From: Blautia wexlerae DSM 19850
GTDB taxonomy: Bacteria > Bacillota > Clostridia > Lachnospirales > Lachnospiraceae
Length of the DNA: 64,000 nt
Direction: 5' to 3'
Assembly (NCBI RefSeq): GCF_025148125.1
Contig: NZ_CP102267.1
Coordinates: 847,001-911,000 of the forward strand
The notes beneath the pieces are model-generated. The model was given only the letters and a program-made list of their open reading frames with translations. It did not search any database and was not told the origin of the DNA. Positions 1-64,000 of this stretch are shown piece after piece. The position numbers were made by a program, and so were the translations under genes. The stretch's first letter is position 1. Each line of letters opens with the position of its first letter.

Positions 1-1750
1 CAGCATAGGAATACAAAGCAACACCCTTAGAATCTGTAGAATGCCCATAAATGGTAATAGGAATTCCCAGGCTCATACAGAAATCATACAGCACGATTGC
101 AGTTTTCCGGGCATGGGTAATACGATCTCCCCAGCCCATAGAACCACTTTCATCAACCAAAAGTCCCACGGAAAGTTTTTGTTCTTCATCCGGAAGCCTG
201 GTTCTGGTAAAGATACCGCCGTCCTTTCGGTATAAAGCCCGCATATCCAGCCTTTTACCAAATAACAGGTTTTTTTGTTTCCCGCCTTCTGCCTCTTCTT
301 TTAATAAAGGAAGAATGGAACTTTGCAGCCTTTTGGAGGTCCGCAAAAGAGGGGAAGCAACTGTTTGATAAGATTTGATAAAAAAGTCGGAAACGGGATT
401 GATGCGGTGGATTGTTACATGGATGCCTGCATGGGCATTTCCGTAATGTATTTCATCCGCCGATTTTTGCAAGTCTTCTGTTAATTCCTGTTCATAACCA
501 TTTTGGGCTTTTTCCGTAGCAACATCATTTAGGATGCGTGCAAGATCATTCGCTGCATTTTCATAACCGGAACCGGCATACTGTGATGCGTATGTGATTC
601 CTGGATTATTTCCATCTAATACTGCTGTAGTTTTAGCAAGTTCAATTCTTCCTCCTTCTTCCTGCAGTACTTTTTCTGCCTGGTTGATTGCATCTTGTCT
701 GTAATTTGGATCAAGACCAGATAAGTCACAGGTTATAGGAGTTTTTGATTTTACTGTAGGACCTGGAATGTTTTTAGGGATTCCTCCGTTTTTACCAGTT
801 GGAAGAGGAGATCCGCTACCTGATTCTTTCCGCAGCAGATCCTCCAGAGCATCGCCAACTTGGGTACTATCCTGCTTTTTTAAAGACTCTCTGGTTAACT
901 CTACCATAGGCTGAATATAGTTCCAGCAAAGTACTAAAAGATAGTTGGAAGCACGTAAGCGTTCTTTCCCCTGTGTGGCAATTAAAGCATCGTCAATATA
1001 ATCCATGCAGTCTGAAAGGGTGTCTGTGTATTCTCCAGAATAATTCGTGCGGTTATTTATATTACCAGTCCGGCAATAAGACAAAATTAAATTGCTCATA
1101 ATGGAAAACGGCTGATAGCCACAGTCAATTTGTTCCTGTATAGAAGGAATCAATTCAGACATCCGCAGATTATTGATCTGTATTCCCTGCTTAAAAGTTC
1201 CGGGATATTCTTCACACATCCGGGCTTCAATGTAGATGTCCTCCAGTATATTATTAAACTGTGCAGCACAGCGGGATAGCGTCAGACACGTTGCGTTATC
1301 TTTTTCTTCCATGGCATCTAAGATGTCCTGCAGATTTGCCTTGTATCCAGAAGGCAGATTGTCTGGTGCTTCTGGATAGAAGGAACCATTTTCCATATTG
1401 GTCAGATAAAGCTGTAGTGATGCAAAATCAGAGTAACGCAGATGTCCGATTTCATGTCCAGTTAGACCAGTCAGGCTTTGTGACCGCAGAAATCGGGAAG
1501 GAAAGCTTTGGGTTATCGAGTTTGCGGCGTTACAGTGAATTCTATAATTATCTGTATAAGCGATGTCTGCATTTTCAGAACTGTCCCATTCCATAAGCAC
1601 CTGAAGTCCATAGCGAGAACGGCCAGTAGCCGTTTTCGCCAGAGATGTTTGGTATTTTTGGAAAGCCGATGAAAGAAAGAGTTCTTCATCAGTGATTTTT
1701 GACTCCGTATCCCGAATCATTCTTTTTAAAGCTTTTTGAGTGTTATTCAA
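1..1750 (-). CDS. VWA-domain protein with HExxH motif (CobT-like), 3' end outside window
   Basis: Open reading frame running off the left edge; about 583 codons are visible. I place the start at TTG 1750-1748 behind AAAGGTG. Near residue 100 it has a HEIGHLRYSD segment, a HExxH metal-site pattern. Near residue 533 is a von Willebrand A MIDAS motif, DESGSMG, preceded by VGLLV. This order resembles CobT-type partners of MoxR/CobS AAA ATPases, and the ATPase gene is just upstream in the same operon, so the two probably form an ATPase-VWA machine. The substrate is unknown. Cobalt chelation is unlikely in this mobile context. The frame was checked between the start and the MIDAS motif. Confidence 0.8.
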   Translation of the reverse strand, partial: MNNTQKALKRMIRDTESKITDEELFLSSAFQKYQTSLAKTATGRSRYGLQVLMEWDSSENADIAYTDNYRIHCNAANSITQSFPSRFLRSQSLTGLTGHEIGHLRYSDFASLQLYLTNMENGSFYPEAPDNLPSGYKANLQDILDAMEEKDNATCLTLSRCAAQFNNILEDIYIEARMCEEYPGTFKQGIQINNLRMSELIPSIQEQIDCGYQPFSIMSNLILSYCRTGNINNRTNYSGEYTDTLSDCMDYIDDALIATQGKERLRASNYLLVLCWNYIQPMVELTRESLKKQDSTQVGDALEDLLRKESGSGSPLPTGKNGGIPKNIPGPTVKSKTPITCDLSGLDPNYRQDAINQAEKVLQEEGGRIELAKTTAVLDGNNPGITYASQYAGSGYENAANDLARILNDVATEKAQNGYEQELTEDLQKSADEIHYGNAHAGIHVTIHRINPVSDFFIKSYQTVASPLLRTSKRLQSSILPLLKEEAEGGKQKNLLFGKRLDMRALYRKDGGIFTRTRLPDEEQKLSVGLLVDESGSMGWGDRITHARKTAIVLYDFCMSLGIPITIYGHSTDSKGVALYSYA

Positions 1751-1755
1751 TTTTT

Positions 1756-2013
1756 TCACCTTTCTTTCTTTTTCATATTTTGGGTTAGGAGATCTTCCAT
1801 TGTACAGCCGTAATACTGGGCTAACCGAAAGACGGCGTAAGCAGATGGAAGCGTATGCCCATTTTCATAGTTCATAATTGTTTTTTCCGGTAGATGCAGA
1901 AGTCTTGCTACGGCTTTCTGAGAGAGTTTCGTCTGCTTGGATTTTCTTAAATAAACGAGATTTTCTGCCAGAGTTTTGCGTAGTTCGGCTTCGGTATAAA
2001 AGGTGTTCTTCAA
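1756..2013 (-). CDS. XRE-family helix-turn-helix regulator, small
   Basis: About 85 residues containing a Cro/CI-type HTH: LSQKAVARLLHLPEKTIMNYENG followed by AVFRLAQYYGCTMEDLL, the typical XRE core plus last helices. The frame is open further upstream, into the AAA gene. I prefer the TTG at 2013 just after the AAA stop, with translational coupling, because upstream codons overlap the ATPase and do not look like protein. No strong ribosome site is visible, so the start is uncertain. It ends 6 bases before the VWA gene. Likely a DNA-binding regulator of the element. Confidence 0.7.
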   Translation of the reverse strand: MKNTFYTEAELRKTLAENLVYLRKSKQTKLSQKAVARLLHLPEKTIMNYENGHTLPSAYAVFRLAQYYGCTMEDLLTQNMKKKER

Positions 2014-2020
2014 TAGTGTG

Positions 2021-3838
2021 TTATGATGCAAGAACTGTATCCAAGCAAGAACCTTCAATTTCGATACGGCTTTCAGAATCGGCAGTGACGGAAGATAAAA
2101 TGGTATAATGAGCAGCTTCCTGTATATCGCCACATACCATAAAAGACTGAACCCAGGCAATTAATTCCCGGACTCCACAGCAGCCATCTGTTATCAGGTT
2201 ATCCTGACAATACTGTGCGATGGAACGTACAATCTGTGTCATGGTACGTACTGATTTTTTATCGGAACATCCGGTAATAGCAAGAACACGCTCTACCATG
2301 GTCTCTTCATCCGGTTCATCCATATCTATGACCATATTCATCCTTGAAATGACAGACTGGTTCATGGGACGACAGCCGGCATAGTCATGATTAGTTGTGA
2401 CTACAATGGTAGTATCCGGATGCCGATGGATGACTTCCCCGTTTGGCAGAAATACACTGTTACAACGGTCCAACAGGGAATTAAGCCCTACCAGTACACC
2501 AGGATTGGCAATCACCGTAGGCTCCTGTATTTCTACCAGATAGCCGTTTCGGATGGCTTCAACCAGTGGTGTATCCACATAGCGGAACTGTTGGCTGTTG
2601 GAGGTAGCAGCTTGTTTCTGTTTCATTTCCTCAGATATATGATGGATCAATTCTTCATAAACTGTATTTTCTGATACTTTTTCATCATAAGTACCCGTTA
2701 ATTTTTCATAGGCAGTAGCCGGATCTAGGGTAATGTCTTGAAAAGAGGGCAGTTCCCCTACCAAAGAAAGCTGTTTTTCATCTACATCAGGTAAAATCTG
2801 TCCAAGAAGGTCAAAAATTTCTGTATTTGCCGAGCAGGTGATGCATCGGTAAGGCAGGTGAAGTCCTGCAGCAATGGCTTTGGCACCTTCGGTCTTTCCC
2901 GTTCCAGCAGGCCCACGGAGCATAAAATTCCGCATAGGCTGCTTGCTGTCAGTTGTTAATTTGGCATGTTCGCATATTCTTTGGATTTCTTTTGGGATTA
3001 CATACCAATCTTCGAGAATAGGAACGGTTGATTCTTCTTGGGAAGTTAATGTCCGAGAATTGGACAGGATGTATTTATCGACAAAATCTTCTTTGGGAAT
3101 TGAAACGGCGGAAGCAGTATAGTGATGTCCACCTTTTAATACCTGAAAGGTACCCTGGATAATTTCCGTTGGTGCATAAACACCTTTTTGGATATTCAGT
3201 GGTGTAAGTCTTTGGAGCACGCCATTTGCAGGAGTGTCAACTTTGATGTTCCCGATAGGAAGGGAATCACCATAACGGATCCTGCGGTACACGTTATCAC
3301 AAAGAACCGCAGCCGTTTCTGCAGCTTTGGGCAGGTCAGGAAAACCGTCATCACGGTGTTGCTTTAATTCCTGATATTTTTCATTGAATTCGTCATCAGA
3401 AAGAAACGTAGGCATTAAAGCAAAATAAAGAGCACTTCCGGAATCTTCATCTTTTTTAAACTGATATGGCTCTGGTTTACTGTCCAGATCCAAAGGTTTT
3501 TCATACTTTCCGGCTATAAATTTCCCAGTCATACGGTTGTAGACCACTACATGCAGCAACCCGGTACGGCTTGGATATTCTGCGATTGTAAAATTGTTTG
3601 CTTGGCTTCCAATGGCTCCGAGTTCTTCCTCTGCTTTTCCAGCAGGTGGATTTTCCAAATCCATATAAGAAAAAACTGCCTGCAAAGTAGCAGAATGGAG
3701 AGTAGCCCGTTTTTTAGGCTGATTACAGTATTTGGAAGCGATGTCTTTCATCACTGCACTTTTCCCGGAATAGCTGTCAAATGGAAATGGTAGCGTTCTT
3801 TCAAAAGTCCAGTTAGGGACAAAGTTTGTATTTGGCAT
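2021..3838 (-). CDS. MoxR/CobS-like AAA+ ATPase
   Basis: 605 aa, ATG behind AAAGGAGG. The C-terminal half is an AAA+ module: Walker A in LRGPAGTGKTEGAKAIA (about residue 310), sensor/Walker B region in TTIVVTTNHDYAGC, then MNQSVISRMNMVIDMDEPDE, as in MoxR/CobS ATPases that replace CbbQ/NorQ. The N-terminal ~280 residues are not recognised. It lies 13 bases downstream of the two-TM protein gene and upstream of the XRE and VWA genes. The likely role is ATP-driven remodelling together with the VWA protein; inferred from pairing, not from a known substrate. Confidence 0.85.
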   Translation of the reverse strand: MPNTNFVPNWTFERTLPFPFDSYSGKSAVMKDIASKYCNQPKKRATLHSATLQAVFSYMDLENPPAGKAEEELGAIGSQANNFTIAEYPSRTGLLHVVVYNRMTGKFIAGKYEKPLDLDSKPEPYQFKKDEDSGSALYFALMPTFLSDDEFNEKYQELKQHRDDGFPDLPKAAETAAVLCDNVYRRIRYGDSLPIGNIKVDTPANGVLQRLTPLNIQKGVYAPTEIIQGTFQVLKGGHHYTASAVSIPKEDFVDKYILSNSRTLTSQEESTVPILEDWYVIPKEIQRICEHAKLTTDSKQPMRNFMLRGPAGTGKTEGAKAIAAGLHLPYRCITCSANTEIFDLLGQILPDVDEKQLSLVGELPSFQDITLDPATAYEKLTGTYDEKVSENTVYEELIHHISEEMKQKQAATSNSQQFRYVDTPLVEAIRNGYLVEIQEPTVIANPGVLVGLNSLLDRCNSVFLPNGEVIHRHPDTTIVVTTNHDYAGCRPMNQSVISRMNMVIDMDEPDEETMVERVLAITGCSDKKSVRTMTQIVRSIAQYCQDNLITDGCCGVRELIAWVQSFMVCGDIQEAAHYTILSSVTADSESRIEIEGSCLDTVLAS

Positions 3839-3851
3839 AGTATTTCCTCCT

Positions 3852-4637
3852 TTATTCTTTTATCCAGGATAATTCTAGTGCCTGGTCCTTTTCTTTTGCG
3901 GTCAATTCATCTTTTTGGAAGATGGAAATGAGAATATCCCAATAGTTTCGTGGCGGGAAATAATCAAAACAATCCTTGATTTCCGCTGTATCACCATTTT
4001 GGATGTAAATTTGCCCGTTTTCATTAATATAGAGTTTATGGTGTCCTTTCGCATGGAGCTGTCCGATAAGGTTCTCCAGTTTTTTCTTGCCAATTAAGGA
4101 ATACCAGGATTCCGGATCAGCAAAAGGAACATCGTCCTCATCGGTAACTGTGACAGTCTTTTTGAGGCTGGCAATGGTCAGCATTTGAAGTTCCAGATAT
4201 CCGTATTGGTTCATACGTGCTTCCGCAAAGTTGTAGTCCTCCGTATGAAAGGTTCTCAGACGTATGGGATTTCCGCAAAGGAGCTGCTTCATGGATGGCG
4301 ACTTCTGGAATTCCCATGTTGCATTTGGAAATGCAGCCTGTAGTTTGTCGGTAATCTGATAGCTGATTTGTCTCCAAAGCAATTCTTCTGTTTCGGAAAC
4401 TGGCTCAGATGATTTCAAAGAAGACCAAGGGCTTGTTTTGCCCTGGTTCTTGAGTAGGTTTAGAGTCAGTTTATGGATTTTGGGAAGAAGTGTGGAAAGA
4501 AATAGCAGCAGGATGCCAAGGATTCCGATACTTGCGACTGCATTACGATTTCCATTTCCTGGTATGAATATAGTTGCAATTAACAAAATTATTGTGAGCA
4601 TACTTAGAACTTTAAGAAATTTCTTTTGTGTATTCAC
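3852..4637 (-). CDS. Two-TM membrane protein, ICE-conserved type, unknown function
   Basis: 261 aa from GTG 4637 behind GGAGG. Residues about 10-55 form two hydrophobic segments (VLSMLTIILLIATIFIP and VASIGILGILLLFLSTLLP) and the remaining ~200 residues are soluble and probably cytoplasmic. No catalytic motif is recognised. It lies between ssb and the AAA ATPase in the same minus-strand operon and is separated from ssb by a terminator-like hairpin. An accessory role in conjugation or DNA processing is possible but not shown. Confidence 0.7.
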   Translation of the reverse strand: MNTQKKFLKVLSMLTIILLIATIFIPGNGNRNAVASIGILGILLLFLSTLLPKIHKLTLNLLKNQGKTSPWSSLKSSEPVSETEELLWRQISYQITDKLQAAFPNATWEFQKSPSMKQLLCGNPIRLRTFHTEDYNFAEARMNQYGYLELQMLTIASLKKTVTVTDEDDVPFADPESWYSLIGKKKLENLIGQLHAKGHHKLYINENGQIYIQNGDTAEIKDCFDYFPPRNYWDILISIFQKDELTAKEKDQALELSWIKE

Positions 4638-4664
4638 TTCATTTCCTCCATGTTTGTCTCAATA

Positions 4665-4714
4665 GAAAAAGGAATTGCAGCAGACCAGTAGATACTGGAA
4701 AGTCGCAATTCCTT
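4665..4714 (-). terminator. Intrinsic terminator/attenuator after ssb
   Basis: Perfect 10-bp inverted repeat AAGGAATTGC (4669-4678) and GCAATTCCTT (4705-4714). On the minus strand it is followed by TTTTTC. It lies directly after ssb and before the next operon gene, so it probably lowers read-through and leaves ssb the most abundant product. Confidence 0.75.
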
Positions 4715-4736
4715 CATTTTAGGGTTCTTTGATAAT

Positions 4737-5375
4737 TTACGGGAATGGAAGTTGCTGTGGTGGTGTATTTTCCGGAATATTGGTAAATCCATCACCTGAC
4801 ACATTGCCAGCCGTAAATCCCTGTGGTGCATAAGCCGATCCCCCTGCAGGAGCATAAGACATCTGTTGGGCGGCCTGTGGCATCATATTGTTATTGACTG
4901 GCATTGCGCCAGTAGGCACGGTACCGGAAGGATTCATTCCCGGGTTTCCATTATAAGTAGCACCGTTTGCTGGTACTGGTGGAACATTTGGATTTCCGAC
5001 CATTGGATTCCCCGGTACAGGTGTTGCTGCATTGGTATCATTACGATTCGCAGGTAAGAACTGCCAGTCCTTTACCATAATTTGCGGCGTGATAGCTGCT
5101 TGACCTGCATTATTGCCTTTCTGGTGAATATACGGATGGAGTTCTAAATCTCCGTAGACCATGAGACACGTTGATTTTTTGACACCGGCTTTTATCAGTC
5201 GATCTGCAAGAAACTTGTTGCAGTAACACTGATAGAAGATGGGTTCTTCCTTTCCGCTTTGACCTCTCTGGTTGGTAGCAAGCCCCAGACTGATGTATTC
5301 AGTTCCGGAATTCTTTGCTTGTTGCATAACCGGATCGGCAGTTACCCTTCCTGTTACAATGATAATAGATGACAT
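4737..5375 (-). CDS. ssb: Single-stranded DNA-binding protein
   Basis: 212 aa, ATG behind AAAGGAG. The N-terminal ~105 residues are an OB fold of SSB type (IIIVTGRVTADPV, SLGLATNQRG, KSTCLMVYGDLELH). The C-terminal half is a disordered Pro/Gly/Asn/Met-rich tail ending QLPFP, a variant of the acidic SSB tip that binds partner proteins. It is first gene of the left backbone operon, with a strong promoter and a leader hairpin upstream. Mobile-element SSBs coat single-stranded DNA during rolling-circle transfer and establishment; that role is inferred. Confidence 0.9.
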   Translation of the reverse strand: MSSIIIVTGRVTADPVMQQAKNSGTEYISLGLATNQRGQSGKEEPIFYQCYCNKFLADRLIKAGVKKSTCLMVYGDLELHPYIHQKGNNAGQAAITPQIMVKDWQFLPANRNDTNAATPVPGNPMVGNPNVPPVPANGATYNGNPGMNPSGTVPTGAMPVNNNMMPQAAQQMSYAPAGGSAYAPQGFTAGNVSGDGFTNIPENTPPQQLPFP

Positions 5376-5419
5376 AAAAATTCTCCTTTCTGCCCTTTGG
5401 GCGATAAAATAGTGATAAA

Positions 5420-5468
5420 TAAAAAAAGTGCCATTATAGCACCGTATAAAACGGCATTATAATGACAC
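5420..5468 (-). terminator. Leader terminator upstream of ssb
   Basis: On the minus strand, a long imperfect stem (GTGTCATTATAATGCCGT pairing with ACGGTGCTATAATGGCAC) is followed by seven Ts. It lies between the predicted promoter and the ssb ribosome site, so it would act as an attenuator of the operon. Confidence 0.7.
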
Positions 5469-5553
5469 GATTTTCCAACTTAAACTGCATGTGTACTGGA
5501 GATAGTATCCAGACACCCTATAAAGGGATAACACAAAACTTAAATACAATATC

Positions 5554-5582
5554 ATAGTAACACAAGATATAGCGAAGGTCAA
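5554..5582 (-). promoter_or_regulatory. Predicted sigma-A promoter of the ssb operon
   Basis: Minus strand -35 TTGACC (5582-5577) and -10 TACTAT (5559-5554), spaced 17 bp, with an upstream AT-rich stretch. The leader to ssb would be roughly 170 nt and includes the terminator hairpin. Confidence 0.65.
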
Positions 5583-5709
5583 TGATAAAATACCATATAT
5601 AGTATTTTGCGATTCGAAATAATAATTTTTGTGTCAAAATGCTTGGAAGTGTAGTATTTTATGAGGATAATCCCAAATAGATATAAAATTTTCATAAAAC
5701 ACTACTACC

Positions 5710-5738
5710 TTTTCAGAGTAGATAAAATGTGGTAGAAT
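5710..5738 (+). promoter_or_regulatory. Predicted promoter of the 79-aa coiled-coil gene
   Basis: -35-like TTTTCA (5710-5715) and -10 TAGAAT (5733-5738) with a 17-bp spacer, 28 bases before the start codon. An imperfect 14-bp inverted repeat (about 5655-5668 and 5694-5707: GTAGTATTTTATGA and TCATAAAACACTAC) lies just upstream and could be an operator for this divergent region. Confidence 0.5.
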
Positions 5739-5765
5739 GAGGAAAAATTATTAGGAGGATGCATT

Positions 5766-6005
5766 ATGGCAAGACGAAAAAAACTGGAAAACACATCTTT
5801 GGAAGAGCAACTGGAGTATGTGGAACAGGAGATTCGTACAAAAGAGTCCGATTTAAAGGAACTGCGTCATAAAGCAAAAGAGATTCAAAAAGAGATAGAA
5901 GAGAAGCAGAAAGATGAGCTGTTTAAGGCTTTGGTAGCATCTGGGAAAACCATTGATGAGGTTATGAGATTTATAAAGGCAACAGGAGAAGATAAAATCG
6001 AATAA
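5766..6005 (+). CDS. 79-aa coiled-coil protein, unknown
   Basis: ATG behind TAGGAGGATG. Residues about 10-57 are strongly charged heptad-like helix (EEQLEYVEQEIRTKESDLKELRHK), followed by a short helix ASGKTIDEVMRFIKA that resembles the C-terminal helix of H-NS-like or small ICE coiled-coil proteins. It is divergent from the ssb operon and followed by its own terminator. A small DNA-binding or regulatory role for the element is a guess; no family is claimed. Confidence 0.7.
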   Translation: MARRKKLENTSLEEQLEYVEQEIRTKESDLKELRHKAKEIQKEIEEKQKDELFKALVASGKTIDEVMRFIKATGEDKIE

Positions 6006-6019
6006 AAAAAATGAAAGAT

Positions 6020-6057
6020 GCCGTTGTGGGGGAGTGAATCTGCAACGGTGTTTTTTA
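6020..6057 (+). terminator. Intrinsic terminator after the coiled-coil gene
   Basis: GCCGTTG ... CAACGGT stem (6020-6026 and 6043-6049) followed by G and TTTTTT, 15 bases after the stop codon. Confidence 0.75.
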
Positions 6058-6188
6058 TGGTCAGCTGAAATACAAATGATTTTCATAGACCACAATCACC
6101 GTTACCTTGGAAAGGAATATGTAGTGGTTCGAAGTTGTGTCTTTGCATTTGTAATTCGTAGATTTAATATATACTGCGTGGAAGTTAA

Positions 6189-6308
6189 GCCATTGTAGTG
6201 TCTAAAACTACGGATAACTCAGATGGTGCTTGGACGTATGTGATAGTTAATGAAGTGTTTGTGCCTGAAAAAATTGTTGAGGGTATACCTAGTTGTTTGA
6301 AAGTATGA
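6189..6308 (+). pseudogene. Gene 3' remnant
   Basis: The stretch 6058-6324 has no intact gene. One frame from 6189 to TGA 6306-6308 reads like real protein (KTTDNSDGAWTYVIVNEVF, then PEKIVEGIPSCLKV) but is preceded by TAA at 6186 and has no ribosome site. I read it as the tail of a gene whose front was lost when locus A was placed here. Family unknown. Confidence 0.35.
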
Positions 6309-6324
6309 AAAAAGTGAATAGGGT

Positions 6325-6366
6325 AAAAAATACCGTTACAGATTAATCTTTGTAATGGTATTTTTT
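6325..6366 (-). terminator. Terminator of the response regulator gene
   Basis: TACCGTTAC (6331-6339) and GTAATGGTA (6352-6360) pair with one wobble. A/T runs lie on both sides, so it can work in both directions. It lies 14 bases after the response-regulator stop codon and marks the left border of locus A. Confidence 0.75.
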
Positions 6367-6379
6367 GCGTGAATTTATT

Positions 6380-7054
6380 CTAACGGTGTAATTTATAACC
6401 TATTCCCCATACAGTATCGATATAAGGGGCTTGGTTTCCTATATGCTCTAGTTTTTTTCTTAGTTTGCTTATATGGACATTGAGAGTATTATCATCTGAA
6501 ATATAATCTTTTCCCCAAATAAGTTGATATAAAGATTCCTTTGTAAAAGTCTGTTTTGGATGTTTGATTAGTAGCTGTAAGAGGTTATATTCGGTAGTAG
6601 TCAGAGTAAGCTCTGTGTTATTTACAAGTACTTTGTGATCATCCACATTTATGCGAATATCTTTAAAGGAATATTCCGTTTGGGGACTTTCGCTGCAACG
6701 GCGCAAAACACTTTCTATTCGTGCGAGAACTTCTTCATGATAAAAAGGTTTAGTTATATAATCATCTGCACCGGATCGGAGAAGGTTTATACGAATCTCA
6801 GGCTGATTTTTGGCAGATATAACAATAACTGGAATAGAATTGTTGTGTTTTTTTAGGTGAAATAGTATTTTTTCACCAGGCAAATCGGGAAGCATCAAAT
6901 CTAATAACATTAAATCATATTTTTTAGAGGAAAGAGCTTCAATTGCTTCTATCCCATTGTGATATGCTGAAACATTGTAATGGTTTCTTTTTAATAATTC
7001 TGTAAGAATAAAGCAAATTTCTTTATCATCTTCTACTAATAATATATCAATCAT
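6380..7054 (-). CDS. OmpR-family response regulator of locus A
   Basis: 224 aa from ATG 7054 behind AAAGGAG; the longer in-frame extension has no ribosome site. Receiver domain: acidic pair in LLVEDD, phospho-acceptor Asp in LMLLDLMLPDLPG, Thr/Ser in VIVISAKN, Lys in YITKPF. The C-terminal winged helix (about residues 125-224) has the TTTEYNLLQLLIKHP and NTLNVHISKLRKKLE signature. It is divergent from the ABC transporter genes. Its histidine-kinase partner is probably the gene at 15930-16784, the last of the locus. It likely activates the precursor and immunity genes through repeats at 7191-7256. Confidence 0.9.
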   Translation of the reverse strand: MIDILLVEDDKEICFILTELLKRNHYNVSAYHNGIEAIEALSSKKYDLMLLDLMLPDLPGEKILFHLKKHNNSIPVIVISAKNQPEIRINLLRSGADDYITKPFYHEEVLARIESVLRRCSESPQTEYSFKDIRINVDDHKVLVNNTELTLTTTEYNLLQLLIKHPKQTFTKESLYQLIWGKDYISDDNTLNVHISKLRKKLEHIGNQAPYIDTVWGIGYKLHR

Positions 7055-7190
7055 AATAAACTCCTTTGGTAATAGGTATGGTAAAAATACTAACATGATT
7101 TGTAATTTCATACAAGTTACTGTTTTAAATAATTTGAAGGTTTCATAGGCGAGTGGGAAAATATAAAGATAAATTTATAATTTTATGGAA

Positions 7191-7256
7191 ATTTAAGAAC
7201 TGATTTAAGAGAAATGTTAGAATTAGACATTATCATTATCATTATAGGATTTAAGA
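7191..7256. promoter_or_regulatory. Repeated ATTTAAGA boxes in the divergent promoter region
   Basis: Three exact copies of ATTTAAGA at 7191, 7203 and 7249, the first two 12 bp apart, lie between the response regulator and the ABC ATPase gene. OmpR-type regulators bind direct repeats about one helical turn apart, so these are candidate binding sites. A clear -35/-10 pair could not be fixed. Confidence 0.4.
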
Positions 7257-7275
7257 AACGAGGGAAGTGATTAGA

Positions 7276-8205
7276 ATGAAAGAACCCGAAAAAATATTGG
7301 AAGCAAAAGATATTTGTAAAGCATACGGAAAAAATATGGTACTTAATCAGGTAAATCTTACGATAAAAGCGGGCGAGATATATGGACTGGTTGGAGAAAA
7401 TGGTGCAGGAAAAAGTAGCCTGATGAAAGTTATTACAGGACTAACAAAGCCGACTTCAGGTGAGATAAGTTTATTTGGTAAAAAAAATCTTGAAGATGAA
7501 AGAAATAAGATAGGATGTTTAATTGAAAATCCAGCTTTGTATATGGACATGACAGCACGCCAAAATTTGGAAATCCAGCGTACTCAACGAGGAATTCCAG
7601 GAAAAAGTAGTATTGATGAAGTTCTGGAAATAATGGATTTAAAGGACGCTGGAAATAAAAGAGTGAAGGCTTTTTCTTTAGGGATGAAACAGCGATTAGG
7701 AATTGCAATTGCATTGCTTGGTCGCCCACAGTTGCTAATTTTAGATGAACCAATAAATGGCTTAGATCCAACCAAAATTAAATATGTGCGAGAAGTCTTA
7801 AAGAATATGAATGAAGAAGATGGTACAACGATACTTATATCCAGTCATATTTTGCCAGAGTTACATCAACTTGCAACTGTATATGGATTTATACATCATG
7901 GAAAAATGTTACAACAGATTACAGATAAAGAATTAGATGAGAAATGTCGTCGTCATGTTCATATCGAAGTAGACAATGTGGAAAAGGCTAGTTGTATTTT
8001 AGATGAGAGGTATCCAGAAAGTCAAATAAAAGTTTATTTAAGAAATGTGATTAAGGTATTTGGTTATAATAAAAATATTTCTGATATAACAAAAGAATTA
8101 GTATATGGAGGAGTTGGTGTAGAAAAAATAGGATATGAAGGAGAAGACTTAGAAGAGTATTACACAAATCTATTATCGGAGGTGAAATCGAATGAGACAG
8201 CTTAA
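7276..8205 (+). CDS. ABC transporter ATPase, bacteriocin-immunity (BcrA/LanF) type
   Basis: 309 aa from ATG 7276; an in-frame GTG at 7267 is too close to the GAGGGA site. Walker A GENGAGKSS, signature FSLGMKQRLGIA, Walker B LLILDEPINGLDP and the H-loop SSHIL are all present. The C-terminal ~90 residues are the extension typical of BcrA/LanF ATPases. It overlaps the permease gene by 14 bases. The pair probably expels the peptide made by this locus from the producer membrane (self-immunity). Confidence 0.9.
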   Translation: MKEPEKILEAKDICKAYGKNMVLNQVNLTIKAGEIYGLVGENGAGKSSLMKVITGLTKPTSGEISLFGKKNLEDERNKIGCLIENPALYMDMTARQNLEIQRTQRGIPGKSSIDEVLEIMDLKDAGNKRVKAFSLGMKQRLGIAIALLGRPQLLILDEPINGLDPTKIKYVREVLKNMNEEDGTTILISSHILPELHQLATVYGFIHHGKMLQQITDKELDEKCRRHVHIEVDNVEKASCILDERYPESQIKVYLRNVIKVFGYNKNISDITKELVYGGVGVEKIGYEGEDLEEYYTNLLSEVKSNETA

Positions 8206-9001
8206 AGCAGAGTACTATAAAATGAAATATTCGCGAGCCTCGAAGTGGGTTTTAGTATTTATGGCATTTATTTTTTTTATACCGTTCGTTGTGGGAAATG
8301 ATACATTGTTTATGACTTTTGGTGATTATAGAAATATAGATAGCATTGGTTGGATTTGCTACATAGACGACATGAATAATATAAAAGCTGCAGAAATCGC
8401 AAGATTTGCATTATCAATTAATTTTTTTTCTTGGATTGGATTAATTGTCTATATTACGACAATGGTATCTGCAGAATTTCATCAAGGAACAATAAGAGCT
8501 TCTGTCGTATATGGGATAAATCGAACCAAATTATTTTTAAGTAAATTACTGGTGATAAATGTTCACTTTTTTATTCTCTATTATATTGTGGAAACTGCAT
8601 TAGGCTTAGGATTAGCATGGAAGTATGGTTTTCATTATAAAGGTGAGGAATTTTTGATTTTTATCGGAATGGTTACCTTAAATATGATAGCTATGATTGG
8701 AATGGAAGCTGTGGCGGTTTTGATTACGGTTTTAGTAAAGAATACAGGAATTGTGGCAGCTTTATCATGTGTATATTTCTTTGCAGGTGCGATTACTTAT
8801 CCTATGGTATATGAGAATTTTCAAAATCAATCAGTGCTTCTTAAAGCATTTTGTGTTATGAACCCGACCACTTATATGTATAATATTTGTGGATATCGGA
8901 TGACAAATGGGATTGTTGTTGGAACTATTATGTATGGTATGGGTGCGTGCCTGGTGGGGATAGTTTTAATGCATTTTGCATTGAAACGTCAAGAACTTTA
9001 A
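8192..9001 (+). CDS. ABC-2 type permease, immunity partner
   Basis: 269 aa, ATG behind TCGGAGGTG. Six hydrophobic segments, beginning WVLVFMAFIFFIPFVVG, match the LanE/LanG or BcrB type of ABC-2 permease. The start overlaps the ATPase gene, showing co-translation. Only one permease is present here, unlike the two-permease set in locus C. The precursor peptide gene begins 63 bases downstream. Confidence 0.85.
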   Translation: MRQLKAEYYKMKYSRASKWVLVFMAFIFFIPFVVGNDTLFMTFGDYRNIDSIGWICYIDDMNNIKAAEIARFALSINFFSWIGLIVYITTMVSAEFHQGTIRASVVYGINRTKLFLSKLLVINVHFFILYYIVETALGLGLAWKYGFHYKGEEFLIFIGMVTLNMIAMIGMEAVAVLITVLVKNTGIVAALSCVYFFAGAITYPMVYENFQNQSVLLKAFCVMNPTTYMYNICGYRMTNGIVVGTIMYGMGACLVGIVLMHFALKRQEL

Positions 9002-9064
9002 TTTGTGTTTCAAGTAGCTCTTACTACTTTGAAATAAATAAATATTTTACAGGAGGATATTGCA

Positions 9065-9172
9065 ATGAAGTGGATTAACAAAGCATCAGAGGACAAAAGT
9101 ACAAGAATCTGCTGGGTTTACAATGATAAAGGTTGTGGATCTAAAAAGGCTACATGTGTAATTCGTTACTAA
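9065..9172 (+). CDS. Locus A RiPP precursor peptide, 35 aa, three Cys
   Basis: Too short for routine calling. ATG 9065 lies behind AGGAGG at ideal spacing. The peptide begins MKWINKASEDKSTR and ends CVIRY; Cys16, Cys24 and Cys31 lie in a C-terminal half rich in Gly, Lys and aromatic residues. It sits between immunity genes and a radical SAM/SPASM maturase, and is followed by a strong hairpin, the usual layout for a peptide needed in excess over its enzymes. Thioether crosslinks from Cys to alpha- or beta-carbons are the likely modification (inference). No lanthionine enzyme is in this locus. Family not recognised. Confidence 0.8.
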   Translation: MKWINKASEDKSTRICWVYNDKGCGSKKATCVIRY

Positions 9173-9195
9173 AGATATTTGTAGTCAGTAAAGGA

Positions 9196-9226
9196 AAATG
9201 TGCTCAGCAATATGCTGGGCACATTT
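9196..9226 (+). repeat. 31-bp hairpin, left copy (target duplication of the IS1182-family element)
   Basis: Almost perfect palindrome: AAATGTGCTCAGCA, loop ATA, and matching arm with one G-T pair. An identical 31-bp copy lies at 10829-10859 on the other side of the insertion sequence. Before insertion there was one copy, serving as attenuator between the precursor gene and the maturase gene. Confidence 0.85.
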
Positions 9227-10828
9227 CAGACTGTAGACAAAGTCCAGCAATTGCTGGGCTTTTCTACTTTTAGAACCGTCTTTCTGATATAATAAATATC
9301 AGAAGGCGGTGTTTTTTATGATGACTAAAAATGCAGATAAAAAAAGAGAACAAATGCTTATGTTTTGTATGGATGACATGGTTCCTCAGAATCATATGCT
9401 CCGTTTAATTGATAAGGCAATCGATTGGACTTTTATCTATGATCTGGTTGAAGATAAATATTGTTTAGATAATGGGCGACCAAGTATGGATCCTGTAATG
9501 CTGATAAAAATACCTATGATTCAATACCTCTATGGAATCAAAAGTATGAGACAGACCATGAAAGAAATCGAAGTTAATGTTGCTTATCGTTGGTTTCTTG
9601 GACTGGATATGCTGGATCCAGTCCCGCATTTTTCTACATTTGGAAAGAACTATACCCGCCGATTTAAGGACACGGATCTTTTTGAACAGATTTTTTCGAA
9701 GATTCTTGAAGACTGTATGAAATATAAACTTGTTGACACGGAGCAGATATTTGTGGATGCAACGCATGTGAAAGCATGTGCGAATAGTAAAAAAATGAGA
9801 AAACGCATTGCACGTGAACAGACACTTTGGTATGAAAAAGAATTAAATAAAGAGATTAAAAAAGACCGAATCGCACATGATAAAAAACCGTTGAAAGATA
9901 AGAAACCTCCGAAGCCTCCTTTGTCTGGAAATGGAGATGCAGATCATCCACAAGATAAAGAGGACGTTTCCGAAGATGTAAAAACACAAAAATGTAGCAT
10001 CACCGATCCAGAAAGTGGATGGTTTCGAAAAGGAGAACACAAACATGTTTTTGCTTATGCAATAGAAACGGCCTGTGATAAACATGGATGGATTCTTGGA
10101 TATAGTGTACATCCGGGAAATGAACACGACAGCCGAACATTTAAATCGCTGTATGACAAATTAAAAGGATATCAGCCAGAAATGATCGTTGCAGATGCTG
10201 GATATAAAACACCGGCGATTGCCCACTTACTATTGGAAGATGAAATTAAACCTTTGTTTCCGTATAAACGGCCAATGACAAAAGAAGGATTTTTCAAGAA
10301 ATATGAGTATGCCTACGATGAGTATTATGACTGTTATATATGTCCCGAAAATAAAATACTGACTTATCATACTACGAACAGAGAAGGATATCGGGAATAT
10401 AAAAGTTGTGGACTATTCTGCGAAAACTGTCCACAAATATCCCAATGTACAGAAAGCAAAGACCATACAAAAATGATTATGCGTCATGTATGGGAAGAAG
10501 ATATGGAAAAAGCAGAAGAGATCAGATATGGGATAGGAAACAAACAAATTTATCAATTGCGAAAAGAAACTATCGAAAGAATCTTTGGAACAGCCAAAGA
10601 GCAGCATGGTTTCCGTTATACACAATACATAGGAAAAGCACGGATGGAAATGAAAGCCGGGCTTACCTTTGCATGCATGAATTTGAAAAAACTGGCAAAG
10701 ATACTGGAACTCCGAGGCAAGATTAAGTCCAGTATTTCTTATATTTTTAAGAATGAGTCGAAATATTGGTTATATAATGAGAAATGGTGCTGGGAATAGA
10801 TCCCAACACCAACTTTGTCTACAGTCTG
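9227..10828 (+). mobile_element. IS1182-family insertion sequence, 1602 bp
   Basis: Terminal inverted repeats CAGACTGTAGACAAAGT at both ends (17 bp exact). A 31-bp direct duplication flanks it, formed by the hairpin at the target. One transposase gene fills it. Near the left end, CCAGCAATTGCTGG followed by CTTTTCT forms a small terminator that blocks incoming transcription. The element separates the precursor gene from the maturase gene of locus A. Confidence 0.9.
9318..10799 (+). CDS. IS1182-family transposase
   Basis: About 493 aa from ATG 9318 (AGAAGGCGG upstream). The N-terminal domain contains DNGRPSMDPVMLIKI and the region YGIKSMRQTMKEIEVNVAYRWFLGL, typical of IS1182/IS1182-like DDE transposases. 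Catalytic Asp candidates lie in IFVDATHVKA and MIVADAGYKT; the C-terminal Glu is in RKETIERIFGTAKEQHGFRY. A Cys cluster (CGLFCENCPQISQC) lies between. The frame is intact, so the element may be active. Confidence 0.9.
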   Translation: MMTKNADKKREQMLMFCMDDMVPQNHMLRLIDKAIDWTFIYDLVEDKYCLDNGRPSMDPVMLIKIPMIQYLYGIKSMRQTMKEIEVNVAYRWFLGLDMLDPVPHFSTFGKNYTRRFKDTDLFEQIFSKILEDCMKYKLVDTEQIFVDATHVKACANSKKMRKRIAREQTLWYEKELNKEIKKDRIAHDKKPLKDKKPPKPPLSGNGDADHPQDKEDVSEDVKTQKCSITDPESGWFRKGEHKHVFAYAIETACDKHGWILGYSVHPGNEHDSRTFKSLYDKLKGYQPEMIVADAGYKTPAIAHLLLEDEIKPLFPYKRPMTKEGFFKKYEYAYDEYYDCYICPENKILTYHTTNREGYREYKSCGLFCENCPQISQCTESKDHTKMIMRHVWEEDMEKAEEIRYGIGNKQIYQLRKETIERIFGTAKEQHGFRYTQYIGKARMEMKAGLTFACMNLKKLAKILELRGKIKSSISYIFKNESKYWLYNEKWCWE

Positions 10829-10859
10829 AAATGTGCTCAGCAATATGCTGGGCACATTT
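10829..10859 (+). repeat. 31-bp hairpin, right copy
   Basis: Identical to 9196-9226. Followed by TTCATTATT, it would still act as a weak terminator in front of the maturase gene, 55 bases upstream of its start. Confidence 0.85.
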
Positions 10860-10914
10860 TCATTATTGCAAAGAACACTGTGAAAACAAGAGATTAAGAA
10901 AAGAGGATATAATA

Positions 10915-12165
10915 ATGAAATTATCAAGATACAATATAGAGAAAAAAGAAGATAAAAGTTGTTTGATTTACAATACGGTCACATCTGCAATACTGGAATT
11001 AGATACTGATTATGAAAAATCATATTATGAAATGAAAGAAGGGAAAAAATGTTCAAAGCCTGATTTAGAGTCAGCATTATTAGAGGGTGGTATGCTAGTT
11101 GAAGATGATAAAGATGAATTTGCAGAATTGCTTATAAGAAATAAAATAGAAAGGTTTGCGGATTCAAATCTTACATTAACTATTGCCCCAACTATGGCAT
11201 GTAATTTTTGTTGTCCCTATTGCTATGAAAAAGGGAGAGAATATATTACTATGTCTGAGACTGTTCAGGATCAATTAACATCGCAGCTCAAAGAAAAATA
11301 TCAGCATATACATGAATTAACGGTATCTTGGTATGGAGGGGAGCCATTATTGGCAATTGAAACTATTGAAAAATTAACCAAAAAGATAAAGTCTGTTTTG
11401 CCACTTGGTTGCAAATATAATGCGGATATGGTCACAAATGGTTATAAATTGACTAGAAGAGTAGCTGAAAAATTAAAAGACATGGACATCCACTATATTC
11501 AAGTTACTTTAGATGGTTCAAAACAAGCCCATGATAGTAGAAGGATTCTCCATAATCATCAGCCTACCTTCGAACATATATTGGACAATATAAGAGAATG
11601 TGCGGATATTTTGAATATTTCGATAAGAATTAATGTTGACAAGACAAATATAAACGAAGCAACAGAAATATTTGATTGGCTAGAAAGATATGGTTTAAAA
11701 GGTAGAGTTGGTTATTATTTAGCACCAGTAGATGATATTAATGGAGTATGTAATAATCATATATGTATGGAACGACCACAGTACGCAAAAGAAGAGATTG
11801 CGTTTTATAAAGAAGGGATTAAGAGAGGCTTTATGTACCAAGGTGTTAAGCCGAGCAATTATGGTGTATGTGGAGCAATTAGCTTAAATTCATTTGTGAT
11901 AGGTCCAGATGGAGCGTTGTATAAATGTTGGAATGATATTGGATATAGTGAACGAAGTATCGGTAATTTGGAAAAAGGAATCAAACTTACAAATAAATTT
12001 GTAGAATGGCTTTCCTATGATGTCGTAAAGGATCAAGAATGTAAAGATTGTTCATTTTTTCCAGTATGTTATGGTGGGTGTGCTGCTTATAAAAATAAGA
12101 TTTGTTCTTCAGTAAAATGGAATGCAGAAGAGATGTTGGAGCTGATGAAAGAAATGGCTCAATGA
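10915..12165 (+). CDS. Radical SAM/SPASM peptide maturase of locus A
   Basis: 416 aa from ATG 10915 behind AAGAGGAT; longer forms start inside the insertion sequence and are spurious. Residues 1-80 are a small N-terminal domain that may bind the leader. The radical SAM [4Fe-4S] motif CNFCCPYC (CxxxCxxC) is near residue 97, followed by WYGGEPLL and the DGSKQAHD segment. The C-terminal SPASM domain has Cys in CGAISLNSFVIGPDG, LYKCW and CKDCSFFPVCYGGCAAY, ligating two auxiliary clusters. Such enzymes form thioether or C-C links in Cys-rich peptides. The 35-aa peptide is the obvious substrate. Confidence 0.9.
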   Translation: MKLSRYNIEKKEDKSCLIYNTVTSAILELDTDYEKSYYEMKEGKKCSKPDLESALLEGGMLVEDDKDEFAELLIRNKIERFADSNLTLTIAPTMACNFCCPYCYEKGREYITMSETVQDQLTSQLKEKYQHIHELTVSWYGGEPLLAIETIEKLTKKIKSVLPLGCKYNADMVTNGYKLTRRVAEKLKDMDIHYIQVTLDGSKQAHDSRRILHNHQPTFEHILDNIRECADILNISIRINVDKTNINEATEIFDWLERYGLKGRVGYYLAPVDDINGVCNNHICMERPQYAKEEIAFYKEGIKRGFMYQGVKPSNYGVCGAISLNSFVIGPDGALYKCWNDIGYSERSIGNLEKGIKLTNKFVEWLSYDVVKDQECKDCSFFPVCYGGCAAYKNKICSSVKWNAEEMLELMKEMAQ

Positions 12166-12184
12166 AATAGCAGGGAGAATTGGA

Positions 12185-13786
12185 ATGATAAAATTTTGCA
12201 GTAAATATGTTTTTCAATATAAAATAGAATATGGGATATATTTTTTGTTGGGTATTATACTGTGCGGGTTAAATACATTTATACCGGCTGCTATGGGACA
12301 ATTTATTAATATGTTTAATGTGGAAACAACATATTCAGCAATGTTAAAATTCATATTTTTATTACTGTTATTGTATGTTGGTAAGGAAATTGTCTGCTAT
12401 GTCAATAAAATACTTTATATAAGGATACAGACTAATGCAGCATTTTCATTAAATTTCGAAATTGTAAATCATTTAAAAAAAGTTTCGCCACTCGTAATTG
12501 GCAGAACTGATTTATCGTACTTATCTCAAAGGATAAACAATGATGCGAATGATGTACTTATTTTTTTCATCAGCTCCTTGACTGAATTGATATTTTCAGT
12601 TTTTTCAGCGGGTATAATCTTATTTATGATTTGGAAAATGGATTCGATTGCTTTTATAGTTACAATGTTTTTATTAGCACTTTATTTTTTTATATATCTT
12701 GGCTTCAAAAAGCGTATTTATAATTGCAGTTATGGAATGAAAGAGGAGAAATCCAATTTCTTCTCCAGACTGCAGGAACAATTAGAAAAAATAGAGTTTA
12801 TAAAAATACATAGTATGGATTCATTTTTTTCAAATAGGTTAGTAGCATCATATCAAAAATTATATCGATCTATATTTAAACAACAAGCGACTATCCAGGC
12901 ATTTGCAAATCTTGAAGGGATTGTAGGGGCAATATCTGTATGCATTTTACTTTGGATTGGAGGAAAAAAGATACTTACTGGAGATATGCAAATAGGATAT
13001 TTCTATATGATTTCAGTATATTTTAATATGATTTTGGAATATGGAAAAGAAATAGTGGCATACGGTCAAGAATACCAAGAGGCTTATGTATCCTTTGAAC
13101 GTATAAAATCTATTTTAGAAATTAAGGAGCAGTCTAAGGGGTGTATAAGACTTAATGAAATCAAACAAATTAGAATTCAGGATTTGAATTTTGCATATGA
13201 CCAGAAAGAAACCATAAAAAGTTTTTCTACAAACTTAAAAAAGGGGAAAGTTTATGGATTGAAAGGAGAAAACGGATGTGGGAAAAGTACACTTATTAAA
13301 ATTTTAATGGGTATGTATGTAGATGAATATCAAGGGAATATAATATGGAACGATACAGAAATGAGAAATTTAGATATGGATTATATAAGAGAACATGTAA
13401 TCAGTGTAACAGAACAGGAGCCGACTTTAATAGCAGATACAATATATAATAATATTGCTTTATATCGAAAGCTTGATGTAAAATGTATACAGAGAGCCGT
13501 TGATTGCTTTGGTGATAGTATTTTGAAAAGAGATAATTGGGATTTGCAAATTAATGAAAAGTCAAGTAATATTTCCGGTGGAGAAAAGCAAAAAATTGCA
13601 ATTATTCGCCAAGTAGTGCAAGACGGTCAGGTAATGATTTTTGATGAGCCTACCTCAGCTATGGATGAGAGTGGAAAAAAACAATTTTTACAGTTGATCG
13701 ATCAAATTAAAAATCATAAAATAATTATTATTGTTTCACATGATAATGCAATCTTGAATACATGTGATGAGATTCTAATATTATAA
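12185..13786 (+). CDS. ABC exporter (fused TM and NBD), no peptidase domain
   Basis: 533 aa, ATG behind GGGAGAATTGG, 19 bases after the maturase. The first ~310 residues carry six membrane segments; the NBD has Walker A GENGCGKST, signature NISGGEKQKIAI, Walker B VMIFDEPTSAMD and H-loop VSHDN. It lacks the N-terminal C39 protease seen in LanT, so leader removal in this locus must use another protease or occur outside the cell. It probably exports the modified peptide. Confidence 0.9.
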   Translation: MIKFCSKYVFQYKIEYGIYFLLGIILCGLNTFIPAAMGQFINMFNVETTYSAMLKFIFLLLLLYVGKEIVCYVNKILYIRIQTNAAFSLNFEIVNHLKKVSPLVIGRTDLSYLSQRINNDANDVLIFFISSLTELIFSVFSAGIILFMIWKMDSIAFIVTMFLLALYFFIYLGFKKRIYNCSYGMKEEKSNFFSRLQEQLEKIEFIKIHSMDSFFSNRLVASYQKLYRSIFKQQATIQAFANLEGIVGAISVCILLWIGGKKILTGDMQIGYFYMISVYFNMILEYGKEIVAYGQEYQEAYVSFERIKSILEIKEQSKGCIRLNEIKQIRIQDLNFAYDQKETIKSFSTNLKKGKVYGLKGENGCGKSTLIKILMGMYVDEYQGNIIWNDTEMRNLDMDYIREHVISVTEQEPTLIADTIYNNIALYRKLDVKCIQRAVDCFGDSILKRDNWDLQINEKSSNISGGEKQKIAIIRQVVQDGQVMIFDEPTSAMDESGKKQFLQLIDQIKNHKIIIIVSHDNAILNTCDEILIL

Positions 13787-13805
13787 GGAGATATGAAGTT
13801 TGCTA

Positions 13806-14684
13806 GAGCGTGTCTGAAAAACATTTTAAATTGTTTATTTTAACCAAATTAATATTGAGGCGATACAAATAAATCCCAAGTAGGTTGCAGCTAATTTGTC
13901 ATAACGTGTAGCGATTCGTCGGAATGCTTTTAATTTCAGAAAATACTTTTCTACTAAATGGCGTTCTTTGTATAACCACCAATCACAATGACGTTCAAAT
14001 TTAGCTCCCTTTCGGGATGGAATGGTTGGCTCTCCACCGCGTGCGTACACATAATCAAGCAATTTATTACTGTCATATCCTCGGTCAGCTAACACATTGC
14101 TTCCGTTTATTTCAATTTGATCGAGCAAAGGGATTGCATAATTGATATCATTACGCTGTCCCTCACTGATCATTAAATAAACTGGATATCCATAGGCATC
14201 TACTACCGCATGGATTTTGGTGCTGGCTCCTCCACGACTATGCCCGATTTCATTTGAAGGCCCCCTTTTTTTGCACCGGCACTATGCTGGTGCGCCTGGA
14301 TAATAGAAGCATCAATGGATAATTCTTCCAATTCTGCTTCAAGACTTAAAATACGGAAAATATTATCAAGGATACCATCATCGATCCATTTTCGGAATCG
14401 GCTATAGACAGTTTTCCATGAACCATAACGTTCAGGAAGATCGCGCCAAGGTGCCCCACTACGTGCAAGCCATACAATTCCATTCATAATGATACGATTG
14501 TCTTTCCTTGGACGTCCTTGTTTTCCAGTATTTTCAGGAGGTAATAAAGGTTCAATGCGAAGCCATTCTTCATCAGTCAACTCATATCGTCTCAACATAG
14601 TGAACACCCCTTTTTCTTTATTTTATCATGAAAAAGGGAAATAAAACATGCGTTTTGTGCAATTTTTATTTTTCAGACACGCTC
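13806..14684 (-). mobile_element. IS5-family element (IS427-like group), 879 bp
   Basis: Terminal repeats GAGCGTGTCTGAAAAA on both sides (16 bp), flanked by TA inside CTAG at 13803-13806 and 14684-14687, as for the IS427 group. The transposase is read on the minus strand in two frames. Its right end touches the IS630-family element with only the duplicated TA between them. Confidence 0.9.
13835..14598 (-). CDS. IS5-family transposase, two frames joined by frameshift
   Basis: The first frame (14598-14203) starts at ATG 14598 behind AAGGGG and encodes the N-terminal domain (LTDEEWLRIEPLLPP, WLARSGAPWRDLPERYG). The second frame, open to 13835, carries the DDE part (VLADRGYDSNKLLDY, WLYKERHLVEKYFLKLK). 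The switch occurs at an A7-G5 run on the minus strand (about 14266-14277), a classic slippery site for this group. Functional transposase therefore requires programmed frameshifting; it is not simply a broken gene. Confidence 0.85.
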
Positions 14685-14686
14685 TA

Positions 14687-15906
14687 GTGCTGTATCCGGT
14701 TAGTAACAATACTTTACAGTACTGAAAAAATTTGCTATACTCCATCAAAAACGGTATTGGAGGACGCAGATATGCCACGCTACATTGTCACGCTGACAAA
14801 CGATGAAATACAGGAGCTGAAAGCAATAATACAAAAAGGCGGAAAGGGCTACCGCATAAAGCATGCACAGATACTGCTAAAGTTGGACCAAAAGCCTGAA
14901 AACAAGGCATGGACATATGACCGCATCAAAGATGCGTATGGAGCCGCCCGTTCCACCATTGCAGGTATTGCGCAACGGTTTGTCATGGGAGGGATGGAGG
15001 CAGCCCTTGGGCGGAAGGTACAAGAAAACCGCCGTCGCAAGGTGACGGGCGATGTGGAGGCCCGGATATGTGCCATAGCCTGTTCGGAACCGCCGGAAGG
15101 AGCCTCACGCTGGACTATGCAGGCAATCGCGGATGAACTGATCCGCCTGGAAGTGGTCGATTACATTACGGACAGTACCGTCTGCGAGGTTATGAAAAAA
15201 ATGAAATCAAGCCGTGGCTCGTAAAGGAATGGTGCATTCCGGAAGCAGACGCCGAGTTCGTAGCGAAGATGGAGGACGTGCTGGAGGTATATCAGCGCCC
15301 GTATGACCCTCTCCGTCCTGTCGTTTGCATAGATGAAACGAACAAACAGCTCATAAAGAAAACACGTATTCCCTGTGAACCAGGCCAGCCTGAAAAAGTA
15401 GATTCCGTGTATGTCCGCAACGGTGTTGCAGATGTCTTCATGATTTCTGAACCCCTGGCAGGCAGGAGGGAAACGGTTGTAACACAGACCCGCACAGCAT
15501 TGGATTTTGCAGAAATTCTCCGGTATACTTCCGACACCCTGTACCCACGGACGGAAAAAATAGTTCTTGTTACCGACAATCTAAATACCCATTCTCCAGC
15601 TTCATTATATAAGGCTTTCCCACCGGAAGAAGCACGCAGGCTTGCAGAACGCTTTGAATGGCATTACACGCCAAAACATGGTAGCTGGCTGGACATGGCA
15701 GAGATAGAAATCGGCATCATGAGCCGCCAGGCCCTGGGGAAGCCACTGCCAGATTTGGAAAGCTTTAAACAACAGGTTCGTACATGGACTATCAGGCGTA
15801 ATGCAGAATGTGCAAAAATCAACTGGCAGTTTAAGACGCAGGATGCACGAATTAAATTGGCCAGGTTGTATCCGGTTATAGTTTAGAAACTAACCGGATG
15901 CAGTAC
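14687..15906 (+). mobile_element. IS630-family element, 1220 bp
   Basis: Inverted ends GTGCTGTATCCGGTTAGT and GTACTGCATCCGGTTAGT (16 of 18 match) between TA dinucleotides at 14685-14686 and 15907-15908, the usual IS630/Tc1 target. It is clearly richer in GC than the genes around it. It entered the CTAG left by the IS5-family element, or the reverse. Confidence 0.85.
14772..15886 (+). CDS. IS630-family transposase, split by frameshift
   Basis: ATG 14772 lies behind TTGGAGGACG. The first frame (to 15224) encodes HTH domains (TYDRIKDAYGAARSTIAGIAQRF). The second frame encodes the DDE domain: VVCIDETNKQLI, LVTDNLNTHSPASLY and SWLDMAEIEIGIM, giving D, D, E. The frames join at the A7 run near 15194-15200 (KKNEIKPWLVKEW in the second frame). 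The second part alone begins with a spurious ATG at 15269. Programmed -1 slippage is likely, as known for several IS630 members. Confidence 0.8.
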
Positions 15907-15929
15907 TAGTTGTCTTTTTAATAACAGGA

Positions 15930-16784
15930 GTGTTTATATTATTAGGCATATTATACATTTTTCATCTGAAGAGGGAAATTAGAAGAATTATAGAATGGAT
16001 AGAACATAATGAGCATATCTACTCGGTCAATGTATTGGATAAAGATATTGAGAACCTTGCACTTAGTATCAACAAGCGAATTAAAGAAGATGAACGAAAA
16101 GAACATCAGCTAAAAAAACAGGATAAAAATTTTAAAAAGATGGTAGCAAATTTATCACACGATTTACGTACTCCATTAACTGTTATTATTGGTTACTTGC
16201 AGTTAATTAGATTAGAAAAAAATGTGAATGAACCTGTTAATAGCTATATAGAACATATTGAAAAAAAGGCGGATTATTTAAAAAAATTAGTAGACGATTT
16301 ATATTTATTGTTTTGGAGTGAAGCAATAGAGAGCGAAGTTGATATGAAATCAGTCAATATTACAGAGGTAGTCACTTCTTTGTTAAAGGAATATATTCAA
16401 AATTCAAAACGTGCCTCAGAACAATTAGATATTAGACTGCCACATGGAAACATTTGGATACTTGCTCAAGAGAAAATATTAATTAGAATTTTATGTAATT
16501 TAATAGATAATGCTTTAAAGTATAGTACTGGTGATATAATGTTTTACATGTGGGGAGAATCCGAGTATTGTCATATACAAATAAGCAATCCTTCTGATTA
16601 TATTAGTGATGAAGAATTAAAATCTATATTTGATTTGTTTTACACAAAAGATGAAGCAAGGATAAAAAGCAGTGGTATCGGATTGTATGCTACTAGAAAG
16701 CTAGTAATACAAATAAGTGGTGATATTCAAGTGAATTATGAAGCGGGAATTTTCACTGTCAGTATAAAGTTGCCCTTAATATGA
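15930..16784 (+). CDS. Sensor histidine kinase of locus A, start displaced by insertions
   Basis: Remaining frame opens at GTG 15930 (284 aa). A hydrophobic N-terminal segment is followed by the H-box NLSHDLRTPLTVIIGYL (His near residue 78), N-box LIDNALKYSTG and G-box SSGIGLYATRKL. If both insertion elements are removed at CTAG, the gene regains nine codons and a TTG start at 13800-13802 with AAGGAG at 13785-13790, directly after the exporter. The protein is probably still functional if transcribed, but its native ribosome site is lost. Partner: the response regulator at 6380-7054. Confidence 0.85.
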   Translation: MFILLGILYIFHLKREIRRIIEWIEHNEHIYSVNVLDKDIENLALSINKRIKEDERKEHQLKKQDKNFKKMVANLSHDLRTPLTVIIGYLQLIRLEKNVNEPVNSYIEHIEKKADYLKKLVDDLYLLFWSEAIESEVDMKSVNITEVVTSLLKEYIQNSKRASEQLDIRLPHGNIWILAQEKILIRILCNLIDNALKYSTGDIMFYMWGESEYCHIQISNPSDYISDEELKSIFDLFYTKDEARIKSSGIGLYATRKLVIQISGDIQVNYEAGIFTVSIKLPLI

Positions 16785-17003
16785 AAAAATTGGTCACAGT
16801 AGAAAAATAAAAGATATTGTTACTGCATTTTGAAACCCTGAAAGTGAAAGCACTGTCCATTTTTTGAAGAGTCTTCTGGAATACAATAGATTATTATTCC
16901 CTGCGATTGCTGTTATGCTGTCATCCTTGAGACAGAATACGTGGTAGTTCGGAGTGGTTTTTGTCATTTCACTGGGACGGCAGAAGGAAAACTTATAAAG
17001 CAT

Positions 17004-17044
17004 AATAGAAGTGGGTATGTGAAAGTGGCATATCCACTTCTATT
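17004..17044 (-). terminator. Terminator-like hairpin at the end of backbone block 2
   Basis: AATAGAAGTGG (17004-17014) and CCACTTCTATT (17034-17044), an 11-bp perfect stem. T-tract is weak on the minus strand. Between the kinase stop (16784) and this hairpin I see no convincing gene. Confidence 0.6.
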
Positions 17045-17061
17045 GTATTTAGAGAAGAAAT

Positions 17062-17502
17062 CTAAGAGTTCTTCGGGGAAACATCTTCATTTAGGGATAA
17101 TTCCTCATACGCAAGTAAATCCGGAGTAACCTTTTCTTCACCCGAAAGGTTTGCTACATTCCGGAAATATAGGCGATAATAATGTCCAGATAAAAGGCGG
17201 ATATTTTTATCGAATGTAAAGTGATATTCTTTCTGGTCAGTGGAACGGAAAATAATTTTCTGTTTCTTGGTAAGTGGGCTGACTTCACGTTTTGTACAGG
17301 TTCCAGTTAATTCGGTATAGTCATGCATCTTGATGGTATGTAGCAGACTCACAATTCGTATGGCAGTTCCAACACCGATGCAAAGACTCATAAGGAGAAA
17401 TATCTGGTCGTCTGTTATAAATCCGTAAATACATCCAAATAGGACACAGAAAAAGCCGATTGCCCCATGGACAATCAGCTTATTAAGAAATGGTTTTGGC
17501 AT
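17062..17502 (-). CDS. Small two-TM protein, unknown
   Basis: 146 aa from ATG 17502 behind AGGAAGGAG; the longer open frame overlaps the previous gene without a ribosome site. Two membrane segments (AIGFFCVLFGCIYGFI and QIFLLMSLCIGVGTAIRI) are followed by a soluble C-terminal domain with beta-type pattern (YHFTFDKNIRLLSGHYYRLYF). Last gene of backbone block 2. Function unknown. Confidence 0.65.
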   Translation of the reverse strand: MPKPFLNKLIVHGAIGFFCVLFGCIYGFITDDQIFLLMSLCIGVGTAIRIVSLLHTIKMHDYTELTGTCTKREVSPLTKKQKIIFRSTDQKEYHFTFDKNIRLLSGHYYRLYFRNVANLSGEEKVTPDLLAYEELSLNEDVSPKNS

Positions 17503-17515
17503 AATTTGCTCCTTC

Positions 17516-18202
17516 CTATAATTTTTCAAATGCAATCTGTTTATTGAGGTACAAATTACTGATGGCTTCCAGTACAGGATAACCGGCATGGGTGAATTGG
17601 ATATCCTGTGCCAGGGTACGGAATGTTGCATCCGAGGTTTCATAGAGCTGCGTCAAAAGTTGCTCTGTATTTTGTGGATGGATGCCCTGTTCTACACAGG
17701 TTACAAGCTCTGCCGTAGAAATCTGTACTTTTTTTGCTATTTGGAGTACCGTGTCCTCTATAGCAGTCCGTGCCGGCTTTTTTAGATAATGGATCAGTTC
17801 CTTTGTGTGCAGTTTTTTCTTCATGCAGAGATAGATGCAGGTAAAAAGCCGTACTGAAAAACTGTCCTGCAATGGGCTGATATAAAGTTCTCCTAAGAGG
17901 CGGTACAGGGCATCCACACCAGTTAAACCATCCCCTTTTACAACCAGTCCTCGAAGCAGCAGCCGATTCAGGTAAGGTTCAATGGGGATATTTTCCGAAC
18001 GGTGATGTTTTTTCAAGCGTTCGGAAAAAGCAGACTGCAATTCATGGATCTGTCGGATTTGAAATGCGAGGCTGCTCCACAGAAAGAATTCTTCTTCTGT
18101 CAGTCCGTATTCCTGCCGGTTATTGATAACAGTCGGTGTTTTATGTTCCTTTATGGAATCCTGGAATCGTAGGATTCCGACTGCAGTATAAAGTGTCAGC
18201 AT
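17516..18202 (-). CDS. Helical cytosolic protein, unknown
   Basis: 228 aa from ATG 18202, behind GAAGGGAGAACG. Predominantly alpha-helical, no membrane segment or known catalytic motif. NRLLLRGLVVKGDGLTGVDALYRLLGELYI resembles a winged-helix arrangement, but this is weak. It lies between the sigma-like factor and the two-TM protein gene and could modulate the sigma factor; no direct evidence. Confidence 0.6.
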   Translation of the reverse strand: MLTLYTAVGILRFQDSIKEHKTPTVINNRQEYGLTEEEFFLWSSLAFQIRQIHELQSAFSERLKKHHRSENIPIEPYLNRLLLRGLVVKGDGLTGVDALYRLLGELYISPLQDSFSVRLFTCIYLCMKKKLHTKELIHYLKKPARTAIEDTVLQIAKKVQISTAELVTCVEQGIHPQNTEQLLTQLYETSDATFRTLAQDIQFTHAGYPVLEAISNLYLNKQIAFEKL

Positions 18203-18215
18203 AATCGTTCTCCCT

Positions 18216-18785
18216 TCAAGATAAAAGAGTATATAATTTGGTATCCTGCTGTAAGTATTTCCGGGCTTTGCTTTGCCATGCCCGGACATGATTCATTGGG
18301 ACACCATAATGTTTGGAAATTTCTTGGTTGGTATATCCTTTTTGCTGCAGGAGCAGGGCATGTATTCCTTTTCTTAGTGTATTGCAGCTTCTCGCTTCTA
18401 AGGACTGCAGGTGCTTATAAATGGGTTCCTGGTTCATACATTGTTCCTGCCATAGTTCGGTTTTTTGGTCTACAAGCAGGGGTTCCATGTCAAATTCGGA
18501 AGATGCATACATGGAACAGGTGTATTTTCGTTCTTTTTGCAGTTTTCTCCAATAACTGTAAATGGCATTTCGTATGGCAACTTTGGCGTAAACTGCAAAG
18601 GGACGGGTGTTGTCATAGTTCATGGCGGCTTTGCATAAAGCTAAGTTTCCGGCTTGCAGAAGGTCTTGCTGCTCATCGTATGAGACATAAGCACAACGGG
18701 AAGTCAATTTTTTTACCATTTCAGGTACCAAATATAAGTACTCCTCTGTCAATCGGCGTTCATCATCTGTCATCGGGATGATCAT
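18216..18785 (-). CDS. Sigma-70-like factor of the element
   Basis: 189 aa from ATG 18785 with AAAGGGGGG upstream. Region 2-like sequence: DEQQDLLQAGNLALCKAAMNYDNTRPFAVYAKVAIRNAIYSYWRKLQKER, typical of sigma-70 region 2 (the DLxQxGxxAL and FxxYAxxxIRxAI patterns). Near the C-terminus, QKGYTNQEISKHYGVPMNHVRAWQSKARKYL is a region 4-type HTH. It may direct polymerase to the transfer operons; the shared element at 32043-32083 and 57835-57875 is a candidate target. That link is inference. Confidence 0.8.
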   Translation of the reverse strand: MIIPMTDDERRLTEEYLYLVPEMVKKLTSRCAYVSYDEQQDLLQAGNLALCKAAMNYDNTRPFAVYAKVAIRNAIYSYWRKLQKERKYTCSMYASSEFDMEPLLVDQKTELWQEQCMNQEPIYKHLQSLEARSCNTLRKGIHALLLQQKGYTNQEISKHYGVPMNHVRAWQSKARKYLQQDTKLYTLLS

Positions 18786-18799
18786 ACATATCCCCCCTT

Positions 18800-19210
18800 T
18801 CAACCAATGGCCCTGAGAGGGATATGGTTATTCTCCAGAATCTTCATGGATTCCAGAATTAGTTGATCACACATATAAGTGCTAAATTCTCCGATGTGTG
18901 CTTCCTTGGCAGTCAGACAGAATTTATCAGCAATCCAGCGGTAAGCCTCCGATTTCGTAAAGATGTGGTTTAGCCATATCTGGTCAAATACCCGGTGTGC
19001 TTGGATCCTTTTTTGCCGAAGCTCTTTGTTTGCCAGTTTTCCTTTGGCATTGGTAGTGCCAGGATGAACTCCTACATAAGAATTACACTGTGGGAAGTGA
19101 CTGCACACATAGAGTTTTCCATCTTTCGCTTTATTTCCATATACATAGGACGCATCCCTTAAAATTGCGATGCTGCCGCAGTATGGGCAGCGGATTTGTT
19201 TCTGTTTCAT
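18800..19210 (-). CDS. Zinc-ribbon protein (DUF3268-like)
   Basis: 136 aa, ATG behind AAGCGAGGTG. Two Cys pairs, CPYCGS (N-terminal) and CSHFPQCNSYVGVH, form a topoisomerase-type zinc ribbon. The rest is helical (KSEAYRWIADKFCLTAKEAHIGEF). Similar proteins occur in Firmicute conjugative elements. It is followed by the sigma-like gene after 14 bases, so co-expression is likely. Nucleic-acid binding is inferred from the ribbon. Confidence 0.7.
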   Translation of the reverse strand: MKQKQIRCPYCGSIAILRDASYVYGNKAKDGKLYVCSHFPQCNSYVGVHPGTTNAKGKLANKELRQKRIQAHRVFDQIWLNHIFTKSEAYRWIADKFCLTAKEAHIGEFSTYMCDQLILESMKILENNHIPLRAIG

Positions 19211-19333
19211 AAAGATTCACCTCGCTTACGTGTTTTATACGTATATTGTAAGAAAGCAGGTGATGAATTCCCATAGGATGGGCATAGAAACTACTCCCAG
19301 ATTCGGACTAAATGGCACAAAATGGCAGAAAAT

Positions 19334-19603
19334 CTAAGAATAGAACAGTGCCTTGATAAGCGGAAAGAAACCGCTGTCTGCAAAACGTGAGTAATTTACT
19401 GGTGTAAAGATGAACCCTGCACAGAAAATCCGGATGACATAAACAGAAATCAGAGCTATACATAGCCGATACAGATTTCTGGTGCGTTTGTTCCAGGGCT
19501 TTCTCGGACGAAACTTCAGGTACAGGATTAAAAGTGCAGGAATAAAAATAAAGTTCGTAAATATTGTATCGATTCCTTGAATCATAGCAGTGAAATTCAA
19601 CAT
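19334..19603 (-). CDS. Small membrane protein
   Basis: 89 aa from ATG 19603 behind AGAAAGGAGGCG. Two hydrophobic stretches: TIFTNFIFIPALLILYLKF and LYRLCIALISVYVIRIFCAGFIF, separated by a basic loop (RPRKPWNKRTRN). No motif recognised. The gap between it and the zinc-ribbon gene (19211-19333) holds no gene. Possibly a transfer-channel accessory. Confidence 0.55.
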   Translation of the reverse strand: MLNFTAMIQGIDTIFTNFIFIPALLILYLKFRPRKPWNKRTRNLYRLCIALISVYVIRIFCAGFIFTPVNYSRFADSGFFPLIKALFYS

Positions 19604-19656
19604 AAAATCGCCTCCTTTCTTATCCTGTACGCAGAAAGTGCCAAAAGTGCAACCTT

Positions 19657-20019
19657 TTACCAGTGATAATGAGATGCTTCCTGGTGCCGCAGTAAAGCAA
19701 AACAAGGACATGGCTTATCGGTCAATGCTTCTTTTGCAAAGTAGAGTCCATATAAAGACTGAAATTGTTCCAGTGTTATGGCGGATAGACATTCCGTTGG
19801 TTCCGGTATGCGGGAGAAGAGCATACGGGCATCTGCCATGGGCAGGACACATGGACTGCCGTTTTCATCTGGATGATATAAGAAGTGTGGGCCATTACAA
19901 TAACCTGGGGTTTTACAGGAAACACAGCGAACATAAATACAGGAATGCCAATTTCCATCACAAATATCTAAAAAATGCCGGATGTGTTTGGCATCGGCAT
20001 TACAACGAGATTGTTCCAT
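19657..20019 (-). CDS. Cys/His-rich small protein, unknown
   Basis: 120 aa from ATG 20019 (AAAGGTG upstream). Cys-rich N-terminal half: CNADAKHIRHFLDICDGNW, CIYVRCVSCKTPGYCNGPHF, suggesting a metal site. No known domain recognised. It lies between the adhesin and the small membrane protein in block 2. Confidence 0.55.
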   Translation of the reverse strand: MEQSRCNADAKHIRHFLDICDGNWHSCIYVRCVSCKTPGYCNGPHFLYHPDENGSPCVLPMADARMLFSRIPEPTECLSAITLEQFQSLYGLYFAKEALTDKPCPCFALLRHQEASHYHW

Positions 20020-20079
20020 ATTCATCACCTTTATAGCAGGCAGCCGTAATAAGCTGCCTGTGAGCATATCTATTGATAG

Positions 20080-23000
20080 TTACTTATCTTTTTTCCGCTT
20101 ACGGATATATAAGATACCAAATCCTGCAGCAAAGAGGAGTGCGGCACCTGCCAGTAAAAGATAAGGAAGAACGGTTGTTTCATCTCCGGTCTTGACTGGT
20201 TTGGAAGGTTCAGGTGTGTCTTTTGGAGCTTCCGTAAGTTTTATCGTTTGTCCTTTATCGTCCAGATCCTCATGGGAAGCAATTTCAAGTGCTGTTTCTC
20301 CTTCAAGGGAAAAAAGTTTTTCAAAAACGACTACATCATGTCCAGCCAATGTGCTTCCATCAAAAGTGAAGATGACTTCGACAGAACCATTGGAATCCTT
20401 TGGTGTAAATTCTGTTTCTGACGTGACAGGTTTTCCATCAATCAGAACTTCCTTTTGGGTTGTTTTGTCCATCAGTGTGCCGACCAGTTTGTATGGAGTA
20501 TCCGGAATCAGATTTTGGTAGGATACGGTGTCAATGATGGTTACTTCTTTCGTAGCAACGGCTTCCTGATCCCCATCCGCTTTGTCCTTCGCAGTAGTTC
20601 CAATTCCTGGGAAGTAGATAGACTGTTCATGGTCTTCTATATCGGCGTGAACAGCAATCTCTTTTTCCTGATACGTTAAAGACTCAAAGACAACAATTGT
20701 TTTGCCGGACAGGATGCTGCCATCAAATGTAAAGGTAAGTTCAATACTGCCAGAGGCATCTTCAGGAGTAAAGGTCGTAGTGGCAGTAATCGGTTTACCA
20801 TCTGCCTGAAGAGGCTCTTTTGTCTCTTTGTCCATCAAGGTACCGGTAAGTGCATACTCTTTTCCTGGAATTAGGTTACTATATTTAACCGTGTCAACGA
20901 TGGTAATCTCTTTATCGGTTTTGGTAAAATGATCTCCGTCTGCTTTATCTTTTGCAGTAGTAGCGATTTCTGGGAAGTAGATGGTCTGCCCATTATCTTC
21001 AAGATCTGCGTGTGTTGCAAATTCTTTGCCGTCATAAGTAGCAGATTCAAAAACAACTACGGTTTTTCCGGCAAGGGAGGTCCCATCAAAAGAAAAAATC
21101 ACATCTACCGTTCCAGAGGATTCTTTAGGAGTAAATGTGGTTTCGGCAGTAACCTCTTTCTTATCTATTTCGACAGGTTTTCCGGTTTCTTTATCCATAA
21201 GGGTTCCAGTCATAACATATTCTTCGCCGGGCAGAAGATTTTTGTAAGCTACCGTATCTACAAGGGTAACTTCTTTATCTGCTTGGGAAAGATTCATATC
21301 TGTTTCCTTATCTTTTGCAGTGGTCCCGATTTCTGGGAAATAGATAGTCTGATCCTGATCTGTAATGTCCGCATGAACAGCCAGTTTTAAATCCTCCTGG
21401 TACAGTTCCTCAAATACTACGATTGTTTTGCCCTTCAGAGAAGAGGCATTGAACGTAAAGGTCACTTTTGCAGAACCAGAAGATTTTTTTGGTTTGAAGG
21501 TGGTTTCTGCTGTGACAGGTTTTCCATCTATTTCAATTGGCTTTCCGGATTCCTGATCCATCAGTGTACCGATGAGCTTATAAGACTGTCCCTTCTTTAA
21601 GCCTTCGTATTCTACGGTATCAACCAGAGTGATTTTTTCTTCTGGTTTGGCAAAGTGGGAGTTGCTGTCTTTGTCAAGGGCAGTAGTTCCAATGGTAATC
21701 TGATCATCCGTTAAAGTTCCCATATCCACGACTACGTGATTTTTGTATACAGAGACCTCAATTTTTAAGAGGTTCATACCTTCATTGGAATCGCAGCGTT
21801 GTTCTTCCAAAATATAGGTATCATAAATCAGGGCTCCTTTGGCATCATCAGGTTTAGAAGCGCCAAACCAGATTCCGTCTTCAGAAGTTTCCCCACGATT
21901 GGTATTTGTAGTGTGCTTATTCCATTCTGAGGAAGTACTGGCATAGCCATTTTTGTCTGTTACAATGGTATGACTTTCTCCTGTAGTTTTGGAGGTAATG
22001 GAAAATGGGACATTTGCCAGCCGGTTTAAATCTCCGTCAGAGACCTTTACGAATTCTAAATCGCCACGGATTACCTGATTGGAAATCGCTGTTTCTTTTG
22101 CAGTTAAATCCAAAATTTTCCCATTTTCTGTGATATGAAACTCCTGAGAGAGTTTGCCCTCGTTCAAATAACCTTCCGGTGCTTTTGTCTCATCAACCCG
22201 GTAATGACCATAAGGGAGCGTATCTTTTTTGGTGGAAGCAAGCCCCTTTTCATCTGTCTTCAAAGTGAGAACTACTTGATCTTTTTCGTAAAGGGTTCCA
22301 TCCACAAGAACAGGATTTGGACCAAGATTGGTGATTGTAAATTCTGCATCCTTTAAAGAAGCATTTCCCTGTGGTTTGGCTTCTCCTGTTTCCAGATCCC
22401 GTTTTTGGATTTTGACACCGCCACGGATAATCTGGTTAGAAACAGAAGTCTCTTCTGTTGTTAAATCTACGATTTCTCCATTTTGGGTGATGTCAAATTC
22501 AAGAGCCTTTGCACCATCGGTTAGGTATCCGGAAGGCGCTTTGGTTTCTTCTATCCGGTAATGTCCAAGGGGCAGGGCATCAGCGGCACTTGCAGCAATA
22601 CCATGTGTATCCGATTTGATTGTAAGCACTGCCTGACCATTTTCATAGAGCTTTCCACCTACCCATACTGGCTGTTTGTTCAGAGTGGTAATGGTAAATT
22701 CGGCATCTGCAAGAGATGCGGTTCCTTGTGCTTGTGTTCCCTGAGTTTCCAGATCCCGCTTCTGAATTTTGACGCCGCCTCGGAAGACCTGTTCTTCGAC
22801 AGAAGAAGCGTTATAAATAGAGATAGTTTCTTCCGTACCGGTACTGGTGATTTGCTGCACGAAAACAGATTCGTTTGGAAGATAGCCGGCAGGGGCTTTG
22901 GTTTCCTGTACGGTTACTGTACCCAGTGGGAAGCAGACGGTCTTTCCATCACTGGCATAGAAAAATTCATCCCCGGATACCAAATAATCTTTTGTAAAAT

Positions 23001-24063
23001 GGATTTCTCCAGAGGCATCTGTTTTCAATATCCAGGTGCGAACCGGTTTCTTACCATTTGCTCCGGGATCGGTAGCTGACTGCTCTGTATAGAATTTTAT
23101 TGTAAATTCGGCATTGGCGAGAGAGCCGGTTCCCTGTGCAGAATTTTGCTGTGTGTCAGCATCCAGCTTTTTAAGGAGCAGTTTTACGGGATTATTTTGA
23201 GGAATATCCTTTACTTTTACGGTAGATGTTCCTTCTGCTTTTACCGTAACATTATGGGCGGAAGTATCTATAGCAAATCCTTCTGGGGCACTGATTTCTT
23301 TGACGGTGTAACTTCCTTCAGCCAGTTCTTTGGATTTTGCATATCCTTTTTTATCGGTAACAAGAGTTTCTACCAGTTCTTCCCCTTTGTAGATTCCGTA
23401 TTTGGCTCCTTCTAAAGAGTAATTGCCATTTTTATCGGAAATATCGGTATTGGCAGAGGATTTCTGCAGTTCGATAAAGCCGTTTGGAACCTGATACCAG
23501 CTTCCTGCAAAAGTTTGGGAAGCATTGCCAGGAACGATAAAAGCACGGAAGGATTCTGGTGGGGCAGGAAGCCCTTCAATGGCGTTGGCAACTTCCAATG
23601 CTTTGTCAATATAATTTTGAGGTGCGCCATGGAAGGCACCGGTGTCCCCGTTATTTCCAGCGTGGATATAGGAAACGACCAGATGACCAATGACATAAGA
23701 GTTGTCATCGGACCATCCTTGGAAATATTGATCTTTTATGAGCTTTTCGTAGCCGTATCCACCATTGACATAGTAGAGTGCTTTTCTAAGCGGGGAATCC
23801 TTTCCTAAAAGATTATAAGGATATTGTCCGGAAGCAGGTGTTTTCTTTAATGGTTCAACGCAATAAGCTGTATTATTACCATCAAAACTCATGCGGGAAG
23901 TATAATAGTCCCCGTATGGAATTTTGGCTCCTGCCTTATAATCAATGGTTCCATCTGCAGCATAAGCGGTATGGGCATTGAAAAAGAGTGTGCTAAGAAA
24001 CATCGTGACACAAAGAAAAAGGGCGGTTAGCCGGATATGAGGTTGTTTTGCTGGTTTTAACAT
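20080..24063 (-). CDS. Cell-surface adhesin with SpaA-type and VaFE repeats
   Basis: 1327 aa, ATG behind AAAGGAGGAG. Signal peptide (LTALFLCVTMFLSTLFFNAHTAYAA), then an N-terminal domain of ~170 residues with YCVEP, resembling thioester adhesion domains. Five SpaA/Cna-B-like modules follow (GVKIQKRDLETQ appears twice), then four ~118-residue VaFE repeats from about residue 810, each with LVDTVxYxxL, TGTLMDKETG and VVFE. The C-terminus has PVKTGDETT, a membrane helix and KRKKDK: a sortase-like tail but without strict LPxTG. It probably mediates donor-recipient contact; intramolecular ester or isopeptide bonds are expected. Confidence 0.85.
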   Translation of the reverse strand: MLKPAKQPHIRLTALFLCVTMFLSTLFFNAHTAYAADGTIDYKAGAKIPYGDYYTSRMSFDGNNTAYCVEPLKKTPASGQYPYNLLGKDSPLRKALYYVNGGYGYEKLIKDQYFQGWSDDNSYVIGHLVVSYIHAGNNGDTGAFHGAPQNYIDKALEVANAIEGLPAPPESFRAFIVPGNASQTFAGSWYQVPNGFIELQKSSANTDISDKNGNYSLEGAKYGIYKGEELVETLVTDKKGYAKSKELAEGSYTVKEISAPEGFAIDTSAHNVTVKAEGTSTVKVKDIPQNNPVKLLLKKLDADTQQNSAQGTGSLANAEFTIKFYTEQSATDPGANGKKPVRTWILKTDASGEIHFTKDYLVSGDEFFYASDGKTVCFPLGTVTVQETKAPAGYLPNESVFVQQITSTGTEETISIYNASSVEEQVFRGGVKIQKRDLETQGTQAQGTASLADAEFTITTLNKQPVWVGGKLYENGQAVLTIKSDTHGIAASAADALPLGHYRIEETKAPSGYLTDGAKALEFDITQNGEIVDLTTEETSVSNQIIRGGVKIQKRDLETGEAKPQGNASLKDAEFTITNLGPNPVLVDGTLYEKDQVVLTLKTDEKGLASTKKDTLPYGHYRVDETKAPEGYLNEGKLSQEFHITENGKILDLTAKETAISNQVIRGDLEFVKVSDGDLNRLANVPFSITSKTTGESHTIVTDKNGYASTSSEWNKHTTNTNRGETSEDGIWFGASKPDDAKGALIYDTYILEEQRCDSNEGMNLLKIEVSVYKNHVVVDMGTLTDDQITIGTTALDKDSNSHFAKPEEKITLVDTVEYEGLKKGQSYKLIGTLMDQESGKPIEIDGKPVTAETTFKPKKSSGSAKVTFTFNASSLKGKTIVVFEELYQEDLKLAVHADITDQDQTIYFPEIGTTAKDKETDMNLSQADKEVTLVDTVAYKNLLPGEEYVMTGTLMDKETGKPVEIDKKEVTAETTFTPKESSGTVDVIFSFDGTSLAGKTVVVFESATYDGKEFATHADLEDNGQTIYFPEIATTAKDKADGDHFTKTDKEITIVDTVKYSNLIPGKEYALTGTLMDKETKEPLQADGKPITATTTFTPEDASGSIELTFTFDGSILSGKTIVVFESLTYQEKEIAVHADIEDHEQSIYFPGIGTTAKDKADGDQEAVATKEVTIIDTVSYQNLIPDTPYKLVGTLMDKTTQKEVLIDGKPVTSETEFTPKDSNGSVEVIFTFDGSTLAGHDVVVFEKLFSLEGETALEIASHEDLDDKGQTIKLTEAPKDTPEPSKPVKTGDETTVLPYLLLAGAALLFAAGFGILYIRKRKKDK

Positions 24064-24117
24064 AAATCTCCTCCTTTGTTAAAAAGAAAAGCAGCCATAT
24101 TCGGGCTGCAGGTAACA

Positions 24118-27100
24118 TTAACCGACTTTTTTATCCTGGCGTTTCAAGATTTCCAGGAGTTCCTGTCGGTCTGTGGTAATTAATTCTTTTTCCAGGTTGG
24201 AAGCTTTAAATTCCACAGTGATATTATTGTTGTTTGTTGAAATCAGTCCGTTTCCACGTTGGAAATGGGTGATATTCATAACTTCGGTTTCGGAAAGACG
24301 AAGAATGGTTTTTACACGTTGTGCCTCTTCATCTTCCATGTTAAGAATAATTTTGGTTTTACAGTTATTGATAATGCCTTTTCCATATTTTCCGTCATCA
24401 AGAGCAAAAAAGTCGTTGAGGTCCTGGGTTGCAAAAATACCGGCACCAGAGTATGCCCGGATGATCTTGGCGATCTCCAAAACGAATTCAGCGGCCAGAC
24501 GGTTACTGGAGGCACCGATGAGCTGCCATACTTCATCTACGAAAATGGCTTTTTCTTCGGTACGATTTTCTTTGGCTTTATCCCATACATAGTCCAGAGC
24601 AACAAACATCCCTACCGTTAAGAGATCACTGGAACCAGTCAGCTCTGAAATGTCCAAAACGGTATATTTATTGGTCAGATCTACATTGGTCTGCTGGTTA
24701 AAAGAGGAAGCAGAGCCATGGACAAGACGGTTCAGGATGTGAGCCAGTCGTTTGGTATCTTCAGTTTCCATCAAAACATCATATACATCTCCAAGAATTG
24801 GCATCGCTTTATAATGATCCGGGTGTTTGGGATCAATGAGGGATTCATTCTTATGGGTGATTCCCTTTCTTGCATAGGTTTTAATCAGTGCTTCGTCCAA
24901 AAGCTGTTTTTCCTCATGGCTCATATCTGGAATGAGCAGAGAAAAGAAAACGTGCAGACGTTGAATCTTACTGGCTAAGGCAGATGCGTCTAAAGTTGGA
25001 CCGTCCAGCAGCTCATTGACAGAGTTATCTACTTTTCGGATTTCCATGACATTGATGCAGTTTTGGCTGGCAGGAGAAATCTGGATAAAGGTTCCTCCTA
25101 CATTTCTGGCAGCCCGATAAAACTCATGACCTTTTAACGGTGCGATGATAAATACCTGGATTCCTTTACGCCGCATACGAAGTGCCATAGTCTGCATGGT
25201 AAAGGTTTTTCCGGATCCAGAAGTGCCAAGAATCGCAATATTGGAGTTTTTATATTGTTTGGAGTCAAAAATATCAGCAATCACTAAAGAGTTGTTATGC
25301 TTATTTACTCCAAATAGGATGCCGTTGTCATCGCAAATGCTGTAGCTGACGAAAGGATAGCAACTGGCAGCTCCGGTGGTTAAGACATTTCGTTTTGAGA
25401 GTTCATAGAGCTTCTTATCCAGGTTTACAAGAGGAAGGGAAGATAAAAATCCCTGTTCTTGCAGGAAGTAACAAGACCGCAGATCCATATCCTGTGAGAT
25501 GAGAAGTTTTTTCATCTCCTGAATCCGCCATTGCAGTTCTTCCAGATCACCTGCCGTAATCGTAATCAAAAGATTCATGTAATAGAAATCTTCATTATTA
25601 GCAAGTCCCTGTTTGAGGAAATAGCCGGAACGGATGGCAGAATCCAGATCATCAAAATCCGCATTGGTATCAGAGGCATCTTTGATCTTTGAACGGTTGA
25701 TCCGGATTTGCTGTCCAAGACGTTGCTGGATCTTATCTTTGGGCTGTTTATGCAGAAAAAAGTCAATGTCAATTCCTTCGCCAGCATTGATAAGCAGGGA
25801 CAGCCAGCCTGGCATTACTTTTGCTTTGTAACCATCGCACGGCACCAGCAGGTAAGAATGGTAGATGCCATTTACCAGCACATAGTTACTGTGCTTAAAG
25901 TCCAAAGACTCTGGTGCAATGAATTCATTGATATGGATGTTATCCACTTCCTGCTCACGACCAGATTCCATATAGCGGGTCAGTACCTGGTTAATCCGTT
26001 TTGGCAAAGGGGTTTCGGTACATTTGGTACGGTTCAGTAAAGTGTAGAGTACATCGGTTGTAAACTCATCTTCATTGTCATGAACCAGCACATCGTTGCC
26101 GCATTGATATAGAAAGGTTTTTGCGGTCTGTGCAGCAGTTTCCAAAGCTGCCAGGATTTCCTTTTCCTCCACCTTCCGATTCACATTGAAAGGTTCGTAT
26201 TCAAAGATTAGGAAAAAACGTCTGGAAACCGCTTCTCTGGAACTTAACTGCCGGACAAATTGGATATAGTCTTTTTGTAACTGCCGGCAGTTAGGATCTG
26301 ATTCCCGTTCCATTTCCAAACGGGACTGTTCCAGATGTTTGTTGATATCCGCTTTTTTGGAGATCATCTTAATCTGCAGTTTCACAGGGCTGATTTTTAG
26401 GTAGGAGATGAAGCTGAAAATGATCCCCTGTTGTTCCCTAGCACTGCGTAAGAGGAAATTGATCGGTTCAATCTCCAGGATTTTTACATAACGATGGTCT
26501 GTCGTGTAGATAACACCATTGGCAATCTTATCAATAGGAAGATAATCTTCCAAGGTGATTTCTTTTCGTTTTTTCTTTTTGCTTTTCCCGGAAGCAGCAG
26601 ATGACTGGTTGGAAGCTTTATTCGCAGTTCTTTCTTTTTTTCGTTCCTCCAAAAGTTGCTGCTTTATCTGTTGTTTTTCAAGTTTTGCCTGCCTTTTCGC
26701 ACTTTTACGTGCAGCGTTTTGTTCTTTTTTTAATTGTCGGGACTCAAATTTAAGAATCCGGATGTCTTCACGAGCCTGTTTGCGTATTCCACGTTTTGTA
26801 GAAGTATCAAACTGCCGACGTTCTTTTTTTTTAATAGCAGAGGATTCTTTTGTCTCCTCTTCGGAAGACATCTGTGAGCAGTTCTCTTCAGAAGAAGATT
26901 CTGCAGGTTGTTTTGGATGCCGTTTGCGTTTCTTGGTTTTTGGTTCTTTGTTGCGGGGCTTTTTTATCCGGTACTTTTTTTTCGGCTCCGGATGTACATC
27001 CATACGGTAAATAACCCGGCGGTTTTTCAGAAAACGCAGAGCGTTCATTAAAAACGCAGTAATGCTTTCCCCACCGATTCCAATTAGAGAAATCATAGCT

Positions 27101-27300
27101 GCAGGCAGAGCAGTCATACAGAGAATAATAATCCTGACAGTGAGTGTCAGAGGCAGATTGATAACAGGAATGGTGATCAGGATTGCCAGGATACCGCCTT
27201 CGATGGCATTACGGATTTTAAACATTCCGCCTATAAAGGTCCCTTTTTCTATAAAATTGCGAGGGATGAAGACAGGATGTTGTTCTTCAGTATTGTTCAT
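24118..27300 (-). CDS. VirB4-type conjugation ATPase fused to a PrgI-like membrane domain
   Basis: 1060 aa. Residues 1-100 have two membrane segments (GGILAILITIPVINLPLTL, IIILCMTALPAAMISLIGI), like the small protein PrgI. A ~170-residue Lys/Arg/Glu-rich linker follows, then the VirB4/TraE/TrsE-type domain with Walker A ILGTSGSGKTFTMQTM (about residue 690) and Walker B KAIFVDEVWQLIG (about 905). It powers pilus or channel assembly at the membrane. The start overlaps the previous stop (ATGA). Confidence 0.9.
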   Translation of the reverse strand: MNNTEEQHPVFIPRNFIEKGTFIGGMFKIRNAIEGGILAILITIPVINLPLTLTVRIIILCMTALPAAMISLIGIGGESITAFLMNALRFLKNRRVIYRMDVHPEPKKKYRIKKPRNKEPKTKKRKRHPKQPAESSSEENCSQMSSEEETKESSAIKKKERRQFDTSTKRGIRKQAREDIRILKFESRQLKKEQNAARKSAKRQAKLEKQQIKQQLLEERKKERTANKASNQSSAASGKSKKKKRKEITLEDYLPIDKIANGVIYTTDHRYVKILEIEPINFLLRSAREQQGIIFSFISYLKISPVKLQIKMISKKADINKHLEQSRLEMERESDPNCRQLQKDYIQFVRQLSSREAVSRRFFLIFEYEPFNVNRKVEEKEILAALETAAQTAKTFLYQCGNDVLVHDNEDEFTTDVLYTLLNRTKCTETPLPKRINQVLTRYMESGREQEVDNIHINEFIAPESLDFKHSNYVLVNGIYHSYLLVPCDGYKAKVMPGWLSLLINAGEGIDIDFFLHKQPKDKIQQRLGQQIRINRSKIKDASDTNADFDDLDSAIRSGYFLKQGLANNEDFYYMNLLITITAGDLEELQWRIQEMKKLLISQDMDLRSCYFLQEQGFLSSLPLVNLDKKLYELSKRNVLTTGAASCYPFVSYSICDDNGILFGVNKHNNSLVIADIFDSKQYKNSNIAILGTSGSGKTFTMQTMALRMRRKGIQVFIIAPLKGHEFYRAARNVGGTFIQISPASQNCINVMEIRKVDNSVNELLDGPTLDASALASKIQRLHVFFSLLIPDMSHEEKQLLDEALIKTYARKGITHKNESLIDPKHPDHYKAMPILGDVYDVLMETEDTKRLAHILNRLVHGSASSFNQQTNVDLTNKYTVLDISELTGSSDLLTVGMFVALDYVWDKAKENRTEEKAIFVDEVWQLIGASSNRLAAEFVLEIAKIIRAYSGAGIFATQDLNDFFALDDGKYGKGIINNCKTKIILNMEDEEAQRVKTILRLSETEVMNITHFQRGNGLISTNNNNITVEFKASNLEKELITTDRQELLEILKRQDKKVG

Positions 27301-27920
27301 GGCTGCACCTCCTTTGGTTCTTCCATGGAAGGAGTTTCCGGAACTTCTGTGACAGGGGCAGCTTTTTCCGAATTCACTGAGGTATCATCATAACCGCCTT
27401 CTTGCAACTGTTCAATTTCCTCTGTTGTGATGGAAGGAAGTTTGTCATCTGTCGGACGTTCATAGATGATTTCTTTTCCAGAATCAGGGGTACGTTCCTC
27501 ACCGAAAAAGAATCTTCCAGTAGAGGAAGTGTAGTACACAGGAAGAACGGACTTATCCGGAAGCTGGAACGAAAAATTAATATCAGAAGCATTGGGATAG
27601 GTAGTATCATCAGCAAGGAAACGGATGGAAGTTAGAGACATCTGTTTTACGTTTTTAAGATAGGAGGTCAGTTCTTCCTGAAAAAGTTTCACCTGTTCCT
27701 TGGAGAAAAAGTCTTCCAAAGCTTCAAAATCCTGAAAGCTTATGGATTCGTTATTTTCTGCTTGTTCTGTCTCGGTATTTTCATTATTATCGTGTTGAGT
27801 ATTTTCTGTCTCGGATTTTTTGTTTCCTTTTTGGGATTTCCAGATGGAGGGAAAGACAAATCCGATGATAATTAAAAAGGCCATCATAAAGATAGCCAGA
27901 ATTGCTTTTTTTCTGTTCAT
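27297..27920 (-). CDS. Membrane-anchored extracytoplasmic protein of the transfer operon
   Basis: 207 aa, ATG behind AAAGGAGAC. N-terminal membrane anchor (AILAIFMMAFLIIIGFVF), acidic Asn/Glu-rich linker, then a folded region (FEALEDFFSKEQVKLFQEELTSYL ... DKSVLPVYYTSSTGRFFF) and an acidic/Pro-rich tail. Position between the cell-wall hydrolase and VirB4 suggests a channel component outside the membrane. Family not securely recognised. Confidence 0.65.
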   Translation of the reverse strand: MNRKKAILAIFMMAFLIIIGFVFPSIWKSQKGNKKSETENTQHDNNENTETEQAENNESISFQDFEALEDFFSKEQVKLFQEELTSYLKNVKQMSLTSIRFLADDTTYPNASDINFSFQLPDKSVLPVYYTSSTGRFFFGEERTPDSGKEIIYERPTDDKLPSITTEEIEQLQEGGYDDTSVNSEKAAPVTEVPETPSMEEPKEVQP

Positions 27921-27931
27921 AAGTGTCTCCT

Positions 27932-29755
27932 TTATTTTTTAGCGAAGATCCAATAGGCATTTGCGGTTGCATGCACTTCCGTCATCATATCGAATTCACG
28001 GTTGATGTAGTTTTTGGAGGAACTGTCATTGGGATCATTGACTAATACTTTACCTCCAGCCGTTACACCACGAAGGACAATAAAATGTCCGCCACTGGTA
28101 AAAAGCCCAGCTCTTTGGGAACTGATGACCGGATGACCTTCAGATAAAGCCTGAAGTACCTGGTTGGGATCACTGGTCTGTGTGACAGCCCCACACCCAA
28201 AATGATCGGACGCTGCCTGGAAATAAGACCAGTAAGTGCCGACTCCTGGTTTGTAATAGGAATTTCCGCACCAGGATATTGCATCAATAGGTGTAATGGT
28301 AGTGCCTGTAAGATAACTGGCAATCATAGCAAAGCTTGTCGGACCGCATCCGCTGCTGGCGATGGAACCCCCGCCGTATGGAATGTTTCCATAGTCTGTC
28401 TGGAGATAGTGTGGAATCTGCATACCGTTTGCGGGATAGCTGCCACCACTGGCAGTAATTTGGTAATACCGAAGGACATGATCCACATATTCTTTATCAC
28501 CATACAGGTCATAAGGCCAGCTTGGTCTTGCACACATCATATCAGAGTAGGCAATCGCATTTTCCTTGGTATAACCACCGTCACGCTCCATTGCCCAGTC
28601 AATGTATGCAGAACCGTAGTTGTAACCCTGAAGAGCCAGTTTAATCCGGTCTAAGTCCGTAGGTCCGGTACAGCCGGCTTTGTCGAGGGCATATTTTAAT
28701 TCCTGTACTCCACATTCAATGGAGTATTCAGGATCTGTAATCCCATTTGGCACATGGGGATAGCGGGTATTAAATCCACCTTCCGCTGCTTGCATAACAT
28801 CCAGCCCTCGTCCGCCAGATTCCTGCATCATGACTGCCAGAATTAAATCCACATAATCACTCATACCATATTTCGCAGCAGCTCTTTCTACAGCAGGGCG
28901 GTAGGACAATACCTCATCGCTAAGATTGATAGCAGCTACTATGCCGGAAGAAGCAGTACCAAAGAAAGCAGTCAGGTTTTCGGCATAGTTTTTGGCAAGT
29001 TCTTTCTGCTTGTCTGTAAGATGGAATACATGGTCTGCAAAATAGGAATCTCCAGCATAAACAACGGTATAGGTGTGTTTCGTAAAAGTAACCGTCTGTG
29101 TTTGTGCCTGCCCCTGTTCTGTGCCGGCTTCTCCTTCTGCATCGCCATCAACGGTAACTTCCATGGTAACTGTCTCGGTTGCTACATCATAAGAAAAAAG
29201 TCCTTCTTTGTTTTCACGGATGAGTTTCTTTAATTGGTTTAGGTTGATGTTTTTATAGTCATCCTGGCTGGCACAAAATTGTGAAATCAGCAGATTGGCA
29301 TTGACGGAGATGCTGTATGTATAGGGGTCATTGATGGATGCAGTATCACCTTGTGGAAGACGGGAAATTGCTGCATGGATCTCTGCCAGAATGTCTTCAT
29401 GGCTTTCTTCTAACACTTCAACGATGGCTTCACGGGAAGCACGGATGTTTTCACTGATCATAGAGTTGCTGTTCAGTACATCGCTTTGTTCGGTCAGACT
29501 TCCAAAGATCAGACCAGGGAGCATCACAATAAATAAAACCGGAAGCAGCAGTATGGCGAGAATAACAAGGAGAATTTTAGCGAACTGATTCCGGTTGGCT
29601 ATGACTGCTCCAATCGCTGCTGAAAAAGGCCCGCCAAGGGCTGCACCATATCCTGCTTTGGAGAAAGTGGCTGCTGTTTTTAAGGACTTTAGGTGAGAAA
29701 TGGTACTGGAGCCTACATCCATTGCTTCGTCAAGTCCAGAGCGTTCTGTATCCAT
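27932..29755 (-). CDS. Membrane-anchored lysozyme-like plus C39-like peptidase (VirB1-type wall hydrolase)
   Basis: 607 aa; ATG 29755, or GTG 29758 overlapping the previous stop. One membrane segment (ILLVILAILLLPVLFIVMLP near residue 65). The middle (about 290-430) is lysozyme-like: AVMMQESGGRGLDVMQAAEGG, YNYGSAYIDW. The C-terminal ~150 residues match a papain-like C39_2 fold: Cys in SGCGPTSFAMIASYL, His in GGHFIVLRG, Asp/Asn in VNDPNDSS. It opens peptidoglycan for the conjugation channel. Equivalent to TcpG/Tn916 Orf14-type proteins by architecture. Confidence 0.85.
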   Translation of the reverse strand: MDTERSGLDEAMDVGSSTISHLKSLKTAATFSKAGYGAALGGPFSAAIGAVIANRNQFAKILLVILAILLLPVLFIVMLPGLIFGSLTEQSDVLNSNSMISENIRASREAIVEVLEESHEDILAEIHAAISRLPQGDTASINDPYTYSISVNANLLISQFCASQDDYKNINLNQLKKLIRENKEGLFSYDVATETVTMEVTVDGDAEGEAGTEQGQAQTQTVTFTKHTYTVVYAGDSYFADHVFHLTDKQKELAKNYAENLTAFFGTASSGIVAAINLSDEVLSYRPAVERAAAKYGMSDYVDLILAVMMQESGGRGLDVMQAAEGGFNTRYPHVPNGITDPEYSIECGVQELKYALDKAGCTGPTDLDRIKLALQGYNYGSAYIDWAMERDGGYTKENAIAYSDMMCARPSWPYDLYGDKEYVDHVLRYYQITASGGSYPANGMQIPHYLQTDYGNIPYGGGSIASSGCGPTSFAMIASYLTGTTITPIDAISWCGNSYYKPGVGTYWSYFQAASDHFGCGAVTQTSDPNQVLQALSEGHPVISSQRAGLFTSGGHFIVLRGVTAGGKVLVNDPNDSSSKNYINREFDMMTEVHATANAYWIFAKK

Positions 29756-29757
29756 CA

Positions 29758-30681
29758 CTAAATCCGATCCTTTCTTGGAGGAGTAGGAGGAAGCTTTTGG
29801 ACAATGGATTCGTTGTAGGCTATCTTTCCATCGCCAGCATCATAAGGAATTTTGGATACCGTATTTTCAGCATACTGTTTGTACCAGGTAGCTCCGTCTA
29901 CAGATTGAACAGTTTCATAGGTTCCATGGGTAGGAGCCGTATATTGATCGGCATGGTACATAGCAAATTCCCGGCTGTCTCCATTGGAACCGGACTCAAC
30001 TCCTGTTATCCTGCCGCCGCCAATTTCAACATTGGTATAGGAATGATCTGTTTTATCTTCATTTTGAATTCCCATGTAGGATTGAAATGCAGAAACAGCC
30101 CCATCACCTTTGATCGAGCCAACTTGACCATAGTTTCCCTGAGCAATATTGCTGATAACGTTATTGGCAAAATCTCCGCCCTTTTCAAGGGAAGACTGAT
30201 AGAGTGCATTTCCGATACTTGGTCCTTCGGTATATCCGGTGGCTGCATTTACCGCAGAACGCTCTGTCTGCCTTCCAACGGCTCCGGCTAATCCTCCGGA
30301 AAGGAAAGAACTTTGTACTGCAGCACTTCCGGGAGAGGAAGAATGGGAACTACTATGGCTTCCACCTCCATGCCCTCGAAAGGAACTTGCAAGACCTCTT
30401 CCGGCGATTAAAAGTTCAGCCATCATATTTCCACCAGTATTTCCAACATTGACTCCCAGACTTGCCATAAAGCTGTCAATCTTTTGAGAAACCTTCAAAA
30501 AAGCAATGGCACACAGAAACCAGATAAAGACATTACCGGTGACCGTTTCTTTTCCCTGTGCATCTACAGCTTGCTGCACCTCTGCTTCTGTAAGTTCAGC
30601 GGCAAAGACCGGCATGGAAGTTACAAGAATCAGACAAGAAATCAATAGCAGGCTGCAGAGCAGTGTTTTCTTATGTTTCAT
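29758..30681 (-). CDS. Secreted/membrane T4SS component, Gly/Ser-rich
   Basis: 307 aa from ATG 30681 behind GAAGGAGGAG. Signal peptide (TLLCSLLLISCLILVTSMPVFA), membrane segment (VFIWFLCAIAFLKVS), then a Gly/Ser/His-rich low-complexity region (SFRGHGGGSHSSSHSSS) and a mostly soluble tail ending RKDRI. It lies between the VirB6/TrbL-like gene and the wall hydrolase, so probably belongs to the channel; family uncertain. Confidence 0.65.
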   Translation of the reverse strand: MKHKKTLLCSLLLISCLILVTSMPVFAAELTEAEVQQAVDAQGKETVTGNVFIWFLCAIAFLKVSQKIDSFMASLGVNVGNTGGNMMAELLIAGRGLASSFRGHGGGSHSSSHSSSPGSAAVQSSFLSGGLAGAVGRQTERSAVNAATGYTEGPSIGNALYQSSLEKGGDFANNVISNIAQGNYGQVGSIKGDGAVSAFQSYMGIQNEDKTDHSYTNVEIGGGRITGVESGSNGDSREFAMYHADQYTAPTHGTYETVQSVDGATWYKQYAENTVSKIPYDAGDGKIAYNESIVQKLPPTPPRKDRI

Positions 30682-30694
30682 AATCTCCTCCTTC

Positions 30695-31405
30695 CTAGAG
30701 TGATAAAGGGTTTGCAAGGAATGTTCCGACCATGGAAGTAAACAGCCGCAAACACCAGGCGTTCATTAAAAGCAAAAAGAACTGTCCGCCGAGCATACGG
30801 CACCAGCTCTTAAAAACATTTCCGGTAGCCTGGGAAGCACCCGTGGAAAACGCAACAGGTGCGGTGTAGACCAGAACTCCAAGTAGTATGTAACGTTCCG
30901 CAGCTTCAAAAAGCAGCTTGATGTAATTCCAGGCAAGGATCAGTACCAGTATGAGGGCAACAATGGCAACAGCACCATTGGCACATACCCCCAGGATTAC
31001 TGTGATCACAGAATTGAATTTGGCAAATTCCAGTGGTGGAAGATCTTCAGTCAGAATCCAGCTATACGGGGTTCCTGCAATATTCAATAGAAGATCCACG
31101 ATGTCCTTGGCATAGAATGTCAGGAAAAGGAACATAAATGTCCGCAGTGATAATTTGATTGGATCTTCAGCATCAATCCCTGTCCCCATAAAATAATTCT
31201 TAAAAAGCTGCCAAACCCAGTTTAAAAGGATGAGTCCGATAGCCAGTGCCAGAAAAATCTGGTACATTGTTTCCGCTGCTGGAAAATAACGGAGAAAAGT
31301 ATCCATGGAACATCCCAGTGCACCCAGAACAGAAGTAGTAATCAAATCCAGAATGTTCATGACCTGTTCGGCAATCCATTCTACAATTCCGTCAAGTATT
31401 CCCAT
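30695..31405 (-). CDS. VirB6/TrbL-like polytopic membrane protein
   Basis: 236 aa, ATG behind AAGGAGGTG. About five membrane segments (MYQIFLALAIGLILLNWVW, TFMFLFLTFYAKDIVDLLL, GAVAIVALILVLILAWNYI, FFLLLMNAWCLRLFTSMVG). WCRMLGGQFFLLLMNAW resembles the conserved part of Firmicute TrbL/VirB6 proteins. Forms the inner part of the conjugation channel (known role of family). Confidence 0.75.
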   Translation of the reverse strand: MGILDGIVEWIAEQVMNILDLITTSVLGALGCSMDTFLRYFPAAETMYQIFLALAIGLILLNWVWQLFKNYFMGTGIDAEDPIKLSLRTFMFLFLTFYAKDIVDLLLNIAGTPYSWILTEDLPPLEFAKFNSVITVILGVCANGAVAIVALILVLILAWNYIKLLFEAAERYILLGVLVYTAPVAFSTGASQATGNVFKSWCRMLGGQFFLLLMNAWCLRLFTSMVGTFLANPLSL

Positions 31406-31429
31406 GACAGAGCCACCTCCTTATCTGCA

Positions 31430-31810
31430 TTATCCATTCCACTGCCCGCCGGCAAAGAACGGTGTAATGTAAGCCATGATAAATCCCAGACCATTGAGAA
31501 TCGCCCATGTAATGATGATTCGTTTGAGCCATGCCCTGGATTCATCCACGGTTTTTCCAGATTTGGAAAAATTCATCAAGAGCAAAGCAACCGATGCAGT
31601 TACAACAGCCGCAATGGTGGAAATCAGAATAATCTGGTTATATACGTCTTTCATGATTTCTGAAGCTTTGTCCCAGATGGTAGCAGCCATAACGGGTTGT
31701 ACATTACAGGCAATCAGAGTGAAAGCGAGGAAGGCAGTATAGAGATATTTTCCATAGTTCCGATGATGTTTCATGCCCGGTGGGGCTTCTTTGTGTACAT
31801 GGTTTTTCAA
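31430..31810 (-). CDS. Small two-TM protein, VirB2/TrbC pilin-like
   Basis: 126 aa from TTG 31810, eight bases after GAAGGAGG. A signal-like segment (LYTAFLAFTLIACNVQPVMAA) and two further hydrophobic helices (IILISTIAAVVTASVALLLM, IIITWAILNGLGFIMAYI) follow the VirB2/TrbC pattern. It opens backbone block 2. Pilin identity is inferred from topology and position. Confidence 0.65.
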   Translation of the reverse strand: MKNHVHKEAPPGMKHHRNYGKYLYTAFLAFTLIACNVQPVMAATIWDKASEIMKDVYNQIILISTIAAVVTASVALLLMNFSKSGKTVDESRAWLKRIIITWAILNGLGFIMAYITPFFAGGQWNG

Positions 31811-31828
31811 GTAAATGAACCTCCTTCA

Positions 31829-31865
31829 TAAAAAGAGGGCAAAGTGAGATCTTTCACTTTGCCCT
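31829..31865 (-). terminator. Leader terminator just before the pilin-like gene
   Basis: 13-bp perfect stem (AGGGCAAAGTGAG and its complement, 31836-31865) followed on the minus strand by CTCTTTTT, immediately before the ribosome site. Acts as attenuator of block 2. Confidence 0.75.
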
Positions 31866-31959
31866 GGCTTATAGTTTTCCTGCCTCATAAAAGCTTCAAT
31901 CCGGTCAATACGGAGGAACGCTTATTCTATATTTAGTTGTGATACTCCTTTCCATGCAC

Positions 31960-32012
31960 TAAAAAACGCAGCTTGTACCAGAGAAGAGGCATTCCCTGGA
32001 AAGCTACGTTTT
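31960..32012 (-). terminator. Second leader terminator of block 2
   Basis: On the minus strand AACGTAGCTT (32010-32001) pairs with AAGCTGCGTT (31974-31965), with an inner CCAG/CTGG helix, followed by TTTT. It lies between the shared upstream element and the first leader terminator. The 100 bases between the two hairpins hold no gene. Confidence 0.65.
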
Positions 32013-32042
32013 CGCTACATATAATTTTGACAGTATCATTCT

Positions 32043-32083
32043 AACATGGGTAGATTTCCCTGTAAATCGCAGAAGTGTGCCAA
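32043..32083 (-). promoter_or_regulatory. 41-nt element shared with the block 1 upstream region
   Basis: 34 of 41 bases match 57835-57875, including AACATGGGTA and AATCGCAGAAGTGTGCCAA. On the minus strand it reads TTGGCACACTTCTGCGATT then CCC and TACCCATGTT. Each copy precedes a backbone operon by 230-235 bases. Probably a promoter or operator of the transfer genes. Confidence 0.6.
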
Positions 32084-32335
32084 GTTGGGACATAAAAAGG
32101 AATAGTATGCGCCAACGAGGAAAGAAAAAAGACAATGTAGACAAAAAATATTACTAAAAAAAAGAATAAGGGTATATTGAAAATGTCTTAGATAGTTGAA
32201 CATAAAAAATAAGCATATAGATTGATACTGGGATATAGCTTCGGGGATTAGGATTTATGTTTATGTGAATATGAATTTTAAAAAAGAGAATGAACGTATG
32301 GAATAAGATCTAAAATGAAAGGGGGAATGAGTATA

Positions 32336-33322
32336 ATGAGGATTGGTGTGATTGATTCAGATGCCATATTTCAACACCCGTTTTTTTATGGCAAAAAGAT
32401 AGAAATAAAAAGAATGAATCCAGGATATTGCATTAAAAATAAAAATTTCCCATTTTCTCATGCGGAATATGTATGTGCATGTATTTTGTTGGAAAATCCT
32501 ACGTCTGAGATATTACTTTATAATATAATAGGTGGCAATGCTGGGAATGAGGGAGAACTACTTTACAGAAGTTTGGAAGCATTAATTGAAAAAAATGTAG
32601 ATATTATTAATATTAGTTTAGGAGTAGAGATTCCATTCTCAAAAGAGCTGTATGATTTATGTAAAAAAAGTCCAGTGCCAATAGTGGCAGCACATGCAAA
32701 TAATAACCAAACTGCATATCCTGCATCGTATGATAATGTTATTGGTATTAGGCGTGAGTTTGACGGAAATGTTATTCTCAAAAGGAGTGGAAATCAGAAT
32801 TTATTATTGAATAATAAGACTTATGTTTCGTTTAAACAGTTAGATCAAGAACATTTGATGCAAGGCAATAGTTGGTATACAGCGAAACTTACGGGAATAA
32901 TAAGTTGTTTTAGAGAAAACAAAAATCTGGGGATTGAAGATATAGTTGATTTAATAATGTCTTCTAGTCTGAACCAGATAAGTAGCGTTAAACAGAATAA
33001 TTCTGAAAATGCAATTTTGGTAACTAATAGGAGTGATAACCAGAGGCAAAAAGAATTTATCAAACAATGTTTTTCTAAAGTTCATATTATAGACATAAAT
33101 AATTTAGAAGCACAAAAAATAGTTGGTTATTACGATAAGTTGTTTATAGATATTGATAAATATAGCGATTTTATGTCAGCTAAAAAGGATTTGCTAAATT
33201 TTGTATATGATATCCGTGATGCTTATAAGCACTGTTATATTCGATATCCTTTTTTGGGGTATTATGATAGATACAGGTTTTTGACTGAGAAAGGAATTTT
33301 AATAGAACAGCTATATTTTTAG
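32336..33322 (+). CDS. Subtilisin-like (S8) protease of locus B
   Basis: 328 aa from ATG 32336, ten bases after AAAGGGGG. Catalytic Asp in GVIDSD (residue 7, with HPFF after it as in subtilases), His in FSHAEYVCACIL, oxyanion Asn in AHANNNQ, Ser in QGNSWYTAKLTG (GxSxxxA). No signal peptide, so it acts in the cytosol. Peptide loci often use such a protease to remove the leader; here it is first in a row with two radical SAM genes. Region 32091-32335 upstream holds no clear precursor gene. Confidence 0.8.
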   Translation: MRIGVIDSDAIFQHPFFYGKKIEIKRMNPGYCIKNKNFPFSHAEYVCACILLENPTSEILLYNIIGGNAGNEGELLYRSLEALIEKNVDIINISLGVEIPFSKELYDLCKKSPVPIVAAHANNNQTAYPASYDNVIGIRREFDGNVILKRSGNQNLLLNNKTYVSFKQLDQEHLMQGNSWYTAKLTGIISCFRENKNLGIEDIVDLIMSSSLNQISSVKQNNSENAILVTNRSDNQRQKEFIKQCFSKVHIIDINNLEAQKIVGYYDKLFIDIDKYSDFMSAKKDLLNFVYDIRDAYKHCYIRYPFLGYYDRYRFLTEKGILIEQLYF

Positions 33323-33340
33323 TAGATGATAGGAGAGTAA

Positions 33341-34441
33341 AGGTATTCATTAACATTAGAAATTACTAAAAGATGTAATTTGAATTGTTCATATTGCTAC
33401 GTGGAAAATAAAGAAAAAGTGAATATGAAATGGAAAACAGCACAATTGGCAATAGATATAGCTATGCGTGAGGCCATCAAGCAGAAAGATAAAACTTTAA
33501 GTGTGTATTTTATTGGTGGAGAACCTTTGCTTGCTTTCGGGCTTTTGAAAGAGATTATTTTTTATATAGAAAAGAAAAACGAACAAATTGGATTAAATAT
33601 TTTTTATAGTACCACTACAAATGGAACTGTATTTACAACAGAGATTATAGAATTTATGATTGAAAAAAGAGTACGATTCAAAATTAGCATAGATGGTTTA
33701 GAGGATGTTCATAATGAAAACAGGAAATTTGTGAATGGTGTTGGAAGTTATAGTGAAGTTAAAGAAAAACTTGTATACAAAGAAGAATTTGAGAAAATGA
33801 CAGGAATTGCTGTACATGCAGCACAACTTATTAATACTAATACGTATACTAAATTTTCAGCTTCATTTAGGCATTTACATGAATTGGGATTTCGATATAT
33901 AGAAACGGAGATAAATGCCTATCAGAAATGGAATAAGGAAGATAAAATTTGTTTGTTTCAGCAAATTGATGAGGCATTTGAGTATTACATTTCTTCTAGA
34001 AATAGAGGACAACTATGGGTATGGAAATTTTATAATGATATGTTAGAAGGCTTTGTAGCAGATTATTTGCCTTTTTTCCCTTGTAAAGCAGGATTGGTTT
34101 CGTTATTTGTAACAGTGAAAGGAGAGTTATATCCTTGTATAGAAACTGGGAAAAAATATATGATAGGAAGTGTAGACAAGGGGTTAGATGCAGAGTATAT
34201 AAGAAAAATTATTAAAATAGAGAAAACGCAAAATACGAGATGTTTACAGTGTAAAGAGTATAAAGAAAATAAATGTAGAATTTGCAGTTGTTTATTTGGA
34301 AATTACGAAAATACAGGAAATTGTTATATACCTTCTGAAATTAACTGTGAACTTACTCGACATGTAAACAATATATTTCGAGAAAAATATAGTGAAGAAC
34401 AAGTAGCAATGCTTCGAAAGCATTATAGGAGAGAGTTGTAG
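33341..34441 (+). CDS. Radical SAM/SPASM enzyme 1 of locus B, start unclear
   Basis: Frame reads LTLEITKRCNLNCSYCYV: the CxxxCxxC cluster is within the first dozen residues. The only usual start downstream of the TAA at 33338 is TTG 33380, which would delete the first Cys (codon 33374). In the same frame, ATG 33326 directly follows the protease stop but is cut by that TAA after four codons. The rest is intact: YFIGGEPLLAF, SIDGLEDVH, and SPASM Cys in FFPCKAGL, LYPCIETG, CLQCKEYKENKCRICSC and NCEL. Either a nonsense mutation, a sequencing error or a rare start codon. Confidence 0.7.
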   Translation, partial: RYSLTLEITKRCNLNCSYCYVENKEKVNMKWKTAQLAIDIAMREAIKQKDKTLSVYFIGGEPLLAFGLLKEIIFYIEKKNEQIGLNIFYSTTTNGTVFTTEIIEFMIEKRVRFKISIDGLEDVHNENRKFVNGVGSYSEVKEKLVYKEEFEKMTGIAVHAAQLINTNTYTKFSASFRHLHELGFRYIETEINAYQKWNKEDKICLFQQIDEAFEYYISSRNRGQLWVWKFYNDMLEGFVADYLPFFPCKAGLVSLFVTVKGELYPCIETGKKYMIGSVDKGLDAEYIRKIIKIEKTQNTRCLQCKEYKENKCRICSCLFGNYENTGNCYIPSEINCELTRHVNNIFREKYSEEQVAMLRKHYRREL

Positions 34442-34442
34442 T

Positions 34443-35678
34443 ATGGGATATAAATATAGGGTGGTGGAAATTGGAGAATATGTTCTAATTATCCAAAGAG
34501 AAAAAAATATTTGTTTTAAAATGAAGAAAAAAGAATTTGAAGAAGAGGGTGACATAAAGATTCGGGAAATTATAGATGGAATTTCAAAAATGCGAAAGAA
34601 ATATGATGTGACATTTCCTGAGAATAAAAAACAGATGAATACAATTTATCTATTTGTTACGGATTATTGCAATCTGAACTGTGAATTTTGTGCTATGCGT
34701 TCTAATAATAAGGATATCAAAAAAGAGAAATTGTCTCAACTTGAAGTAAAAGAACATGTAATTGATAAAATTAGGAAGGCTAACCCTAGAAAGTTAATAG
34801 TCAGTGGTGGGGAACCGTTTGTCCTAGAGGACATACTAGATATTCTTAAAGAGTTGAAGGAAAATATTAATACAAAAATAATTGTTCAGACAAATGCGAC
34901 TCTATTAACAGAAAAGACTATTAAAAGCCTTAATGGAATTATTAATTCCATAGAAATTAGTACAGCCCATTATAAAAATACTGAGCAATTAAAAGAAAAG
35001 ATTGCTTTATTGAATAAATACAAAATAGATGTAGTGTTAACATTTACATATCAGAATGAAAAGGAAAAGATGTTGCTTCGAGAAATCATAGATATGGCTG
35101 CATATTACGATGCTGATTTTTTGTTGCATTTTGTAGATTATGCAGGGAGTGCAGCAGATAGAGGTTATCCATTATTAAATTATCAAGAAAGGTTAAAGGT
35201 ATACTGCTATTTTGCTAAATATATCATAGAAAAGGGCTATACGAATAAACGTTTTGCCGGAAATCTTTTTCATGCGGTAGAATTGAGCCATCCATGTTCA
35301 GCATTTGGAAAAATGGCTGCTTTTTTCCCTGATGGAAATATATATTTGTGTCATTCTCTGGTTAAAGAAAAATATCGAATAGGCAGTATAGAACAAGAGA
35401 CGGATATAGAGCAATCGATCGAAAAAATATTGTCTAATGACAATGTGGAAAAGTTATTTTATATGCCTAATGAAAAATGTAAGACTTGCAAATTTAATTG
35501 TGTTTGTGGAGGAATGTGTCCAGCACTTATAGAAGAAGGAGTAGATTCTGACTGCACATTAAGAAAAATTATGTTTATATATAGCATGTTTATATTTGAT
35601 AAAAATGAAAATATAGCAATAAATTTGGAAAGATTTATAAAATTTTGTGAAGAGGAAGAGTATCAGCAATTTTTGTGA
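34443..35678 (+). CDS. Radical SAM/SPASM enzyme 2 of locus B
   Basis: 411 aa, begins one base after the previous stop (translational coupling). Residues 1-70 form a separate N-terminal domain, possibly leader-binding. Radical SAM cluster: VTDYCNLNCEFCAMR near residue 80; VSGGEPF; SPASM Cys in HPCSAFG, YLCHSL, CKTCKFNCVCGGMCP and DCTL. Two such enzymes in a row suggest two modification steps or a heteromeric complex. No terminator is obvious before the insertion element. Confidence 0.85.
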   Translation: MGYKYRVVEIGEYVLIIQREKNICFKMKKKEFEEEGDIKIREIIDGISKMRKKYDVTFPENKKQMNTIYLFVTDYCNLNCEFCAMRSNNKDIKKEKLSQLEVKEHVIDKIRKANPRKLIVSGGEPFVLEDILDILKELKENINTKIIVQTNATLLTEKTIKSLNGIINSIEISTAHYKNTEQLKEKIALLNKYKIDVVLTFTYQNEKEKMLLREIIDMAAYYDADFLLHFVDYAGSAADRGYPLLNYQERLKVYCYFAKYIIEKGYTNKRFAGNLFHAVELSHPCSAFGKMAAFFPDGNIYLCHSLVKEKYRIGSIEQETDIEQSIEKILSNDNVEKLFYMPNEKCKTCKFNCVCGGMCPALIEEGVDSDCTLRKIMFIYSMFIFDKNENIAINLERFIKFCEEEEYQQFL

Positions 35679-35848
35679 TATGTATATAATTAGTGAAAAC
35701 TATTTATATAAATTTTTAATGAAAGCCTGCTAATAAAAAGTCAAGTGTTTTTTTGAAGAAAATTTCAAAAATCCGATTTGATATTTTGTGCATAACTTTT
35801 AAGCCGCCAGAAATGCCGGCTTTGAAAGTGGTGATATAGAAAAGGGTG

Positions 35849-37063
35849 TTATTCTGTCTGTTCTAAGTTCCGCAGACATTCTTTGACTTTACCATAGTAA
35901 ATGCGTAAGAACTTATTCGCTCCGGCTGTCATGTAGACATAGTAAGGCTTTCCCTGAGACCGTTTTTTGTCAAGAAAACGGTACACCGGATCGGCTTCAG
36001 GAGCATTTTGCAACAAGGTTGTCATGATCTGAAACAATGTTTTGCGCAGCCTTGCGGATCCGACCTTTGAAGCCCTGTTGCTCTTTGACTTGTGCTGGCC
36101 GGATTCATCAACACCGGGGTCTACGCCCGCAAAGGCGGTCAGTGCTTCCCTGTGGGTAAACCGGGATACATCGCCGATCTCAGCGATGAGCTGGGGACCA
36201 TAGGTTTTCCCAACGCCATAGATGCCCATTACGGTGCTGTATTCTGGAAGTGTGGATGCCAGTTCGTTCATTTCCCTGCGGAGTCGTTCTACATGTTCGG
36301 AGGCAAGATTTAACTGCTGGATGCTTTGCTGGATCAACAGCTTATAAGTCTTCTCCTTTGGAAAGACGGCAACCAACTCCTTCGAGGCATTAAACAGTTT
36401 TTCTGGCTTGTCCTGCTGAAAGATATAGTGGTGCTTCTTACAGAAAGACATGTAGCGTTCTGTAAATGCCTTTAACCCAATCTTGCGGACACAATCCGCA
36501 TGCCAGAAAGAATAAGCATAGTCAACCCATTTTTCACTCCCGTCCTCACGGGTGGGGCTGTCAAAGAGTTTGTTTACACCAGGATAAGTATTATCCAACA
36601 GTGCAATCAGATTTGCTTTTGCGGCAACCTTTTGTTTCATAAAGAAGCTGAATTGAGAGTTTAAAGTTTTTAACTGAGTACGTGTATTGTCCATACCTGA
36701 ATATTGGCGCAGTTCCGTCCAGTTGTCAAGCGTATAGCGGGCAATTTTGCGGGCATCCGCCGGATCCGATTTCACCTTGCGCAGGGAGTTGTTGCCAAAG
36801 TTTTTAATCAGGTGAGGATTTACAATGGAAATAAACAATCCAGCCTCGGATAGAGCCTTTATCATAGGCTCATGATATCTACCCGTACACTCCATAACGA
36901 TCTTTGTGGTGCCGTCTAATGAACTCAAATAATCTGCCAGTTCATTGAGGTTTTGGGATGTGTGGGAGACATCAAAGGGCTTGCGGATCACAGTGCCGCC
37001 AGGCTGCAGGACTGCAACGGTGCTTTTACCCTTTGAAACATCAATACCTACTGCGTTGTACAT
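35849..37063 (-). CDS. IS110-family transposase/recombinase
   Basis: 404 aa from ATG 37063 behind TTGGAGGTACG. N-terminal DEDD domain: VGIDVSKGKSTVAVL, IVMECTGRYHEPM, KSDPADARKIARY. C-terminal Transposase_20 domain with Ser in the region GIYGVGKTYGPQLIAEIGD, FAGVDPGVDESG and KVGSARLRKTLFQIM. IS110 enzymes are guided by a structured RNA from the element end; the long non-coding stretch before this gene fits. The element splits locus B. A hairpin AAGCCG...CGGCTT lies at 35800-35824, near the left end; the exact ends could not be fixed. Confidence 0.9.
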   Translation of the reverse strand: MYNAVGIDVSKGKSTVAVLQPGGTVIRKPFDVSHTSQNLNELADYLSSLDGTTKIVMECTGRYHEPMIKALSEAGLFISIVNPHLIKNFGNNSLRKVKSDPADARKIARYTLDNWTELRQYSGMDNTRTQLKTLNSQFSFFMKQKVAAKANLIALLDNTYPGVNKLFDSPTREDGSEKWVDYAYSFWHADCVRKIGLKAFTERYMSFCKKHHYIFQQDKPEKLFNASKELVAVFPKEKTYKLLIQQSIQQLNLASEHVERLRREMNELASTLPEYSTVMGIYGVGKTYGPQLIAEIGDVSRFTHREALTAFAGVDPGVDESGQHKSKSNRASKVGSARLRKTLFQIMTTLLQNAPEADPVYRFLDKKRSQGKPYYVYMTAGANKFLRIYYGKVKECLRNLEQTE

Positions 37064-37260
37064 TCTACGTACCTCCAAAAGTGAATTTGCATGGATTCCA
37101 GCATTTCTCATTGCCTATTCAATCTCCTGGGGTATCAAACGAACGTGAAGTAGTAGTTCAACCTGCATAAATCGAACGGCTGCAATGACAGGCTGGCTGA
37201 CAGGCTTTCGTACGGACGCCAATGGTCCTAGGAGGTGTCGTCAGACCGATGCCTAATCAT
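37064..37260 (-). ncRNA. Candidate bridge RNA region of the IS110 element
   Basis: About 200 non-coding bases upstream of the transposase, GC-richer than the surroundings, with several possible stems (for example ACAGGCTGGCTGACAGGC direct repeats near 37180-37207 and GACACC/GGTGTC pairs). In the IS110 group the 5' non-coding end gives rise to the bridge RNA. Identification is by position and family knowledge only. Confidence 0.4.
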
Positions 37261-37348
37261 TATACAGCTTAAACAATGAGAGGATTAAGTCCCAACTGGC
37301 TGTTGGGTACTGAAACCCTACACTTATATATTAGGAGGAGGAGTCAAA

Positions 37349-37492
37349 ATGCTGGAACATAAAGAGAATAAGGAATTAACAGAGGCAGAAGTTAATGCGT
37401 ATGATCTCGTCATTATTTGCTACGGTAAACTGAGAAAAGATTGCTTAACTGATTGCTTAGACGGTACTTATTGGTTATCACCAGAGCAGTAA
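37349..37492 (+). CDS. 47-aa three-Cys peptide, possible RiPP precursor of locus B
   Basis: ATG 37349 behind TTAGGAGGAGGAG. Acidic N-terminal part (KENKELTEAEVNAYD) resembles a leader; the C-terminal part has Cys24, Cys32, Cys36 and ends GTYWLSPEQ. It is followed at once by a strong hairpin plus T-tract and then a permease gene, the arrangement expected for a highly expressed precursor. It is on the far side of the IS110 element from the radical SAM genes, so linkage to them is not certain. It could also be a small regulator. Confidence 0.6.
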   Translation: MLEHKENKELTEAEVNAYDLVIICYGKLRKDCLTDCLDGTYWLSPEQ

Positions 37493-37508
37493 GATGTGCT
37501 AGGAAAAA

Positions 37509-37551
37509 CCCATTTTCAAAATCAGAATTTGGTTTTGAAAATGGGATTTTT
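37509..37551 (+). terminator. Strong terminator/attenuator after the 47-aa peptide gene
   Basis: 13-bp perfect stem CCCATTTTCAAAA (37509-37521) and TTTTGAAAATGGG (37533-37545) followed by ATTTTT. Separates the peptide gene from the permease gene. Confidence 0.85.
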
Positions 37552-37582
37552 CGTAAATTTATATAGAATTGAGGTAGGAAAA

Positions 37583-39949
37583 ATGAAAGGCAATAATGAA
37601 AAAAAGGTAATAGGGCATTTAGCAAGACAGGATTTGAATAGTGTGAGGTTAAAGAAGTTTTGTGGCATTTTAACGATAATATTGTCAACAGCATTAATTA
37701 TAGTGGTAACACTTTATTTTGTACAAACACAACGTTTTTCAATTCAAGATGCTGAAGGTCGGTATCAAGCGACATTTATGGATGTTAATTCTAAGGTTGT
37801 CAATAAAATGAAAGCCATGAAGAATGTTGAAATGGGAGAAACTAGAACACTGGGGACATTAAACCAGGGGACTTATAAAATTACTATAAGAACAATGACA
37901 GAGTCGTTACTAAAGTTAGGAAGATATCCCGAATTAAAGGGGAAATTACCTGAAATGGAAAAAGAAGTTGTAGTAACTGATTCATATTTAGAAGAGGTTC
38001 AATCAAAGGCCAAAATAGGTGATTCTATAGAGATAGATTTAGGAGATGGAAAAGAAAGCTATGTTATTGCAGGAATTTTACCTATGCAGAGTACTGCAGA
38101 TACACATTCGATATATGTATCTGATAAATTGATTGAAAGAAAAATGCCAGGGGCTTTATATAGCATATATTTTAAAATTAACGATACTCAAGGCTGGAAC
38201 GAAGCCGGAATAAAGAGTGAAATTGATAAAATAGCACAACAATTAGATGTACCAAAGGATAGCATTGTTTATTCATCTTATTATTTTTCTCTTATTAGTC
38301 AGAAAAGTATTCAATATATAAGTGTTATTTTGGGCGTGAGTTTAGTCATTGCAATTATATCAAGTATAGTTATTTATAGTATATTTTTTGTTTCTGTTTT
38401 GGAGAGAATTGGAAAATATGGACAGATGAGAACATTGGGTATGACTAAAAAGCAAATCAGAAAAATAATAAAAATAGAAGGGAATGTTTTAACTCTAAAA
38501 GGTTGTTTTTGGGGATGTGTTTTTGGGGGTATTATAGCTTACTTTATTCAACCAAAAGGATGGTATTTAGTGAATACTATTTTAATATCAGGTATGGCGA
38601 GTGCGTTTGTTTATTTTGTTGTAATGTTATCTCTTTATAAACCAGCAAAAATAGCATCTGCAGCCTCTCCAATAGAAGCATTACGATATTTTGCAGATAC
38701 AGAGGTAAATATAAATAGGAAACATTCATATAAAAAAATTACATTGTGGAGATTAGCATTGTTAAGTGTGCAGCGTAATAAGAAAAAAACGTTTTTAACA
38801 ATACTTTCTTTAGGAATTTGTGGAATAGTTCTTATGGCTAGCTCTTCCTACTTAAATTCTATTGATCCATATAATATGGCAAAAAAATCAATGCCAAATG
38901 GTGAAATAAAAATTGAACTTGGAACATACGGACCACAGTCTTATACGAGTAAACAATATTTTGATTTACAAAAAAATAATATTTTAAATCAAGAGTTGCT
39001 AAAAAAATTAGAGGATATGCAAGCTGTCGAATCAATTAAACAGTATAAAGGAACAGTTTGTGACATAACATTACCGAATGGCGATACAGATATTTTTGTT
39101 GTGGACGGAATACAATCGGGGGATATTACTAATTTAAAGAAATTTTTAGTAGATGGTGAAATAGATTTTAAGAAAATGCAACAGAAAAATGGAATTGTAG
39201 TTTCGGAAGCAAGTGAGTGGGAAACTTTATGGGATTGGGAAGTTAAAATTGGTGATACAATTAATATTTTAGATAGCGAGGGTGTACCAGTAAAATATGA
39301 GGTTGTAGGAATTGTAGAAAATGGTGCTGATTATGGCGGCTACAATATGGTGTATATGCCTTTATCTAATATGGAAGAATTAAGAAAAGATGTATTAAAT
39401 TTAACTTATCAATTGAGTATAAAAACAACAAGTGATACAAATGTTTCAAAAACAGAAGATATGATTAGAAAGATGTTTCAAAATGAAATGCCTATCCAAT
39501 TTACTACCATAGATGATGTTGCTGCTTCATATAAACAAAGGATAGATGCATATAGAAAGCCAGTTTATGGTTTAGTTATATTTGTAGGAATTTTTGGTAT
39601 TGTTAATTTGCTAAATATGCTGTTTTCAAATATGGCAACACGTAAACGAGAATATGGAATGCTACAATGTGTAGGTCTAACTGATAAACAATTATCATCT
39701 ATAGTAGTAAAAGAGGGAATCTTATATTCCGTTGGTTCGATTTCAATTTCTTTGATTTTTGGAACTATTTTTGGGATTATACTGTGTAATGTATTTAGTT
39801 CCTTTAGTGTTTTTGGAAAAGTGATATATCACTTCCCATTTAAAGAAATGACGGTATATTTTTCAATACTTATTATTGTTCAAATGATATTTGCCTATAT
39901 AATTATTAATTTTTACAAGAGAGAGAGTCTGATAGATAGAATAAAATAG
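37583..39949 (+). CDS. FtsX-type ABC permease (two FtsX domains)
   Basis: 788 aa from ATG 37583 behind GAGGTAGG; earlier in-frame ATG lies inside the terminator. Topology: TM1 (FCGILTIILSTALIIVVTLYF), extracytoplasmic domain, three TMs around residues 230-370 with the FtsX region LERIGKYGQMRTLGMTKKQIRKII, a second TM-plus-large-domain unit, and three final TMs with TRKREYGMLQCVGLTDKQL. This is the SalY/MacB-like double-FtsX form. The matching ATPase is not adjacent. Probably peptide export or resistance. Confidence 0.85.
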   Translation: MKGNNEKKVIGHLARQDLNSVRLKKFCGILTIILSTALIIVVTLYFVQTQRFSIQDAEGRYQATFMDVNSKVVNKMKAMKNVEMGETRTLGTLNQGTYKITIRTMTESLLKLGRYPELKGKLPEMEKEVVVTDSYLEEVQSKAKIGDSIEIDLGDGKESYVIAGILPMQSTADTHSIYVSDKLIERKMPGALYSIYFKINDTQGWNEAGIKSEIDKIAQQLDVPKDSIVYSSYYFSLISQKSIQYISVILGVSLVIAIISSIVIYSIFFVSVLERIGKYGQMRTLGMTKKQIRKIIKIEGNVLTLKGCFWGCVFGGIIAYFIQPKGWYLVNTILISGMASAFVYFVVMLSLYKPAKIASAASPIEALRYFADTEVNINRKHSYKKITLWRLALLSVQRNKKKTFLTILSLGICGIVLMASSSYLNSIDPYNMAKKSMPNGEIKIELGTYGPQSYTSKQYFDLQKNNILNQELLKKLEDMQAVESIKQYKGTVCDITLPNGDTDIFVVDGIQSGDITNLKKFLVDGEIDFKKMQQKNGIVVSEASEWETLWDWEVKIGDTINILDSEGVPVKYEVVGIVENGADYGGYNMVYMPLSNMEELRKDVLNLTYQLSIKTTSDTNVSKTEDMIRKMFQNEMPIQFTTIDDVAASYKQRIDAYRKPVYGLVIFVGIFGIVNLLNMLFSNMATRKREYGMLQCVGLTDKQLSSIVVKEGILYSVGSISISLIFGTIFGIILCNVFSSFSVFGKVIYHFPFKEMTVYFSILIIVQMIFAYIIINFYKRESLIDRIK

Positions 39950-40075
39950 AGTATATCTACTAATAAAAGAATTTTATAAATTAATATATGGGCATTGTAT
40001 TTGTTCTTTTGCTTCATAAACTGCAATATATTTTTGGTTTGAAAATTGAGTATGAGGGTGAGAAAAGATAACAGA

Positions 40076-40111
40076 AAAGGTAGGAAAGCGTTCAGTTGAT
40101 TTCCTACCTTT
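40076..40111. terminator. Bidirectional terminator between locus B and the S1-gene remnant
   Basis: AAAGGTAGGAAA (40076-40087) and TTTCCTACCTTT (40100-40111), 12-bp perfect stem. Stops the permease transcript. Confidence 0.75.
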
Positions 40112-40125
40112 CACATTATGGACTG

Positions 40126-40476
40126 TTAAATACTCTGTTTAATAATACGAGTGATAATCCCCACTGCAACATTCCGTTCTTCATCAATATGTGTCACAAC
40201 AAAGGACACCTTATCTTTCTTCCCAACGGTGCGGCTGTCGTAGCAACTGTGAGCAATGGCGTTGACGCCCAATTCTAACCGGACAAAAACAGTTCCTTTG
40301 TGGATGTCTTCCACCGTTCCGGCATATTTTCCCTGTACCCGACAACTTTTCAGATTTTCTTTGCTGGTGTTGCCTTCCACGATTTTTACATCTGCATGGA
40401 TGGAGAGCGTTTCTGGGGAATCTCCCGGGATAGTTAAGATTCGGACCAGAATATGTTCCCCTACCTGGAATCGTTG
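40126..40476 (-). pseudogene. Truncated second copy of the S1-domain gene 3' end
   Basis: Encodes the last ~115 residues of the S1-domain protein (VGEHILVRILTIPGDSPETL to ITRIIKQSI) and stops matching sharply after 40476. It has about 95% nucleotide match by eye to 52241-52590, same strand. The front of the gene is absent here. It marks the left edge of the locus C insertion. Region 40477-40697 holds only the promoter region of the regulator gene. Confidence 0.85.
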
Positions 40477-40697
40477 TCAGATTATTCTAGTATGGGTGAA
40501 TTTTTTTTAATTGTAGAGGTTTGTCAAGTTGAGATGAAGAAATAAAAATTTGATATATAAAGAGTTAGCCAAAATGGTTCGATATATGAATTACAAGAAT
40601 ATTGTAAGATACAAACGGTTAATATAGTGATAAAATAATTACCAATATAATTGTTGCAATCAATTTGAAGAGATATACATATTACTGGAGGCTTGAG

Positions 40698-41387
40698 ATG
40701 AGAAAAGATATTATAATTATTGATGATGATAGGGATTTATGTACACTCTTGCAAGAGAGTCTTTTGCAAGAAAATATTTGTGCAGATATTTCATGCAACG
40801 GTTTTGATGGGATAAAATCAGTAAAAGATAAGGAATATCAATTAGTTGTATTGGATGTGATGATGCCAGGAATCAGTGGTTTTGAAGTTTTAGAAAGAAT
40901 ACGAGACATGAGTAATGTACCAATACTAATGCTTACAGCGAAAGATGACAGCACCTCAAAAGTAAAAGGGTTGCGGGCGGGAGCTGATGATTATTTGACA
41001 AAACCTTTTGAAATGGAAGAGTTTTTTGCAAGAGTATTATCTCTAATAAGACGTTACACACGTTTAAATAATATGGCTAGTAAAGCAATTTTGAAATATG
41101 GCGATTTAAGAATTGACTTAGAAAGTGGCATAGTAGAATTGTCTGGTGAAGAGCTTAAATTATCTGCAAAAGAATATGATGTACTTATATATCTTGCAAA
41201 AAATCAAGGAAAAATTCTCACGAAGAAACAAATATACGAAAATGTTTGGAACGAAGAGTATGTATATGATGATGATAACATAATGGCAGTTATTAGCAGA
41301 TTGAGAAAGAAAATAGAGCGAACAGCAGAAAATTCGTATATTCAGACTGTAAGAGGTCTTGGATATAGATTCAATAAGGAGTTATGA
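40698..41387 (+). CDS. lanR: OmpR-family response regulator of the lantibiotic locus (LanR)
   Basis: 229 aa from ATG 40698 behind CTGGAGGC. Receiver: IIIDDD acidic pocket, Asp in LVVLDVMMPGISG, Thr in ILMLTAKDD, Lys in YLTKPFEM. Winged helix with KLSAKEYDVLIYLAKNQG and DNIMAVISRLRKKIE. It is followed after five bases by its kinase. Probably binds the three 11-bp repeats upstream of the transporter operon. Confidence 0.9.
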   Translation: MRKDIIIIDDDRDLCTLLQESLLQENICADISCNGFDGIKSVKDKEYQLVVLDVMMPGISGFEVLERIRDMSNVPILMLTAKDDSTSKVKGLRAGADDYLTKPFEMEEFFARVLSLIRRYTRLNNMASKAILKYGDLRIDLESGIVELSGEELKLSAKEYDVLIYLAKNQGKILTKKQIYENVWNEEYVYDDDNIMAVISRLRKKIERTAENSYIQTVRGLGYRFNKEL

Positions 41388-41392
41388 GATAA

Positions 41393-42310
41393 ATGAAATT
41401 ATTTTATGTGGTGCTAGTCATACTTTTATTTTATAATTTGGGATTGACACTTTATGTGTTTAAAATTAATAGAAGACTAAAAGAGTTCAATCAAATACTT
41501 TTAGAAATAGAGAAAGGTCAAAGCAAACAAAAGTTTCTATTGAAAAAAAATAATAGGATAGATCAAGTTGGATTTAGAGTAAATTCTATATTGTATAAAT
41601 ATGAAAAAAGGATCGAAGAGAGTAACATAGAGTTGGAAGCAAATAAGCAACTCATGACAAGTTTATCACATGATGTCAGAACACCCATGACAACCTTAAT
41701 AGGGTATTTGGACGCTCTAGATTTAAAACTGGTAAGTTCAGATAAAGAGGAACAATATCTAAGACTAGCGAAAGAAAAGGCGTATGACTTAAAAAAATAT
41801 ATCGAAGTGTTATTCGAGTGGTTTAGGATTAATTCAGATGAGGAACAGTTGGAAATAAAAGCAGTTGACATTACTGAAGAAACCAGAAGGATTTTTTTGG
41901 ATTGGATCCCTATAATAGAAGAACATCGAATAGGATATAATATAGAAATTCCTGAGAAAGCTATAATTGTTGAGATTGATGAGGATTGTTATATGAGGGC
42001 TATAAATAATATTGTGCAGAATATTTTTACTCATAGCAAAGCAGCAAACATATCAATAACAGCATCAGAGGGGAATGGTAAATTTAGACTCGAGATAGGT
42101 GATGATGGGATAGGGATAGCAAAGGAAGATTTGAATTATATTTTTGAAAGATTATACCAGTGTAATAAAGGAAGATCCGGAAAAGGGAATGGACTGGGAT
42201 TAAATATTTCAAAATTATTGCTAGAGAAAATGGGTGGGACAATTAGTGCATTTAGTGAACCGGGTAAAGGAACAGTATTTTGTATTGAATTTTCAGTTAT
42301 ACAAAGGTAA
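41393..42310 (+). CDS. lanK: Sensor histidine kinase (LanK)
   Basis: 305 aa. A single N-terminal TM (FYVVLVILLFYNLGLTLYVF) and almost no outside domain, like BceS/LanK sensors that work with transporters. H-box SLSHDVRTPMTTLIGYL, N-box NNIVQNIFTH, G-boxes IGDDGIGI and GKGNGLGLNISKLL. With so little sensing domain it may sense within the membrane or through the adjacent LanFEG transporter (inference). A strong terminator follows at 42312-42344. Confidence 0.9.
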   Translation: MKLFYVVLVILLFYNLGLTLYVFKINRRLKEFNQILLEIEKGQSKQKFLLKKNNRIDQVGFRVNSILYKYEKRIEESNIELEANKQLMTSLSHDVRTPMTTLIGYLDALDLKLVSSDKEEQYLRLAKEKAYDLKKYIEVLFEWFRINSDEEQLEIKAVDITEETRRIFLDWIPIIEEHRIGYNIEIPEKAIIVEIDEDCYMRAINNIVQNIFTHSKAANISITASEGNGKFRLEIGDDGIGIAKEDLNYIFERLYQCNKGRSGKGNGLGLNISKLLLEKMGGTISAFSEPGKGTVFCIEFSVIQR

Positions 42311-42311
42311 C

Positions 42312-42344
42312 AAAAAAGATGATACGTTCGAGTATCATCTTTTT
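42312..42344 (+). terminator. Terminator after lanK
   Basis: AAAAGATGATAC and GTATCATCTTTT form a 12-bp stem with loop GTTCGA, followed by Ts, two bases after the kinase stop. Confidence 0.85.
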
Positions 42345-42363
42345 CGTATTAAATAAATTACAA

Positions 42364-42396
42364 GGTTCTTGTCAGGTTTCTGTCAGGTTCCTGTCA
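42364..42396 (+). promoter_or_regulatory. Three tandem 11-bp repeats, LanR-box candidate
   Basis: GGTTCTTGTCA, GGTTTCTGTCA and GGTTCCTGTCA in direct succession, followed by a -10-like TATTATACT at about 42405-42413. Eleven-base spacing places each repeat on the same helix face, as for NisR/BceR-type sites. Positioned 54 bases before the transporter ATPase start. Confidence 0.75.
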
Positions 42397-42449
42397 GAAA
42401 AATATATTATACTGTAAAACATAGAAGATTCTGAAAGGAGAAAAACCAA

Positions 42450-43373
42450 ATGTCACAATACATTATACAAACACGTGATTTAACTAAAACATATGGAGAA
42501 CAGAAAAGTGTTTCCAATCTAAATATGCATGTAAGAAAAGGAAAGATATATGGACTCTTAGGGAGAAATGGAGCTGGAAAAACCACAACTATGAAAATGC
42601 TGCTAAACCTCATAGAACCGACATCAGGTTCCATACGTATTTTTAATAGAGATATAAGGCTTGAAGAGAAAAAAATATTACCTCGAATAGGATCACTGAT
42701 TGAAAGTCCTGGATTTTACCCTAATTTGACAGGTACGGAAAATCTTAGAATTTTTGCGAAATTGAGAGGAATCCCAAGAACTGATGCTATCGAACAGGCA
42801 TTAAAACTTGTTAATTTACCCTACAAAGATAAAAAGTTATATTCGCAGTATTCATTAGGAATGAAACAGCGATTAGCTATAGCATTAGCGGTAATGCATG
42901 ATCCAGAAATATTAATTTTGGATGAACCAATTAATGGCTTAGATCCGATAGGAATCGCAGAAATAAGAACATTTATAGAAGATTTATCTAAAAATAGAGG
43001 GAAAACTATATTGATCTCTAGCCATATACTTTCAGAAATTGCTGTTTTAGCAGACGATATTGGTATTATTGATAAAGGCGTACTCATTGAAGAGGGAAGT
43101 ATGAAGGAATTAGAAGAAAAAAATGGAAAATATGTACACTTCAAGGTTTCTGATAATGCCCAAGCAGCAAGAATACTGTCAGTGTATTATAAAGAATCAA
43201 ATTTTAAGGTATCAGGAAACCAAGATATAAATGTGTATAATCTCAGTATATCAATACCAGATATAGTTCGTTCCTTTGTTCAAGAAGGAGTAGACGTGAT
43301 GGACGCTCATTTGTGTGAAGATACTTTAGAGGACTATTTTAAAAAAGTGACAGGAGGGGAAGGAATTGCTTGA
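42450..43373 (+). CDS. lanF: Lantibiotic immunity ABC ATPase (LanF)
   Basis: 307 aa, ATG behind AAAGGAG. Walker A GRNGAGKTTT, signature YSLGMKQRLAIA, Walker B ILILDEPINGLDPIG, H-loop SSHILSE, and the glutamate-substituted Q-loop region typical of LanF (IGSLIESPGFYP). Overlaps lanE by eight bases. Removes the lantibiotic from the producer membrane. Confidence 0.9.
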   Translation: MSQYIIQTRDLTKTYGEQKSVSNLNMHVRKGKIYGLLGRNGAGKTTTMKMLLNLIEPTSGSIRIFNRDIRLEEKKILPRIGSLIESPGFYPNLTGTENLRIFAKLRGIPRTDAIEQALKLVNLPYKDKKLYSQYSLGMKQRLAIALAVMHDPEILILDEPINGLDPIGIAEIRTFIEDLSKNRGKTILISSHILSEIAVLADDIGIIDKGVLIEEGSMKELEEKNGKYVHFKVSDNAQAARILSVYYKESNFKVSGNQDINVYNLSISIPDIVRSFVQEGVDVMDAHLCEDTLEDYFKKVTGGEGIA

Positions 43374-44175
43374 TTTAGTCAGATGTGAGTTTACAAAATT
43401 GAAAAGAAGGAAAATCGCGCTCATGCTGATTGTATTATCATGTTTTTTCCCCTTAATTGTGGTTATAACAACTAAGAACGGGATGTCTGGTGATCTGAGC
43501 ACACATTATTTGAAAATGAGGTTTGATTTATCCTTTACTATGACACAGGGCTATGGTCTTGTATTCCTTGCACCTTGTTTAATAGGAATGCTTGCGACAA
43601 TCTTGTTCTTTATGGAACGAGATAATGATACATTTAAAAATATTAGAACAGTGCCCGTGACAATTACCAAAATGATCCTTGCAAAGATCTGTGTACTTTT
43701 TATATATGGTACTCTTTTTAGCCTGGCGAGTGTATCATTTACAATATTCTTTTCATGGATATTGAAGGTTGGTATTATATATGATTTAGCATACAAGCTA
43801 GGATTTAGTATTATATTTGGGCTTGTGATAACGATAGCGTCACTTCCTATTGTGGTTATAATAGTATATTTTAATAAATCCTATTTAGTGTCTACATTGT
43901 TGGCATTTTTTTATTCGATTCTAAATTGGGGAATTATCGGTTTATTTGAAACAATGGCAGTGAAAGGTACCGCAAAATTTCTAAATCTATTTCCAGTTAT
44001 ATGTGCGATGGACTGGACAAGCGGTAAACTGGTAGATCATGTAATAAAAGATAATTTGTCAAAAGAAGCATATATTATGTTTCCGTCAGATATTTATGCA
44101 TTTTTGGTATTAGGAGTAACATTGTTCTTATCTTTAATGCTTATGATTAGATTTTATAAAAAATGGACGAGGTAA
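43366..44175 (+). CDS. lanE: Lantibiotic immunity permease (LanE type)
   Basis: 269 aa from TTG 43366 behind GGAGGGGAAGG, overlapping lanF. Six hydrophobic segments (ALMLIVLSCFFPLIVVITT ... FLVLGVTLFLSLMLMIRFY) of the ABC-2 type. First of two permeases that differ from each other, the LanEG arrangement. Confidence 0.85.
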   Translation: MLDLVRCEFTKLKRRKIALMLIVLSCFFPLIVVITTKNGMSGDLSTHYLKMRFDLSFTMTQGYGLVFLAPCLIGMLATILFFMERDNDTFKNIRTVPVTITKMILAKICVLFIYGTLFSLASVSFTIFFSWILKVGIIYDLAYKLGFSIIFGLVITIASLPIVVIIVYFNKSYLVSTLLAFFYSILNWGIIGLFETMAVKGTAKFLNLFPVICAMDWTSGKLVDHVIKDNLSKEAYIMFPSDIYAFLVLGVTLFLSLMLMIRFYKKWTR

Positions 44176-44180
44176 TTTAA

Positions 44181-44966
44181 ATGGGAAATATTATATCAAC
44201 AGAGTTATTAAAAATTAAAAGATATTCAGTTGTAAAAGCTGGATTAGTTATGATGTCGCTATCTGTGTTAATGAGTTGCTTTTATTCAACTGCAAGCACA
44301 AATAAAGTATGGGATTTTCAGTATTTTATACAGCAGGTAATTATTAGTAATTGTACATTATTTTTCCCGATTATTATTACATTAGTCGCTGTGTACATTA
44401 TTTCCAGGGAAACAACAGATGATACATTAAAATCTATTTTAACAGTACCTATTTCATATAAAAAGTTACTTATTGCTAAATTTTGGCTGCTTTTATTTTT
44501 AACTATAGTATTTAGTATTTTTAACGCTCTTTTGTCAATATGTTTTAATGCTTTTTTAGGATTTTCTGGAATGAATATTCATATGATGCTGATGTCAGCC
44601 GCTCAGATTATTGTATCTGACATATTGGTGTATATATCAGTACTTCCCATTATTATTGTTTGTGCTTTTGCAGAAGGAAAATCATTGCTGGGAGTTGCCG
44701 TTGCATTCATCTACGGATATTTTGCAACAATGGAAGGAAGTATGCTTAATTGGTTTCCAATCAAGGCTGCAATGATACTTGTTGATCCTAAATGCGGAAG
44801 CGAATATGGAATAACATATAAAATTCCTCCTGCGGCGATGTCTATAATTGGGGTTTTGGTGGTTTCCATACTATTGTTTCAAATGCTAAACAGAACCAAA
44901 AAGAATGTTTATATGAAATCAAAAAGAAAAGTAAAGGTAAAACAAACAAGACGGAAAGGGTGGTAA
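44181..44966 (+). CDS. lanG: Lantibiotic immunity permease (LanG type)
   Basis: 261 aa, five bases after lanE. Six membrane segments, including IIITLVAVYIISRETTDDTLKSIL, where the RE/TDDTLK portion is the coupling region seen in LanG/BcrB-like permeases. Ends with a very basic tail (KSKRKVKVKQTRRKGW). Confidence 0.85.
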   Translation: MGNIISTELLKIKRYSVVKAGLVMMSLSVLMSCFYSTASTNKVWDFQYFIQQVIISNCTLFFPIIITLVAVYIISRETTDDTLKSILTVPISYKKLLIAKFWLLLFLTIVFSIFNALLSICFNAFLGFSGMNIHMMLMSAAQIIVSDILVYISVLPIIIVCAFAEGKSLLGVAVAFIYGYFATMEGSMLNWFPIKAAMILVDPKCGSEYGITYKIPPAAMSIIGVLVVSILLFQMLNRTKKNVYMKSKRKVKVKQTRRKGW

Positions 44967-45055
44967 AAAATGGTGGATTGAATGTAAAGAAATGTTGTCC
45001 GTAATCATAATCATAAACAATTTTAATATATGTTTGTAAGGAAGGAGAAGAGAAA

Positions 45056-45263
45056 ATACATACTGCTAGTCAAGTGAACTTAACAGAACCTTTTAAGGAA
45101 ATGAGAAATGAAAAAATAAATATCTTAGGATGAACCTGAAGGGTTCTGTATTCCTGCAGTATTTTGTGAAAAATTAAATCGTATAGATATAGACATTTTG
45201 AATTTACATATGGTATCTATGCAAGAAGCAGTTAGGAGCGTGCCTTATGAAGAAAAATTATAG
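45056..45263 (+). pseudogene. Degenerate coding remnant before lanA
   Basis: Behind AAGGAAGGAG at 45039-45048 the frame reads HTASQVNLTEPFKEMRNEK, INILG then stop, with ATA where a start should be. After a one- or two-base shift it continues EPEGFCIPAVFCEKLNRI, DIDILNLHMVSMQEAVRSV, PYEEKL and stops inside the lanA start region. It looks like the decayed gene of a small protein of about 70 residues. Family unknown. An 8-bp inverted repeat ACAGAACC/GGTTCTGT lies within. Confidence 0.45.
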
Positions 45264-45447
45264 AAATCCAATGACAAGACCAGAAAATTTTATGAATCCG
45301 GCAGGAAATGTAATGAAGGAAATTAAAGAGGCGGATTTAAACAATTTTTCCGCAGGTGCTGGTGAACCAAGAGTTTCCGATGGCTCTCAGTTCTGTACAT
45401 CAACAAAAGAATGTAACTGGGGAACAATTATGTTTGTTTGCTGTTAG
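45247..45447 (+). CDS. lanA: Type II lantibiotic precursor (LanA)
   Basis: 66 aa, ATG behind TTAGGAGCG. Acidic leader with EIKEADLNNFSAGAG, ending in a double-Gly-type site (GA/AG). Core begins about GEPRVSDG and contains FCTSTKEC, the CTxTxEC ring of mersacidin, plantaricin C and haloduracin-alpha type peptides that binds lipid II, then NWGTIMFVCC. Four Cys and several Ser/Thr before them allow three or four thioether rings. The CC end resembles plantaricin C. LanM follows 116 bases later. Confidence 0.9.
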   Translation: MKKNYRNPMTRPENFMNPAGNVMKEIKEADLNNFSAGAGEPRVSDGSQFCTSTKECNWGTIMFVCC

Positions 45448-45563
45448 TTTATGAGAGTGGTATGAAACCACAGGTATGATGACTACTGAATGAATAGGTT
45501 TGGCTTCTATGCATAGATATCATATGCAAATTCAAAATTTTTTACGTAATGGAGGAGATTATT

Positions 45564-48500
45564 ATGGATAAAAATAATTGTGACAATAATTCCTATTTTT
45601 ATGAAAGAAATTATTATAAGGATGTTCCAATCAAAGATACTCAAATATTAGAATATTGGAATAACATTTTAGGTAAAGATGTTATTGAATTAATAGATAA
45701 GGCTTATGGGGTTTCTATAGAGCAGATATTATTTTCAGAGTATTCGTTAAATCATAAATATATTAGCTTTGCAACGTTAAATCAGGAATATTCTGATATG
45801 TGTAATGAGAAGGCTATATCCTATTTGACTAAAAAAGGAACAAAAGTATTATTTGATCAATTTGTTCTCAGGTTTCTGGGATATGGGAAACGGGTTTTAG
45901 AAAGAAAGAGTAGAAAAGGATATATTGTTAAAGTAGTTCAGGACTGTTTTTTGAAAAATTTAGCGGAAAGGATTTTAGATGTTTCTTTAAGCACTCTTAT
46001 TTTTGAAATGTATTTAGCAAAAGAACAAGGAGAACTTAGAGGAAATGATGAAGCAGAAGAATATAAAGACTATAATCAGAGATTTCTTGGTAATGATAAG
46101 TATATAAAAGAATTATTTTCCATATATCCAGGTCTTAAAAGAATGCTGATAGAATTAATGGAAAATTTGGCAAATAATTATATATTATTGCAGGAAAGAA
46201 TGGAAAAGGATACTTTACTTTTAGAAGATAAATTTGGTGGGAAAAAGGGCTGGACTGAAGTAAAAAACATAAGAACGAGTGGTTCAGATTCACATAAGAA
46301 AGGAAATAGTGTTTTTTTAATTCAGTTTCAAGATGGAAGAAAAATAGTTTATAAACCACACGGACTGAAGGTGGAGAAAGCATATCAGTCATTTTTGGAG
46401 TTTATTTCTTCCAATTGTAAAAAGGACTTTAAGCAATTTTTGATTTTAGATTGTGGGGACTATGGATGGGAAGAATTTGTAGTTAATCTTCCTTGTAACA
46501 GTGAGGCTGAAGTCAGGAATTATTATTATCGGATAGGAGTGCTTGTTTTTTGCAATTATATATTAAATGTCAATGATATACATACTGAAAATCTTATTGC
46601 TAATGGGGGATATCCGGTTGTTGTAGATGCCGAGACTGTCTTAGATAATAAAAGGGACAAAAAGAAAAAATCAGGTAGAGAAAAAATTTACGATAAGATA
46701 CATGAATCAGTGTTGTATTCTGGAGTACTGCCTTTTTATAAATACACTAAAAATGGAAAAGGTATAAATATGAGTGCTCTTAATGGCCAAGAGGGAGAGC
46801 AATATCCAATACTGATTCCAAGATTAAAAAATGCTGGGACATCAAATATGCATTATGAATATGAAAGACCTATTACTCAAGCTAGTAATAATTTACTGAG
46901 ACTGGGGGAAAAGGTAAAAGAACCTAATCAGTATATAGATGAGATATGCGAAGGTTTTTTTGACGCATATACATTTTGTTTGGACAATAAGAAGCTTATA
47001 TTAAACTATGTTTCGATATTTGAAAATATTGAAGTTAGGCATTTAGTCCAAGATACTCAGCGGTATTCCATGCTATTGCACACATCATACAATCCGGATT
47101 TTCTTCAAGATGCGAAAGATAGGCAACTATTTTTGTGTGCAGTGTTAAAAAATGTGGAACAGATGCAAGGGAATATGGAAATTGCAAAACTGGAAATAAA
47201 GGATATGCTGAATATGGATATTCCATATTTTTATAGCAATACTTCAAAAGAAGATCTTTATGGATCAGAAGGGGAAGTGGTGAAGAACTATTTTGCTGAG
47301 TCTAGTATTCAACATCTTAGAAATAAGATCTGTTCTATGGGCAAGAAAGATAGAGAAGAACAGATTAGATTTATAAAAATAATTTTAACAGATTTGAATG
47401 ATGTAAAAGTTGAGAAACCTAAAAAAGATATAAATGAACTTTGTATAAGTAGAAGCGATAATGAACATGGACAAAAGGAATATAAAAAAAATGCCATATT
47501 AAAAATTTTACATACATTAGAGCAAAAAGCTTTTTATGGTGATGATGGGCAGGATATAAATTGGATAGGAATAACATCTATTGGAAATTCTGAAAATTCT
47601 TCTTGGAATATCCAACCATTAGGGGTTTATTTATATGAAGGATTAGGAGGAATTGCCCTTTTTTATAATGCACTACAGCAATCAGATTTTGATGTGGATT
47701 TGTCAGCAGCCTGCAAAGCATTTGAGACCATGATGTTTCAATATACCGATGATATGTTGGAACGATCCACGGATTTAGAAAAGGAAAGTAGCGGTGCTTA
47801 TGCGGGGGAAGCTTCTGTTATATATGTATACGAAGTTTTATATAAGATAACAGGAAAACAAAAATATTTAGAATATGCAGAAAAACATTGCAAAATTTTA
47901 GAGTATGCATTGAAAGCAGATGAAAATAATGATCTGATTTATGGTAATGCAGGTGCCGTTATTGTTCTTCTTAATCTTTATCACTTAGCTCAAAAGGATA
48001 TATATTTGCAATTGGCGTGCGAAGCAGGGAACATTCTTATAAAAAATCAGAATAAGGGTAAGTGGTGCTGCGGAAACGGGCAGAGCTTATCTGGGCTGTC
48101 ACATGGAATTACAGGTATAATTTATGCTCTTACAAAGTTAAATAATGAGCAATTTCATATTGAATATCAAAAGGCAATACACTCTGGATTAATATATGAA
48201 AATACCATGTATTCTGATAAATATAATAATTGGTTAGACAATCGGGAGGAGGCAAAAAAAGAAGAAAACTCTGATAATAGATGCATGGCAGCATGGTGTC
48301 ATGGGGCACCAGGGATTTTATTGGCAAGAAGTAAGATGTATAACCTGGTTAAAGACAGTAGTGATTATATAACAGTACAATGTGATATTGAACGTGCACT
48401 ATTTGCGACAAAAATGTATGGATTTACAGATAATGACTGTCTATGTCATGGGAATTTGGGGAATACAGAAATATTACTTGAATATTCAAAAGAATGTAAT

Positions 48501-48701
48501 GATGAAGAAGTAAGACATATGATGTTGTCTGCGAGAACACAAATTGCTATGGATATTATAAATGAAAATTACGATTGTGCAAGGTCTTATTTGCATGGGT
48601 ATAAGATACCAGGATTTATGACAGGAATCTCAGGAATGGGATACTCTCTATTAAGAGATTTGTACCCAGAATTACCATGCATTTTGGCTCTGGAGATTTA
48701 G
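45564..48701 (+). CDS. lanM: Bifunctional lanthionine synthetase LanM
   Basis: 1045 aa from ATG 45564 behind AATGGAGGAG. N-terminal dehydratase domain (DUF4135 type) with SDSHKKGNSVFLIQF, GRKIVYKPHGL, DIHTENLIANGGYPVVVDAE. C-terminal LanC-like cyclase with LSGLSHGITG (about 846), AAWCHGAPG (Cys about 911) and LCHGNLG (Cys-His about 961), the three zinc ligands. It dehydrates Ser/Thr and adds Cys thiols to give lanthionine rings in the LanA core. Confidence 0.95.
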   Translation: MDKNNCDNNSYFYERNYYKDVPIKDTQILEYWNNILGKDVIELIDKAYGVSIEQILFSEYSLNHKYISFATLNQEYSDMCNEKAISYLTKKGTKVLFDQFVLRFLGYGKRVLERKSRKGYIVKVVQDCFLKNLAERILDVSLSTLIFEMYLAKEQGELRGNDEAEEYKDYNQRFLGNDKYIKELFSIYPGLKRMLIELMENLANNYILLQERMEKDTLLLEDKFGGKKGWTEVKNIRTSGSDSHKKGNSVFLIQFQDGRKIVYKPHGLKVEKAYQSFLEFISSNCKKDFKQFLILDCGDYGWEEFVVNLPCNSEAEVRNYYYRIGVLVFCNYILNVNDIHTENLIANGGYPVVVDAETVLDNKRDKKKKSGREKIYDKIHESVLYSGVLPFYKYTKNGKGINMSALNGQEGEQYPILIPRLKNAGTSNMHYEYERPITQASNNLLRLGEKVKEPNQYIDEICEGFFDAYTFCLDNKKLILNYVSIFENIEVRHLVQDTQRYSMLLHTSYNPDFLQDAKDRQLFLCAVLKNVEQMQGNMEIAKLEIKDMLNMDIPYFYSNTSKEDLYGSEGEVVKNYFAESSIQHLRNKICSMGKKDREEQIRFIKIILTDLNDVKVEKPKKDINELCISRSDNEHGQKEYKKNAILKILHTLEQKAFYGDDGQDINWIGITSIGNSENSSWNIQPLGVYLYEGLGGIALFYNALQQSDFDVDLSAACKAFETMMFQYTDDMLERSTDLEKESSGAYAGEASVIYVYEVLYKITGKQKYLEYAEKHCKILEYALKADENNDLIYGNAGAVIVLLNLYHLAQKDIYLQLACEAGNILIKNQNKGKWCCGNGQSLSGLSHGITGIIYALTKLNNEQFHIEYQKAIHSGLIYENTMYSDKYNNWLDNREEAKKEENSDNRCMAAWCHGAPGILLARSKMYNLVKDSSDYITVQCDIERALFATKMYGFTDNDCLCHGNLGNTEILLEYSKECNDEEVRHMMLSARTQIAMDIINENYDCARSYLHGYKIPGFMTGISGMGYSLLRDLYPELPCILALEI

Positions 48702-48743
48702 GAGCGTAATTGCTAAGTAATATTTAACAAAGGGAGGAACTTG

Positions 48744-50840
48744 ATGTTTCAAAAAAAAGTGCATTATGTTTCACAGCTAGGAAGCATGGATTGTGGCATA
48801 GCATGTCTGACAATGATTCTTAATTATTACGGGTGTAAAAGTGATATCGTGGACATAGGGGCAGAGATTCAGATTGGCAGAGACGGTATGACCTTAGCTC
48901 AAATGAAAGAATTAGCAGAAAAGTATGGATTTAAATTTGCTGCATACCAGTATAATCATGAAGAAAAAAACTTAATAGAGTATCTTCCAGCCATTTTGTG
49001 TAATGATTCCCACTATGTGGTAGTTGATAAAACTAAGAAGAAAGGAAAATATATTCTGTTTGATCCAGCAAATGGAAAAAGAGTTGTCGATTTTTTAGAA
49101 TTAAAAAACGGATACAAGGATATTCTTGTATCCGTTATTCCAAGTAGAAATATTAAGAAAATAAAAAAAACCAAATTTAAAATAGAGGTAAAATTCTCTC
49201 AATTTATGATTGCAATTATGTTGATGCTTATGTGTCAACTTATTACATTAGCTGTTCCAATGGTTGTGCAAAAAGTAATAGATAGTTTATCTTCTGCCCA
49301 TATTACAATTCATATATGGAAAATTACACTTTTAGTTCTTCTGATTATGTGTGCCCATTTTGTATTGAGCTTACTAAGACAGAAAATTTTATTGAATATT
49401 AACATGAAACTTTTTAAAACAATGATTTCTAATATGATTCATAAAATTTTCCGTTTGGATGTAAGTTTTTTTGAATGGCATTCCGCAGGTGACATAGGGA
49501 ACCGTTTCAATAGTATAAATCAGTTGAACGACATTCTTACCAATGGATTTATAAACATTATAATCCAAGGGATTACATCCTTGGTATGTTTAGCTGTTAT
49601 GACCAGTATATCTCCATATTTGACTGCATTTGTTCTAGTTGTTTCTATTATACAGATCGCCATAATGATTTTATTAAATGGTAAAAATCTCATAAAGACG
49701 AAAGAGTATATATACTCACAGAGTACAATACAGGGAGAACTGATAGATACTCTGGAGAATATAATGGAAATAAAATGTATGGGGATGGATAATGCAGTTA
49801 AATCAAATTTACAAAATTCTTATAGTAAGTTAATAGAAAGATTCAAGGGAAAAACTCGAATTAGTAATTTGATGAATAGTTTTTCCTCAACCTTAAACTT
49901 GATTTTCCCTTTAATGATTTACGTGATTGGAAGTTATAGTGTGAAGCAAGGAGGGTTAACGATAGGACAACTTATAGCCTATGCAACCTTAGTGGGATAT
50001 TTTACAGCACCTTTTACTACCGTTGTATTGTTGTTACCGAGTATCAATAGTATTAAAGAAGTGCTTTTACGTTATAAGGAACTAATGATTTTTAGAGAAA
50101 ATTATCATACGGGAGTTCTTGTACCTGGAAAATTTGAAAATTTAAAAATAAGTTCGGTTTCATATTGCTACAATAGTGGGCAGGCATACGCATTGAATAA
50201 TGTTTCTCTTGATCTTAGGCGAGGCGAGAGAATTGCTATTGTTGGTTTATCGGGTAGTGGAAAATCAACCTTGATAAAAGCCATACTGGGTGCCGTGGAT
50301 ATTAATCAAGGATGTATTGAGATAAATAATTATGATATCAGATCAATGTCGAAGGAACAGATTTATAAATGGTTTTCAGTAGTTACTCAAAATCCTATGT
50401 GCTTAAATGCAAGTATAAGAAAGAATATTGATATTATAGGTGATGCTCCGGATGAGAAAATATGGAAGGTACTAGACATTGTAGCATTAAAAGAGGAAGT
50501 TTTAAGTATGCCGTTGGGATTGGATACACTTGTTGGAGAAGGAGGACAAAATATTTCAGGTGGTCAAAAACAGCGTATTGCCATAGCAAGAGCTCTGCTT
50601 AGCGATACGGAGGTAGTTATTTTTGATGAAGCTACCAGTAATCTGGATCAGCTTACAGAAAAGAAAATTTATGATAACCTAAGGTCTACCAATAAAACGC
50701 AAATTATCATTACTCATAGACTTTCCTCTATTCGAGATACGGATTATATCTATGTATTGAACAGGGGAAGCATCATTGAACAGGGAACACATTTGGATTT
50801 GATGAAGAAAAAGGGATGGTATTTTGAGAGTATTCAATGA
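48744..50840 (+). CDS. lanT: Peptidase-containing ABC exporter LanT
   Basis: 698 aa from ATG 48744 behind AAGGGAGG. N-terminal C39 protease: Cys17 in GSMDCGIACLTM, His about 89 in DSHYVVVD, Asp in FDPANG. Then six TMs and NBD: Walker A VGLSGSGKST, signature NISGGQKQRIAIARAL, Walker B VVIFDEATSNLD. It cuts after the double-Gly leader and exports the lantibiotic. Confidence 0.95.
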   Translation: MFQKKVHYVSQLGSMDCGIACLTMILNYYGCKSDIVDIGAEIQIGRDGMTLAQMKELAEKYGFKFAAYQYNHEEKNLIEYLPAILCNDSHYVVVDKTKKKGKYILFDPANGKRVVDFLELKNGYKDILVSVIPSRNIKKIKKTKFKIEVKFSQFMIAIMLMLMCQLITLAVPMVVQKVIDSLSSAHITIHIWKITLLVLLIMCAHFVLSLLRQKILLNINMKLFKTMISNMIHKIFRLDVSFFEWHSAGDIGNRFNSINQLNDILTNGFINIIIQGITSLVCLAVMTSISPYLTAFVLVVSIIQIAIMILLNGKNLIKTKEYIYSQSTIQGELIDTLENIMEIKCMGMDNAVKSNLQNSYSKLIERFKGKTRISNLMNSFSSTLNLIFPLMIYVIGSYSVKQGGLTIGQLIAYATLVGYFTAPFTTVVLLLPSINSIKEVLLRYKELMIFRENYHTGVLVPGKFENLKISSVSYCYNSGQAYALNNVSLDLRRGERIAIVGLSGSGKSTLIKAILGAVDINQGCIEINNYDIRSMSKEQIYKWFSVVTQNPMCLNASIRKNIDIIGDAPDEKIWKVLDIVALKEEVLSMPLGLDTLVGEGGQNISGGQKQRIAIARALLSDTEVVIFDEATSNLDQLTEKKIYDNLRSTNKTQIIITHRLSSIRDTDYIYVLNRGSIIEQGTHLDLMKKKGWYFESIQ

Positions 50841-50894
50841 CAGATAGGAATTAAATTATGATATGAAAAGCCATTGTATGGGGAGGTATTACAG

Positions 50895-51560
50895 ATGAAG
50901 AAGAAAGAGATAGTTATTGGGGTGAGCGTACTGATTAGTGCATCACTTCCCATTTCAGTTTATGCTGCTTCAAATGAAAGTATGAGTTCTAGAGGTTTTA
51001 TAATTGATGAAACTAATGAGTTTGAGGATATCGTTAAGCAAATTTTAGATGTTAAGTCAAAACATCCGGAATGGAGTGAACAGCAGATAAGTGATTTTAT
51101 GGATCAGATTCATGCTATTAAGAAAGATGGCGTCATAGACATTTGGAACGCACTTACTTCTTCTGAGAAAAAATTAGTGATTCGATATCCGTTTGATGCA
51201 CTAAAAGTCAATAAAGCAAAGGAAATTGCCACTAAACAAACCGAAAGAAAATTCGGAAAAAATGGTTTGGGTGACAGGAGTGACGCATTTAGACACGGAA
51301 TATGGAATGCCGAAATGACAGTTTTGATAGGAAGTGAAAAAGCAGAGCTTTTTGCGACAGCACATGAAGATAAAGATACTACTGGAAACGAAAGCGATGG
51401 ATATACAAAAGATGAGCACAAAAAAATGGATTTACATAACAATGAAATAGGGAGGAAATTAGGTGCAGATAACCTATCTGCACCAGAAGAGAAAATGGCG
51501 GAAATCATATATGACGAGATAATGAGAGAAGATTCGCTGTTTGTATGGCTGCATGAATGA
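50895..51560 (+). CDS. Secreted DUF6973-like protein of the lantibiotic locus
   Basis: 221 aa from ATG 50895 behind GGGGAGG. Signal peptide (VIGVSVLISASLPISVYA), then a domain with RSDAFRHGIWNAEMTVLIG, AELFATAHEDKD and MDLHNNEIGRKLG: conserved His/Asp/Asn pattern of the DUF6973 type, likely a metal or hydrolase fold. Last gene of the lantibiotic operon. Could be immunity, a final leader protease or a wall-active partner; not known. Confidence 0.65.
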   Translation: MKKKEIVIGVSVLISASLPISVYAASNESMSSRGFIIDETNEFEDIVKQILDVKSKHPEWSEQQISDFMDQIHAIKKDGVIDIWNALTSSEKKLVIRYPFDALKVNKAKEIATKQTERKFGKNGLGDRSDAFRHGIWNAEMTVLIGSEKAELFATAHEDKDTTGNESDGYTKDEHKKMDLHNNEIGRKLGADNLSAPEEKMAEIIYDEIMREDSLFVWLHE

Positions 51561-51602
51561 AAAAGTTAGAACGTATGAACTGAAATGAAATATATCTCTA
51601 AG

Positions 51603-51649
51603 ACAGTCGCAGATATTTTATTGATGTTTAGATATCTGTGACTGTTTTT
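51603..51649 (+). terminator. Terminator of the lantibiotic operon
   Basis: ACAGTCGCAGATAT (51603-51616) and ATATCTGTGACTGT (51632-51645) form a 14-bp stem with one mismatch, then TTTTT. Ends locus C. The stretch 51650-51960 holds no clear gene. Confidence 0.85.
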
Positions 51650-51966
51650 GAATAGAAATAATAGTCGTTAAAAATGTCTGCTCTGACTAAATTTGAAAGA
51701 AGAATCAGAATGAGAACCAAGTACTAATGTATAGCCATGAATTAGATGTGAAATCTGTTAAATGATGGTCAAATGAGAATGAGGGGGCTGTAGAAAAATA
51801 TTTATCAACATATTATTTGTCGATTTAGTTTAAGTAATGACAATAACAATAATAAAGGGGGACTTGATTTCTCATATCCCCCAGTGTATAATCTAATTAA
51901 GAAAGGTAATCAGATGCAAGATCTGATGCCCTCAGTAAAATTTAATTTTTTTCTATGTTAAGACAT

Positions 51967-52005
51967 AGCATCCATCAAACTTTCTCAGGGTTTATCGTGG
52001 ATGCT
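51967..52005 (-). terminator. Terminator of the small hydrophobic peptide gene
   Basis: AGCATCCA (51967-51974) and TGGATGCT (51998-52005), 8-bp perfect stem overlapping the peptide's stop codon on the minus strand. Confidence 0.55.
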
Positions 52006-52087
52006 ATTTCTTATCATGTCGATTATCTATGTAAGTCAGAGCCGCAAAAACTACTAAAAGCAATGTGAGTACTTCCATTGTGTTCAT
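52004..52087 (-). CDS. 27-aa hydrophobic peptide, type I toxin-like
   Basis: ATG 52087 behind AAAGGAGGGTGATGCCC. One membrane helix (MEVLTLLLVVFAALTYI) then a charged tail DNRHDKK: the layout of holin-like/TxpA-Fst type small toxins. A long structured 5' leader (52088-52200) includes CTATACTGAGCGAGTATAG, and the terminator overlaps the stop. An antisense RNA was not identified. Confidence 0.55.
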   Translation of the reverse strand: MNTMEVLTLLLVVFAALTYIDNRHDKK

Positions 52088-52240
52088 GGGCATCACCCTC
52101 CTTTAAAAACTAGAGGGCTGGTCGAAATTGCATCCGCATCTCTTTCTCGATTAGCTATACTCGCTCAGTATAGCATGGAATATCTTGTATCGCAATAAGA
52201 AATGGATGTAGTGAGCTCCTTTTCATATTGCTTTTGGTAA

Positions 52241-53170
52241 TCAGATATTTTGTTTGATAATCCTTGTAATGATGCCAACAGCAACATTCCGTTCTTCATC
52301 AATATGTGTCACAACAAAGGACACCTTATCTTTCTTCCCAACGGTGCGGCTGTCGTAGCAACTGTGAGCAATGGCGTTGACACCCAATTCTAACCGGACA
52401 AAAACAGTTCCTTTGTGGATGTCTTCCACCGTACCGGCATATTTTCCTTGTACCCGACAATTTTTCAGATTTTCTTTGCTGGTGTTGCCTTCCACGCTTT
52501 TTACATCTGCATGGATAGAGAGCGTTTCCGGGGAATCTCCCTGGATAGCTAAGATCCGGACCAGAATATGTTCCCCTACCTGGAATCGTTCCCTGGCATC
52601 ACCCAGCCAGTCAAAAGACAGATCTCTTGCAAGGATGGAAGTTTCTACACCAAAGATTTCTGCCCGGACTACTTTTTCAGCAACGGCAATGACTCTGGCC
52701 TGCACAATACGGTCTTCGTGGATTTTATTCTGTCCGGAAGAGTCCTGATCAAAATAGAAAATCTGACGTTTCTTCAGCATAGCATCTTTCCGGCTGGCAA
52801 CGATGCTTCTGGATTTGGTATCCAGTCCTTTGATTACAAAGTCGATTTCACTACCAAGCATGTTATTAAGGACTTTGTTCTGTCTAAGAGAGAAATCTCC
52901 GTAATCATGAGTTTCATCTTGGATCAGATTGATCATCATTTCCGAGATAGGGATGACTGCCCGATAATCTTTATAGTAAATAATTGCTATTAAGCTGCCG
53001 GCTTCGGTCTTTTCAATACCTCCCAGAATGCCGGTGAGAATTTTCCGGGTACGATAGGCATTTTGGATGTCATGCCAGATTAAATCCGCTTTTGATTGAG
53101 CAGTTTCTAATACAGTATCGGAGTCAAGGGTTAAAATAGGGGTGTTCAGGTTCATTGTTTCGTTTGCCAT
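52241..53170 (-). CDS. S1 RNA-binding domain protein of the ICE backbone
   Basis: 309 aa, ATG behind GAAAGGAGATAAC. An S1-like OB fold near the C-terminus: CRVQGKYAGTVEDIHKGTVFVRLELGVNAIAH, preceded by a second OB-like region (RIVQARVIAVAEKVVRAEIFGVETSILARDL). The N-terminal ~100 residues are mixed alpha/beta. Such proteins are common in Lachnospiraceae ICEs next to the coupling protein; RNA binding is inferred. A truncated second copy lies at 40126-40476. Confidence 0.8.
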   Translation of the reverse strand: MANETMNLNTPILTLDSDTVLETAQSKADLIWHDIQNAYRTRKILTGILGGIEKTEAGSLIAIIYYKDYRAVIPISEMMINLIQDETHDYGDFSLRQNKVLNNMLGSEIDFVIKGLDTKSRSIVASRKDAMLKKRQIFYFDQDSSGQNKIHEDRIVQARVIAVAEKVVRAEIFGVETSILARDLSFDWLGDARERFQVGEHILVRILAIQGDSPETLSIHADVKSVEGNTSKENLKNCRVQGKYAGTVEDIHKGTVFVRLELGVNAIAHSCYDSRTVGKKDKVSFVVTHIDEERNVAVGIITRIIKQNI

Positions 53171-53195
53171 AAATGTTATCTCCTTTCAAAATGTG

Positions 53196-55202
53196 TTATG
53201 ACATGATGGAATCTTTATCTAAAGGAACCATGCCAGAGTCGGGGGAATCTTCTATAAAATTTTCCTGAAAGAAATCCTCCATAAAATCATCGGGAGTAGG
53301 TTCCTGATAAACGGGTTCGGATGTAAAATGTGGTTTCTGTTTTGCTATTGACGCAGAAGATGAACGGCGTTTCCTTTTGGCTGATCCGGGTGAGGGCTGT
53401 GGTCGATACTCTGTTTCTTCCGAAGACCCATTTTTGCGCCATTCAGGTATGTGTTCCGATGCTTTTCTTGGTGTCAGCTTTTTGGCATCTGGATGCAGGG
53501 TATAATCGTACTTTTCTACTTTTAGGACTTTTTGCCCACGTAGGATAACCAAAGCAGTATCAAGCGGGAGCCGCAAGATTTCATCTGGTGTTAAGAGTTT
53601 TCGTTTGCCGATAGATTTTGTCTGCCGGTATTCCGGTGTATAGTCGGATACCCGCCAGCTATTGAGCTGCTTGGCTTCGCTGCTTACCCCTACGGTCACA
53701 TCGCCGCTGCGGTTGCTGATAAAGGTAGCAGTAACTTCATCTGTGCAGCCCAAAAAGAGCTGGGTATCACAGTTGCCAATGATTTCCTGCCATTGGTTAT
53801 AAGGATAGCGGTTCTGCATCTGGGGCAAATTCTGAAAGATGCAGGAAATGCTGAGATTCCGGCTTCGGATTACACTGATTTTCTTATTCAGTTCCAGGAT
53901 AGCTCCGGTGTTGGCAAGCTCATCAGCCAGTATATGTACAGCAACAGGAAGTTTTCCTTCTTCTCCATACTTATCTGCATAACGGACCAGTTTGATGAAG
54001 ATGAAGGTCATAAACAGGGAAGATAAAAAATCGAAGGTGCTGTCCTGGTCTGAGGTAATGCAAAAGTAAGCACATTTCTGTTTCCCTGGAAGTGTCAGAT
54101 CAATCTCATCATAAGAGGTAATCTGCCGAATGAGTTTATTCTGAAATACCTGAAGTCTGGCACCCAATCCGATAATAACTCCGCTTCGCACGGTATCACT
54201 GGCTTGTTTGTAGATGCAGTAAGGAACTTTTGCTGGATGGGACACTGGGAGCAGATCAAAAAGACTGTTCAGCTCCTTTTCGGAACTCATGGTCAGCAGC
54301 TTATAAACCTGTCCAATATTTCTGGCTTCCGGCGGAAAGCCCTGATCTACATAGAGAACCAGGGCTTTTAGCAGGTTCATCTCCGCATTATCCCAGAAAT
54401 GATCTCCTTTTCCGGAACCTGTATTCTGGATAATGACATCTGCAAATACCTGAGCCATCGTTTCTTGTCCATTGATTTCACCCAGACAATTCCAACTATC
54501 CGAGTTTTCCGGATTGACCAGATTAAATGCTTTTACTACATAGCCCTCATTTTCCAGATAAGCAGACATGCTTTCATAGAGTTCGCTTTTGGGATCGGTA
54601 ATGATTAAACTTTCCCCGGAAGCGTTGTTGCCTTCCTGCCCTCTGGCGACACACTGGAAAATCATATTCCTGGCAAATGCCCTGGATTTCATGGAACCGC
54701 TGGCACCATACACGGCGATATTTTTATTCATTCGTGTTTGATATGGAAGACATACGGCTTTGCCATTTAATTTTCCTAAAATGGTTCCTTTATTTTTCTT
54801 GACATCTCCGGTCAGTTCCAAAACTTTCATCATTTCATCTGGAGTCATGAATCCGGATGTACCGTAGGTTCCTTTTGTAGAGTAATTTAAGTTCCGGTCA
54901 TGGTCACTAATTTCCCCGTTTCTGTCATATCCCATACGCATAAGTAAAAAAGTAAGAAGCCCAAAGAGAACCAGGCAAAGAAAAATCCCATACAAATTGT
55001 ATGGGAAATCGGTAAGGGCGGTATGAAAGCAGACCAATGGGTGTAAAGAAGCTGCTTGCGGATAGGTTCCGTTGCCGGCAAAGTTTCCGGCAGAAGTCCA
55101 TTCCTGATAGTTTTTAATAAATTGTGCTGCGTATCCTCCGGCATACAGAGTGCAGACGCTTATGGGAAGCAAAAACAGGAACTTCCACCATTTACGGTTC
55201 AT
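53196..55202 (-). CDS. VirD4/TraG-type coupling ATPase
   Basis: 668 aa from ATG 55202 behind AAAGGAGG. Two N-terminal membrane segments (FLFLLPISVCTLYAGGY, GIFLCLVLFGLLTFLLM). Walker A in VYGASGSMKSRAFARN (about residue 155), Walker B in HILADELANTG, and the VirD4 motifs FCITSDQDSTF, SCIFQNLPQM, and FLGCTDEVTATFIS. Couples the relaxase-DNA complex to the channel. The tail (~90 residues) is acidic/Ser-rich. It overlaps the previous gene's end by 11 bases. Confidence 0.9.
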   Translation of the reverse strand: MNRKWWKFLFLLPISVCTLYAGGYAAQFIKNYQEWTSAGNFAGNGTYPQAASLHPLVCFHTALTDFPYNLYGIFLCLVLFGLLTFLLMRMGYDRNGEISDHDRNLNYSTKGTYGTSGFMTPDEMMKVLELTGDVKKNKGTILGKLNGKAVCLPYQTRMNKNIAVYGASGSMKSRAFARNMIFQCVARGQEGNNASGESLIITDPKSELYESMSAYLENEGYVVKAFNLVNPENSDSWNCLGEINGQETMAQVFADVIIQNTGSGKGDHFWDNAEMNLLKALVLYVDQGFPPEARNIGQVYKLLTMSSEKELNSLFDLLPVSHPAKVPYCIYKQASDTVRSGVIIGLGARLQVFQNKLIRQITSYDEIDLTLPGKQKCAYFCITSDQDSTFDFLSSLFMTFIFIKLVRYADKYGEEGKLPVAVHILADELANTGAILELNKKISVIRSRNLSISCIFQNLPQMQNRYPYNQWQEIIGNCDTQLFLGCTDEVTATFISNRSGDVTVGVSSEAKQLNSWRVSDYTPEYRQTKSIGKRKLLTPDEILRLPLDTALVILRGQKVLKVEKYDYTLHPDAKKLTPRKASEHIPEWRKNGSSEETEYRPQPSPGSAKRKRRSSSASIAKQKPHFTSEPVYQEPTPDDFMEDFFQENFIEDSPDSGMVPLDKDSIMS

Positions 55203-56298
55203 TGAAAAACCTCCTTTTAAACTTTTGAAAATCAATGCTGGAGAAGTGTATATCTGCAGTTAGGTATTTTTTCAGGCAGGGAAGCTGAAAGTCAAAGCAA
55301 ATCAGGTTCCCGGATAGCCCATATACATTTAATCCAGTATTGAAGCGGTTGATACGCTGCATGTCAAAATCATACGCAAGCAAAATAGGATTTTCCTGGC
55401 TGTCTATTCCATCATGTTCAATTGGCAGATCCTCACGCTGGGGAAAACAGTCGGACAGTAGTAGCTGATTGAGCTGCATCATACGCTGGGGTTGTACCAA
55501 TAAACGGAGCAGGTATTCTCCGTAGCTGTTATTGGGCAGGAAATAGAAGTGTTCATACGAAGTATCCAGCATGAACAGTGTTTTTTTGTATCCACCGGTA
55601 CTGGTAAGGAGCCGGAAAGCCATATCCATATCACTGCCAGTCATGATGGCATAAACGGTAGGTGGCCCATGGTAAGGAAGTCCCTGAAGATAGTGCTGCA
55701 AAAAAGCATTGAGTCGGACTTCCGTTTTGTATTCCCATTTTAGAAGTGTATTTCCGGTATTATAAACAGCATAGACACAGTGAGGAGCCATCAGGATTCC
55801 TATACAACGGGAATTTTTAATTTTGGTAGTGGATGCTCCAAGATTTTTTATTTCTCTGGAAGAGTAAAACAGAGGAAGGCTTCGCACAGGAAACGTAGCC
55901 GCTTCGCTGGATTCAGAAAAAAGCAGCGGCTTTTCATCTGGAAAGAATGGGATTCCGGCATGTGAAAGCGTTAAATAGGTTTCTGCTTTTTGATGAAGTC
56001 GCAGCCGTCTTGGTAATTCACTACGTATGAGGTTGGTTTCTGCATTTCCGGTTAAATAGTTTTGAAAACGACAGGGATTTTGCGAAAGCAGCAGTTCTTT
56101 TGCCCGTTTGGTAAGGCGATAACCTCGTAGGCCATCTTTATAGTGTGTTCTTATAAGCTTACTCTGCTTTAAATCTGTAACCACCTTCTCTGCATAGGAA
56201 TCACTCTCAATCAATCTGTTAAGCTGTCCGGAAGGGAATTCCCCACATAGCCCAACCATTTCCAAAAGCTGATATTTTATAGAATCGGTTTTTATCAA
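55192..56298 (-). CDS. Replication-relaxation-like winged-helix protein
   Basis: 368 aa from TTG 56298 behind GAGGTGATGC. N-terminal winged helix: LLEMVGLCGEFPSGQLNRLI, VVTDLKQSKLIRTHYKDGLRGYRLTKRAKEL. The middle and C-terminal regions (YAVYNTGNTLLKW, YAIMTGSDMDMAFRL) resemble replication-relaxation family proteins found beside TraG in Firmicute ICEs. May act in DNA processing at transfer start. The 140 bases upstream hold paired GGGTAA/TTACCC half-sites and a small hairpin, but no gene. Confidence 0.65.
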   Translation of the reverse strand: MIKTDSIKYQLLEMVGLCGEFPSGQLNRLIESDSYAEKVVTDLKQSKLIRTHYKDGLRGYRLTKRAKELLLSQNPCRFQNYLTGNAETNLIRSELPRRLRLHQKAETYLTLSHAGIPFFPDEKPLLFSESSEAATFPVRSLPLFYSSREIKNLGASTTKIKNSRCIGILMAPHCVYAVYNTGNTLLKWEYKTEVRLNAFLQHYLQGLPYHGPPTVYAIMTGSDMDMAFRLLTSTGGYKKTLFMLDTSYEHFYFLPNNSYGEYLLRLLVQPQRMMQLNQLLLSDCFPQREDLPIEHDGIDSQENPILLAYDFDMQRINRFNTGLNVYGLSGNLICFDFQLPCLKKYLTADIHFSSIDFQKFKRRFFNEP

Positions 56299-56437
56299 AT
56301 AAGCATCACCTCAGTTCGATTTTTACCTATGACAGCCTATACTTGGGTAAAGTAAGGGCGGTATTAAGCATTAAAAATGCAAAGAATATGGCTTCTTTGC
56401 AGAAAAATTACCCATATCGGAAAAAGAAAGAAAAATA

Positions 56438-57103
56438 TCAGGAAATTTCCGATATGGTTTTGATAGACTCTTTTCTATCTTTCAGCCAGCCAGGAAAGAT
56501 TTCCGGTTCCATTACAAAGATAACGGTGTGATCGTAATTCCCCAGTTCCGTAGTGTGATAGGAGTCGCAAAAGAGTCCCGTATCATCAACCAGAACATAG
56601 GAAGCGATAGTATCTAAAATCTGTTTGAACTCCAAATTATCGTAATCACGTATCCGTTGTAAAGAAAGGCTCTGGTCATAAATTTGACTAAAACAGACCA
56701 CACATCTTTTATATAACGGAATAGAATGTTCTGTCACATAAGTCTGCAAGGCAAGGTTTAATGGCTCATGTAGAAAAGCGGTGTTGGTTCGCAATTTACG
56801 TTTGGGCAGTAGTCCTGGCATGGTAATGGAAAGAACACTATTTGAAAAAGAGATTTTGATTCCCTGCACAGCCGCAGCCTGTTTCAGATAGTCTTTCTTT
56901 CCAGTGTCAGTTGTGGTATATACCAGATTTCTGAGCTGGCAGGCAATCCTTTCAGAACGCAAGGCAGCACTGATACTCAGCTCTTCGTATTTGTCGGCAT
57001 ACGCTTGAATATCTGTTGTTTTCAATGCAAAAATAGTGTTGTGAAGTTTTTGGACTTCATCATCAATGCTCTGTAAACGGTCAAAAACAGTTTTGGTGTT
57101 CAT
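56438..57103 (-). CDS. DUF6100-like ICE protein
   Basis: 221 aa from ATG 57103 behind ATGAGGT. Begins with a helical part VFDRLQSIDDEVQKLHNTIFALKT and NAALRSERIACQLRNLVY-like segment, matching what I recall of DUF6100 proteins; the C-terminal half is alpha/beta (YKRCVVCFSQIYD, HTVIFVMEPEIFPGW). Overlaps neither neighbour; second gene of block 1. Function unknown. Confidence 0.6.
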   Translation of the reverse strand: MNTKTVFDRLQSIDDEVQKLHNTIFALKTTDIQAYADKYEELSISAALRSERIACQLRNLVYTTTDTGKKDYLKQAAAVQGIKISFSNSVLSITMPGLLPKRKLRTNTAFLHEPLNLALQTYVTEHSIPLYKRCVVCFSQIYDQSLSLQRIRDYDNLEFKQILDTIASYVLVDDTGLFCDSYHTTELGNYDHTVIFVMEPEIFPGWLKDRKESIKTISEIS

Positions 57104-57110
57104 ACATACC

Positions 57111-57641
57111 TCATTTCTTTGCATAATAGCTGACAGATCCGGTAGAGGAGTCTACAAGGCAAAAGGCAATCACACCTGTGATATGGATTTTTGAAGCCTG
57201 TTCTTCCGATTCTAATACAACCAGCCGTTTCGCATCGCTTTTTGTCTGGCTTTCCATGACATGATTGATAAGATATTCATGCTCCTGGGGGACATAGAGG
57301 ACTTCATACCATTCATCTTTAGAGAAAAAGTTCAATTTCACAGGAAATTCACCGTCAGTATGGTACACAATGGCGTTTTTGAAGTCCAAAAGCACCCAAA
57401 AAGATGCAATCATTCCATAATCAGGATTGTTTGCAGATTCCTGGCTGTCGCAGAGAAGCCCGTTCTCCTTATCATAGATAATGCGTTTTTGTTTTACCAG
57501 ACTGGTGATCAGAGACTTGATAGACTCTCTGTTTTTGGAAAAGAGCCGTAAGATCTGTTCATATTGCAGCGAATGGTAAGTTGTAATGAACCGGAGCAGT
57601 TGGGCACCTTCCCCTTGATAGATTTCATTTCTTGTTTTCAT
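57111..57641 (-). CDS. DUF5697-like winged-helix ICE protein
   Basis: 176 aa, ATG behind GAAGGGAG. The first ~70 residues look like a winged helix (GAQLLRFITTYHSLQYEQILRLF, IKSLITSLVKQKRIIYD), followed by an alpha/beta part (FWVLLDFKNAIVYHTDGEFP). I recall this pattern as DUF5697. It begins block 1, next to the DUF6100-like gene. Possibly a regulator of transfer. Confidence 0.6.
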   Translation of the reverse strand: MKTRNEIYQGEGAQLLRFITTYHSLQYEQILRLFSKNRESIKSLITSLVKQKRIIYDKENGLLCDSQESANNPDYGMIASFWVLLDFKNAIVYHTDGEFPVKLNFFSKDEWYEVLYVPQEHEYLINHVMESQTKSDAKRLVVLESEEQASKIHITGVIAFCLVDSSTGSVSYYAKK

Positions 57642-57675
57642 GGTAATCTCCCTTCATTATATAATAGGAAGTTTT

Positions 57676-57740
57676 ACCTACACTGTACGCACAGAATACG
57701 TTTTTATTTTAGGGGAAGTACGCTGTACGTACTGTGTAAG
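57676..57740 (-). other. Large leader hairpin of block 1
   Basis: TACACTGTACGCACAGAATAC (about 57679-57699) pairs with GTACGCTGTACGTACTGTGTA (about 57718-57738) with only three or so mismatches. It lies in the RNA leader just before the first gene, after the terminator hairpin. Possible antitermination, translation control or protein-binding site. Confidence 0.5.
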
Positions 57741-57774
57741 TATTGGCTACTGTCAGCGAAAGGTTTACGGGTAC

Positions 57775-57797
57775 AAAAAAAGCACCGATTAAGGTGC
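57775..57797 (-). terminator. Leader terminator of block 1
   Basis: GCACC/GGTGC stem at 57782-57796 followed on the minus strand by seven Ts. Short stem but a clear T-tract, between the shared upstream element and the first gene. Confidence 0.55.
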
Positions 57798-57834
57798 CAG
57801 AAAAAATAGGAATACTATAAGCAATATCAATTGT

Positions 57835-57875
57835 AACATGGGTAAAATTACCCTTCAATCGCAGAAGTGTGCCAA
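57835..57875 (-). promoter_or_regulatory. 41-nt element shared with the block 2 upstream region
   Basis: Matches 32043-32083 at 34 of 41 positions. In this copy GGGTAAAATTACCC (57840-57853) is a perfect 14-bp palindrome, suitable for a dimeric regulator. Lies about 195 bases before the first gene of block 1. The stretch 57876-58113 to the right holds only the promoter area of locus D. Confidence 0.6.
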
Positions 57876-58113
57876 TGTAGTGACACAATTATGTTGCAAT
57901 GAATGACTATGAAAATATATTTCATCAAAATAATTCATACAGATTATTTTATAATAATTGAAATTAATCAGCCATGTGTTGCCTATGTCCAAAGAGATAA
58001 AAAAAAGTGCAAAAAAAACAATAAATATGGTTGTAAATGCTATGACATGGTATAAAGAATGTACTAATACATAAAAAAGTATTGGAAAGACAAAATGTGA
58101 AGGAGGTGACAAA

Positions 58114-58254
58114 ATGAGTGTATATGAAACACCAAAAAGCGAAGGCGTAGAGCAGAAAAAACGTGTTGATTTAGGCTGTGGAGTAAACTGTGATTGGGGC
58201 TTCGGAGCAGGCATAGCGATTGCAATGATTGGTCCATTACCAGGACCAACGTAA
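58114..58254 (+). CDS. Locus D RiPP precursor, 46 aa
   Basis: ATG 58114 behind GAAGGAGGTGAC. Charged leader (MSVYETPKSEGVEQKKRVD) and a core starting about residue 20: LGCGVNCDWGFGAGIAIAM, then IGPLPGPT. Cys22 and Cys26, one Trp, Gly/Ala/Ile-rich stretch and a Pro-rich end. Immediately followed by a terminator hairpin, then by a PqqD-like protein and four radical SAM enzymes. Ile, Val, Pro, Gly and aromatic residues offer sites for C-methylation; Cys for thioether links (inference). No known precursor family recognised. Confidence 0.8.
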   Translation: MSVYETPKSEGVEQKKRVDLGCGVNCDWGFGAGIAIAMIGPLPGPT

Positions 58255-58261
58255 TGGTGAG

Positions 58262-58294
58262 AAAGCGTTTCTCAGAAAAGAGAAACGCTTTTTT
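58262..58294 (+). terminator. Attenuator after the locus D precursor
   Basis: AAGCGTTTCTC and GAGAAACGCTT form an 11-bp perfect stem with loop AGAAAA, followed by TTTT. Gives excess precursor over enzymes. Confidence 0.85.
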
Positions 58295-58316
58295 AGAATT
58301 ATACATTCATTAAAAT

Positions 58317-58595
58317 ATGATTAAACGAGAAGACATATTACATAAAACAACTTATGTTTGGAAAGAAAATGAAAAATATACCAGTATCATAAAAAATGAT
58401 GGCAGTAGGGTGATTTTAAATAAAAAAGATTCTGATATCTGGAAAATAATCAATGACGATGATACCGTGGATGATATTATCCGTCATATGAAGGATACAA
58501 TGAGTGCTAATCAGGTTGAAGACAGGTTAGAGGAATTTATTAAAATTGGTATTATAACTAACGAAGATATGTTTTGGGGGGATGACTTATTATAA
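58317..58595 (+). CDS. PqqD-like RiPP recognition element protein
   Basis: 92 aa. Pattern of a stand-alone PqqD-type winged helix: three strands (YVWKENEKYTSIIKNDGSRVILNKKDSDIWKII) then helices (TVDDIIRHMKDTMSANQVEDRLEEFIKIGII). Such proteins bind the leader and present the precursor to modifying enzymes. No clear ribosome site; translation may rely on an AT-rich leader. Followed by the first cobalamin-type radical SAM gene after 8 bases. Confidence 0.8.
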   Translation: MIKREDILHKTTYVWKENEKYTSIIKNDGSRVILNKKDSDIWKIINDDDTVDDIIRHMKDTMSANQVEDRLEEFIKIGIITNEDMFWGDDLL

Positions 58596-58603
58596 AAAAG
58601 ATT

Positions 58604-59878
58604 ATGCTTATTATGCCAAACAGTAATAAGAATAAGCAGGTGGGATATTCAGAGAAGATGACAATGCCTCCTCTAGGTCTAATTTCCATTGGAGGATATC
58701 TTAAAATGCACGGTTATATGGTAGAAATACTTGATTTATTTACAAATCATATAAGGAAACAGGAATTTATAGATAAAATAAAAAATGCACATCCGGATAT
58801 GATAGGAATAAGTGCATATACAGAAAATATTAATGCGGTTATCCATTTAACAAAGATAATTAAATCGGTGTTGCCAAAAATAATTATTGTTTTAGGTGGA
58901 GCACATGTGACTTTTTTGCCGGAAGAAGCTTTGCATCATAATACAGTTGATTATGTGTGCCGTGGAGAAGGAGAAATGACTTTTGTACAACTATTGGAGT
59001 GCCTTAATTATCATACGATTGATTTGTCAGAAGTGAAAGGAATTTCATATCGTGTAGGACAGGAGATTATACATAATGCAGATCGAGGATATATTGAAAA
59101 TCTGGATAATTTACCGTGGGCAGAACTCGATGAAATTGAAATGCGAAGCTATGATATCAAGCAATTGATTATTACAAGTAGAGGATGTCCAGGAAAGTGT
59201 ATCTATTGTGCTTCAGCTGCTCTATCGGGAACACGTTATAGAAATCGAAGCGCTCAAAATGTATTCAGTGAAATACATTATAAATATAGTATAAAAGGAG
59301 AGAAATACTTTGCTTTTTTGGATGATACTTTTACAGCAAATAAGAAGCGATTGTATCAGTTTTGTGATTATCTAAAGCAAGCCAATATGAATATAATATG
59401 GCGTTGTGATTCGAGGACAGATATTTTATCAAAGGAAATGATTGATAAAATGCAGGAAGTAGGGTGTACATCCGTACATATAGGTATAGAAAGCGGATCT
59501 CAAGATGTTATTAACAAAATTAATAAACATATAAGTTTAGAAAGGTCTGAAGAATTACTTGCATATATGTCGCAAAAAGGGCTTCAAGTAATGTGTTCTT
59601 TTATCATAGGGCATCATTGCGATACACATGAGACAATAAAAGAAACAATAGATATGGCACTGAAATTTCGTAAAAAGTATAAAGCAACTGTAGGTATAAG
59701 CATCAATACCCCTTTCCCAGGCACATATCTATATAATCATATGAAGGATTTAGGAATTAATTTGGAAATCAAAAATTGGTCTTCATTCGATTTAGTTCAG
59801 GCTGTATTTAGTACACCTAATATTACAAGAGCTGAGTTGCAAAATTATTATTATGAAATTCAATCAATGGTGATTTAG
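58604..59878 (+). CDS. Cobalamin-binding radical SAM enzyme 1 of locus D
   Basis: 424 aa from ATG 58604. A few residues more (IIKKI) are open upstream, so an ATT/ATA start near 58590 is possible. N-terminal ~140 residues: B12-binding Rossmann-type domain (MPPLGLISIGGYLKMHGYMVEILD, IIVLGGAHVTFLPEE). It lacks the DxHxxG motif, as usual in this class. Radical SAM cluster CPGKCIYC near residue 195, then AFLDDTFTANKKR and IGIESGSQDV. Members of this class methylate unreactive carbons or rearrange backbones; here the likely substrate is the 46-aa precursor. Confidence 0.9.
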   Translation: MLIMPNSNKNKQVGYSEKMTMPPLGLISIGGYLKMHGYMVEILDLFTNHIRKQEFIDKIKNAHPDMIGISAYTENINAVIHLTKIIKSVLPKIIIVLGGAHVTFLPEEALHHNTVDYVCRGEGEMTFVQLLECLNYHTIDLSEVKGISYRVGQEIIHNADRGYIENLDNLPWAELDEIEMRSYDIKQLIITSRGCPGKCIYCASAALSGTRYRNRSAQNVFSEIHYKYSIKGEKYFAFLDDTFTANKKRLYQFCDYLKQANMNIIWRCDSRTDILSKEMIDKMQEVGCTSVHIGIESGSQDVINKINKHISLERSEELLAYMSQKGLQVMCSFIIGHHCDTHETIKETIDMALKFRKKYKATVGISINTPFPGTYLYNHMKDLGINLEIKNWSSFDLVQAVFSTPNITRAELQNYYYEIQSMVI

Positions 59879-59889
59879 AGGAGGAAATT

Positions 59890-60069
59890 ATGGAACGAAT
59901 TGTTGTAGAATTAAAGGGAAATTTAACTTTCTGTGGAGTGGATAAAGGTGAGATATGTATTGAAGGTGAAAATGGAATATTGGTAGAAACAGATACAAAA
60001 AGCGGATTAAAAGTTTGGTGTCCAATAAAATCAATTGTTAAAAAGCATGAAATTAGAATAGAGGAGTGA
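59890..60069 (+). CDS. 59-aa small protein of locus D, unknown
   Basis: ATG 59890 behind GAGGAGG. Beta-rich sequence (MERIVVELKGNLTFCGVDKG, GILVETDTKSGLKVWCPIK), Cys15, Cys23 and Cys45. It overlaps the next gene's possible GTG start. Not leader-core-like, so more probably a small accessory such as a binding protein or immunity factor than a precursor. No family recognised. Confidence 0.65.
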   Translation: MERIVVELKGNLTFCGVDKGEICIEGENGILVETDTKSGLKVWCPIKSIVKKHEIRIEE

Positions 60070-60074
60070 GAGGA

Positions 60075-61415
60075 ATGAAAATTTCATTAAATAAAAACGT
60101 TATTATAAAAGACTATGAAACCAAAGGGCTATTAATCGATGTAGAAAGAGCGGATTACAGGAAAGTCAACAGTTCTGGTCTCACCATTTCTAAATTTTTA
60201 AATAAGTATGGCGAAATATCAGTGGAAGAGTTACTTCTAAAATTATCGGATTTATATGAACTTCCTGAAGAAGTGTTTGGAGAGGAGGTTCAACAGTTTT
60301 TGGATGATATGATCGAAAAAGGTTTTTTTGTTAAAGATGGTGATTATTCTAGAATAGAAACAGAGGAAACCATTTGTCACCAGACGTCTAATGGGATTTG
60401 GATTAAAGTGACTAATAGATGTAATTTGAGATGTAGCTATTGCTATGCGGATTCTGGAGAAGGAGAAGCTAACGAATTAACGATAGAAGAAATAGAGAAT
60501 CTTCTTATAGAATTAAAACCGAAAAATTATAATAAAATAGTCATTACCGGTGGAGATCCTTTGATGAGGAAAGATATAGTTGAAATTTTAAAAACTTGTA
60601 AAAAGTATGGAAAAGTTCAAATTTTAACAAATGGAACTATTGGAAATGCAGAATTATATAGAGAAATTATGGAGATAGTAGATGCAATTCAAATTTCTTT
60701 AGACTCTTATGAAGAAATACATCATGATAAAAATAGAGGAAAGGGAAGTTTTGTGCGCGCTGTAAATACGGTAAAAACTCTAACACACATTAATAACAAA
60801 AAAGTGATAGTTGCAATGACACCAACTCCAGATTATATGCCGGATATCGTTGAAATGATAAAATTTTGTCTAAATATGAATGTTAGACAATTACATATCA
60901 ATAGATTTGTTCCCTATGGTCGAGCTAAAACTTTTGAAAATAAATTAAATATGGAGCAGTTTTATAAATGGGTGGATAGAGGATATGATTTTTTGCGAAA
61001 TATCTATATTAACTATTATAAACAAAATAAGGAATTTATATTTAATATAGATGTTTCGAATGATTTATGTAATCAAGTATACTCAAAAGGAAGAAAAACA
61101 TCATGCGGTGTTAATTGCAACCAGATTAGTATTGATAGTAATGGTAACGTATATTTGTGTCCTTCCTTACACATTGAAGAATTTGAACTGGGTAATATAA
61201 GAACAGATAATATTACTGAGATTATGGAAAAAAGTAAACAAAAATATGGAGAAATAGATGTCGAAATGTTATCTAAGTGTAAGAACTGTGAGATTAAATA
61301 TTATTGTGGCGGAGGATGTAGAGCAATCGCATTTAATGAAACAGGCGACTTATATGGACAGGAGAGAAATTGTGACAATTATAGGAACAGAGTGTTTGAT
61401 TTAATGCTGCAGTGA
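60075..61415 (+). CDS. Radical SAM/SPASM enzyme 1 of locus D
   Basis: 446 aa from ATG 60075 (GAGGAG eight bases upstream; GTG 60066 is less likely). The first ~100 residues look like a fused PqqD-type leader-binding domain (GLTISKFLNKYGEISVEELL). Radical SAM: TNRCNLRCSYCYAD near 115, VITGGDPLM. SPASM: TSCGVNCNQISIDSNG, YLCPS, CKNCEIKYYCGGGCRAI and RNCDN. Expected to install thioether or C-C crosslinks in the precursor. Confidence 0.9.
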   Translation: MKISLNKNVIIKDYETKGLLIDVERADYRKVNSSGLTISKFLNKYGEISVEELLLKLSDLYELPEEVFGEEVQQFLDDMIEKGFFVKDGDYSRIETEETICHQTSNGIWIKVTNRCNLRCSYCYADSGEGEANELTIEEIENLLIELKPKNYNKIVITGGDPLMRKDIVEILKTCKKYGKVQILTNGTIGNAELYREIMEIVDAIQISLDSYEEIHHDKNRGKGSFVRAVNTVKTLTHINNKKVIVAMTPTPDYMPDIVEMIKFCLNMNVRQLHINRFVPYGRAKTFENKLNMEQFYKWVDRGYDFLRNIYINYYKQNKEFIFNIDVSNDLCNQVYSKGRKTSCGVNCNQISIDSNGNVYLCPSLHIEEFELGNIRTDNITEIMEKSKQKYGEIDVEMLSKCKNCEIKYYCGGGCRAIAFNETGDLYGQERNCDNYRNRVFDLMLQ

Positions 61416-61454
61416 TAAAGCCACACAGAAACGAAGCGGAGAGTGATCTGAAAA

Positions 61455-62690
61455 ATGGAAAATATATATGGCTTTGCAGAACAATTATCTATAAAGAAGA
61501 GAATAGATAATAAGATAGTGATAAGTGGTTTAAATAATGGCAATTGGGTGCTAAGTCAAATTGAATCTATAGTCTTGCAGGAGTTTAATGGCGGTAGAGA
61601 TTTAGAGGAGATTCTAGCAATACTCCCGGGCAGGGAAGTGAGCATTATAAAAATTTACGAGAATTTTATTGATAAAGGAATTTTAGTTAAGAACTCTGCT
61701 AGAAAAATTGATTTGTCAGCTAAATGGACTTTGGATGAAGTGTTTTTTGAATTGACAAAACAATGCAATTTAAGATGTCATCACTGTTATATACCAAAGG
61801 AGATTGAGAAAAAGGAGCTAGGATTAGAAAAGTGGTTTCAGATTGTTGATTCCTGTAAAGATTTAGGAGTAGGTTTAATAAAATTAACTGGTGGAGAAGC
61901 AATGCTGCATCCCCATTTTTGGGATATAGTTAAATATATTAATAAAAATGGGATATCAATGCGTTTATATACGAATGGTTCTTGCTTGAATAAAAAAACA
62001 GTGGAGAATTTGAAAACAGTGGGAATTTCAGAGATTCAGATTAGTTTAGATGGTGGAACTGAAGAAACGCATGATACATTTCGCAATGCTCCTGGTAATT
62101 ATAAACATATTTTAAGAACACTTCCTATTTTGAGCCGATTTGAAATAAGAGTGATTTTATCATTTACAGTAACAGATTACAATGTAAACGAAATTAATCT
62201 CTTTATACGAGAAGCAAGGCAGTTTCCTAATGTGAAAATTGTAATTAGTCCATATATTAACTATCATCAGACTTATCAAGGAGATAGATTTGTAGATGTT
62301 AGCGAAGAAACAGTAGAAAAGCTAAAAGAATGTTTTGAGGATAATAAGAATATTTGGTCAGATAAAATCAAATATTCTTTGTCATTTTCCAATCGTTTTA
62401 TAGGTTATTGTGGGTTTGGAATTTATAGTTTATACATAGATTCTTTTGGTAAGATTATTTTATGCCCATTATTGGGAAATATACAACTTGGAACTATAAC
62501 GGATGGAATAGAAAATATCTGGGAAAATAGTAAAATATTAATGGAATATAGAAGTCATACAATAGCAGATATAGAAAAGTGTAATACTTGTAAAAATGTA
62601 AATGTATGTAAAGGCGGTTGTAGGGCAAGGGCATATTTTATTAATGGTTCGATACTGGCTTGTGATCCGGTCAGTTGCAAAATGTATTAG
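61455..62690 (+). CDS. Radical SAM/SPASM enzyme 2 of locus D
   Basis: 411 aa; ATG 61455 with GAAGCGGAGAG upstream. Small PqqD-like N-terminal domain (residues 1-90), then TKQCNLRCHHCYIPK near 105, KLTGGEAML and SLDGGTEETHD. SPASM: YCGFGIYSLYIDSFG, ILCPLLG, CNTCKNVNVCKGGCRARAY and ACDPVSC. Distinct from enzyme 1 in sequence, so probably acts on a different residue or step. Ends 8 bases before the next gene. Confidence 0.9.
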   Translation: MENIYGFAEQLSIKKRIDNKIVISGLNNGNWVLSQIESIVLQEFNGGRDLEEILAILPGREVSIIKIYENFIDKGILVKNSARKIDLSAKWTLDEVFFELTKQCNLRCHHCYIPKEIEKKELGLEKWFQIVDSCKDLGVGLIKLTGGEAMLHPHFWDIVKYINKNGISMRLYTNGSCLNKKTVENLKTVGISEIQISLDGGTEETHDTFRNAPGNYKHILRTLPILSRFEIRVILSFTVTDYNVNEINLFIREARQFPNVKIVISPYINYHQTYQGDRFVDVSEETVEKLKECFEDNKNIWSDKIKYSLSFSNRFIGYCGFGIYSLYIDSFGKIILCPLLGNIQLGTITDGIENIWENSKILMEYRSHTIADIEKCNTCKNVNVCKGGCRARAYFINGSILACDPVSCKMY

Positions 62691-62698
62691 GAGTTAGA

Positions 62699-63991
62699 AT
62701 GAAGGTTGAAAAAGTCTTATTGATTAATTGTACATTGGATAAGCATAGTAGGGCTAAGATTCATAATGTAGTATCATCACCCAATTTAGGTCTGCTATCA
62801 ATTGCGGGTGTACTGATAATGCATGGATATGATGTGAAAATATTAGATTTTTTTGCTGATCCAATAAAGAAAGAGCAATATAAGAAAATATTAGAAGAAT
62901 TTAATCCAGATGTGATTGGATATTCTGTATATACAAGAACTGTTCCGTTTTTAAGAAGGATGGTTGAGCTAAACAAAAAGATAGGGTATGAGGGAATTAC
63001 AGTGGTTGGAGGACCACATCCATCATTTAATGAAAGAGAAATGCTTGATGATATAGGAGCAGATTTTGTTATTAAGGGGGAGGGTGAGTTTACATTTTTA
63101 AAACTCCTTGAAAGCTTAAAATATCCTGTACAATATCCAATCAGTAGAGTAAAAGGAATTAGTTATAGGATTAAAAATGATATATACATATCAGAAAAAA
63201 TAGAATATATAGAAAATCTTGATGCATTACCGTTACAAGCAATTGGAATTATTGACCCAGAGAAGTATTCAACAGCATTTACACTGATTACAAGCAGGGG
63301 ATGTCCTGGAAATTGTGTTTATTGTGCATCTAGAGCGTTGTCTGGAAATAAATATCGAATGCGTTCCGCAGAGAATATTATCTGTGAAATTTATTTTCTG
63401 AGTGAAAAGCTGAATTCCAGAAAGTTTTTAATTTTAGATGATACATTTACGGCTAATAAGGAAAGATTAGAATATTTTTGCTTATTACTCTCTAAGTATA
63501 ACGAAAAGTATGCATTTAGAATTGAGTCGCGCGTGGATGCTGTTAGAGAAAAAGATATAGATGCATTGAAGAAGGTAGGGTGTGAAGTTATTCACTTTGG
63601 AGTGGAAAGTGGTTCACAAGAGATAATTAAAAAGATTGGAAAGAATATTAATTTATCTTGGGCAAAGGAAATAATGTGTTATGCGAATAAGCAAAATATA
63701 CATGTAGTTGCGAGTTTTATAATTGGTCATTTCTGTGATACAGAACGCACAATTCAAGAAACGATTAGTTTAATGGAAATATTAAGAAATTCTGGAATAG
63801 AGGTTTCGGTTGCTGGATGCGTACCATTTCCGGGAACGCCTTTATATGAGCATAAGGATAAACTGGGAATTTCTATACACGCACATTCATGGCAAGAATA
63901 TGATTTTAGTAATATGATTATTAGTACCTCTTATTTAAGCCAAGAACAATTAAGGGAGTTACTGTTTAGTGCTGTGACGAAGATATCTTGA
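62699..63991 (+). CDS. Cobalamin-binding radical SAM enzyme 2 of locus D
   Basis: 430 aa from ATG 62699 behind TTAGGAG; a longer frame overlaps the previous gene. B12-binding region SSPNLGLLSIAGVLIMHGYDVKILDFF and VVGGPHPSFNE; radical SAM cluster CPGNCVYC near residue 203; LILDDTFTANKERL, FGVESGSQEIIKKIG. Clearly paralogous to the enzyme at 58604 (shared TSRGCPG, CAS-ALSG, DDTFTAN). Last gene before the edge; the locus probably continues with transport genes. Confidence 0.9.
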   Translation: MKVEKVLLINCTLDKHSRAKIHNVVSSPNLGLLSIAGVLIMHGYDVKILDFFADPIKKEQYKKILEEFNPDVIGYSVYTRTVPFLRRMVELNKKIGYEGITVVGGPHPSFNEREMLDDIGADFVIKGEGEFTFLKLLESLKYPVQYPISRVKGISYRIKNDIYISEKIEYIENLDALPLQAIGIIDPEKYSTAFTLITSRGCPGNCVYCASRALSGNKYRMRSAENIICEIYFLSEKLNSRKFLILDDTFTANKERLEYFCLLLSKYNEKYAFRIESRVDAVREKDIDALKKVGCEVIHFGVESGSQEIIKKIGKNINLSWAKEIMCYANKQNIHVVASFIIGHFCDTERTIQETISLMEILRNSGIEVSVAGCVPFPGTPLYEHKDKLGISIHAHSWQEYDFSNMIISTSYLSQEQLRELLFSAVTKIS

Positions 63992-64000
63992 TATATTTAG

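Follow-up and report, generated by a model that had tools for sequence, protein, structure and literature searches.

A candidate RiPP operon pairing two B12-binding and two SPASM radical SAM enzymes with one 46-residue precursor

What is made of a 46-residue peptide that is encoded beside four radical SAM enzymes of two different types? This question is raised by an operon at positions 58114–63991 of the window, by which we mean the whole 64,000-nucleotide stretch of Blautia wexlerae DNA that was analysed. The first-pass annotation had read it as a RiPP pathway in which one short peptide receives both crosslinks and carbon-level changes. Here, we favour with moderate confidence an account of this kind, in which a RiPP operon would furnish a single peptide with thioether links and carbon-level changes, the chemistry being inferred.

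Operon layout and distribution

An open reading frame and domain check found every gene that the annotation had placed here, all on the plus strand and in the order it gave: a Cys-containing precursor of 46 residues, followed by a hairpin, a PqqD-like protein, B12-radical SAM enzyme 1, a 59-residue protein (p59), SPASM enzyme 1, SPASM enzyme 2 and B12-radical SAM enzyme 2. Beyond the 64 kb window, the operon continues with a transporter pair, an ABC ATPase followed by its ABC-2 permease (L007, 7023–8530), which the first-pass annotation did not include. No protease gene is found in the operon, and a promoter scan gave 44 candidates versus 47.8 expected by chance, none of them distinguishable. 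A conjugation coupling-protein gene lies 2.9 kb from the locus.

The first-pass annotation had made its reading depend on the 46-residue frame being conserved beside these enzymes. It is conserved, since all nine genes, including the ABC pair, have orthologues at 49–71% identity in G237, a bacterium of another family taken as Ruminiclostridium herbifermentans. The ABC ATPase and permease are 60% and 49% identical to their counterparts, and their orientation differs there. Because every part has an orthologue in another genome, chance open reading frames are unlikely. G237 holds the one complete operon read besides the window's own; further precursor–SPASM 1 links rest on contigs of equal size. 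For 11 of 43 precursors the longest contig is base-for-base as long as the longest contig of a SPASM 1 homologue, compared with a mean of 0.04 matches in a control with sizes jittered by up to 10%. The G237 operon and these 11 links together give a short gene-encoded precursor conserved beside its enzymes, which supports a RiPP-type pathway with the 46-residue frame as its likely precursor.

The distribution of the operon is patchy (one of 64 genus genomes and two of 391 class genomes). Searching the 391 class genomes with a precursor profile (E ≤ 1e-4) retrieves two genomes, which are also the only ones retrieved there by the SPASM 1 profile at E ≤ 1e-110; at that threshold, the SPASM 1 profile found no additional operon in sets of 11, 58 and 398 genomes. 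A search with B12 enzyme 1 in 150 family genomes yielded one further genome, G024, whose locus was rejected as a different cluster with the precursor absent among the ORFs listed. Neither SPASM 1, positions 52000–64000 of the window nor the precursor (tblastn) matched a plasmid, and a divergent precursor matched no plasmid or phage. Over-general SPASM 1 patterns matched at least 80 genome-contig loci, the G237 operon not being among the matches listed; these loci and 80 viral loci served as background sequence only. Precursor patterns gave seven stretches in genome contigs and seven and three in viral contigs, none of which was confirmed, while the GPLPGP pattern matched in 18 of 175 loci, five of which duplicate the G000 and G237 sites. 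A downstream ABC remnant was also considered as a leftover of a G237-type exporter and gave no match.

The precursor peptide and its hairpin

The precursor (58114–58254, plus strand) is preceded at its start by AGGAGGTG and belongs to a family of 43 homologous proteins, near-identical ones counted. As the annotation had proposed, it matches no known family, in that no Pfam or NCBIfam model fits. We place the leader at about residues 1–21 and the core at about residues 22–46. The 25-residue core has the consensus CGxNC[ND]xGFGxGxxI...GPLPGPT and, unlike the leader, is near-invariant: the mean top-residue frequency is 0.84 in the core versus 0.46 in the leader. This was measured in a 31-row alignment of 30 homologues and the window's own precursor, from which 13 of the 43 were excluded (P0001–P0011 because of truncation, broken ends or near-identity, and P0070 and P0076 as longer forms of P0066 and P0075). 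Cys22 and Asn25 are each kept in 30 of 31 rows, and Cys26 and an Asn or Asp at position 27 in all 31. Unmodified, the core from Cys22 to Thr46 has a calculated mass of 2416.138 Da. One of two methods gave a core dN of 0.16 versus a saturated dS of 2.2; the other gave no value. P0083, whose contig equals in size that of a SPASM 1 homologue with 46% identity, is without Cys22, and no SPASM 1 homologue could be paired with the other divergent precursors among P0077–P0088.

Such a core could also belong to a cofactor-like or signalling peptide with no antibacterial role, fixed by recognition by a protein or receptor. It barely varies over the 31 sequences, and PQQ-, mycofactocin- and SCIFF-type systems have likewise near-invariant cores. 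Against this stand the patchy occurrence, the conjugation coupling-protein gene nearby and the ABC ATPase/ABC-2 permease pair kept with the operon, and we regard this explanation as decidedly improbable. The conserved core and the transporter pair suggest that the product acts on a specific target in bacteria, most likely as an antibacterial peptide.

Between the precursor and the enzymes lies a hairpin with a T-rich 3' arm (58258–58295, plus strand), comprising 16 pairs; the segment 58250–58300 has a folding energy of −21.3 kcal/mol (z −6.4), and none of 200 shuffles was equally stable. The G237 operon carries a strong hairpin at the matching position, without a long T run. The 'attenuator hairpin' of the annotation stands as a hairpin, which a simple terminator scan does not list. 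Its candidate roles are terminator-like, attenuator-like or mRNA-stabilizing.

The modifying enzymes and their probable small partners

Recognition of the leader may involve two PqqD-like elements. The stand-alone protein (92 residues, 58317–58595, plus strand) scores 16.4 against the Pfam PqqD cut-off of 23.4 (E 0.012), and its 49% identical G237 orthologue lies above that cut-off with 25.0. The PqqD domain fused to the N-terminus of SPASM 1 also exceeds the cut-off and provides the RiPP recognition element. Comparisons with hhalign were unconvincing, both for the PqqD-like protein and the SPASM 2 N-terminus against the SPASM 1 domain (probability 3.5–3.7%; the stand-alone pair reached E 0.012 at probability 3.5%) and for the PqqD-like protein against the SPASM 2 N-terminus (5%).

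SPASM enzyme 1 (446 residues, 60075–61415, plus strand; ATG 60075 is the more likely start) and SPASM enzyme 2 (411 residues, 61455–62690, plus strand; 50% identical to its orthologue) both carry Pfam Radical_SAM and SPASM domains. They are different enzymes, as had been claimed, with 26% identity. In SPASM 1, the CxxxCxxC motif and seven later cysteines are kept in all 24 aligned rows. Its model matches 5why/5wgg over residues 7–446, and these structures, titled as thioether bond formation and presumably CteB, match it best in both fold and profile. For SPASM 2, SkfB is the closest PDB entry by sequence. Among the best 25 NCBIfam rows per enzyme, no operon enzyme reaches a cut-off, thioether and C-methyl families included: the best score of SPASM 1 is to WgkB, and those of SPASM 2 are to the heme b synthase AhbD and NirJ, with no peptide maturase. 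It is unlikely that the SPASM enzymes epimerize or form C–C or C–O links while the cysteines serve otherwise, for example in a disulfide: the best matches of SPASM 1 (5wgg/5why) and SPASM 2 (SkfB) are both thioether enzymes, and Cys22 and Cys26 are kept in nearly all and all aligned precursors, respectively.

B12 enzyme 1 (424 residues, 58604–59878, plus strand) and B12 enzyme 2 (430 residues from ATG 62699, the more likely start, to 63991, plus strand) belong to the broad B12-radical SAM class by their Pfam B12-binding and Radical_SAM domains and their CxxxCxxC motifs (CPGKCIYC and CPGNCVYC). They are paralogues, as the annotation had stated, at 40% identity in the window and 43% in G237. Their orthologues are closer (65% for enzyme 1 and 60% for enzyme 2), so that the two roles are old and separate.

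Which carbon chemistry they perform is the point at which another reading of the same RiPP operon has to be weighed, namely that they oxidize, crosslink or rearrange the core in the manner of BchE or PbsB. Their best NCBIfam scores are to BchE, then HpnJ and ApyD, all of which outscore the RiPP C-methyltransferase family TIGR03975 (105 and 70 versus a cut-off of 281.85); because all are far below cut-off (ApyD, 173 and 142 versus 750), these scores decide nothing. In the available text of the sources, BchE oxidizes (PMC13142503) and PbsB crosslinks aryl rings in the form of ortho-tyrosines (PMC12257519), but methylation is the activity mainly associated with the class (PMC13142503) and ApyD, a near match, β-methylates Tyr (PMC11117315). 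The enzymes here might oxidize or crosslink instead, although we hold this to be somewhat unlikely and retain methylation as the simplest change.

Directly after B12 enzyme 1 lies p59 (59 residues, 59890–60069, plus strand), which fits no Pfam or NCBIfam model and has a 71% identical G237 orthologue; its fold prediction (pLDDT 54) was too poor for use. In clavusporin biosynthesis, a B12-radical SAM/DUF5825 pair C-methylates, according to the accessible part of PMC12257519. p59 gave no DUF5825 match at E 0.1 in a Pfam copy that may lack that model. A p59 profile found eight matches in 391 genomes, six of them non-self. In G505 (E 1.2e-4) and G483 (E 8.6e-4), the matches span the profile from its start to residue 51–52, and the p59-like proteins directly adjoin a B12-radical SAM gene. 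Partial matches occur in G347 (E 4.9e-4, better than G483), G566, G275 and G471, with no B12 enzyme within the 3 kb read around them. p59-like proteins beside related B12-radical SAM genes occur in lanthipeptide-type and NRPS-type loci. B12 and C39 genes are among the neighbours at p59-like loci. Because p59-like proteins adjoin related B12-radical SAM genes elsewhere, a link that the first-pass annotation had missed, p59 is probably a partner of B12 enzyme 1. Its small size and two cysteines kept in both orthologues would also suit a second substrate, but it is conserved over its full length with no leader/core division, and the p59-like proteins next to other B12 enzymes are of different lengths and lack the first cysteine, which makes a substrate role highly improbable.

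Proposed pathway and relation to known systems

In the account that we favour, the leader would, judging by fold and sequence, be bound both by the stand-alone PqqD-like protein and by the PqqD-like N-terminal part of SPASM 1, and the SPASM enzymes would link Cys22 and Cys26 to nearby residues through radical thioether bonds. Asn25 and Asn/Asp27 are the first candidate acceptors, because Asn and Asp are the thioether acceptors in known ranthipeptides. B12 enzyme 1, with p59, and B12 enzyme 2 would each make a change of its own at an unreactive carbon. The simplest would be C-methylation, either within the stretch rich in Ile and Val or close to the C-terminal Thr. A protease encoded outside the operon may then cut the leader near residue 21/22, and the ABC ATPase/permease would serve product export or producer protection.

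Five kinds of known system are the nearest comparisons. SynChlorMet (ScmD, ScmE and ScmF) shares, by family names, a PqqD-like protein and two SPASM enzymes, but the scores remain below cut-off (ScmE, 115 versus 400; ScmF, 106 versus 400; ScmD, 13.7 versus 100), and we know of no B12 enzymes in that cassette. Ranthipeptide/SCIFF maturases (CteB and PapB) differ in that SPASM 1 reaches neither the PapB (112.5 versus 340) nor the SCIFF (98.7 versus 425) cut-off, and their precursors have six cysteines versus two here. Sactipeptide maturases are approached through the SkfB match of SPASM 2, but the enzymes score below cut-off for StsB (147 and 112 for SPASM 1 and 2 versus 625), SkfB (95 and 92 versus 300) and AlbA (92 for SPASM 2 versus 850; not in the best 25 rows of SPASM 1), and the precursor has no Pfam or NCBIfam entry. 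Polytheonamide, a proteusin with a core larger than the 25 residues here, also undergoes B12-radical SAM methylation by PoyB. The available text of PMC8326336 likewise describes a radical SAM epimerase, PoyD, and B12-radical SAM methylation (PoyC) acting on one peptide, but with a nitrile-hydratase-like leader and epimerization rather than Cys chemistry. Aminopyruvatide and biphenomycin-like pathways (ApyD and PbsB) likewise use a B12-radical SAM enzyme in making a RiPP; they differ by an MNIO enzyme and a P450 or arginase, no SPASM enzyme being named in the accessible parts of PMC11117315 and PMC12257519.

A literature search, with most subscription papers and all figures outside its coverage, returned no description of the precursor or gene set, and the strings GPLPGPT and NCNWGFG occur in no paper of the searchable text, most subscription papers again lying outside it. 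That the same operon, with a near-identical core, also occurs in a bacterium of another family suggests that its products form a natural-product family not yet described. More tentatively, and with rather less than even confidence, we propose an undescribed RiPP class whose near-invariant 25-residue core combines Cys-based radical crosslinks with B12-dependent carbon modification, and in which p59 represents an unnamed small-protein family partnering one B12-radical SAM clade across RiPP, lanthipeptide-type and NRPS-type clusters. With a near-fixed substrate in a small complete operon, the two radical chemistries would be separable enzyme by enzyme. What B12 contributes, other than methylation, to radical SAM chemistry becomes testable, as does the need for a tiny partner protein.

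Gene order and its recurrence in a second genome

The window spans bases 847001-911000 of the source genome, which is assembled as a single contig of 4.69 Mb. In the operon (58114-63991), all genes are on the + strand in the order 46-aa open reading frame, hairpin, PqqD-like protein, B12-binding radical SAM enzyme 1 (B12 enzyme 1), 59-aa protein (p59), the radical SAM/SPASM enzymes SPASM 1 and SPASM 2, and B12 enzyme 2. The one-direction set of small peptide, hairpin, PqqD-like protein, B12 pair, two SPASM enzymes and 59-aa unknown claimed by the first-pass annotation is thus present in full. The 46-aa precursor frame (+ strand) has a strong ribosome site and is followed by a stable hairpin; the PqqD-like protein (+) has 92 aa, and SPASM 1 (+) carries a fused PqqD-like domain. 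The B12 enzymes share 40% identity and the SPASM enzymes 26%. On the same strand, an ABC ATPase of 284 aa starts 31 bases past the window end, followed by an ABC-2 permease of 216 aa.

One complete second operon, from genome G237, was available for comparison. It has the same order of precursor, PqqD-like protein, B12 enzyme 1, p59, SPASM 1, SPASM 2 and B12 enzyme 2, differing in an ABC exporter inserted 5' of SPASM 2 and in the upstream, divergent position of the ABC ATPase/permease pair. Conservation of the 46-aa frame beside the enzymes, which the first-pass annotation had set as a check, is therefore borne out here. Identities between the two operons are 63% (precursor), 49% (PqqD-like), 65% (B12 enzyme 1), 71% (p59), 53% (SPASM 1), 50% (SPASM 2), 60% (B12 enzyme 2), 60% (ABC ATPase) and 49% (permease). 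Both B12 enzymes are closer to their orthologues than to their paralogues, so the pair existed before the two operons diverged. A strong hairpin likewise lies 3' of the G237 precursor (z -6.5). Of 391 class genomes, the SPASM 1 profile (E<=1e-110) matched two and no others, and the precursor profile (E<=1e-4) hit exactly these two; within the genus, the precursor and SPASM 2 (E<=1e-40) were each found in 1 of 64 genomes.

A conserved core behind a variable leader

Precursor homologues numbered 15 with a single-sequence search and 43 with a six-row profile. For 11 of these 43 proteins, the longest contig is exactly as long as that of a SPASM 1 protein (n=45), whereas jittering the lengths by up to 10% gave a mean of 0.04 matches and a maximum of 1 in 2000 trials. 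One such pair comes from Alkaliphilus hydrothermalis; Ruminiclostridium herbifermentans is the source of precursor P0061 and protein P0031.

In a 31-row alignment, the mean top-residue frequency is 0.84 in the core (residues 22-46) versus 0.46 in residues 1-21. Invariant or nearly so are C22, G23, N25, C26, N/D27, G29, F30, G31, G33 and I36, followed by GPLPGPT, for which two rows have ALPAPGP. Residue 28 is variable (W 21, T 7, N 2, M 1). Residue 46 (58249-58251) is T in 29 rows, S in 1 and C in 1; in every row the side chain of this last residue places an oxygen or sulfur atom at the beta carbon, a hint that the residue has a role in the chemistry. Core codons differ between the window and G237 by 11 synonymous and five non-synonymous changes. 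In the main group, MxVYExPxS is roughly kept; after it, the leader differs in both sequence and length as far as C22, the putative cut position. In P0077-P0088 except P0083, a divergent group, the core is retained behind different leaders. P0083, which has no first cysteine, is tied to a SPASM 1 homologue by equal contig size.

p59 and its relatives

p59 belongs to no NCBIfam family, and its one Pfam match is at chance level, under the cut-off. A two-row profile gave eight matches at E<=0.01 in the 391 class genomes: the two owners and six others. Those in G505 (E 1.2e-4) and G483 (E 8.6e-4) run from the profile start to residue 51-52, and the proteins, of 74-76 aa, directly adjoin genes for B12-radical SAM enzymes that share 37-38% identity with B12 enzyme 1 and 33% with B12 enzyme 2. 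The remaining four are partial, with no B12-radical SAM gene within the 3 kb examined. One partial match, in G347 (E 4.9e-4), outscores G483, so the E-value alone fails to separate the B12-adjoining matches from the rest. When a five-member profile was searched against 29,283 open reading frames (40-250 codons) of the collected loci, the top non-member was a weak match (E 0.033) to a 79-aa protein encoded close to the G024 B12 enzyme, and the G347 frame came second (E 0.053). p59 is probably a small partner of one B12-radical SAM clade. The DUF5825 pair named in PMC12257519 is a precedent for such an enzyme with a partner.

The G505 locus (L185, 4771-16107) combines two p59-like proteins and three B12-radical SAM enzymes with a nearby NRPS-type gene, which encodes two condensation stretches and adenylation and carrier domains; an SDR gene is also present. 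In G483 (L186, 2435-11577), a C39-peptidase ABC transporter and a LanM-type synthetase are encoded two and three genes 5' of the p59-like gene; this locus, which also holds the B12-radical SAM enzyme and a 797-aa protein without a Pfam match, is a possible lanthipeptide locus with B12 chemistry. The G024 locus (L176, 5190-15358) is another unnamed peptide cluster. It encodes two short, small-residue-rich peptides (38 and 40 aa), the 79-aa protein, an SDR, ABC-like proteins, a methyltransferase and an aminotransferase judged by eye, and a B12-radical SAM enzyme with 37% identity to B12 enzyme 1.

Proposed pathway and genomic setting

From the gene set and core, which are observed directly, we infer the reactions, leader cut and activity as follows. 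The leader would be bound by the PqqD-like parts, the SPASM enzymes would link the two core cysteines, and B12 enzyme 1 with p59, as well as B12 enzyme 2, would change carbons; the leader would then be removed, and the ABC pair would export the product or protect the producer. The first candidates for link partners are Asn25 and Asn/Asp27, since known ranthipeptides use Asn (NxxcA) or Asp (freyrasin) as acceptor (PMC8326336). Against this reading, however, the best scores of the B12 enzymes are to BchE and those of SPASM 2 to heme enzymes, neither of them peptide-modifying; P0083 lacks the first cysteine, and the comparison covers one other full operon, that of G237. The division into SPASM crosslinkers and B12 methylators made by the first-pass annotation is therefore a working guess.

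The window holds two further peptide loci. At 32315-35678, a separate peptide-type locus encodes a subtilase-family protein and, after it, two radical SAM proteins, of which one has SPASM; a LanM-type lanthionine synthetase with a C39-peptidase ABC transporter forms a class II lanthipeptide locus (45549-50840). Downstream of the window, an ABC transporter ATPase remnant (L007, 9109-9243) shares 44% identity over 45 aa with the window transporter (48741-50840).

Upstream of the operon, at a distance of 2.9 kb, is a T4SS coupling-protein gene (53196-55235), and a gene that we name VirB4-like (Pfam P-loop_TraG) lies at 24118-27300; the operon may thus move with a conjugative element. No description of the operon was found in the searchable literature, and it belongs to the radical SAM RiPP kind as a new form.
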